From contig SYLG01000130.1 in assembly GCA_005808665.1 (NCBI GenBank), positions 1 through 34,441 on the forward strand: a DNA stretch of 34,441 nucleotides, in the 5' to 3' direction. Under the pieces are notes generated by a model. It worked only from the letters and a program-made list of their open reading frames with translations. It was not told the DNA's origin and did no database searches. The translations under genes were made by a program, and so were the position numbers. Shown one piece after another: positions 1 to 34,441 of the stretch. The first letter of the stretch is position 1. Each line of letters starts with the position of its first letter. Origin of the DNA: Planctomycetia bacterium. Lineage in GTDB: Bacteria; Planctomycetota; Planctomycetia; Gemmatales; Gemmataceae.

Positions 1-339
1 CATGGCAGTCGCATTCACCGGAGTGGCAACCAGGAAGTTGATAAAGTTGTCAGGGGTAACTTTTGCCTTGTTCACAGCTGAGAGAATAACCAAACTGGCC
101 GATTTAGGCAAACCCAATTTCGGCCAACTGCGTAAGTCCTACCTATTTTGGAACCCTGATTTTGCTTGTTTCCTGGAATTTGGAGTATGTCGAGTTCAAA
201 ACGGCAGGTAGTCCCGAGCAAGGTATTTGATATTGCCAGGTATCTGTTCGATATTATCCCTGGGTTTTTGGCAAAACAAATCGTTTTATATCCCTATCCT
301 GGCCCTATTTCAAACTTTGCCCGGAAACGAAAAATGGAT
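1..339. other. Left-edge intergenic stretch with no supported gene
   Basis: No convincing gene is visible here. Short frames are open on both strands across the first 150 or so bases, so the end of a gene cut by the window edge cannot be excluded. None has a recognisable product. The right half (about 110-245) carries copy 1 of the dispersed repeat described separately. The rest, up to the stop codon of the gene at 340, shows nothing I recognise. Confidence 0.5.
110..245 (+). repeat. Dispersed intergenic element, copy 1 (degenerate or partial)
   Basis: The core GTATGTCGAGTTCAAAACGG (186-205) followed by GTAGTCCCGA recurs near 24190 (reverse strand) and near 32728, and in diverged form near 5819. 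Upstream it shares TTTTGGAACCCTG with the other copies, and at about 113 it has a poor match (AACCCAAT) to their terminal inverted repeat. No right-hand end is recognisable, so this copy is probably decayed or truncated. Its boundaries are estimates. Confidence 0.6.
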
Positions 340-852
340 TTACGCCAAACGGGGAATCTCCCCTTGGGCATATTTTTCCGCAAGCTCGAAATAGCTTTGG
401 TTGATCCGCCTGATGTGGGTGATCTCATCCTCCGTTACTTCCCGGACAATTCGGGCGGGTATTCCCCGGACCACCGACCGGGCCGGGATCACCCTGTTTT
501 CAGGCACAAGGGTCCCGGCGGCAACCAGGCATTCTTCGCCTATTTCACTCCCGTTAAGAAGGGTTGCCCCCATGCCAATGAGCGAACCCTTGCCGATCCG
601 ATTCCCATGAAGCGTGGCACGATGCCCCACCACCACCTCGTCCTCAATCTCCATGTGGATGCCAAAATCGGTGTGGACGATAGTGCCATCCTGAAGGTTA
701 ACCCGTTTTCCCAACCGGATCGAACCAATATCACCCCGGATCACTACCAAAGGCCAAAGGTTTACCCCACCTGACATGAAGACCTCGCCTGTAATCAATG
801 CCGATTCGGCGATAAAAGCATCGCCCACCCTTTTCATCCACACCTTGTTCAT
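340..852 (-). CDS. Gamma-carbonic anhydrase-like hexapeptide-repeat protein
   Basis: The 170-residue protein is a left-handed beta-helix protein of the gamma-carbonic anhydrase/YrdA family. Three histidines (about His60, His77 and His82) lie in the pattern IVH, then VGHRATLHG, which matches the zinc ligands of the family. The NLQDG motif and the GMGATLLNG and GAGTLVP-type turns (here AAGTLVPEN) are also typical. The length is normal (170-200) and there is no signal peptide, so the protein is cytoplasmic. It is the last gene of a four-gene minus-strand run, 29 bases after the NamZ fusion. Many relatives have no demonstrated carbonic anhydrase activity, so the reaction is a family inference. 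The link to the secreted hydrolases upstream is unclear and may only be co-transcription. Confidence 0.88.
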   Translation of the reverse strand: MNKVWMKRVGDAFIAESALITGEVFMSGGVNLWPLVVIRGDIGSIRLGKRVNLQDGTIVHTDFGIHMEIEDEVVVGHRATLHGNRIGKGSLIGMGATLLNGSEIGEECLVAAGTLVPENRVIPARSVVRGIPARIVREVTEDEITHIRRINQSYFELAEKYAQGEIPRLA

Positions 853-881
853 TTTGGGCCTTTCCCTTTGGTTACCACCGC

Positions 882-3152
882 TTAAGGATAGAGCAAAACC
901 TTTTTCCTGGTCGCCTCAAACTCAATCAGATCGGGCTGAAAAAGCGAGAGGATAGAATCCAGAGGCAATTGTTTTCCGATCCCACCCAAGGCGGCTTTGT
1001 TGGCGATCAGTTTATCCATCTTCTGCCATTGCCAAATGTCTCCATGCACCTTTTTCAGGGCAAGGGCCAATCCGATCCCAAGTTCCAAAGGGTCCACCTG
1101 GGACCAATCCTGAACAATAATGTCCACTCCCTGGCAAGGTTTCCTGGCAAAAACACTCGAGGCGGGGGTTCGGGAAGTGGCCATAAACCGGATTCCTTTG
1201 ATTTTCATCGCCTTTAACGATTCCATAACGGCAAAAGGTTCCATCCATGGCGCACCAATCCACTCAAACGGCCTTTCTGTACCCCGTCCCACAGACAAGT
1301 TGGTGAATTCAAGCATCCCTACCCCTGGATAAAAAAGAGCTGCTGGAAGAGTTCGCAAATTGGGAGATGGAGAAACCCACGCCAAACCAGTCTGGTCAAA
1401 ATCCATCTCCCTCTCCCAGCCTTTCATGGCAATCACTTCAAGTTTGATTTCGGGAAAGGGTTTCCCTTTGCCATGTCGATCCATGGCATAGAGTTTGGCC
1501 AATTCACCAATTGTAAGGCCATGCCTCACGGGAATCCGGTGAAAGGCGACAAACGATTCCGCACCCGGATCAACAAGTGGTCCACCCATGCGAACGCCCC
1601 CTATTGGATTGGGACGATCAAGGACAATAACCGCCACCCTCGCCTCGGAGCAGGCTTCCATCAACAAGCCAAGGGTGCTGGAATAAGTATAAAAGCGACA
1701 TCCCGCATCCTGAATGTCAAAAATAACCGCATCCAAACCTTGAAGCTGGTCTTTGGTCGGTTTGCGACGGACGCCATAGAGACTCGCTATTGGTAAATTC
1801 GTGGCAAGGTCAATGGAATCCCCAACCGCCTGATCCTGCTCTCCCCGAATACCATGTTCCGGAGAAAAGAGGGCTTTTACCGTTACCCCAGGTGCCCAAT
1901 GGAGGATGTCAATGATCGACCGGCCATGGTTGTCCTTGCCCGTGTGGTTGGTAACGATTCCGATCTTTTTTCCTTTGAGCTTTGCGAAATTTTGTTCCTG
2001 CAAAACCATCAGACCCGTTTTTACTTTGGGTTCGGGTGGAGTGGGCATCACCATCTTTGCCGCAGCAGTTGTAACCAAACCCCGGAGCCTTTGAACATCC
2101 CCCTTGCCATTGGGGTGGACCCGATGGGAAAGAAAGATCACCGCCGCATCATGGACAGGATCGATCCAAAGGGCAGTTCCCGTGAATCCGGTGTGACCAA
2201 AACTGAGCCTTCTGGAAAACAACTCGCCCCGGTTGAACGAATAGGCGGTGTCCATGTCAAAGCCATAAGTGCGAAATCCTCCTGGCACTTCCCGGGCCAT
2301 GGTCCATTCCCGCACGGTTTTTGCCGAAAGGATGCGCTCCTTGCCGAGGATTCCTTCAGCCAGCACCATCCGGGCAAAAAGCCCCAGATCCCTGGCGGTG
2401 GAGAACAAACCCGCATGACCCGCCACGCCACCTAACCGGAACGCCCGTGGATCGTGAACCTGGCCCTGCATCCACTTGCCGTTTCGCATTTCCGTGGGAG
2501 CCACGCGCGAAACCAATCCAGGATCTTTTACGCCAAAACCGGTCTCTTTCATGCCCAGTGGGCCAAAGATCGCCCCTTGGCAAAAATGATCCAGCGGCTT
2601 GCCCGACACCCTGGCCACAACTTCTCCCAAAACGATGTAGTTGACATCGCTATAGCGAAATGTGGCCCCCAAGGGGGAGATTAACCGGAGCTTGCAAATG
2701 TGGGAAAGCGACTCGGACCGGTCCCCCGCATATTCTGAAATCGGATTATCCGCTATTAATCCCGAGGTGTGCAAAAGCAAATGTTCCAGGGTCAATTGAT
2801 CCTTGCCATTGGGAGCAAACTCTGGCCAATGCTTTACCACCTTGTCGGTCCATTGAAGCTTGCCTTGGTCGACAAGGACCGCAATCGCTGTTGAGGTGGC
2901 AATGGGTTTGGTAAGCGAAGCCAGGTCGAAAATCGTCTCGACCGTTTGGGGTTCGAGTAACGGTTCCACCGTCCGATGGCCCCACGCTTTTTCCAGCAGG
3001 ACCTTTTCTCCCCGCTGCACACGGACCACCACCCCAGGAACCTTTTTCGAGGCTATGGCCTCACCCACAAGGCGATCAATCGTTTGTTCAGGATTCTCTG
3101 GCCAAAAAAAGGCAGGAAGGAGCAAACAGGACAATATCAGGAGATTTCCCAT
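882..3152 (-). CDS. Beta-lactamase-like serine hydrolase fused to NamZ (DUF1343) exo-muramidase domain
   Basis: The 756-residue exported protein has two enzymatic halves. After a short N-terminal hydrophobic signal (about 1-16), residues 20-365 form a serine beta-lactamase/class C penicillin-binding fold. SxxK is S79-L-T-K82, Y167-S-D169 stands in the YxN position, and H320-T-G is the KTG-like motif. Residues from about 375 to 756 are a DUF1343/NamZ domain with IGIVTNHTG, SPEHGIRG, FDIQDAGCRFYTY and LDRPNPIGG. NamZ proteins are exo-beta-N-acetylmuramidases acting on peptidoglycan fragments. The fusion suggests periplasmic peptidoglycan turnover, with the N-terminal half acting as amidase, peptidase or esterase. 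The ATG at 3152 follows an AAGGA box. The gene starts 21 bases after the sulfatase stop and is probably translated from the same transcript. Substrates are inferred from family only. Confidence 0.9.
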   Translation of the reverse strand: MGNLLILSCLLLPAFFWPENPEQTIDRLVGEAIASKKVPGVVVRVQRGEKVLLEKAWGHRTVEPLLEPQTVETIFDLASLTKPIATSTAIAVLVDQGKLQWTDKVVKHWPEFAPNGKDQLTLEHLLLHTSGLIADNPISEYAGDRSESLSHICKLRLISPLGATFRYSDVNYIVLGEVVARVSGKPLDHFCQGAIFGPLGMKETGFGVKDPGLVSRVAPTEMRNGKWMQGQVHDPRAFRLGGVAGHAGLFSTARDLGLFARMVLAEGILGKERILSAKTVREWTMAREVPGGFRTYGFDMDTAYSFNRGELFSRRLSFGHTGFTGTALWIDPVHDAAVIFLSHRVHPNGKGDVQRLRGLVTTAAAKMVMPTPPEPKVKTGLMVLQEQNFAKLKGKKIGIVTNHTGKDNHGRSIIDILHWAPGVTVKALFSPEHGIRGEQDQAVGDSIDLATNLPIASLYGVRRKPTKDQLQGLDAVIFDIQDAGCRFYTYSSTLGLLMEACSEARVAVIVLDRPNPIGGVRMGGPLVDPGAESFVAFHRIPVRHGLTIGELAKLYAMDRHGKGKPFPEIKLEVIAMKGWEREMDFDQTGLAWVSPSPNLRTLPAALFYPGVGMLEFTNLSVGRGTERPFEWIGAPWMEPFAVMESLKAMKIKGIRFMATSRTPASSVFARKPCQGVDIIVQDWSQVDPLELGIGLALALKKVHGDIWQWQKMDKLIANKAALGGIGKQLPLDSILSLFQPDLIEFEATRKKVLLYP

Positions 3153-3173
3153 GGGTATCCGATTCCTTCAGGG

Positions 3174-4685
3174 CTAGCGATGGCTCTTGGCGGAACGAAT
3201 CTCCAAAAGCTTGGCAGCCATGGCCTTGGCTCGTTCTGGTTGGGAGCCGATGAGGTTGGTGGTTTCTCCCAAATCCCGGGAAAGGTCAAAAAGCATTCCG
3301 GCCGGGTCCTGGCCCAATTCCGTATCCGTGCCTGGAGCTCGTTTGGGACCTTTTCCCGGTTCAATATATTTCCAGGTGCCCTGGCGCAAAGATAACCGGT
3401 TGGCATGTTCGACCAATAACTTCCGCCCTGTGGGATCATGGCCCAAAAACGCGGTTAACATATCGAGGCTGTCCGGGCCATCCCCCCTTGTCGTGGTTTG
3501 CTGCAAGAGTTTGGCGAAACTTGCCAAAAAATCGACCTGGCAAACCAATGCATCGGAAACAGCCGGTTTGACCTTTTCGGGCCAACGCAAAAGAAACGGG
3601 ACTCTGGTGCCTCCCTCAAAGTTGGAATATTTCCCACCACGAAGGGGCCCGGCGGGTTTGTGATCGCCTAATTTGATCACCGCATCGTCATGGTAACCAT
3701 CGTTTACCACCGGGCCATTGTCTGAAGTAAACAGCAGGATGGTGTTCCCGGCCAAACCCTGTTTATCCAGTGTTTTGAGGATTTCGCCAACGCAAAAATC
3801 GGCTTGCAGGATGCAGTCTCCCCGTGGACCCATGCCCGATTTGTTTGCAAAACGGGGATGGGGGACCCGGGGCACATGAATATCATGGAGCCCAAAATAG
3901 AGAAAAAATGGCTCCTTTTTGTGCTTCTCAATGAAACGAACCGCCTTTTGGGCCAGCGTGTCCGCCATCGTTTCATCCTCCCAAAGGGCAGCTTTGCCTC
4001 CAGACATCCAACCGATCCTGCTGATCCCTTTGATAATGGTCATATCGTGCCCATGATGCCAACGCATCTTCAATAAGTCGGGATTAGCCCTTCCCGTGGG
4101 TTCCTTGCCCACCTTTTCCTTGAAGCTGACCTCGATGGGGTCGTTGGCATCCAACCCTGCCACACGGCCGTTTTCCACATAAACACAGGGCACCCGATCC
4201 CCCGTGGCGGGAATAATGAACGATTCGCCAAAGCCTACTTCTGCCGGGCCAGGCCGAATGTTGCCGTTCCAATCAGGGCCCTCCGGGCCGCCCAGACCGA
4301 GGTGCCATTTCCCCACCACCCCGGTGGCATAGCCCGATTGCTGGAAAACCTTGGCAAGCGTATGGGTGGTCGGGGGAATAATCAAAGGCGCATTTCCGGG
4401 AAGGACCCCCGTGCCCGATTTTCGAAACGCGTATTCCCCGGTAAGCATCGAAAACCGGGACGGAGTACAGGTGCCCGAGGAACAGTGCCCATCGGTAAAG
4501 CGGATGCCCTCCCGGGCAATCCGGTCGATGTTGGGCGTCGACACCCTCTTGGCTCCATAGCACGAAACATCCCCATAGCCCAGGTCGTCGGCATAGATCA
4601 AAACGACATTGGGCTTCGGATCCGCCGCCAAAACATTACATAAACCCGATAGAAAAAGGGTCAATAGAGCCATTCGACGACACAT
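3174..4685 (-). CDS. Secreted arylsulfatase (formylglycine-dependent sulfatase)
   Basis: The protein has about 503 residues and belongs to the sulfatase/alkaline phosphatase superfamily. A signal peptide (about 1-20, ending NVLA) precedes the metal-binding YADDLGYGD motif (Asp33, Asp34). The signature C73-T-P-S-R77 is the site where Cys73 would be converted to formylglycine. WHLG and TSDNGP further along are normal metal and substrate motifs. The start is set at ATG 4685 because a GAGGGTGA box sits just upstream; an in-frame GTG at 4691 is the alternative. It hydrolyses sulfate esters, probably on a polysaccharide or glycan outside the cytoplasm; the actual substrate cannot be read from sequence. 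It lies 25 bases after the esterase gene and 21 bases before the NamZ fusion. No anaerobic or FGE maturase is encoded in the window. Confidence 0.93.
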   Translation of the reverse strand: MCRRMALLTLFLSGLCNVLAADPKPNVVLIYADDLGYGDVSCYGAKRVSTPNIDRIAREGIRFTDGHCSSGTCTPSRFSMLTGEYAFRKSGTGVLPGNAPLIIPPTTHTLAKVFQQSGYATGVVGKWHLGLGGPEGPDWNGNIRPGPAEVGFGESFIIPATGDRVPCVYVENGRVAGLDANDPIEVSFKEKVGKEPTGRANPDLLKMRWHHGHDMTIIKGISRIGWMSGGKAALWEDETMADTLAQKAVRFIEKHKKEPFFLYFGLHDIHVPRVPHPRFANKSGMGPRGDCILQADFCVGEILKTLDKQGLAGNTILLFTSDNGPVVNDGYHDDAVIKLGDHKPAGPLRGGKYSNFEGGTRVPFLLRWPEKVKPAVSDALVCQVDFLASFAKLLQQTTTRGDGPDSLDMLTAFLGHDPTGRKLLVEHANRLSLRQGTWKYIEPGKGPKRAPGTDTELGQDPAGMLFDLSRDLGETTNLIGSQPERAKAMAAKLLEIRSAKSHR

Positions 4686-4716
4686 GGTCACCCTCGTTTC
4701 CTGGTACCAGAACCCC

Positions 4717-5523
4717 TTATTTTGCCAGTTGTTGGGCGAAAAGCCAACGCATCATGGCCGGATCCGCATAGGCCCTGTTCCAGGCATCGTGGCCTACATC
4801 GGGATATTCCGTGTATTTCGGTTGGGCCCCCGCCTTTTTCATGGCCTCGATCATGTTCCGGGATCGTTCGGGTACGACCACCCCATCCTTGGCCCCATGA
4901 AACGCCCAAACAGGCACCTGGGCCGCTTTTTTTCCTTTGGACTCATCGCCCCCGCCGCACACAGGAACTGCCGCTGCAAACCGGTCAGGATGGCGACAGG
5001 TCAGGTCCCAAACTCCATAGCCGCCCATGGAAAGCCCGGTTACATAGATCCTTGACTTGTCGATAGGGAGCGTTTTCTCCAAAGAATCCAGCAGTTGGAG
5101 GAGAATGGCTTCTGGTTCGCTGGGCACTTTGGGCATCTCATGCGACCTGAGGGACCAATCCACCTCCACCCACTTTTTCCCCTCGGGGCACTGGGGTGCT
5201 ATCAAAAAACAGGGAAAGGCCTTGCGGGAGGCGGGCTTGGCAAACTCTTTCACGCCATGGACAAGAGGCGTTTCATTGTCCGTTCCCCTTTCCCCGGCAC
5301 CATGAAGGAAGATGACCAGCGGATAAAGGGTTCCTTTTTCCACCTTTGCCGGTCGCAATAGTCGATAAGGCAGAGTCATTCCCTTGGTTTGAAAGGATTC
5401 CCTGGTAAGCAATTGCCGCCAGTCCATGGGTTTTTCCCCTCCTTGTTTTGGACCTTCAGCAGTGTTCTGCAAAAGGCCTTGTAATGGTGTCTGGGTGATC
5501 AGCAGCAACACAAAGCCAACCAT
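4717..5523 (-). CDS. Secreted alpha/beta-hydrolase (esterase, PHB depolymerase/prolyl oligopeptidase-like)
   Basis: The 268-residue hydrolase has an N-terminal hydrophobic export signal (about 1-16). The oxyanion region is FLHGAGERG, the nucleophile elbow is G-L-S165-M-G-G, and the acid and His sites lie in HGAKDGVV and VGHDAW. This pattern is common among secreted planctomycete carboxylesterases, including feruloyl and acetyl esterase-like ones. The open frame extends 24 codons further upstream, but the ATG at 5523 is preceded by AGGGGAGAG at good distance and starts directly with the signal peptide, so it is preferred. It is the first gene of the four-gene minus-strand run. Deacylation of a polysaccharide would fit the following sulfatase, but substrate assignment is inference. 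Confidence 0.82.
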   Translation of the reverse strand: MVGFVLLLITQTPLQGLLQNTAEGPKQGGEKPMDWRQLLTRESFQTKGMTLPYRLLRPAKVEKGTLYPLVIFLHGAGERGTDNETPLVHGVKEFAKPASRKAFPCFLIAPQCPEGKKWVEVDWSLRSHEMPKVPSEPEAILLQLLDSLEKTLPIDKSRIYVTGLSMGGYGVWDLTCRHPDRFAAAVPVCGGGDESKGKKAAQVPVWAFHGAKDGVVVPERSRNMIEAMKKAGAQPKYTEYPDVGHDAWNRAYADPAMMRWLFAQQLAK

Positions 5524-5610
5524 CGCATCTCTCCCCTGAATAAACTGGAATCTCCTACCCAAGGGGGTTGGTTTCCTACCTCCATTGGAATACAACCTTG
5601 GAGCCTAAAT

Positions 5611-5715
5611 GCCATTAACCTGGTGCTTTAATCAGGTTGGCTGAGCCTTTCCCAAAGGAAGCAGGCCATCCGAAACTCCCAAGGCAACTAGTCCCCTTCG
5701 CACCAGGTTAATGGC
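5611..5715. repeat. Small element with 16-bp perfect inverted repeats
   Basis: GCCATTAACCTGGTGC at 5611-5626 is the exact reverse complement of 5700-5715, with 73 bases between. The outer ten bases GCCATTAACC also occur at the left border of the large repeat at 32633. This suggests the small structure is related to the dispersed element family, perhaps a minimal derivative. As an RNA it would form a long stem with a large loop. It has no poly-T tail, so it does not look like an intrinsic terminator. Confidence 0.6.
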
Positions 5716-5731
5716 CATCGTTTTTGGCCCC

Positions 5732-6051
5732 TTAGCCCAAGTTCCGCCGTTGGAGTGATTAATTACGATTTTTGGCTTATTTTGGGACCAGGACTGCGGT
5801 TTTACCCACGATTTGGGAGTATTTCGAGTTCCAAACGGCTCGTAGTCTGCCCAAGTCCCTTGCTATGGGTCGCAATTGTTCCAGTCCCTCCGCATCGGTT
5901 TGAACGGTTGAAAACCATTGGGAAGATGGAGGCCCAGTCTTGAACCAGACACCCAAAAAGGGGATTTGTATGCACGACTTTTTAAGGCGGATGTGACTTT
6001 TTCCCGTAACGAACCGGGTTATTATGGTCCTAAAGGCGTAACATGGGTTAA
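5732..6051 (+). repeat. Dispersed intergenic element, copy 2 (complete, about 320 bp)
   Basis: The left end TTAGCCCAAGTTCCGCCGTT (5732-5751) corresponds to TTAACCCAAGTTGCGCAGTT of copy 4. The right end GGCGTAACATGGGTTAA (6035-6051) corresponds to CTGCGTAACCTGGGTTAA of copy 4. The diverged core GTATTTCGAGTTCCAAACGG lies at 5819-5838. Near the right end, GGATTTGTATGCACGACTTTT aligns with GGATTTGTAGTCCCGACTTTT of copy 4. The element ends 14 bases before the ATG of the next gene, so that gene's leader lies inside or immediately beside it. Confidence 0.72.
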
Positions 6052-6065
6052 TCTGGAGAGATCCC

Positions 6066-7229
6066 ATGTTGCGCTGTTTATTGTTCGGAATTTTACTCAT
6101 TTTAGGCGGGTCCCTGCGAGCGGATTATCCCTGGGACAGGTCTGCATTGAAAGCTGTTTCCGTAACCCCTACCTGGGGAAATACGGCAAACGGAGTCCAG
6201 GAGTTGTACTATCTAGGCGTTCCCAGTCTGGGCAAACCGACGAGAGCCTTTGCCTACTATGGCAAGCCCAAGGGCAATGGGCCCTTCCCCGCCATGGTTT
6301 TGGTTCATGGGGGTGGAGGCAAGGCCTTTGCCGATTGGGTGAAACATTGGACCAACCGGGGTTATTGTGCGATCGCCATGGACCTTTCCGGGAACTCCCC
6401 CACCGGCCGACTTGCCGATGGGGCTCCCGACCAATCCGACGATAACAAGTTCAAGGATTTTACTCCGGACAATCCTCGGGAAATGTGGAGTTACCATGCG
6501 GTAGCCGATGTGATTTTGGCGCACAATTTGATCCGTTCCTTCCCGGAGGTAGATCCATCACAAATCGGGGTCACCGGGATAAGTTGGGGCGGGTACCTTA
6601 CCTGCATTGTGGCAGGAATAGACGATCGTTTTGCCGTGGCAGTGCCGGTCTATGGCTGTGGTTTTTTGCACAAGGACAGCGCCTGGAAGCAATCGCGTTT
6701 TGACAAGATGAGCCCGGATCAAAGCAGTCGGTGGATCCATGCCTTTGACCCTTCCCAACATGTCTCATCCACCAAATGCCCCATCCTGTTCCTCAATGGG
6801 ACCAACGATTTTGCTTATCCCATGGGCAGCTATTTGCAAACCTTCGGGTTGGTGACCGCCCCCAAAACCCTATCCATGCGAGTGAGGCTCCCCCATGGGC
6901 ATATTTGGACATTTGGCGAGGTCGATGCCTTTGTGGACGCTGCCCTCCATCGGGGTAAGCCCTTACCCAAATTGGGCGATTTGGTTTGGGACCATCCGAC
7001 TGCTTCCACCACCGTAACCCAGGCGACAGGGCTTCGCTCTGCCCAACTTTGCTATGCCTTAGCCGAGGGCCCTTGGCAAAAGCGGGAATGGAAAACGGTC
7101 CCAGCCACGATTAAAGAGGGCCGTATTTCCGCCCTTTTACCCCCTGATCGGCCCTTGGCGTTTTTTCTGGGGGTAGTGGATGACCGGGGTCTTGAGGTAA
7201 CGACCACACACAAGGTGTTGGAAAAATAA
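6066..7229 (+). CDS. Secreted acetylxylan esterase-like alpha/beta-hydrolase
   Basis: The 387-residue protein begins with a clear signal peptide (about 1-19, ending LRA). The alpha/beta-hydrolase core carries the oxyanion motif LVHGGGG, nucleophile elbow G-I-S173-W-G-G, an acid site in NGTNDFAYP and a histidine in LPHGHIW. This is the dienelactone hydrolase/acetylxylan esterase (prolyl oligopeptidase-like) group, which is expanded in planctomycetes. A C-terminal region of roughly 100 residues (from about 290) looks beta-rich and may be an accessory domain, as seen in PhoPQ-activated and AXE1-like proteins. The ATG follows TGGAGAG. The following PSD1/DUF1501 pair starts 149 bases later and is probably separately promoted. 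Substrate is unknown; ester removal from a glycan is the best guess. Confidence 0.85.
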   Translation: MLRCLLFGILLILGGSLRADYPWDRSALKAVSVTPTWGNTANGVQELYYLGVPSLGKPTRAFAYYGKPKGNGPFPAMVLVHGGGGKAFADWVKHWTNRGYCAIAMDLSGNSPTGRLADGAPDQSDDNKFKDFTPDNPREMWSYHAVADVILAHNLIRSFPEVDPSQIGVTGISWGGYLTCIVAGIDDRFAVAVPVYGCGFLHKDSAWKQSRFDKMSPDQSSRWIHAFDPSQHVSSTKCPILFLNGTNDFAYPMGSYLQTFGLVTAPKTLSMRVRLPHGHIWTFGEVDAFVDAALHRGKPLPKLGDLVWDHPTASTTVTQATGLRSAQLCYALAEGPWQKREWKTVPATIKEGRISALLPPDRPLAFFLGVVDDRGLEVTTTHKVLEK

Positions 7230-7378
7230 CGGGTGGCGGATCACGAATCCCTTTTCAACTTTCGGCTTGAATCTGGCAATAGCCCAACCTGATTTCCCTG
7301 GCGTGTTTTAGCCGCCCACGCCGGGACATGGTACAATGAGGGGACTCCCCCCCATGACCTGCTCCTGAGTTCCTCTCC

Positions 7379-9478
7379 ATGCAAGCGGCCTTGTTTCTAG
7401 CCATTGCGATAGGTTTCGCCCCACCCGACTTTGAACGGGATGTTGTGCCCATTTTGGCGGCAAAGTGTCTGGGTTGCCACAATAAGAACGAAAGCAGTGG
7501 CGACCTGAACCTGCAAAATAACGACTCCATGAAAGACCTTGTGCCCCAACCGGGTCCTGAAAAAGGAGAGCTTTTTCGCCGCATCCAAAATCAGGAAATG
7601 CCCCCCAAAGAGAAAGGGAAACCTCTCACCGAAAAAGAAAAACAGACCCTCTTGTCCTGGATACAAACCGGGGCATCATGGCCCATCGGACGAAAACTGG
7701 GGCTTTATGAAAAAACCACCCCAACCGTCGGTGGCCTGGATTGGTGGTCGCTTCAACGGCTCAATTCCCCGGTTGTACCTCATTTCCCAGGTGTTTCAAA
7801 CCCAACGGATTCTTTTGTTCGCCAATCCTTGTCGGTCCAAAAGCTTTCCCCTGCCCCTGAGGCGGACAGGCGCACCCTTATCCGCAGGCTCTCCTATGAC
7901 ATTTTGGGACTTCCCCCCTCTTTTGAGGAGGTTAATCATTTTGTTGCGGATCCGGGACACGATGCTTACGATCGACTGGTTGACAAGTATTTGGCGGATC
8001 CCCGGTTTGGCGAACGCTGGGCGCGTCATTGGCTCGACCTGATCCGTTATGGCGATACCAACGGCTATGAACGGGATGGCGACAAGGCTTTTGCCTGGAA
8101 ATATCGCGACTATGTGATTCGTTCCATCAATGCGGACAAACCGTATGACCGTTTCCTCATCGAACAAATGGCGGGCGACCAGCTTCCCGACCGGACCGAA
8201 GAAACGCTCATTGCCACGGGAATGCTCCGGGTGGGGACATGGGATGATGAACCCAATGACAAATTGGAATACAGCTATGACAGGCTGGAAGACATGGTTC
8301 ATGTTTCAACGACGGCGTTTATGGCGATGTCGGTAAAATGTGCCCGCTGTCATGACCATAAATTCGATCCGATCACCCAGGAAGATTATCACAAGGTCGC
8401 GGCGGCATTTTGGCCAGGCGACCTTGTGGGCAACTCCCAAACCAAAGTGGGTGGATTTGATGTCCTTGCCTGGACCGATTTGCCGGGAAAACCCAAACCA
8501 TTGCATTTGCTCAAAAAAGGGGATCCAAGGCGGCCCGGGCCCGAAGTATTTCCAGGGTTTGTGTCCATGATCCCCACATTGGATGCGACGATTCCCCCCA
8601 AAAAGGAAGTCCAGATGCGCCGGTTGGAACTGGCCAAAAAACTCGCCCATCCTGGCAACCCCCTGACCGCACGGGTCGCCGTCAATCGCATTTGGCAACA
8701 ACACTTTGGCCAGGGAATTGTCCGCACCCCGGACAACTTTGGCTTCAAGGGAGCCCTTCCATCCCATCCCGAATTGCTCGATTTCCTCGCCCTGGAGTTT
8801 ATCAAGGGGGGATGGCAAGCCAAACCGATTCACCGCATGATTCTTACCTCCGCCACCTATAAACAATCGTCGATCCATCCCGAAGAAGCCGCCTTTTCCA
8901 GGATCGATTCCCTCAACCGGTTTCTTTGGAAAGCCAACCGTCACCGGATTGATGCGGAGGCATTGAGGGATTCGTTGCTGGTGGTGGGATCCGGGCTGGA
9001 TACCACCATGTTTGGTCCTGGGATCACGCCAACGATTACCAGCGAGGCTCTCGAGGGCCTGTCGAAAAAAGCGGGAGCATGGCAGCCTTCGCCCCTGGAG
9101 AAGCAACGCCGCCGAAGCATCTACATTCATGTGAGGAGGTCGCTGATCAATCCGTTGCTGGGCACTTTTGATTTTGCGGACACCTCAAGACCCTGTGCCC
9201 AACGGGATGTCACCTTGGTCGCCCCGCAAGCCCTGATGCTTTTGAACGATGGCTTTGTCCATGCCGAAAGCAAGGCCCTGGGAGTTCGGGTATCCAGAAT
9301 GGGAACCGATGCAAAAACCCGGATTCAAGGGGCATGGCGGCTAGCCCTTGGCCGGGATCCCACCCCCCGGGAAGTATCCCTGGGCTCTGATTTTCTGGCC
9401 CGGATGGGTGATGAATTGGGCCTGGAAAAACTTTGCCATGTTCTGGTAAATACCAACGAATTTGCCTATGTGGACTAA
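7379..9478 (+). CDS. PSD1-type protein: planctomycete cytochrome-like domain, DUF1549, DUF1553
   Basis: The 699-residue protein has a short hydrophobic start (about 1-14) consistent with export. Residues 18-100 form a planctomycete cytochrome C-like domain with C30-x2-C33-H34 and a C-terminal MPPK motif that could provide the methionine ligand. DUF1549 follows (about 137-345), including the second CxxCH-type motif KCARCHDHKFDP. DUF1553 occupies about 410-660, with AVNRIWQQHFGQG and the NFG and HPELLD motifs. Relatives are often 750-1100 residues long; here the stretch between DUF1549 and DUF1553 is short and no concanavalin-like domain is present. The family is abundant in planctomycetes, its biochemical role is not settled, and it is almost always paired with DUF1501, as here (six bases before the next ATG). 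Confidence 0.93.
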   Translation: MQAALFLAIAIGFAPPDFERDVVPILAAKCLGCHNKNESSGDLNLQNNDSMKDLVPQPGPEKGELFRRIQNQEMPPKEKGKPLTEKEKQTLLSWIQTGASWPIGRKLGLYEKTTPTVGGLDWWSLQRLNSPVVPHFPGVSNPTDSFVRQSLSVQKLSPAPEADRRTLIRRLSYDILGLPPSFEEVNHFVADPGHDAYDRLVDKYLADPRFGERWARHWLDLIRYGDTNGYERDGDKAFAWKYRDYVIRSINADKPYDRFLIEQMAGDQLPDRTEETLIATGMLRVGTWDDEPNDKLEYSYDRLEDMVHVSTTAFMAMSVKCARCHDHKFDPITQEDYHKVAAAFWPGDLVGNSQTKVGGFDVLAWTDLPGKPKPLHLLKKGDPRRPGPEVFPGFVSMIPTLDATIPPKKEVQMRRLELAKKLAHPGNPLTARVAVNRIWQQHFGQGIVRTPDNFGFKGALPSHPELLDFLALEFIKGGWQAKPIHRMILTSATYKQSSIHPEEAAFSRIDSLNRFLWKANRHRIDAEALRDSLLVVGSGLDTTMFGPGITPTITSEALEGLSKKAGAWQPSPLEKQRRRSIYIHVRRSLINPLLGTFDFADTSRPCAQRDVTLVAPQALMLLNDGFVHAESKALGVRVSRMGTDAKTRIQGAWRLALGRDPTPREVSLGSDFLARMGDELGLEKLCHVLVNTNEFAYVD

Positions 9479-9484
9479 TTTGAT

Positions 9485-10927
9485 ATGAATATCCCCCATT
9501 TGTTTCCTTGTGGGCTCAACCGTCGGGAGGCCTTGTGGCAGATGGGTGGCGGGTTTACCGGCATTGCCCTTGCTGCCATCCTTGAGGAACAGGGTTTCTT
9601 TCGCAAACATCTGGGTGCGGCGGAGCCGGCCATTCGGGCTTCCAGTCCCCATTTTGCCCCCAAGGCCCGGGCCGTGATCCACCTGATGATGAACGGTGCC
9701 CCCAGTCAGGTAGATACCTTCGACCCCAAGCCTTTGCTTGAAAAATATGCGGGCAAGCCCCTTCCCCAGGACAAAAAATATATCAACTCGGGTGGCCGCA
9801 AGGTTGGATTTTTGACCCCTGCGTTTCGCCCCTTTCGCCCGGGCGGGAAGAGTGGCATCCCCATCTCCGATTATTTTCCCCATGTACGATCTCACGCCGA
9901 CAAATTGGCGGTCATCCGTTCCTGTCATACGGATAGCCACGCCCACGGTAGCGCCCTCGTTGCCATGAATACGGGTAGCGTTTTCATCGGCCGACCTTCG
10001 CTCGGCTCGTGGTGCGTCTATGGCATGGGGACAGCCTGCAAAAATCTCCCAGCCTATGTTGTCATGATGGACAAGCGGGGTGGGCCGATCAGTGGTCAGC
10101 CCAACTTTGGGTCTGGTTTTATGCCCGGGCAATTCCAGGGGACACTGTTTCGACCTGTTGGAACCCCCATCCTCAACCTCAAGGGGCCTGACAACCCTTT
10201 CATTCAGCGGACACAACTGGACCTTTTGGCGAAACTCAACGAAGACCATATGGCCCTTCGCCCTGGTGGTACGGATTTGGCAGCTCGGGCCCAAAGCTAT
10301 GAATTGGCCTACCGGATGCAGACCGAAGCCCCCGAAGCCGTAGACTTTGCCACAGAATCGAAACAAACCTTGGAAATGTATGGCATTGGCCGGGAACCCA
10401 CCAACGAGTTTGGCAGAAACTGCCTGATCGCCAGGCGCCTGGTCGAACGAGGGGTAAGGTTCATCCAACTCTACTCAGGCGGTGGCCACCTCGATGATAC
10501 CTGGGATGCCCATGTCAGCATCGAAAAAAATCATGGCCAACATGCCAGGGAGGTGGATCAACCGATTGCAGCCCTCCTTTGGGATTTGGAACGGCAGGGA
10601 CTTCTGGAAAGCACTCTGGTTGTTTGGGGCGGTGAGTTTGGCCGTATGCCCTTTAGCGAGGGACCGGGTGAGCCTGGCCGAAACCACAACCCGTATGGCT
10701 TTTCCTCATGGTTTGCCGGGGCTGGGATCAAGGGGGGAACCACATACGGGGCCACGGATGATTTCGGTTTTGAGGCCATCGAGAATAAAGCCCATGTCCA
10801 CGACCTCCATGCCACCATCCTCCACCTTTTGGGATTTGACCATGAACGGTTGACCTATTTTCATCAGGGGAGGGATGAACGGTTGACGGATGTCTACGGC
10901 CATGTCCTCCGGGGGATTTTGAATTAG
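9485..10927 (+). CDS. DUF1501 protein, Tat-type N-terminus
   Basis: The 480-residue DUF1501 protein is related to the sulfatase/alkaline phosphatase fold. The N-terminus contains NRREALWQMGGG followed by a hydrophobic stretch (about 12-35), which looks like a Tat signal. Characteristic motifs include LMMNGAPSQVDTFDPK, HTDSHAHGSA, SLGSWCVYGMG and VVWGGEFGRMP, then GRNHNPYG. These match the DUF1501 core that keeps several metal-binding-like Asp and His residues. The gene begins six bases after the PSD1 stop, so the two are co-transcribed and likely work together at the cell envelope. The function of the pair is not established; a role in capture or processing of complex substrates has been proposed for relatives, and I treat that as unproven. 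Confidence 0.93.
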   Translation: MNIPHLFPCGLNRREALWQMGGGFTGIALAAILEEQGFFRKHLGAAEPAIRASSPHFAPKARAVIHLMMNGAPSQVDTFDPKPLLEKYAGKPLPQDKKYINSGGRKVGFLTPAFRPFRPGGKSGIPISDYFPHVRSHADKLAVIRSCHTDSHAHGSALVAMNTGSVFIGRPSLGSWCVYGMGTACKNLPAYVVMMDKRGGPISGQPNFGSGFMPGQFQGTLFRPVGTPILNLKGPDNPFIQRTQLDLLAKLNEDHMALRPGGTDLAARAQSYELAYRMQTEAPEAVDFATESKQTLEMYGIGREPTNEFGRNCLIARRLVERGVRFIQLYSGGGHLDDTWDAHVSIEKNHGQHAREVDQPIAALLWDLERQGLLESTLVVWGGEFGRMPFSEGPGEPGRNHNPYGFSSWFAGAGIKGGTTYGATDDFGFEAIENKAHVHDLHATILHLLGFDHERLTYFHQGRDERLTDVYGHVLRGILN

Positions 10928-11214
10928 TCGAAACTTGCCGGTTGGTTTTTCCTTTTGTGGTTTTCCTTCCAAAACAAGATTTGCGTTTGCTCCCATTTGT
11001 TTCCAGCTGTGAAGATGTCTCCGCCAATTGCGGAAAGAGAAAGCAAAAGTTTTAAGGCAGTGGAAATGACGGTCGTAGGGGCTGGAATGATTGCGGAGTC
11101 TGGAAAACTTTCGTAAAGGGGTTTAATGCCTCCTTTCATATTTCCCAAATCTCCCATTTTTGGTCGAATGGGGGAGGTTCTCCCTTCCATCCTTTTTGAC
11201 CGGATGATTGATCC
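10928..11214 (+). promoter_or_regulatory. Leader region of the chemosensory operon
   Basis: This 287-base gene-free stretch must drive the eight-gene operon. The best sigma70-like match is weak: TTGCGG at 11028-11033, a 17-base spacer, then TTTAAG at 11051-11056. No convincing terminator for the DUF1501 gene and no riboswitch-like fold could be recognised. No copy of the dispersed repeat is present. Confidence 0.25.
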
Positions 11215-12717
11215 ATGAATAACATACGCCTTGGTTTTGGTGTTCGCATCCTCATCCTGGGGCTCCTTTTCCTGTTGGGACTTGGTGCAACCAACCTGAT
11301 GTGGATCTCGATGATGGGAACCATTCAGGTCAACGGCCCGCTTTACAAGCAGATCGTCCAAGGCAAGGATCTGGTGGCGGATTACCTGCCTCCACCGCTT
11401 TATGTGGTTGAAGCCTACCTGGTGGCTTTGCGGCTTGGTGAGGAAACCGGATCAAAAAGGGAAGAGCATCTGCAAAAATTCCGCGCTTTGCGCCAGGAGT
11501 TTGAAACCCGTTACCAGTTTTGGCAAAAGGATTTGAGCCCAGGCGATATGCGTGACAAACTCATCAAGGAAACCTATACCCTGGGACTGGATTTCTTCAG
11601 GATCGTGGAGAAGGATTTGGTTACTGGTACCGCCAAAAAATTGCCCCCCGACGCCATTATCGCCTATGAAAAACACCGGGAAGCCGTCGATGAATTGGTC
11701 AAACAGGCCAATGCCCGGGTGTTGGTGGATGAGGCAACCGCAAGGTCCACAGCATCGTGGTGGTCAACGGTCCAACTCATGTTCAACCTTTCCTTGTTGG
11801 TTGTGCTCGCCGCGATCGCTTGGTACATTGCCCAAGGGATCCAAAAGGTCGTCAAATCGTCGAGCGAGCTGGTCGGTCAGGTAAAGATGTCCGCGATTCG
11901 GATCAATGCCACCACCGCCCAAATCGCTTCGGCTGCCGCCGAGCAGGACGCAACGGTCCAGACATTCAATTCAAGCTTTAATGAGATCGCCGCGGCAGTA
12001 AAGCAAATTTCGGCGACCAGCAAGGAATTGGCCCGAACCATCGAGGCGGTCGGCCATCAAGGACGCGAAACCGCCCGCCTTGCGGGAGATGGTCGGGAAA
12101 ACCTTGGTTCGATGGAAGCCTCGATGGCCTCCCTTTCCGAAGCCACAGGATCCATCTCCACCAAACTGGGTACCATTCGGGAAAAGGCAGGAGCGATCAA
12201 TGTGGTCGTAACCACCATCACCAAGGTTGCTGACCAAACCAACCTCCTTTCCATCAATGCCGCCATCGAGGCCGAAAAAGCCGGTGAGGCAGGCCGCGGC
12301 TTTCTTGTCGTCGCACGCGAAATTCGCCGGTTGGCAGACCAAACCGCAGTCGCCACCCTGGACATTGAACAAATGGTCCGCCATATGCAACAGGCCGTCA
12401 GTTCGGGTGTCATGGAAATGGACAAATTCAGTGAACAGGTGCGTGGTGGAATGAAGCAGGTGAGCACCATTAGCCAGCAACTGGGACAGATTATGGTTCA
12501 AGTCCAGGGCCAGGAGGGTCAATTCAAGCAGGTGGAAGAGGGGGTCACCCAACAGGCCGAAGGAGCCCAACAAATCGACACGGCGATCAGCCAACTCGGT
12601 ACGGGAATGCGCCAGGTTTCCACGACATCCAATGAGTTTTCTGGTGCGGCTACCCACCTTCATGATTCCATCCAGGGAATGCAGGACCAAGTGGCATTGG
12701 TCAATTTGGGAGCCTAA
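11215..12717 (+). CDS. Chemoreceptor 1 (methyl-accepting chemotaxis protein, WspA position, no HAMP)
   Basis: The 500-residue receptor has TM1 at about 11-33, a periplasmic sensor of about 150 residues with GKDLVAD-LPPPLY (50-63, one variable residue), TM2 at about 186-205, and a long cytoplasmic coiled coil. The signalling tip is [20 protein letters not shown] (338-357), a recognisable variant of the usual receptor hairpin. Directly after TM2 there is no HAMP pattern; the coiled coil begins at once, while the neighbouring receptor does have one. Ala- and Gln/Glu-rich heptads on either side are candidate methylation regions for the CheR and CheB encoded downstream. It is the first gene of the operon, ending three bases before the next start. 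The ligand is unknown; in the Wsp system the receptor responds to surface contact or envelope stress. Confidence 0.9.
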
Positions 12718-12720
12718 TAA

Positions 12721-14358
12721 GTGCTTGAAACCATCCTTGGCAAAAAAGGTTCGATCGGTCGTAGCCTCACCTTGCTTACGGGCATAACCCTTGGCGGCCT
12801 GTTGGTCGTAAGTGTGGTTTGGTGGGCGATGCTCCGAACGGTGCAAATCAACGGCCCCCTTTACAAGAAAATCGTAACCGGCAAGGACCTTGTCGCGGAT
12901 TTCCTTCCTCCACCCCTTTATGCGGTGGAAGCATACCTGATCGCCATGAGGATCATCGACGAACAATCCACTTCTTCCACAAGGGCACCCCTCAAAGCCA
13001 GCTACCTCAAGCTCCGCCAGGAATTCAGGGAGCGGTGGGATTTTTGGCGAAAGGGTGAACAGGCCGCCTTGGGAAGGGAAATAACCTTCGTGGATGCGGT
13101 TCGCACCGGCGAGGATTTCCTGGCCATTCTCGACAATGAAATCCTCCAGACAAATGTCAACAAAATGTCCACCCTTGCCTCCCAGGCTTTTGAAAAACAC
13201 AAGGCTGCGGTGGAAGAGCTCATCAAAAAAACCAATGACGCCATTACCGAAGATGAAACGATCGCCAAAGAGACCGTCTGGTTGTGGTCGGTGGGACTAA
13301 TCACCTTTACCATTACCCTCATTGGGGCCCTTTCCTTGATGGCAATCCGGATTGCCAAAGGCATCCTTTCTCCCACCAATCGCCTGGTAAAGCACATGGT
13401 GGACCTGGAAACCAAGGCCGATCTAACCATTCGATTGGGCGAAGGGACCAAAGGCGAGATAGGAATAATTGGGGACATCCTGGACCGGGTCATCAGCCGA
13501 TTCCAGGAAATTCTTGGGATGGTCAAGCTATCCACCAATACCCTTGGAGGCACAGCGGCAGAAATTGCCTCCGCTGCGGGAGAACAAAACGCAACCGTGC
13601 AGACCTTCAATGCCAGTTTTAACGAGATTGCTGCAGCCGTCCGGCAAATCAGCGGAACCAGCCGAAGCCTTGCCCAAACCATCGAAGAAGTGGGAAACAA
13701 AGGTCGGGAGACTTCCCAACTGGCAGTCGATGGTCGGGAAAATCTTGGTTCGATGGAGGCTTCCATGGCCTCCCTTTCCGAAGCCACAGGATCCATCTCC
13801 ACCAAGCTGGGTACCATTCGGGAAAAGGCAGGGGCGATTAATGTGGTCGTTACCACCATCACGAAGGTTGCCGACCAAACCAACCTCCTTTCCATCAATG
13901 CCGCCATCGAGGCTGAAAAAGCTGGGGAGGCAGGTCGCGGCTTTCTTGTCGTCGCCCGCGAAATTCGCCGGTTGGCCGACCAAACCGCCGTCGCCACCCT
14001 GGACATTGAACAAATGGTCCGTCATATGCAACAGGCCGTTAACACCGGTGTCATGGAAATGGACAAGTTTAGCGATCAGGTTCGAAGTGGCATGAAACAA
14101 GTCAATAGCATTAGCCACAAACTGGCAAGGATCATGGAACAGGTCCAAGGTCAGGATACGCAGTTCCGCCAGGTGGAACTGGGGGTGACCCATCAGGCCG
14201 AAGGGGCCCAACAAATCGACACGGCCATTGCCCATTTGGGTGGTGGTGTTCAGCAGGTAACGACCACATCCAAAGAGTTTCAGTTGGCCTCAGCCAACCT
14301 CAAGGATTCGGTTTTTTCCCTGCAAGAACAAATGTCAATATTCCGGACAACACGCTAA
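12721..14358 (+). CDS. Chemoreceptor 2 (methyl-accepting chemotaxis protein with HAMP)
   Basis: The 545-residue receptor is paralogous to the preceding gene. TM1 is at about 15-38, the periplasmic domain carries [19 protein letters not shown] (54-73), TM2 is at about 188-208, and a HAMP-like segment lies at 209-264 ([12 protein letters not shown] through [14 protein letters not shown]). Residues 337-440 are identical to residues 292-395 of receptor 1. The start is GTG at 12721, after a GGGAG box and two in-frame stops (TAATAA) that close the previous gene. The HAMP-containing and HAMP-less receptors could form mixed arrays coupled through the shared tip to the CheW proteins downstream. N-terminal halves have diverged, so the two may sense different cues or the same cue with different gain. 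Confidence 0.9.
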
Positions 14359-14385
14359 TTGAAAATGGCCTCTCTCAGGTGAATC

Positions 14386-14892
14386 ATGCTAGCCCTCATG
14401 TGCCAGGTAGGCGGACAACGATGTGCGGTGGATTGCGCCATGGTGGTGGAAGTAATCCCCCGGGTCAAGTTGGAAGAGCTGCCCGGCTCCCATTTCCAAA
14501 TTGCCGGAATCGCTCGACATCGGGGCGAATCCATTCCTGTGGTGGACCTTGGCCGCCTTCTTGCCAATCAGGGATGTGCCGACCAATGGAGCAACCGGAT
14601 CATCGTCGTGGAGAAGTTGAAAAACGAAAAGATCAGCCGATTCGGTTTAATGGTGGAACACCTGGAACCTGTGGATTTCCCCGAGGGACCAACCCAAGCC
14701 AATGAAGCCAAAGGGCTCGGCAACTGGGGCCAGATTTGCCAGGATGCTTCCGGGATTTATCAGGTCCTGGATCTGGATGTTATCCACGAGCGTGCCTTCA
14801 CAAGCGGCCCTACCCAGGGTTCATTATTTCCAACCCAGGCATCCTTGTCCGGTACTTCTACCAAGGGTCTTCGAGGCGCCGATGACCGTTGA
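14386..14892 (+). CDS. cheW: CheW-like coupling protein 1 (WspB position)
   Basis: The 168-residue protein contains a CheW domain over most of its length: VGGQRCAVDCAMVVEVIPRV at the start of the fold, IAGIARHRGESIPVVDL (the highly conserved beta-turn of CheW), and a later GLMVEHLEPV. CheW proteins connect receptor tips to the histidine kinase. Its position directly after the receptors and before CheR is that of wspB. The ATG follows CAGGTGA. Its last 11 bases overlap the start of cheR, which suggests translational coupling. The C-terminal 40 residues (Ser/Thr/Gln-rich) extend past the usual domain and show no motif. Confidence 0.87.
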   Translation: MLALMCQVGGQRCAVDCAMVVEVIPRVKLEELPGSHFQIAGIARHRGESIPVVDLGRLLANQGCADQWSNRIIVVEKLKNEKISRFGLMVEHLEPVDFPEGPTQANEAKGLGNWGQICQDASGIYQVLDLDVIHERAFTSGPTQGSLFPTQASLSGTSTKGLRGADDR

Positions 14893-16252
14893 GCCACGCC
14901 CTTTTTCACCTGAAACCGGTTCAAAGCATAATACCGATGCCAAAACTTCCCACGATTCCATTGAAGCATCCAAACCCCTTTGGGATTCCTTTAAAAAAAT
15001 CCTGAGCGACCATAGCGGCCTCAAAGCCGAACTTGTCCATGATCAGGTCCTAACTACTGCCCTCAAAAACCTTGCCAGGAAACTTGGCCCGGAACCCGTT
15101 TTGTGGCTCAAATCCCTGGAAACCGACCCCCTCCTCCGTACCTGTTTTTGCGAACATTTCACTGTGGGGGAAACCTGGTTCTTCCGTGACTGGACCCCGT
15201 ATGCCTGTCTGAAACAATTCGCCGAGTCTTTCCAGGCCCGTTCCCCCGGAAGGCCTCTTCGCATCCTTAGCATCCCATGCTCCACTGGCGAGGAGCCTTG
15301 GTCCATGGCGATGCTTTTTGCCTGGCTAGGCTGGACTCCAAACCAGGTTGGTATTGATGCGGTAGACCTGAACCGAACCTCCCTGATCACCCTGGAAAAG
15401 AGAATCTATCGGCCCTATTCCCGGCGGGAAACCAATCCTGAGGCAAACCGAATCCTTGACCGGTTTACCAGAACCCTGTCGGACAGATTTGAAATTGACC
15501 CATCCCTTGTGGAATATGTTCGCACCCACCAAGGCAACATCCTCGATCCTAGCCTGAACCCGGGTGGATTTGGCTTTCATTATGATGTCATCTTTTCGCG
15601 AAACCTGTTTATCTATCTGAACAGCCAAGCCAGGCCCATTGCCCTTGGCCATTTGCTTAGGCTCCTGGATCCTGAAGGAATCCTGTACCTTGGTCATACC
15701 GAGGGTGCCGTAATTGACCCGGCCTTGTTAATTCAATGGAACCCGGAATTCAGTTTTGCCTTCACCCCTAGAAAAGCCAACACTCCGCCCAAACTTGAGC
15801 CGATTCAGAAAAATCACCCAAGTCCGATTCGAACATTCGCCGCCCCCCATCCGGCACCCAAAGAAACCCAGCTGGTAGCCAATCCCATAAGGAAGCCTCT
15901 CCTTCCCAAGGAGGTACCCCGGCCCAAACAAAACCCCATCGACGAGGCCCGGGATGCTGCCGATGCGGGTAAACTTGACTTGGCCAGTCAACTCTATGCC
16001 GACTTGTTGAAAACGCATCCCCTTTCGGCAGACCTTTGGCGCATGGCCGCCATGGTGGAACAGGCCGGGGGCAAACACGAAAATGCACTCCGAATGTTTG
16101 ATAGGGTCCTTTATTTGGACCCAAAAGATACACAATCCCTTCGGATGGCGTCCCTTATTCGCCGCCAACGGGGTGAAATTGCCAAAGCCTTGCAATTGGA
16201 AAGGCGTCTCGCCGTCCTTGATCAAGGCTCCAAAGGGGAAGAAAACAAATGA
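14882..16252 (+). CDS. cheR: CheR methyltransferase with C-terminal TPR repeats (WspC-like)
   Basis: The 456-residue protein is a chemoreceptor glutamate methyltransferase. An N-terminal helical CheR domain includes ETWFFRD (97-103). The SAM-binding domain carries the motif IPCSTGEEPWS (131-141), an acidic DAVDLN (159-164), and YDVIFSRNLFIYL (234-246). A proline-rich linker (300-365) joins it to a tetratricopeptide region (about 368-456) with two or three repeats. CheR-TPR architecture is that of WspC and FrzF. The in-frame ORF extends 60 codons upstream inside cheW, but those residues look like out-of-frame read-through. ATG 14882, 11 bases inside the end of cheW and after GAGG, is chosen. 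The stop overlaps the next ATG by four bases. It should set receptor adaptation together with CheB. Confidence 0.92.
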   Translation: MTVEPRPFSPETGSKHNTDAKTSHDSIEASKPLWDSFKKILSDHSGLKAELVHDQVLTTALKNLARKLGPEPVLWLKSLETDPLLRTCFCEHFTVGETWFFRDWTPYACLKQFAESFQARSPGRPLRILSIPCSTGEEPWSMAMLFAWLGWTPNQVGIDAVDLNRTSLITLEKRIYRPYSRRETNPEANRILDRFTRTLSDRFEIDPSLVEYVRTHQGNILDPSLNPGGFGFHYDVIFSRNLFIYLNSQARPIALGHLLRLLDPEGILYLGHTEGAVIDPALLIQWNPEFSFAFTPRKANTPPKLEPIQKNHPSPIRTFAAPHPAPKETQLVANPIRKPLLPKEVPRPKQNPIDEARDAADAGKLDLASQLYADLLKTHPLSADLWRMAAMVEQAGGKHENALRMFDRVLYLDPKDTQSLRMASLIRRQRGEIAKALQLERRLAVLDQGSKGEENK

Positions 16253-16947
16253 TCCATTCCACCATAAAAGAATCCGTTTCTTTGCCTATGACCGCCCTTG
16301 ATGAGTCAGGCGTATTTTGCTGGAACCGTATTGGAGTCCAAGGGGATCGGAGTTGTGGACGACTGGTGGAGGTTGTCCATTGCCACAATTGCCCCATTTT
16401 TTCCGATGCCGGTCGCATGCTCTTTGACAGGGCCCCTCCCGAAGAAGTTCTCGTCGAACGGACCTCCCAAACAGCCATTCGTGCCGATCGGAGCATGGAA
16501 CAGCTTAGCTCCGGTCTTTTGTTTAGGCTGGGTGAGGAATGGTTGGTCATAGACGCCATGTCAACCATCGAGGTGGCTGAACTTCGCCCGATTCGGCGCA
16601 TTCCCAGGCGAACCGATTCCATCTTTCTTGGGATGGTAAACATCCGGGGTGAGTTGCGCCTTGCCTTTGACCTGCACCAATTGCTTGGCATTGCCCCTAT
16701 TCAGGGAACAGATCGGCAAGCGGGCCGGTTTGTGGTCATTCGACTGGACCGGCAGACCTGGGTCTTTCCAACCGATGAGGTTGCCGCCATCATCCGTTAC
16801 CGACATTCACAGGAGACCGCGGTACCCTCAACCCTTGAGCGGTGGAAATCCGCCCTGGTAAGATCGGTCATCGAATGGGAAAAGAAAAAGGCAGGCCGGA
16901 TAGACTCAATTGAGTTGCTGGCCCGACTTAACAAACACATGGGATAA
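16249..16947 (+). CDS. cheW: CheW-like coupling protein 2 with Cys-rich N-terminus (WspD-like)
   Basis: The 232-residue protein has a CheW domain at about 85-230 (FRLGEEWLVIDA, VNIRGELRLAFDLHQLLG, DEVAAIIRYR). It is preceded by an 80-residue extension with CWNRIGVQGDRSC (24-36) and VVHCHNCPIF (42-51). The same kind of extension is known to me from WspD-type coupling proteins, which supports assignment to the Wsp class rather than to a flagellar system. Cys24, Cys36, His44, Cys45 and Cys48 could bind a metal or respond to redox; this is speculation. The ATG overlaps the cheR stop by four bases (ATGA). The gap to the CheA gene is 68 bases, the longest in the operon, and could hold an internal ribosome entry or minor promoter. 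Confidence 0.88.
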   Translation: MIHSTIKESVSLPMTALDESGVFCWNRIGVQGDRSCGRLVEVVHCHNCPIFSDAGRMLFDRAPPEEVLVERTSQTAIRADRSMEQLSSGLLFRLGEEWLVIDAMSTIEVAELRPIRRIPRRTDSIFLGMVNIRGELRLAFDLHQLLGIAPIQGTDRQAGRFVVIRLDRQTWVFPTDEVAAIIRYRHSQETAVPSTLERWKSALVRSVIEWEKKKAGRIDSIELLARLNKHMG

Positions 16948-17015
16948 ATAGCGGCGGATACGATTTGGGAGTCACTTCCCACCGATCGGATCCATTTCAA
17001 CGGGGAATGCTCATC

Positions 17016-19820
17016 ATGTCAGACATACTTTTGGAACTTTTCAAGGAAGAAGCCAAAATCAACCTGACCGTTTTGGAAAACGGGTTGATCGAAGGGGAGC
17101 AAAACGGGCTTGAAACGAGGGACATTGAGCCGCTCATGCGTGCGGCCCATTCGCTCAAGGGGGCAGCCAGGGTGATCGGGCTTTCCCCCTTTGTCGAGGT
17201 AGCCCATGTGTGTGAAGACCTTCTTGTAGCCGCCCAGAATGGTCAAACCGAACTGGTTTCCGCCGACTACGACCTCCTTATGGAGGCCGCAGGACATTTG
17301 AAGTCCATGGCCGAACAGGCGGGAAGTACCTTTGAGGGCTGGTTTGCCGAAAACCGCATCCCCATCGACCTGATTCATGAAAACCTTTTGCGTCGAACCA
17401 AAGGTGAGCCCACGAAAGTTGCCCCAAAAGAACCAAAAACAAAAGAAGAAATATCGCCTCCAGCAAGGGTAATGGATAGTAACCCCATCTCCGAAGAAGA
17501 TTCCCAGGCAAAAGCGATTGCCTTGCAACTGGAATGGCTCCAGGCAATGGACCCAGCCAACGATCCCATGGTGGACTTGATGAAAGCGGAGGTTGCCACC
17601 CATTCGCAAAACCTCCAAGCCAGGATATTAAACGCCAAACCGGATGCCAAACTAATGGCCAATCTGGAAGGGATTGCCCAGGAGGTCCGTGGGGTAGCCT
17701 TATTGGTTGGGGTAAAACCGATCGCCACCCTCGCCTTGGAATTGGCGAATGTTTTCCAGAGTTTGACCAAGCAACCCGAGAAACTTGCCGAGGGCCGCGA
17801 TTGGTTGGAACAGGCCGCCCAACTTGTTTGTGAAACCTCCGGGGCATTTGGGCCTGGCTTTTCGGAGTGGGCCAAATCCGTTGCCTCCCGGGCGGGCAGC
17901 ATACTGGGAAATATTCCCCCATTTGCTCGCCGCCAAACCGCACCCATAGCCCAGCCGGTGGCCCAAACCCAGGCAGAACCTATAACCATGCCACCCCCTT
18001 CCAAAGCGGAAAAATCGGCCAAGGAAGCCACCAAAGAAACCAAAACCCACGAAAAATTTACCGAAACGGCGGAACGCATTGTTCGGGTCAATGCCCTGGC
18101 CCTCGAACGGCTAATGGGGCTTGCGGGCGAATCCTTGCTTGAGGCAAGGTGGCTTCAGGCGTTTGCCCAAAGCCTGCTTCGGCTCAAACGGCAACAATCC
18201 ATCCTTCGGGACGAAGTGGATGATATCCTTGGTTTATTTGGGCAGGATCATGTCGATCTCGATCGTCTGCGTGAATCCCTCCAGGGTTTCAGGCAACATT
18301 TGTCCAGTTCGGGAGATACCCTTGCCGAACGGATGGGGGCCTTTGAAGAACATGCCAGGCAATCGGATGACCTCAACAGCCGGTTGTATCGTGAGGTGAT
18401 TTTGAGCCGCATGACCCCGTTTCGAAATGGGGTCCAGGCATTCCCCAAAATGGTTCGCGATATGAGCAAACAATTGGGAAAGCAGGCCAAGATCGAAATT
18501 CGGGGGCTTGATACCGAAGTGGACCGTGACATTTTGGACAAACTGGATGCGCCCTTGACGCATATGATCCGGAATTCGCTCGATCATGGTTTGGAATCTC
18601 CCGAGGAACGCGAAAATTTGGGTAAAAACCCCATTGGAAACCTCATCCTTGAAGCCAAGCACACCGCAGGGATGTTGGTAATTACCCTTTCTGATGATGG
18701 TCGGGGGGTGGATCCCGAAAAGATTCGCAAAAAAGTGCTTGAACGGAAACTGGCCTCGGCCGATATGGTGGGGAGGCTTTCCGAGGCGGAGCTGCTTGAG
18801 TTCCTGTTCCTGCCGGGTTTTAGCACCGCAGGCAAGGTCACCGAAATCTCGGGCAGAGGAGTTGGTCTCGATGTGGTTCACAGCACCATCACAAGCGTGG
18901 GTGGCAGCGTTCGCTTGACCAGCGTTATTGGCAAAGGAATCACCTTTCATATGCAATTGCCGCTAACGCTGTCCGTGATCCGGGCAGTATTGGCTCGCAT
19001 TAGTGGTGACCCCTATGCGTTTCCCCATCATCGCATCGATGGCCTTATGCGCGTTCCCCAATCGGAATTACGGTCCTTGCAAGATAGGCAATTTTTCGTG
19101 GTGGATGGGCGCAATGTTGGCCTGGTGATGGCGAGGCAGATCCTGCAGGTAGATGGGGAACCCATGGTTCAGGAGGAGCTGCCTGTGATCCTTTTCTCAA
19201 GCCACGGTCAGTCCTACGCCCTTTTGGTGGACGAATTTGTGGGCGAGCAGGACCTTGCCGTTCGGCCCATCGACGCACGGCTGGGAAAGGTGCCCTATGT
19301 CCATGCCTCGGCGATCCTCGATGATGGGTCCCCTGTCCTCATCCTCGATGTGGATGATCTCAGGCGCGGAATTGACAGAATGCTTGATGAGGGAAGGCTA
19401 AGGCGAACAGACGCCAATACCTCCAAATCGCTTCGTAAAAAGCGCAAAAAAGTCCTCGTCACGGATGATTCGATCACTGTCCGGGAGGTCCAAAGGCAGC
19501 TCTTGGCGGGCAAGGGGTACGATGTTCAAACGGCGGTGGATGGCATGGATGGATTGAATGTGGCCAAGGAGGAATCTTTTGACCTCATTATTACCGACAT
19601 TGACATGCCCCGAATGAACGGTATCGAGTTGGTCACAAAAATCCGTGCCGATGCTTCTTTGAGGGAAACCCCCGTGGTCGTAGTTAGCTATAAAGACAGG
19701 GAGGAAGATCGCCTTCGCGGTTTGGAAGCAGGGGCAAACTACTATCTGACCAAAAGTAGTTTCCAGGACGATACCCTGCTCCAGGTGGTTCACGAGTTGA
19801 TTGGAGAACCCTATTCGTGA
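17016..19820 (+). CDS. cheA: Hybrid CheA histidine kinase with receiver domain (WspE-like), second HPt degenerate
   Basis: The 934-residue kinase has HPt at 1-120 with the phosphorylatable His45 in AAHSLKGAARVIGL; a second HPt-like helical region at about 165-290; a Pro/Ala/Lys linker; a dimerisation domain (350-470); the ATPase domain (N box with HMIRNSLDHG 516-525, SDDGRGV 559-565, GFSTAG 601-606, GRGVGLDVV 613-621); a CheW-like domain (650-790); and a C-terminal receiver (811-930) with DD at 817-818, acceptor Asp861 and Lys913. In the second HPt-like segment the His is replaced: A-Q222-E-V-R-G aligns with A-H45-S-L-K-G. ATG 17016 is preferred because GGGGA lies ten bases upstream; 17007 is too close to it. 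The stop overlaps the GTG of cheB. The receiver may act as phosphate sink or as an internal regulator, as proposed for WspE. Confidence 0.93.
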   Translation: MSDILLELFKEEAKINLTVLENGLIEGEQNGLETRDIEPLMRAAHSLKGAARVIGLSPFVEVAHVCEDLLVAAQNGQTELVSADYDLLMEAAGHLKSMAEQAGSTFEGWFAENRIPIDLIHENLLRRTKGEPTKVAPKEPKTKEEISPPARVMDSNPISEEDSQAKAIALQLEWLQAMDPANDPMVDLMKAEVATHSQNLQARILNAKPDAKLMANLEGIAQEVRGVALLVGVKPIATLALELANVFQSLTKQPEKLAEGRDWLEQAAQLVCETSGAFGPGFSEWAKSVASRAGSILGNIPPFARRQTAPIAQPVAQTQAEPITMPPPSKAEKSAKEATKETKTHEKFTETAERIVRVNALALERLMGLAGESLLEARWLQAFAQSLLRLKRQQSILRDEVDDILGLFGQDHVDLDRLRESLQGFRQHLSSSGDTLAERMGAFEEHARQSDDLNSRLYREVILSRMTPFRNGVQAFPKMVRDMSKQLGKQAKIEIRGLDTEVDRDILDKLDAPLTHMIRNSLDHGLESPEERENLGKNPIGNLILEAKHTAGMLVITLSDDGRGVDPEKIRKKVLERKLASADMVGRLSEAELLEFLFLPGFSTAGKVTEISGRGVGLDVVHSTITSVGGSVRLTSVIGKGITFHMQLPLTLSVIRAVLARISGDPYAFPHHRIDGLMRVPQSELRSLQDRQFFVVDGRNVGLVMARQILQVDGEPMVQEELPVILFSSHGQSYALLVDEFVGEQDLAVRPIDARLGKVPYVHASAILDDGSPVLILDVDDLRRGIDRMLDEGRLRRTDANTSKSLRKKRKKVLVTDDSITVREVQRQLLAGKGYDVQTAVDGMDGLNVAKEESFDLIITDIDMPRMNGIELVTKIRADASLRETPVVVVSYKDREEDRLRGLEAGANYYLTKSSFQDDTLLQVVHELIGEPYS

Positions 19821-20851
19821 GAGTTGCCATTGTCAACGACCTGCGCATTGCCACCGAAGCCTTGAGGTCGGTCCTCCAGGCAGGGAGGCATCAAGTCGCT
19901 TGGACGGCGGTTGATGGAAAAGAGTCGGTGGTTAAAGCCAAAGCCGATCCACCCGAATTGATCCTCATGGACCTGGTAATGCCGATCATGGATGGTGCCG
20001 AGGCCACCCGTCAAATCCGCCTGGGTGCCAAAATTCCCATTCTGGTTGTCACTTCGTCGGTTGCTGCCAATTTCGACTTGGCAACCAAGGCCATGAGCCA
20101 TGGTGCCCTCGATGTTGTCCTTTTGCCAACCATTAAGGACGATCCGGCCAAAGACGGTTCATCCCTGCTTAATCGGCTGAAAAATATCCAAAACATCAAC
20201 ATCCAAACCGAAAAAATCTCCTCCGCCATGATGGCAAAGCTGCCCCTGCCTGGCGGGGAAACCTTGTCCCAAAACCCAATCCAACTGGTAGTGATCGGGG
20301 GTTCAACCGGGGGGCCAGCCGCCTTTGAGAAAATTGTCCTCGGGCTGGGTGCCAAAAGTGATGCCGCTTTTATTATCCTCCAGCACATTGGGGGGGAGTT
20401 TTGTGAATCCTTTGCCAAGTGGCTCAGCAGACCAGGGTGCTTACCCCTTGCCATCGCCAATCCCGGCGACAAACCCACCCCAGGCAAAATCCTCCTCGCC
20501 AACAGCAACCGCCACCTCATCATGAAACGCGATGGGTCCCTCGATTACTCCCTTGAGCCAACAAACATTCCCTTTTTACCCTCGGTGGATGTTTTCATGG
20601 AAAGTTGTGCTTTGAACTGGAAAGGCCGTGGAATCGCCGGCATCCTCACCGGGATCGGTAGGGATGGGGCCAAGGGATTGCTGGCCCTTCAACAAAAGGG
20701 GTGGATCACCTTTGCCCAGGACGAAGCAACCTCGGTCGTCCATGGCATGCCCAAGGCCGCTGCCGATTTGGGAGCAGCCAAATACATTCTGCCCATTGGC
20801 CATGTAACGGATTTCATTCAAAGGCAACTTTCCAAAGCGGTGACCAAATGA
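19817..20851 (+). CDS. cheB: CheB-type receptor methylesterase with receiver domain (WspF-like)
   Basis: The 344-residue protein has an N-terminal receiver (1-110) with acidic residue Asp8 and acceptor Asp52 in LILMDLVMPIMDG, and a C-terminal methylesterase domain (about 153-340). Ser163 in IGGSTGGP, His190 in ILQHIGGEF and Asp283 in GIGRDGA form the catalytic triad. The VND start and the AL-DVV ending of the receiver, without the usual KP dipeptide, resemble WspF rather than classical CheB. The GTG start at 19817 overlaps the cheA stop (GTGA), and the stop overlaps the next ATG (ATGA), so translation is coupled on both sides. Phosphorylated CheB removes methyl groups from the receptors and resets the signal. 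Confidence 0.93.
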   Translation: MRVAIVNDLRIATEALRSVLQAGRHQVAWTAVDGKESVVKAKADPPELILMDLVMPIMDGAEATRQIRLGAKIPILVVTSSVAANFDLATKAMSHGALDVVLLPTIKDDPAKDGSSLLNRLKNIQNINIQTEKISSAMMAKLPLPGGETLSQNPIQLVVIGGSTGGPAAFEKIVLGLGAKSDAAFIILQHIGGEFCESFAKWLSRPGCLPLAIANPGDKPTPGKILLANSNRHLIMKRDGSLDYSLEPTNIPFLPSVDVFMESCALNWKGRGIAGILTGIGRDGAKGLLALQQKGWITFAQDEATSVVHGMPKAAADLGAAKYILPIGHVTDFIQRQLSKAVTK

Positions 20852-22038
20852 GCCATCCAACCCCTGTTTCAAATGAATTGTCCAATGGGATCCGGGTACT
20901 CCTTGTGGACGACCAGGAAATCATTGGTAAAGCCGTGGAATTGATGCTCAAGGGAGAGGCTGGCCTTGAGTTTTTCCATGTGACCAACCCTGTCGAGGCG
21001 ATTCCGGCCGCCATCAAATTCAAGCCGACCATCATCCTCCAGGACCTGGTCATGCCCGAGGTCGATGGCCTTACCCTTGTCAAATTTTTCAGGGCCCACC
21101 CGGCCACCAGGGAAGTACCCATCGTGGTCCTTTCCTCCAAGGAGGAGCCCATCACCAAGGCAAAAGCATTCGAGGTGGGTGCCAACGACTACCTTGTCAA
21201 GCTGCCCGACCGGCTCGAATTATTGGCCCGGGTTCGCTACCACTCTTCCGGTTACCGCCACCTCCTTGAAAGAAATGAAGCTTACAAACAAATCGAAGCA
21301 TCGCGCAAAACCATGGCGCATCAGATTCAGTCCGCCCTCAAATATGTCCAATCCCTTTTGCCCCAACCCATGGACACACCTGTTCGGGCCCGGTGGAATT
21401 ATCTCCCTTGCACCTCGCTGGGAGGTGACACCTTCAACTATTACATGCTCGATGAAGACAACATGGCGATCTTTCTCCTTGATGTCACAGGCCACGGACT
21501 GGATTCGGCATTTTTGTCGGTTTCGGTGATGAATGTTCTGCGTTCAAGGGCACTGGATGCCGATTTTCTGGATCCCGCTTCGGTGACAGATGGGCTCAAC
21601 AAAGCGTTCCCCATGGAGAACTATGGGGGAAAAAGCTTTACGATCTGGTACGGGGTTTATTCGTTTTCCAAAAAGGAAATTGCCTGGTCAGGGGGCGGGC
21701 ATCCCCCCGCCCTGCTCATGTGTCCCGGTAAGGAAATCGAGCTTCTGGAATCCGATGGTCCGATCATAGGCATTATGCCTTGGGAAGATTTTGTAACCTC
21801 CAGGCGCAAGGTAACCCCGGGCAGTCGCCTCTTTGTCTATTCGGATGGCTGCCACGAAATCCACCTGGCAGATGGGCGTGAGTGGACCTTTGCGGAGTTT
21901 CTGGATGTAGTAAAGCAAAACAGGGATCTTGAAAGTGGCGAATCCCTGACCCGTTTGCTGGCAACCTGCCGGTCCCTTGCTGGAACTGATGTCCTTGATG
22001 ACGATTTTACCGCCACAATTCTGGACTTCCCCAGATAA
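20848..22038 (+). CDS. Response regulator with PP2C/SpoIIE serine phosphatase output, in the WspR position
   Basis: The 396-residue protein joins a receiver (about 14-132; Asp21-Asp22, acceptor Asp66 in ILQDLVMPEVDGL, Lys118) to a short coiled-coil linker (133-160) and a PP2C/SpoIIE-like serine/threonine phosphatase domain (about 170-394). Phosphatase motifs are LGGDTF (Asp194), LDVTGHG (Asp212), SGGGHPPA, FVYSDG (Asp332) and DDDFTATI. The receiver and linker (GANDYLVKLPDRLELLARVR and following HSSGYRHLLERNEAY) read like WspR, where a GGDEF cyclase would follow. It is the last gene of the operon, overlapping cheB by four bases. The phosphatase presumably acts on a phosphoserine protein such as an anti-sigma antagonist; none is encoded nearby. 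The in-frame ORF extends upstream, but ATG 20848 with the ATGA overlap is clearly the start. Confidence 0.93.
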   Translation: MSHPTPVSNELSNGIRVLLVDDQEIIGKAVELMLKGEAGLEFFHVTNPVEAIPAAIKFKPTIILQDLVMPEVDGLTLVKFFRAHPATREVPIVVLSSKEEPITKAKAFEVGANDYLVKLPDRLELLARVRYHSSGYRHLLERNEAYKQIEASRKTMAHQIQSALKYVQSLLPQPMDTPVRARWNYLPCTSLGGDTFNYYMLDEDNMAIFLLDVTGHGLDSAFLSVSVMNVLRSRALDADFLDPASVTDGLNKAFPMENYGGKSFTIWYGVYSFSKKEIAWSGGGHPPALLMCPGKEIELLESDGPIIGIMPWEDFVTSRRKVTPGSRLFVYSDGCHEIHLADGREWTFAEFLDVVKQNRDLESGESLTRLLATCRSLAGTDVLDDDFTATILDFPR

Positions 22039-22103
22039 ACCCCCAGGCGGTTTGACAAGGCTTGGTTGGGCAAATTTTTTCGTCCTTTTTTATCTTGGAA
22101 TTG

Positions 22104-22127
22104 GGTGTGGCCACTTCCGGCCACACC
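22104..22127 (+). terminator. Hairpin after the chemosensory operon
   Basis: GGTGTGGCC (22104-22112) and GGCCACACC (22119-22127) form a perfect 9-base stem with a six-base loop, 66 bases after the last operon stop. The T-run that follows (CATTTTT, about 22136) is ten bases away and interrupted, so it is a weak intrinsic terminator or simply a transcript-end stem. It could also influence the following gene. Confidence 0.45.
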
Positions 22128-22199
22128 ATGTAAACCATTTTTCATGAGGCTCAGGCACCCGCCGGGGCCGCTCCTTACACATCACCAGGATTTACTGCC

Positions 22200-22805
22200 A
22201 TGCCAAGCTTTGCTTGGGCCAAGCGGGTTGCCGCCGCCACTGTCGTCCTTTTTTCCTCTGCCTCCATGCAAGCAGAAGAAGGTTTTGTCCAACTTTTCAA
22301 TGGCAAGGATCTCACAGGATGGAAAACCCATCCCGATGACAAAGCCAAGTGGGAGGTCAAGGATGGCCATATCGTCGGCTCCGGTCCCGTCGGGCACCTC
22401 TATTCTGAACGCGGCGATTACACCGACTTTGTCTACAGGCTAACCGGATCCATTTCCGACAAGGGTAACTCGGGTCAATATTTCCGGTCCGTTTTCAAAC
22501 CCGGTTTCCCCCTGCCTAGCTACGAAGCCCAAATCAACAGTACCGGGTCTGACAAGGTAAAGACGGGAAGCCTGTACAACATCGTCAAGGTCTTCGATAT
22601 TCTGGTTCCACCCGACACGGAATTCACCCAGGAAGTCACCGCCATCGGCAACCACATTGTGATCAAGGTGAACGGCAAAACCACCGTGGATACCAAAATC
22701 GAAGATCCAAAGAAGCTCATTCTCAAGGGATACTTTGCCATCCAACAGCACGACCCGGGTTCCAAGGTCAAGATTCGCAAAGTCGAAGTCAAGGAACTGA
22801 AGTAG
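22200..22805 (+). CDS. Secreted DUF1080 protein (3-keto-disaccharide hydrolase-like)
   Basis: The 201-residue protein consists of a signal peptide (about 1-22, ending MQA) and a single DUF1080 domain. The opening FVQLFNGKDLTGWK is diagnostic, followed by WEVKDGHIVG, GNSGQYFRS, YEAQINS and GYFAIQQHDPGS. Some DUF1080 members hydrolyse 3-keto-glycosides, and the fold is a concanavalin-like jelly roll. Many planctomycete members are exported and uncharacterised. It stands alone between the operon-end hairpin and the IS debris; an AGGA box lies upstream of the ATG. Whether it acts enzymatically or as a carbohydrate-binding module is open. Confidence 0.9.
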   Translation: MPSFAWAKRVAAATVVLFSSASMQAEEGFVQLFNGKDLTGWKTHPDDKAKWEVKDGHIVGSGPVGHLYSERGDYTDFVYRLTGSISDKGNSGQYFRSVFKPGFPLPSYEAQINSTGSDKVKTGSLYNIVKVFDILVPPDTEFTQEVTAIGNHIVIKVNGKTTVDTKIEDPKKLILKGYFAIQQHDPGSKVKIRKVEVKELK

Positions 22806-22823
22806 TATCCAGGAGGGATTGCA

Positions 22824-22863
22824 CGAGGGTGCGGGGGCCCCAGGAGGGGGCACCGTACCCTCG
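22824..22863 (+). terminator. Possible terminator hairpin of the DUF1080 gene
   Basis: CGAGGGT (22824-22830) pairs with ACCCTCG (22857-22863), and the G/C-rich interior can pair further. It lies 19 bases after the DUF1080 stop and is followed by TTGTATTT, which is a poor T-run. The position is right for a terminator, but the evidence is modest. Confidence 0.4.
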
Positions 22864-22882
22864 TTGTATTTGGTCGTCCCGG

Positions 22883-22910
22883 AAAAACCTTCCCAACCGA
22901 ATTGGGAAGG
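22883..22910 (-). terminator. Minus-strand intrinsic terminator
   Basis: CCTTCCCAA (22888-22896) and TTGGGAAGG (22902-22910) form a perfect 9-base stem with a five-base loop. Read on the minus strand it is followed by five Ts (22887-22883), a good rho-independent signal. It lies downstream of the minus-strand transposase fragment at 23112, and so could stop transcription out of that relic before it enters the DUF1080 gene antisense. Confidence 0.55.
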
Positions 22911-23111
22911 GATTCTGGAGTTCTGCTTAGCCGTTGCCTTGGAGCAGCTCCTCCTGAGGATGAAAACAGAAGGCAGGCTAAAGCCACAATAAAAAGAGGC
23001 GATCTTTCCCCACCCGGGCTTCTTGCCCAATCCGGATTCCCTTAGCTTGGTGTCTGGAAAATGTGGACCGCTTTCAAGGAATGGATTATCTTTTCGTGGC
23101 TGTTGGTTCGG

Positions 23112-23531
23112 TTATTGGGGACCACTATTCTTTTGTTGGCCAACAACGATTGTCTTCTTCAGCATAATCTCAAGTTTTTCCGTACCCAAGCGGGACCGCC
23201 ACTGCGAGATCGCCATGGAATCAATGGGCGATTTGTGTTGCATGGTCTCAAAACCACAAAACCGTTGCCAGTAGGGGTTCTCCACCCATTGGGCGATAAG
23301 TTCCCCATCACTGAGCTTGAATGCGGATTTGAGATAGAGAAGGCCAAACACAACCCGGACATCGGCTTCAGGTTGTCCATTGGCATGGCAAAAGGAAGGT
23401 TCCATTTCCTTGCGGATTCCTTCCCAATCCAATTCTTGGGCTAACCGGAGTAGGGGATGATTCAGGTTGATCACCTTTTCAAGCGAAACAACAAGGTGAT
23501 CCGGGCTTGCATCCGTGGGTTTGGGAGTCAT
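23112..23531 (-). pseudogene. IS5-family transposase, N-terminal fragment
   Basis: The 139-codon frame matches the N-terminal third of an IS5-type transposase. HPLLRLAQELDW, the LYLK-AFKLSDGEL segment and WVENPYWQRFCGFE, then PIDSMAISQWRSRLG, are typical. It stops where the DDE catalytic core should begin; the last 10 or so residues (VGQQKNSGPQ) look like unrelated read-through. An inverted-repeat-like end (GGGTTTTTCAGGGACGA, about 23568-23584) lies upstream of the start codon. The fragment cannot encode an active enzyme. The missing C-terminal part is not on its downstream side; a C-terminal fragment instead lies upstream of it on the same strand. Confidence 0.85.
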
Positions 23532-23778
23532 TTATTGCCAACTTTCCGCAAATTCAAAGGACTGGAAGGGTTTTTCAGGGACGAATAATGAATTAGTCTT
23601 CAATCCCATAATTGTAAATTGCATCAATGTTTTTCTCAATGCAATCCAACTGATTGCCTAGATCGCATTGCTGAAGGATCTCCTTCCTTTCTTTTGCACC
23701 ACCCAAATCTAATCCTATCCAAACAGATGATTAGTCGCCGCTGAAAAACCGTCCAAAGAATTTTTGCTTGTGAGGGAG
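23532..23778. other. Spacer between transposase fragments with two facing-away IS ends
   Basis: No gene is present. GGGTTTTTCAGGGACGA (about 23568-23584) and the complementary-type sequence TAGTCGCCGCTGAAAAACC (23732-23750) look like the two terminal inverted repeats of the same IS family, each pointing into its adjacent transposase fragment. About 145 noticeably A/T-rich bases lie between them, containing a short ATTGCAT/ATGCAAT dyad (23618-23645). Confidence 0.55.
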
Positions 23779-24096
23779 TCATGCCGTCCTGATTTGGCCT
23801 TGGAATAGGGCCCTGAAAATCCAAATGTGTCGCTCCACGGTATGGCCTCCCCCTCTGTAGTTGAAAAACAGCAGGCAGGCCAAAGCCCGCAACAACTTGT
23901 TGAAGTTGTAACCAATGGCACTCATCAGGGCATTCACCCTGTCTCCTGATTCTCCCCTCAAAAAGGTCCTTTCCATCCGGTGATCGCTTTTGAGGTGCCC
24001 TAGGGTTGGTTCGATCGCACTGCGACTTTTAAGCACCTTCCGGAATAACCTGGTAGCCATTTTCGGATTCCGTCCCACGATAGGAACCAACCCAAG
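23779..24096 (-). pseudogene. IS5-family transposase, C-terminal fragment
   Basis: The frame encodes the C-terminal end of an IS5-type transposase: RSAIEPTLGHLKSDHRMER, containing the last catalytic Glu of the DDE triad, then GDRVNALMSAIGYNFNKLLRALA. The open frame reaches ATG 24129, but its first dozen codons (MEFANVRRYLG) align at DNA level with the dispersed repeat (24097-24292), so transposase homology starts near 24096. No N-terminal or core portion precedes it. It is a relic of a copy different from, or rearranged relative to, the one at 23112. Confidence 0.8.
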
Positions 24097-24292
24097 TCCC
24101 AAGTACCGGCGAACATTTGCAAATTCCATGGTTAAAATGGTTTAAGTTGGCGGCAATATCAAGGACCCTGGTCGGGACTACGGGCCGTTTTGAACTCGAC
24201 ATACTCCCAATTCCCGGGAAAAACACCGATCCGGGTTCCAAAAATGGCCAAAAAATCGTAAAAAACCACTCCAAATGCTTAACCTGGGCTAA
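24097..24292 (-). repeat. Dispersed intergenic element, copy 3 (truncated by IS relic)
   Basis: Read on the minus strand from 24292 it begins TTAGCCCAGGTTAAGCATTT, continues through TTTTTGGAACCCGGAT, and carries the core GTATGTCGAGTTCAAAACGG with GTAGTCCCGACCA. It then matches copy 4 up to GTACTTGGGA near 24097, where transposase sequence begins. The right-hand end is therefore missing. A separate end-like sequence, CAGTAACTTGGGCTGA (24393-24408), lies 100 bases to the other side and may be a remnant of another copy. Confidence 0.75.
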
Positions 24293-24477
24293 ATTGCAGG
24301 TGCCGGAATTTTCAGGGAGGATAAACTACCCTTGGTCCCCTGAAAAGCCACCATGAACTCCCCTTTGCCCTTGGAGGTGGATCCACTAAATCAGTAACTT
24401 GGGCTGAGATTGGTTTCGGCCAAAAGGTTACCCCTTCACCAAGTCGGTTTCCGATTTTTTCCCCTACTGGACCCGCC
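24293..24477. other. Leader of the hydroxyacid dehydrogenase gene with repeat remnant
   Basis: No gene is present. It contains CAGTAACTTGGGCTGA at 24393-24408, a match to the terminal inverted repeat of the dispersed element, without an adjoining core. No clear promoter or strong ribosome binding site was recognised; the ATG at 24478 is preceded by CTACTGGACCCGCC. Confidence 0.4.
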
Positions 24478-25482
24478 ATGCACCGTTATCAGGTTCTTGT
24501 CCCCGACTACCTCACCGATGTGGAATGGGAGAAATCGCTCCTTGGGGACATTGCCGACATTATTCCCCTTGCCTTGACCCGGAATGAAGAGTTTGTTCCT
24601 CATGCCCACAAGGCGGATGCCCTTTTACTTTACCATGACATTGGCATTGGCCAAGCTGCGATTGCCAGGATGGATCGTTGTCGCGGGATCGTCCGTTGTG
24701 GAGTTGGTTTTAACAATGTGGACCTGGCGGCAGCAGGGGAACGGGGCATTCTGGTCTGTAATGTGCCCGATTATGGAACCGAAGATGTTGCCGACCATGC
24801 GATCATGATGCTACTGGCCCTACCCCGGAAACTTGTGGACAATCACAATGTCATCGTGAGTGGGGGATGGGAGCCTGGACTTATTTTTGGTGCCCCGCGC
24901 ATGCGAGGCAGGACGCTTGGAATTATCGGTTGTGGGCGGATCGGAACCGCCACGGCCTTGCGTGCCAAGCCCATGGGTCTTGACATACTCTTTTTTGACC
25001 CATTTGCCCGCCCCGGAACGGACAAGGCGTTGGGTTTGACCCAGACGCACTCGCTGGATGAGCTTTTGGCAAAATCAGACTTTGTTACTCTACATTGTCC
25101 GTTGACAGCGAAAACCCGCCACATCCTGAATGCAAAGACCCTGGCCAAAATGAAACCTACCGCCTATCTGGTGAACACCGCCCGTGGCCCCTGCGTGGAC
25201 AACGATGCGTTGGTCGAGGCACTTGACCAAAACCACCTTGCCGGGGCTGCCCTTGATGTGACGGATCCCGAACCACCGGTGTCCGTGCGCCTAAGGACCC
25301 ACCCGAAGATTTTGCTTACCCCCCATGTGGCTTACTATTCCGACAAGGGGTTTCTTGAAATGCGGACCAAGGGGGCGGAAGAGGCAAGGCGCCTCCTTTT
25401 GGGGGAACCGGTGCGCAATTTGGTCAACCGGGCTCACCTCAAGGAACCCCGGTGTGCCTTACCGGAACTTTTGGCGGAGTAG
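24478..25482 (+). CDS. D-isomer-specific 2-hydroxyacid dehydrogenase (CtBP/phosphoglycerate dehydrogenase-like)
   Basis: The 334-residue NAD-dependent dehydrogenase has a Rossmann fingerprint I-G151-C-G-R-I-G156 and Asp174 in the FFDPFA stretch, which favours NAD(H). The catalytic trio is Arg236 (NTARG), Glu265 (DPEPP) and His283 (TPHVAYYSD). RCGVGFNNVDL and NVPDYGTEDVADHA are typical of the C-terminal-binding-protein subgroup rather than SerA. There is no ACT domain, so it is not a full-length regulated phosphoglycerate dehydrogenase. It would reduce a 2-keto acid or oxidise a D-2-hydroxyacid in the cytoplasm; the substrate cannot be assigned. It stands alone, facing a convergent small membrane-protein gene. 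Confidence 0.92.
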   Translation: MHRYQVLVPDYLTDVEWEKSLLGDIADIIPLALTRNEEFVPHAHKADALLLYHDIGIGQAAIARMDRCRGIVRCGVGFNNVDLAAAGERGILVCNVPDYGTEDVADHAIMMLLALPRKLVDNHNVIVSGGWEPGLIFGAPRMRGRTLGIIGCGRIGTATALRAKPMGLDILFFDPFARPGTDKALGLTQTHSLDELLAKSDFVTLHCPLTAKTRHILNAKTLAKMKPTAYLVNTARGPCVDNDALVEALDQNHLAGAALDVTDPEPPVSVRLRTHPKILLTPHVAYYSDKGFLEMRTKGAEEARRLLLGEPVRNLVNRAHLKEPRCALPELLAE

Positions 25483-25635
25483 GAACTGTCCTCAATAGGA
25501 GCCAATTTTGGGGACAGCCCGCAAATTATAGATCCCGCTTTTGGGACCTTGGGTTGTGGCGGAAAATAATTCAGGGTAATCGGCGTGGCCCAAGGCAAAC
25601 GGAATGGTTTCGGCCAAGCGATGGATTTGCCTCAA

Positions 25636-26067
25636 TCAGGCACAACAGGAATCGCCCCGAAAAGCTTTGAGTAACCTAAGACCGACGGTGGTTCCTAACC
25701 CGTTTACCACCAAAACGCTTGGGCCAAACCAAGGGGGATGGGGAATCATCATGAGAACGATTAACCCAAACAGGCAAAGAGTGGCCCCGGCAAGGATGGA
25801 GGCTATCCGCCCTCCGATGAGTCCGCCCACAACCGATCCGGCGAAGGCCCCAAGGCCATAACCCAAAAGCACAAACAAAAACGCGCCAAGTGGCATGTTA
25901 GCGATCAAATCTGCAAGAACTTCTAGGTCGTTGAAATCAATTCCCGCTGTGGTTGGGTAAATAGTATGCCCGACTTTTTCGCTTATTGCCACCATGATCG
26001 AGCCAGCAACAACCCCTGCTATCGTTCCAAGGATGGTTCGGAAAAGGGGATTCATGTTCCGTTTCAT
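25636..26067 (-). CDS. Small four-helix membrane protein of unknown function
   Basis: The 143-residue protein has four predicted membrane segments at about 9-30, 55-78, 83-103 and 113-133, the middle ones glycine-rich (GYGLGAFAGSVVGGLIGGRIA). A basic start and Arg/Lys near the C-terminus suggest both ends are cytoplasmic. AAGGAG nine bases before the ATG is a strong ribosome binding site. I do not recognise a named family with certainty. It is divergent from the SGNH hydrolase gene (119 bases between starts) and convergent with the dehydrogenase. Confidence 0.8.
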   Translation of the reverse strand: MKRNMNPLFRTILGTIAGVVAGSIMVAISEKVGHTIYPTTAGIDFNDLEVLADLIANMPLGAFLFVLLGYGLGAFAGSVVGGLIGGRIASILAGATLCLFGLIVLMMIPHPPWFGPSVLVVNGLGTTVGLRLLKAFRGDSCCA

Positions 26068-26186
26068 GCGGTGCTTCTCCTTTGGATAGGCCAGAAGTTA
26101 GGATAACAGGTCCCGTTTCCCTTGCCATGGAACATGCATTTCGGGGAAAATGGTTTCCTCCGTGATAGCAACCTGGGAAAAAAGAA

Positions 26187-27380
26187 ATGACCAAAAATGG
26201 GTCGTGCGAGCCAACCCCCTATGTTCCCAAAAAGGCCAGACTATTGCCCAAGGTCTTGTTGGGCCTGGGATCTGTTTTGGGTTGCCTTGGACTCATTGAG
26301 TTGGGGGTCCGGTGGTTTTTGGGAGACAAGGTGGAATGGGAAACGAGGCCTTTCGAACCCTTTTTTGTGTCGGGCGATTTCTATGGTGCCATGAGCCTGG
26401 AAAAGCTGGCCAGGACCCGGGAGGGGCCAAGGGCTTTTGGTTACAAAAATGCCGGAGGCATTTACCTTCATGAGCGGCCCAAGGGTCCCTGGGAGGCGAA
26501 CGGCAGGGCAGACTTTTTGTTTGATCATTACCTTTCGCGCTACTCGGCCCGTGATGCCGACAAGTTGAACGATTCGGCAAAGCGACCTTTGCGGATCTAT
26601 GTTATCGGCGGATCGCTCGCTGTCGGTTCCAGTGCCACCACCAAGGAGAAAACCTGGCATGCACTATTGGAGCAAAAACTCAGAAAAGAATTGGCCCGTC
26701 CCAACATTCATGTAATCAACGCTTCCATGGGTGCCTTTGTCACCTCCCAGGAACGCATGGCGATGGAGTGGGCGGTCGCCCCACGGGAACCAGACATGGT
26801 CATTGTCCTGAATGGCTACAATGACCTCCACACCCCTGTTTCCGTGGGGGTTGCCCCGGGCGACCCTTTACAAACGGGCATTCGCTATGCCGAGGCCTAT
26901 GACACTTCGTTTCTGCGCTGGGTTTGCCACCATAGCTCTCTTGCAAGGCTTTTGTGGAAAGCGCGGATGGAAAGGCGTATCAGGGAATACGGCGACCGAG
27001 TCCTTGCTGATGGGGAAGAATCGGCCCGGATTAGCAAAGGAATAGTCGATGTTTATGTGGGCAATATGAAGTGGCTTGTACGCCGAGGCAAACAGATGGG
27101 TATCCCCGTCCTGGTATTCTTTCAGCCTTGGAAAAGCCTGGACGATTCGACCGTTCTCCCTGGGGAGAAACCGATGGCCGACTTTGCCCGGGAAACAGCT
27201 TCGAAAATCCGGCTGGCTATGTCCAAGTTGGTTCAAAACGGTTCTTTTTTTGATCTTGCAAACATCCAAAGTAGTTTGGAGAAGCACTATACCGATGCGG
27301 TGCATCTTGATGATTTTGGCCAGGAGGTTTTGGCCGGGGAAATCTTCAGTCGGGTGCTACCCGCATTTTCCAAGCGCTAG
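26187..27380 (+). CDS. Membrane-anchored SGNH/GDSL-type hydrolase
   Basis: The 397-residue protein has an N-terminal membrane anchor (about 20-44) preceded by Lys/Arg residues. The SGNH motifs are block I G-G-S143-L-A-V-G, block II glycine in NASMGAFVTSQ, block III VLNGYNDL (Asn in the oxyanion position), and block V D370-x-x-H373. An insert of about 90 residues separates the anchor from the hydrolase domain. It probably deacylates an extracytoplasmic glycan or lipid; planctomycete SGNH proteins of this layout are mostly uncharacterised. The next esterase gene begins 91 bases later on the same strand, and an operon with it is possible. Confidence 0.82.
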   Translation: MTKNGSCEPTPYVPKKARLLPKVLLGLGSVLGCLGLIELGVRWFLGDKVEWETRPFEPFFVSGDFYGAMSLEKLARTREGPRAFGYKNAGGIYLHERPKGPWEANGRADFLFDHYLSRYSARDADKLNDSAKRPLRIYVIGGSLAVGSSATTKEKTWHALLEQKLRKELARPNIHVINASMGAFVTSQERMAMEWAVAPREPDMVIVLNGYNDLHTPVSVGVAPGDPLQTGIRYAEAYDTSFLRWVCHHSSLARLLWKARMERRIREYGDRVLADGEESARISKGIVDVYVGNMKWLVRRGKQMGIPVLVFFQPWKSLDDSTVLPGEKPMADFARETASKIRLAMSKLVQNGSFFDLANIQSSLEKHYTDAVHLDDFGQEVLAGEIFSRVLPAFSKR

Positions 27381-27471
27381 AGTTTGGGGACGGAATATCC
27401 ATCAGCGCCTTTTGTGGCGAATGCAACCGGTTGGGATAAACTAACCGGATCCCCCCCATTGAAAGCCTCCC

Positions 27472-29478
27472 ATGCACCCGTTCCCCTCCTGGCCGGTTTT
27501 AAGTTTTGGAATTTTACTGGCCGCTGTTGGTTGGTTCGGGGAGGTCAATGCACAAACCTCCGACGATTTTTTGACCTTTGTCCGGAATGAAGCCAGGCGC
27601 TTGAGGGTAAGTGACCCTCTTTTCGGCCCTATTCCAAGCCACGAGATTCGTCGCAATGACCTGACACGCGTGTGGGGAGGCGAGGAATGGATGGCCGGGG
27701 TCAAACGCACACCCCTTGATCCCAGGATTGTCGGGGTGATTGAAAAAGAGGATTATCGGATCGAAAAAGTGCATTTTCAAACCTTTCAGGGGATTCGGAT
27801 GCCCGGGCTTTTGTACCTGCCAAATGCCATTGGCAGGCATCCGGCTGTTCTCCATGTCCACGGCCATTGGCGAGGAGCCAAGCAAGACCCTGTGGTTCAG
27901 GCCCGCTGTGTCGCCTGCGTTCGGGCCGGTTTTGTTGTTTTGTGTGTCGATGCTTTTGGTGCCGGGGAACGGGGAATTGGGACCGCCCTTGGCGAATACC
28001 ATGGGGAAATGACGGGTGCTACCCTTTTTCCTGCAGGAATCCCCCTTTCCGGCATCCAGGTGGTGGAAAATGGCAAAGCGGTTGATTACCTTTGCCAAAG
28101 GCCTGAAGTCGATCCAACCAAATTGGCGGTAACAGGTGCTAGTGGTGGAGGCAACCAAGCCATGTATGCGGGATCGTTTGATAAACGCTTTCAGGCAGTT
28201 GTCCCCGTATGTTCCGTCGGCAACTACCAATCGTATTTGGGTGCGGCCTGTTGTATGTGTGAGGTGGTTCCCGGGGCCCTTCAATTCACCGAGGAGGATG
28301 CCGTACTTGGTCTGACAGCCCCAAGGGCCCTCATGGTGATAAGTGCCACCCGGGATGCGACCCAGTTTTCCCCCCCCGAGGCCGCAAAGTCGATTGCCCG
28401 GGCACGAATCCTTTACGGCCGCCAGGGCGTTTCCGACAAATTGGTCCACAAAATATTCGAGTCAGGACACGACTATTCAAGGCCCATGCGGGAGTCCATG
28501 GTCGGCTTCCTCAAACAACATTTGCTGGGCCAGGGAGATGGGGCACCTGTGCCCGAAAAGCCGTTTGTTCCCGAAGATCCCGAAACGCTTCGCCTTTTTC
28601 CGGGAAACAGCCGCCCCCGCGATTGGCCCACGCTGCCCGAGTTTGCCAAGGCACAAAGCCAAGCGATTTTGGCCAAAACCAAACCTGCAAACCTTGCCTC
28701 ACTGAAAAAGATCTTGCATGGACAAGGCAAAATTGCCTTGGGTGGACAGGCACAAACGACCGGGGAAAACAGGATGATTGTGGAAACGGAAAAAGGGATC
28801 ACTCTGGAACCGGCCTGGACCAAAGGCCCTCTCCATTCTCCCTTTTTTATTCTGCTTCATGAAGAGGGTGCCTCGGCCGCACAAAAGCATCCGCTGGCTG
28901 CGGAGTTGGCCAAACGAGGCCGGGTGGTGACTGTGGATCTTAGGGCAACAGGCAAGTTGGCACCCCTTGGTGATCGCATCGGGGCGGCACCGGACCACAA
29001 CAGTGCGGAATGGTCCCTATGGCTGGGCAGGCCGCTGTTGGGCCAATGGAGTTTGGATGTTATGAGGATCGCCGAGGAGCTTCGCCGCATGGATTCCACG
29101 GGATCCATCCATGTTGTTGGAATTGGCCCAATGGGCCTCACCGCTTTGGCAGCGGGCGCACAGGATTCGACCATCCGGTCGGTGATTGCCTATGATACTT
29201 TGGCAACCTACCTCACCGACAAGCCGTACAAAAACCAACGCCTGGGCACAATCGTCCCAAACATCCTGAGAGAGGTCGGAGACATTCCCTCACTGGCGGC
29301 CCTTTGCAAATCAAGGGTCCTCATTGCCGGGGGAGTCAATGGTCAGGGCCATCCTTTTGCCTCCGAGGCCATGGCGCGCCATTTTCAAAAAACCGGTTAC
29401 GAAAACCCTGGCGTGGAGTTGATAGGGGCGAATCCACGAGCCGTGATCGATGCCCTATCCAAAAGGACCGGGCCCTAA
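27472..29478 (+). CDS. Secreted two-domain esterase, second hydrolase domain apparently degenerate
   Basis: The 668-residue protein begins with a signal peptide (about 1-27, ending NA). The first domain (about 40-370) is an acetylxylan esterase-like alpha/beta-hydrolase with HVHGHWRG, nucleophile elbow G-A-S224-G-G-G, an acid site near TRDATQFSP and His in ESGHDY. The second part (about 440-665) again has alpha/beta-hydrolase character (FFILLHEEG, RVVTVDLRATG, IRSVIAYDT), but its elbow reads VVGIGPMG, with Gly or Pro where the nucleophile Ser should be. It is therefore probably a non-catalytic second lobe. The gene ends 35 bases before the haem-domain protein. Function is deacylation of an unknown substrate, with low certainty on the C-terminal lobe. 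Confidence 0.82.
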   Translation: MHPFPSWPVLSFGILLAAVGWFGEVNAQTSDDFLTFVRNEARRLRVSDPLFGPIPSHEIRRNDLTRVWGGEEWMAGVKRTPLDPRIVGVIEKEDYRIEKVHFQTFQGIRMPGLLYLPNAIGRHPAVLHVHGHWRGAKQDPVVQARCVACVRAGFVVLCVDAFGAGERGIGTALGEYHGEMTGATLFPAGIPLSGIQVVENGKAVDYLCQRPEVDPTKLAVTGASGGGNQAMYAGSFDKRFQAVVPVCSVGNYQSYLGAACCMCEVVPGALQFTEEDAVLGLTAPRALMVISATRDATQFSPPEAAKSIARARILYGRQGVSDKLVHKIFESGHDYSRPMRESMVGFLKQHLLGQGDGAPVPEKPFVPEDPETLRLFPGNSRPRDWPTLPEFAKAQSQAILAKTKPANLASLKKILHGQGKIALGGQAQTTGENRMIVETEKGITLEPAWTKGPLHSPFFILLHEEGASAAQKHPLAAELAKRGRVVTVDLRATGKLAPLGDRIGAAPDHNSAEWSLWLGRPLLGQWSLDVMRIAEELRRMDSTGSIHVVGIGPMGLTALAAGAQDSTIRSVIAYDTLATYLTDKPYKNQRLGTIVPNILREVGDIPSLAALCKSRVLIAGGVNGQGHPFASEAMARHFQKTGYENPGVELIGANPRAVIDALSKRTGP

Positions 29479-29513
29479 AGCTTTCCCTTTGGTTTCCAGA
29501 TTCGGAGTACCCC

Positions 29514-32462
29514 ATGATCCCCTGGATTGGTACCTATCGGCAAGGCATGTTGGTTCTATTCCTTTGCGTTTCAGGCGCAACGGCTCAATCCCCCATAAAG
29601 GATCTTGGGTCGGAGATTCCACGCCTTCCCGGTTTGGATCCCCTAGCTGCTCAAAAAGCAATCAGGATGCTGCCCGGTTTTCGTGCTGAATTGATGGCTG
29701 CCGAACCCCTTTTGGCTTCACCCGTGGCCATGGAATGGGACGAATCGGGAAGACTCTTTGTGGCCGAAATGAGGGGATATAGCGAACATCGTGAAGAGGG
29801 GATTAGCCGCATTCGCCTCCTTGCGGACACCGACGGGGATGGCCGCTTTGACAAGGCGACCGTGTTTGCCGACAAACTTCTTTGGGCAACGGGGGTCTTT
29901 CCCTGGGATGGTGGGGTGTTTGTCCTGGACGCACCCGACATTTTTTATTTCAAGGATACCAACAAGGATGGTATCGCCGACAAAAAAGAGCGGGTTTTCA
30001 CAGGCCTTGGTGTCTCCAATGTCCAGGGGCTCGCCAATTCGTTCCGTTGGCACCCGGAGGGACGCATTCATGTTGCTGCCAGTTCCGGGGGAGGCGATCT
30101 CAAGCGAGTCGATGGCTTGGGGCCAACCATTGCCCTAAGGGGTAGGGACTTTTCCTTTGATCCACGCACATTGGACATCCGGACTGAAACAGGAGGTGCC
30201 CAGCATGGGATGGCTTTTGACGATTGGGGCCGGAAATTCCTTTGCCACAACAGCGACCATGCCATCTTTGCCTGGGCCAAGGATGGGGATTTCGGCCGAA
30301 ACCCGTCTTTTGCCGCCCCAGGCAACAAAGCCTCGATCGCAGTGGATGGGCCCCAGGCGGAGGTCTACCGCATCAGCCAGGTCGAACCGTGGCGGGTGGT
30401 TCGCACCCGTTTAAGAGTACAGGGACAGGTTAAGGGACCAATCGAGGCCGGTGGCCGTTCAGCAGGCTATTTCACCTCCGCTACGGGAATCATGGTGGTG
30501 CGTGGGGACCAGATGGGTGACATGTTTGGAATGCTCATCGTCGGCGATGTCGGCAGCAACCTTGTCCATCGCAAACGGATCTCCTGGGAAGGGGCCCACC
30601 CGGTGGCCAAACGAATCGACAACGAGGTCGAATGGGTCGCTTCAACGGATACCTGGTTTCGCCCAGCACAATTTGCCAACGGACCGGATGGGGCCCTCTG
30701 GGCGATTGATGTTTGTCGTGAGGTGATCGAACATCCCGCTTCCATTCCTCCTGAAATCAAAAAATTGGTCGACTTGGACAGCGGACGCGACCGTGGTCGC
30801 CTCTACCGGTTCATCCCGGATGGTTTCAAGGCTCGTCCCACACCGGACCTCGCCAAGGCCACCACAAAAGAGCTGATTTCATTGCTGGGTCACCCAAATG
30901 CCTGGCACCGGGAAACCGCATCGCGCCTCCTTTTGGCCTCCAAGGAGCCCATCAATGAGGACATTCGCCAATTCCTGATTGCTTCAAAGGATGCTCAAAC
31001 GCAATACTCCACCCTTGGTTTGTTGAAAGCCCGTGGAGGTTTGGGTAGCGATGAAATCCTTTTGTGCCTGGCCGATCCCAACCCCAGGCTTCGTGAAGTG
31101 GCGGTTCAAATGGCCCGGGAATTCCACAGGAGGGAACCTGTGGTGGGAAAAATCCTGGACCTTGTTGAGGATGAGGATCCTGGAGTGCGCCTCGCCGTGG
31201 CTTTTGCCTTGGGGGATTTGGACCCTTCGATTTCCACAAAACCCTTGGCAAGACTGTTGGCAAAAGATGGTGGTGATGCATGGATGCAGGCTGCGTGTCT
31301 GAGTGCCAAAGGCGTGGACCGGGCCGGGCTCGGTACGGCCCTGTTGGCCCGGGCGAAGGAATTGAAGGACCCTGCTCTTGTTCCCCTTGTAGGATCGCTT
31401 TTGGCGGAAATGTCACGAAATCCGGGTACCATTCCCAAGGCAGGCCAAGCCTTTGCCACCCTGCCTCCGGAGATCGCCCCCCCGGTTTTGGTAGACTTGG
31501 CCACCGATCTTGCCAGACAGTCCATCTCCCTGGAAAAATGGTCCGAACATGCCGGACCAAGGGCCGCCCAAAGGGTCCGGGGCATTCTGGCAGGGGCAAT
31601 GGCCCTTGCAAAGGACCCCTTGGCGGAACCGCCTGTCCGCGCCCGTTCGCTTTTGTTGTTGGCGCTTGACAACCCCGGTACAGCCAAGCCCCTGCTGGAG
31701 GCCGGACTTTCCCCACGGGAGGCGCCGATCGTTCGTGCGGCTGCCATCCGTGGCCTGGGATGGGCACCTGGGGACATCAACGCTTCCCTTCTGATTCAGG
31801 CTTGGCCGATGCTCCTTTTTGCCGACCGGGCGAATATTTCCGACATTCTTTTGGCACATCCTGCCCGGGTGAAAATGCTACTGGACAGGGTGGAGGGGGG
31901 CACATTTTCCCTGGCGGAATGGGATCCCCTGCGCCGCAGTCAACTCGAACAGCTAAAAGATAAAGGATTGGCGGACCGGGCAAAAAAACTTTTGGCAAAA
32001 GCCACTGGCACAAAACGGGACGAAGTGATCAGGCAATATCGCCCTGTGTTGACCCTTGCCGGGGATGCTGGGCGAGGCAAGGCGGTCCATGAAAAAATAT
32101 GCGCATCGTGTCACCGCATGGGGACTAAGGGCGTGGAAATTGGACCAAACCTTTATGCGGCCGCCAATCGCGGGCCAGAATCGCTTTTGCTCAACATTCT
32201 TGATCCCAATCGGGAAGTCAATCCCCAGTATTTGGCCTATGTTATCGTCACCACCGAGGGGCGGATAATCGTGGGGATGATCACGGCGGAAACGCCAACC
32301 AGCATTACCCTCATCAAACCGGGGGGTGAAAAAGAGATCCTGAATCGTGCCCTCATTGAGGAAATGAAGTCGACCGGCAAGTCCCTTATGCCGGAAGGAT
32401 TGGAGCAACAAATGGACAAACAGGCTGTGGCGGATCTGCTCGCATTCATGCTCAAACCATAA
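29514..32462 (+). CDS. PVC-type dehydrogenase/HEAT/haem-binding protein
   Basis: The 982-residue exported protein has a signal peptide (about 1-25, ending ATA). Residues 45-440 form a beta-propeller of the planctomycete membrane-bound dehydrogenase type (SPVAMEWDESGRLFVAEMRGY, DTDGDGRFDKATVFADKL, QGLANSFRWHPEGRIHV). Residues from about 450 to 830 are helical HEAT-like repeats. The C-terminal PVC haem-binding domain contains C863-A-S-C866-H867 and a GPNL motif, plus EGLEQQMD, where the Met may serve as ligand. The ORF extends upstream into the previous gene, but ATG 29514 follows CGGAGTA and opens directly into the signal peptide. Such proteins are abundant in planctomycetes and thought to oxidise sugars or similar substrates outside the cytoplasm; the substrate is not known. 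It is probably co-transcribed with the esterase before it. Confidence 0.92.
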   Translation: MIPWIGTYRQGMLVLFLCVSGATAQSPIKDLGSEIPRLPGLDPLAAQKAIRMLPGFRAELMAAEPLLASPVAMEWDESGRLFVAEMRGYSEHREEGISRIRLLADTDGDGRFDKATVFADKLLWATGVFPWDGGVFVLDAPDIFYFKDTNKDGIADKKERVFTGLGVSNVQGLANSFRWHPEGRIHVAASSGGGDLKRVDGLGPTIALRGRDFSFDPRTLDIRTETGGAQHGMAFDDWGRKFLCHNSDHAIFAWAKDGDFGRNPSFAAPGNKASIAVDGPQAEVYRISQVEPWRVVRTRLRVQGQVKGPIEAGGRSAGYFTSATGIMVVRGDQMGDMFGMLIVGDVGSNLVHRKRISWEGAHPVAKRIDNEVEWVASTDTWFRPAQFANGPDGALWAIDVCREVIEHPASIPPEIKKLVDLDSGRDRGRLYRFIPDGFKARPTPDLAKATTKELISLLGHPNAWHRETASRLLLASKEPINEDIRQFLIASKDAQTQYSTLGLLKARGGLGSDEILLCLADPNPRLREVAVQMAREFHRREPVVGKILDLVEDEDPGVRLAVAFALGDLDPSISTKPLARLLAKDGGDAWMQAACLSAKGVDRAGLGTALLARAKELKDPALVPLVGSLLAEMSRNPGTIPKAGQAFATLPPEIAPPVLVDLATDLARQSISLEKWSEHAGPRAAQRVRGILAGAMALAKDPLAEPPVRARSLLLLALDNPGTAKPLLEAGLSPREAPIVRAAAIRGLGWAPGDINASLLIQAWPMLLFADRANISDILLAHPARVKMLLDRVEGGTFSLAEWDPLRRSQLEQLKDKGLADRAKKLLAKATGTKRDEVIRQYRPVLTLAGDAGRGKAVHEKICASCHRMGTKGVEIGPNLYAAANRGPESLLLNILDPNREVNPQYLAYVIVTTEGRIIVGMITAETPTSITLIKPGGEKEILNRALIEEMKSTGKSLMPEGLEQQMDKQAVADLLAFMLKP

Positions 32463-33176
32463 AGATTGGTATAGTTGCCACCAAACGCAGGATAAAAAAA
32501 CGGGGTCATTCAAGCATTGAATTTCCCCTTGTGGAATCTCTCAATCATGTAACCAGGCAAGGTGTTTGGCCATCCAGCCATTCACCCCAAAAGGATTGGT
32601 CGTGGCGAAAAATCCTTATGGCGAGGTAAAGTGGCCATTAACCCAAGTTGCGCAGTTGGAGTGAATTTTCACGATTTTTTGCCATTTTTTGGAACCCGGA
32701 TTGATATTTTTCCCGGAAAATTGGAGTATGTCGAGTTCAAAACGGCTCGTAGTCCCGACCAAGTTACTTGATAATGACCGGTACTTCTGCGAATGTAACA
32801 AAGGAGTTTGGAAATATTCGCAGGTACCCTGGAGGACATTTGTACTCCCGATCTTTGCAGGCTGATTTGATTTTTACCGGGAAAACCTTGGGTTTTATGG
32901 GTCAATTTGCGTAACCTGGGTTATTGAATTCCCCTCTATGGAGGGGTGGCAGGCGAAGCCTGACGGGGTGGTGCCTTAAAGAACACAACATTTGGAAGGC
33001 GGGGTGGTCCACTTTACGAACCACCCCGCCCTGACGGGCACCCCTCCAAGGAGGTGAATAAGGAGGGGAATAATGGCTAATTCCCAGGGCGGATTTGTAG
33101 TCCCGACTTTTGCAGGCTGTTTTGAATATTCCCCAGGAAAAACCGCGTTTCCCTGGTCCCAACTGCGTAACCTGGG
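32463..33176. other. Convergent intergenic region filled with repeats
   Basis: No gene is supported in this 714-base stretch. The first 175 bases show nothing recognisable, including no clear terminator for the gene ending at 32462. The remainder is copy 4 of the dispersed element with an inserted palindrome cluster. Confidence 0.65.
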
Positions 33177-33180
33177 TTAA
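32638..33180 (+). repeat. Dispersed intergenic element, copy 4 (with duplicated right end)
   Basis: Left end TTAACCCAAGTTGCGCAGTT (32638-32657) is mirrored by CTGCGTAACCTGGGTTAA (33163-33180). The core GTATGTCGAGTTCAAAACGG lies at 32728-32747. The right end is present twice: CGTAACCTGGGTTA at 32910-32923 and again at 33166-33179. Each is preceded by a related 80-base stretch containing CTTTGCAGGCTG or its close variant (about 32836 and 33087). The 160 or so bases between contain the palindrome cluster. The first unit (32638-32923) has the size expected of a whole element. Confidence 0.75.
32931..33060. repeat. Cluster of palindromes (REP-like), inserted in copy 4
   Basis: Several stems occur in a row: CCCCTC/GAGGGG with a TATG loop (32931-32946), AGGC/GCCT (32951-32961), GGCGGGGTGGT/ACCACCCCGCC with an 11-base loop (32998-33030), and CCTCC/GGAGG (about 33043-33054). 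The outer arms, GGAGGGGTG at 32940 and CACCCCTCC at 33039, are also complementary, so the entire block can fold into one long structure. It looks like a palindromic intergenic repeat unrelated in sequence to its host element. Confidence 0.7.
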
Positions 33181-34418
33181 CGACGACTGGTTACCTTAAG
33201 GCAATTGGCATCGGCGAAGGCCTGGCCCATCAGGGCAAAGGTCTTCGCACAGCCGAGGTAGTGATATCCAGCGTTCGAGGCACCCCGTTTCCAGATTGTA
33301 ACCTCGGCAGGAGAAATGAGGTCAGCTTCGAACTTTTTGAGGTACTCCCGCTTTTGCTGGGCCGTCATCGACCCGGCGGCGTTGGCGTAGTCCTTGTGCT
33401 TTGAGTCCAGGTAGTAGCCCATTTGCCGGACTTGTTGGTACTTTTTGTCAATGGCTCCAAGTTCCTCAGACCAGAAAGGCGCGGTTGGCACGGCGGTGAC
33501 GCTCCCTTGGAACTCGGGCAACAAACTCGGGGCGGTCATCGCTTTGCGGAATTCAACAACATCCTTTTCTGCCTTCGCGCCTCCCACTCCCATTACGCCG
33601 ATCACGAAAGGCATCTTCGGTGCCGACAGATCCCGGCGCACATCGCGGATGAAATGCGACAAGGACTCACTGTAGGTGTCAAAACGCCCAGGCTTGCCGT
33701 GATTGGGGTAAACATGTCCATCGACCATGTCGTTCCAACCTTGCAGCCAGACAAAGCCCGATATCTCGTAACCTGCCGCCGGGTCAAAAGCCGGGCAAAC
33801 GCGTTTCGGGTCGGCCAGCACCCGCTTCACATGCTCAATCATGAGCCGATAATAGACGCCGGTCTCCCTGATTTTGTCGGCCTTCCACTTTTCAAAATCT
33901 TTTGGAATGCCGTGACCATCTTGCTTGGGATAGTTCGCCTTTTGCCATGCGCTAAGCACATACGGCCCGGCACCAGGTGGACGGAAGTCGGTGTGCAGCG
34001 ACTTACCACCCCACGCGGTCTTGATGATAAGCACTGGATCCTTGAGTTTCTCATCCAGGGTCAGCCCAAAAGTGAATTCCGGCCCGATCTTGGCACCGTC
34101 TTCGTTTGGTTTTTGCCGGGAGCCATATCCCGCCGTAAGTTTCCCGAAGCCCTCGCCATTCGATTCGCCGGTTCCGGTGAAATACGATATCCATACATGA
34201 TCACAAACTGTCGGCTTGCCATCGGCCCCGCGCATCCGTTTCAACAGCGGAGCCGTAGCTGGGTCATCGCCTATGTAATCGAAAGTTTCGGTCCGGGCGT
34301 GTCCCTCCATATTGGACTGCCCCGCAAGAATGAAAACTCGCAGCGGTTTGGTGCCAGGGTCGGCACAATAGCCGGGCGTTGGAATCAGCAGCAGAGAGGC
34401 GAAGATGAGATTCTTCAT
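33177..34418 (-). CDS. Secreted sialate O-acetylesterase/SGNH-family esterase (SASA domain)
   Basis: The 413-residue protein has a signal peptide (about 1-19, ending GYCA). A SASA/DUF303 domain opens with FILAGQSNMEGHA, in which Ser35 is the nucleophile. GFVWLQGWNDMVD contains the conserved Gln/Gly/Asn-Asp region, and further Asp/His residues follow. This fold removes acetyl groups from sugars such as sialic acids or plant polysaccharides; in planctomycetes the substrate is unlikely to be sialic acid itself. AAAGGA lies upstream of the ATG at 34418. The TAA stop (33177-33179) lies inside the terminal inverted repeat of the dispersed element, so the last codons sit exactly at the element border. 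The gene is convergent with the haem-domain gene. Confidence 0.88.
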   Translation of the reverse strand: MKNLIFASLLLIPTPGYCADPGTKPLRVFILAGQSNMEGHARTETFDYIGDDPATAPLLKRMRGADGKPTVCDHVWISYFTGTGESNGEGFGKLTAGYGSRQKPNEDGAKIGPEFTFGLTLDEKLKDPVLIIKTAWGGKSLHTDFRPPGAGPYVLSAWQKANYPKQDGHGIPKDFEKWKADKIRETGVYYRLMIEHVKRVLADPKRVCPAFDPAAGYEISGFVWLQGWNDMVDGHVYPNHGKPGRFDTYSESLSHFIRDVRRDLSAPKMPFVIGVMGVGGAKAEKDVVEFRKAMTAPSLLPEFQGSVTAVPTAPFWSEELGAIDKKYQQVRQMGYYLDSKHKDYANAAGSMTAQQKREYLKKFEADLISPAEVTIWKRGASNAGYHYLGCAKTFALMGQAFADANCLKVTSRR

Positions 34419-34441
34419 GGTGATCGTCGTTTCCTTTGACA

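Follow-up and report, generated by a model that had tools for sequence, protein, structure and literature searches.

A predicted Wsp-family chemosensory operon with a receiver-phosphatase output regulator in a member of the Gemmataceae

The Wsp system of Pseudomonas (WspABCDEF with WspR, R-type) serves to sense surfaces, ends in a GGDEF protein and represents the c-di-GMP form of this family of chemosensory pathways. In the one broad Wsp survey that we found, these systems are confined to beta- and gammaproteobacteria, are given a betaproteobacterial origin and have only WspR or WspH as outputs (PMC8552884). In freshwater Planctomycetes, WspR and WspE-WspRF have been listed in a survey (PMC6461901), and a survey of CheR-TPR/ACF clusters already counts protein phosphatases among the outputs of their response regulators (PMC3447774). 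The coupling of a chemosensory locus to a partner switch also has a precedent, given that the Che1 locus of Shewanella encodes CrsR-CrsA, which partner-switches RpoS (PMC9855816). The window considered here is a stretch of 34,441 nucleotides from a planctomycete of the family Gemmataceae, and it contains a Wsp-like operon in which the output regulator carries a PP2C phosphatase domain.

Operon layout and family membership

The operon occupies positions 11215-22038 of the + strand and comprises eight genes identified with Pfam. The first two encode WspA-like chemoreceptors, receptor 1 (11215-12717; PF00015, MCPsignal, E 8.6e-31), which has two apparent membrane helices, and receptor 2 (12721-14358; PF00015 E 1.9e-32), which has a weak HAMP domain. 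These are followed by a CheW in the WspB position (14386-14892; PF01584 E 1.5e-17), a CheR methyltransferase with a C-terminal TPR in the WspC position (14882-16252; PF01739 E 6e-24, TPR_16 E 1.2e-7), a WspD-type CheW with an N-terminal Cys-rich extension (16249-16947; PF01584 E 2.4e-17), a WspE-type CheA-REC hybrid kinase with Hpt, HATPase, CheW and REC domains (17019-19820), a WspF-type CheB methylesterase (19817-20851; PF01339 E 1.9e-47) and the REC-PP2C output regulator (20848-22038; PF00072, and PF07228 E 1.1e-34). The main domains each have E values of 1e-13 or lower, with 1e-7 for the TPR repeat, the gene order recurs in many genomes, and two genomes of the same genus also have the operon, with 94% and 68% identity in the WspD-type protein. 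It is clear from these three observations that the operon is far beyond chance. The eight genes, their order, the absence of GGDEF, EAL and PilZ domains within the operon and the SpoIIE/PP2C end of the last gene had all been described in a sequence-only reading of this DNA, and each was borne out by Pfam, with three start codons amended. The CheR-TPR reading frame runs from 14702, with a likely start at ATG 14882 that overlaps the CheW stop; that of CheA-REC opens at 16965, with a likely start near 17007-17019; and that of the output regulator runs from 20701, with a likely start at ATG 20848 in an ATGA overlap with cheB.

The same reading had matched the operon to Wsp, and the trees agree with this assignment. 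For both CheA and CheB, the operon falls within the Wsp clade, beside proteobacterial WspE and WspF and apart from other chemosensory systems, rather than far from Wsp. The WspE clade has a support of 100 in the CheA tree, and the CheB gene (present as locus L227) is accompanied in the Wsp clade of its tree by the orthologues from the same genus. The operon CheA scores 343-374 bits against plasmid WspE proteins, versus 208 bits for the best other CheA among the matches listed. The A-B-C-D-E-F order, with CheR-TPR, the second CheW and CheA-REC, is the one found in the Azoarcus and Mesorhizobium loci, and the output regulator has a WspR-type receiver. The signature CWNxIGxxGDxSC...HCxNCP (at about 16318-16398) is kept in planctomycete and proteobacterial WspD. 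As judged from sequence, the operon belongs with the Wsp family. The receptor-CheA-CheW-CheR-CheB core is also that of chemotaxis, and this could be taken to mean that the operon controls motility, with the REC-PP2C protein being incidental. This is extremely improbable given that the operon has no stand-alone CheY, that it lies in the Wsp clade, and that REC-PP2C is kept beside Wsp clusters across phyla. An ordinary flagellar chemotaxis operon was rejected, since FliG is absent from the genome of the window, which is scored 100% complete and contains one CheA.

The receptors differ from those of the proteobacterial systems in their sensory part. Unlike in proteobacterial WspA, the 4HB sensor domain is not recognisable in either receptor, and neither HAMP nor 4HB gave a match in receptor 1 even at relaxed E values, while the HAMP of receptor 2 (E 0.012) is under the cut-off. 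Both domains were matched in two control loci (L096 and L097). The sequence-only reading took the pathway to sense a surface or the envelope, which is a putative role, as the sensor regions of the two receptors match no Pfam family. Their signalling parts share 81% DNA identity, and receptor 2 is 35% identical to Azoarcus WspA over its residues 47-542.

Output regulator and candidate partner switch

The output regulator is composed of three parts, all on the + strand. The first is a WspR-type receiver (20887-21210), with the phospho-acceptor Asp66 at 21043-21045 and about 50-55% identity to the WspR receivers of proteobacterial loci. The second is a helical stalk (21211-21354, residues 122-169), which is one long helix in the AlphaFold2 model (pLDDT 93 for the regulator), and the third is a PP2C/SpoIIE phosphatase domain with four metal-site motifs (21385-22026; PF07228). 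The 50-55% identity to WspR extends through the receiver and half of the stalk, and across the whole PDB the top matches are the WspR structures 3bre and 3i5a, over residues 7-156, with 167 bits for WspR versus 95 bits for RssB. The per-residue identity to WspR drops from 0.38 to 0.08, which is the background, at about residue 156, close to which the swap junction is placed. The receiver is WspR's own, as is the stalk up to the junction, so the regulator is more than an analogue, and its sequence identifies it as a domain swap with PP2C in place of GGDEF. The earlier comparison of this protein with HsbR was apt (HsbR/CrsR), and it is improved by the finding that the receiver and stalk are those of WspR.

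Among 91 REC-PP2C proteins, the DD pair, D66 and K118 are invariant in all, and the four catalytic Asp motifs are kept wherever they are aligned. The PP2C domain of the window is predicted to be catalytically complete, with the metal-binding Asp of the four motifs all present. From K118 to S169, the stalk takes just two lengths in these 91 proteins, 51 and 44 residues, which differ by one heptad; this fits signal transmission through the register of a coiled coil. This mechanism has been argued for RsbU and for RssB of P. aeruginosa (PMC12143880).

The genes that surround REC-PP2C point to a likely target. At distances of up to 1.5 kb from REC-PP2C, 12 STAS/RsbW genes were observed against 1.07 expected from their density along the same loci, with a Poisson p of 1.8e-9 that is approximate, given that the profiles were seeded from the genome of the window and then iterated over these very loci, and that genes of one locus are not independent. 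Nearly all of these neighbours are Pfam-confirmed, and the enrichment is seen in several phyla. Counted by locus, STAS or RsbW occurs within this distance in 9 of about 92 REC-PP2C loci and in none of 20 loci with other outputs, a difference that is not significant alone because 20 are too few. One locus (L148) has the complete run of REC-PP2C, RsbW and STAS, in another (L068) wspE and wspF flank a gene for a REC-RsbW fusion, and in Pirellulales Hpt-STAS fusions adjoin REC-PP2C. A STAS/RsbW partner switch, which the sequence-only reading had overlooked, is the likely downstream target of REC-PP2C.

Taken together, the operon probably encodes a Wsp-family system with a third type of output (P-type), in which WspE would act through REC-PP2C on a STAS/RsbW partner switch and thereby on a sigma factor or some other client of STAS; the array with the WspR receiver and stalk fused to PP2C is the part that follows from sequence. 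Receptor signalling would lead to autophosphorylation of WspE, which would phosphorylate Asp66 of the regulator and, for adaptation, CheB. The receiver dimer may then alter the stalk, with its length quantised in heptads, and switch on the paired PP2C domains, which would dephosphorylate a STAS anti-anti-sigma protein kept phosphorylated by an RsbW-type kinase, so that the array would set the partner switch. In the genome of the window, the candidate target is its single STAS-RsbW pair, on contig C158, in which the RsbW-type kinase gene adjoins the STAS gene (L120, 8865-9392 for the kinase). Two observations count against this proposal. The pair shows no linkage to the operon, and its actual partner could be another SpoIIE phosphatase of this genome, the FHA-GAF-SpoIIE protein of contig C69. 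In addition, just the nine REC-PP2C loci counted above have STAS or RsbW close by.

These same observations, that the pair is unlinked and that STAS/RsbW genes do not adjoin most P-type operons, would also agree with a P-type Wsp system whose PP2C acts on something else, such as substrates of Hanks-type Ser/Thr kinases or proteins of its own array, since other substrates are conceivable for SpoIIE-type PP2Cs. We consider this unlikely, in view of the enrichment of STAS/RsbW neighbours in several phyla and of the fold of the domain, for which Foldseek gives P. aeruginosa RssB as the best match and SiaA and the RsbU domain of Rv1364c as further ones. All three act on STAS proteins. For SiaA, this is described in the SiaA-SiaC work (PMC9239204). 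It may also be considered that the STAS protein dephosphorylated by PP2C switches a diguanylate cyclase, so that the output still feeds c-di-GMP, as in the Pseudomonas pathways HsbR-HsbA-HsbD (PMC6482189) and SiaABCD (PMC9239204). The genome of the window does contain one GGDEF protein; nonetheless, it is the only one, it has no REC domain, its contig (C70) has no STAS match, of which C113 carries one besides that of C158, and no SpoIIE match, and no EAL was found in the genome, which makes this route very unlikely.

Spread of the variant and direction of the swap

REC-PP2C genes lie beside Wsp-type clusters not only in Planctomycetota but in several further phyla as well, and the culturable Zavarzinella formosa (L167) and Gemmata sp. 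IIL30 (L159) have the same operon type as the window. The outputs carried by related Wsp receivers include GGDEF, histidine kinase (loci L099 and L082) and class III cyclase, in a locus set that was gathered with a REC-PP2C alignment and is therefore biased to PP2C outputs. In the mixed WspD alignment intended for a scan of genome contigs, no stretch was conserved enough. Where a Wsp locus has no REC-PP2C beside it, the genome might be supposed to have none at all; this was rejected for six genomes (G424, G423, G094, G404, G201 and G295), in which a full-length match lies at a different place or on a different contig.

The pathway had been described as rewired from second-messenger synthesis, which presumes a direction that the trees do not support. 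In the kinase and methylesterase trees, it is the GGDEF systems that are nested inside the PP2C systems. Constraining the PP2C systems to one clade is rejected in the CheA tree, while for the receiver domain, which offers too few columns to decide, a single PP2C clade is not rejected (AU p 0.31). We tentatively propose that Wsp is an old module for sensing, shared by many phyla, in which PP2C, class III cyclase, GGDEF and histidine kinase are exchangeable outputs that a heptad-phased stalk joins to a single receiver. The form with phosphatase and partner switch could be older than the others, or commoner, and the c-di-GMP form of Pseudomonas could be a later output swap.

Comparison with known systems

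With the R-type Wsp of Pseudomonas, the operon shares the gene order, CheR-TPR, the Cys extension of WspD, CheA-REC, CheB, and the receiver with half of the stalk. It differs in having PP2C (PF07228) in place of GGDEF, two tandem receptors without a recognisable 4HB and HAMP pair as in WspA, and a host outside Proteobacteria. WspH of Burkholderia (H-type; PMC8552884) is an earlier case in which the output behind a Wsp receiver was swapped, and its gene lies at the 5' end, as does the output gene in many Gemmataceae P-type operons, but WspH bears a histidine kinase (HisKA/HATPase) where the regulator of the window has PP2C. The Che1 locus of Shewanella (PMC9855816, PMC6482189) likewise combines chemosensory genes with those of a REC-PP2C partner-switch regulator and an anti-sigma antagonist. 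Che1 is, however, of the F7 class and not Wsp, and CrsR has an additional anti-sigma/kinase domain, whereas the regulator of the window stops after PP2C; the three-domain layout of HsbR and CrsR is thus not found, the RsbW-type kinase being a separate gene on C158. HsbR and RssB of Pseudomonas share the order of REC, helical linker and PP2C, and RssB (3f7a, 3eq2) is the closest solved full-length fold, but it is a weaker sequence match than WspR, and HsbR is fed by HptB and not by a chemosensory CheA (PMC6482189). The CheR-TPR and the multidomain regulator fit the ACF class as described in the survey of CheR-TPR/ACF clusters; the main text of that survey gives an aggregate count, with no tie to the WspR receiver, the stalk, partner-switch genes or Planctomycetes (PMC3447774).

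For regulators annotated as WspR, c-di-GMP signalling would be wrongly predicted wherever the protein is of the REC-PP2C type. The natural swaps on one receiver and stalk of 51 or 44 residues offer a direct test of the proposal that, with coiled-coil linkers, phosphatase, cyclase and kinase can replace one another as the output (PMC12143880). Since loci of the third output type extend to Planctomycetota and several further phyla, and the c-di-GMP type is nested within them, both the range of Wsp and its assumed original function need revision.

The Wsp core and its output regulator

The chemosensory operon (window 11215-22038) comprises eight genes, all on the + strand, and Pfam assigns them in the same order as the sequence-only reading had proposed, namely MCPsignal, MCPsignal, CheW, CheR with TPR, CheW with an N-terminal extension, Hpt-HATPase-CheW-REC, REC-CheB and REC-SpoIIE. 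Inspection of the translations places the likely starts of the CheR gene at ATG 14882, overlapping the CheW stop, of the CheA gene at about 17007-17019, and of the REC-SpoIIE gene, the last of the operon, at ATG 20848, where it overlaps the CheB stop as ATGA.

By sequence, the operon has the core of a Wsp system. Its second CheW carries a CWNxIGxxGDxSC...HCxNCP extension that is also present in proteobacterial WspD, and the annotated Azoarcus and Mesorhizobium loci have an identical gene order. A supported branch of a 108-row CheB tree separates every Wsp-type row, the gene of the window genome among them, from the CheBs of E. coli and from other planctomycete CheBs; the same split was obtained under another model. 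In two CheA trees the Wsp-type rows (85 and 78, window included) form a single clade with support of 100; the outgroup consisted of E. coli CheA, planctomycete CheAs and ten plasmid CheAs, and several of its branches are long. When the kinase core was compared with plasmids by tblastn, WspE scored 343-374 bits, and no other class exceeded 208 bits among the matches listed.

The regulator is a domain swap of WspR, in which the WspR receiver is joined to a PP2C output. It is about 50-55% identical to WspR of proteobacterial loci over about 140 residues, versus about 30% for other receivers, and its top two matches among all PDB sequences are the WspR structures 3bre (167 bits) and 3i5a (165 bits), at residues 7-156, followed by the REC-PP2C protein RssB (95 bits). 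Identity between regulators of PP2C-type and WspR-type systems is high across the receiver, declines in the helical stalk that connects it to the phosphatase, and is at background from residue 156, which falls inside a long helix of the AlphaFold2 model (pLDDT 93). Among solved folds, P. aeruginosa RssB is closest to this model, followed by E. coli RssB and WspR. All catalytic motifs are present in the PP2C part, and the metal-site Asp residues, the receiver DD, the phospho-acceptor D66 and K118 do not vary among 91 homologues wherever these positions are present. The spacing from K118 to S169 is exactly 51 residues in 77 of these 91 proteins and exactly 44 in the other 14, a difference of one heptad, with no other length among them; the 10 WspR proteins that could be parsed all have a stretch of 48 between this receiver motif and the GGDEF start motif. 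Such lengths fit the coiled-coil signal transmission that has been argued for RsbU and RssB (PMC12143880).

The tandem receptors (window 11215-14358) share 81% DNA identity over 722 bases of the signalling region, the first being without HAMP, and stem from a duplication or gene conversion that was recent, their membrane-proximal parts being divergent. A PSCyt1/DUF1549/DUF1553 gene and then a DUF1501 gene (window 7379-10927) immediately precede the operon. On the - strand, at window 882-3152, a single gene encodes a serine beta-lactamase-type domain (PF00144) together with the N and C domains of NamZ (exo-beta-N-acetylmuramidase), a predicted peptidoglycan-related fusion.

Distribution of outputs and direction of the swap

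REC-PP2C genes adjoin Wsp clusters in 28 fetched planctomycete loci in addition to the window; many Gemmataceae have the gene at the start of the operon, others at its end. In six further genomes a full-length match lies away from the cluster or on a separate contig. Among the loci examined, no GGDEF regulator was seen with a planctomycete Wsp cluster. One such cluster is adjoined by a fusion of a degenerate WspR-like receiver with GAF and HD (HD-GYP-like) domains (L095, 4342-6102). Outside Planctomycetota, the named REC-PP2C loci include Desulfobacterota, Acidobacteriota, Verrucomicrobiota, Lentisphaerae, Elusimicrobiota, Methylococcaceae, Alphaproteobacteria, a Chloroflexota MAG and Cyanobacteria, although single lineage assignments may be wrong because most are metagenome bins. 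The PP2C domains of Cyanobacteria have far lower scores and may represent an independent fusion.

The same receiver is also found with GGDEF, with a histidine kinase (loci L099, L082) and with a class III nucleotide cyclase (L201, L202, L204, L208, L210, L211, and L173 beside a PP2C). Several of the class III adenylate/guanylate cyclase fusions lie inside Wsp operons of Cyanobacteria and Desulfobacterota, and a further fusion of this kind is encoded at L261 922-2049; these are a fourth output of Wsp, apparently a cyclic-mononucleotide one. Two Methylococcaceae bins (L136, L139) have PP2C and GGDEF regulators at a single Wsp cluster, with the REC-PP2C gene divergent and the REC-GGDEF gene terminal.

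The proposal that the system had been rewired from c-di-GMP synthesis is not borne out by the CheA tree, in which the GGDEF/histidine kinase clade is nested within PP2C systems and constraining the latter to one group is rejected (p 2e-87). The receiver tree is compatible with either direction of the swap. Given that systems were sampled by REC-PP2C, and that the histories of kinase and regulator may differ, we do not claim PP2C as the ancestral output.

A partner switch as candidate target

In nine loci, Pfam-checked RsbW-type kinase (PF13581) and STAS genes lie no more than 1.5 kb from the REC-PP2C gene; these are 12 genes, where the remainder of the same loci would predict 1.07 (p 1.8e-9). 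REC-PP2C, RsbW and STAS are consecutive in L148, RsbW directly follows REC-PP2C in L168, L175 and L181, and in L139 a STAS gene begins 13 bp after it. A Gemmataceae operon of the PP2C type encodes a REC-RsbW fusion (PF00072-PF13581) between wspE and wspF (L068, 5302-6183), and another chemosensory cluster, in Pirellulales, has a REC-PP2C gene with an Hpt-STAS fusion beside it. The window genome (4.48 Mb in 186 contigs, the window being C117) encodes one CheA, one CheB and two STAS genes, one of the latter directly upstream of its only confident RsbW-type gene (contig C158). FliG and EAL were not found in this genome, and its single GGDEF protein is without REC. The linkage observed in relatives and this gene inventory point to a pathway in which, most likely, the Wsp array would activate the REC-PP2C regulator by phosphotransfer, and the regulator would in turn act on a STAS/RsbW partner switch.

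WspR-type receiver regulators (PP2C or cyclase) also occur by a second, non-Wsp chemosensory cluster in L135, L138 and L154 (Pirellulales) and in L261 (genome G435); an Hpt-STAS fusion is the gene adjacent to this cluster, as confirmed in L135, L154 and L261.

Comparison with known systems

A 2012 survey listed protein phosphatases among the outputs of CheR-TPR clusters (PMC3447774), and a 2021 survey stated that Wsp is confined to beta- and gammaproteobacteria and that WspR and WspH are its only outputs (PMC8552884). Contrary to this range, complete wsp operons with WspR are found on alphaproteobacterial plasmids (L097, L098, L102; Mesorhizobium, Novosphingobium, Hyphomicrobiales). No description of Wsp with a PP2C or with partner switching was found in open-access text. 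Precedent for chemosensory control of a REC-PP2C comes from Shewanella Che1, which encodes CrsR-CrsA, a pair that partner-switches RpoS (PMC9855816, PMC6482189); Che1, however, belongs to another class (F7), and its CrsR regulator has three domains.
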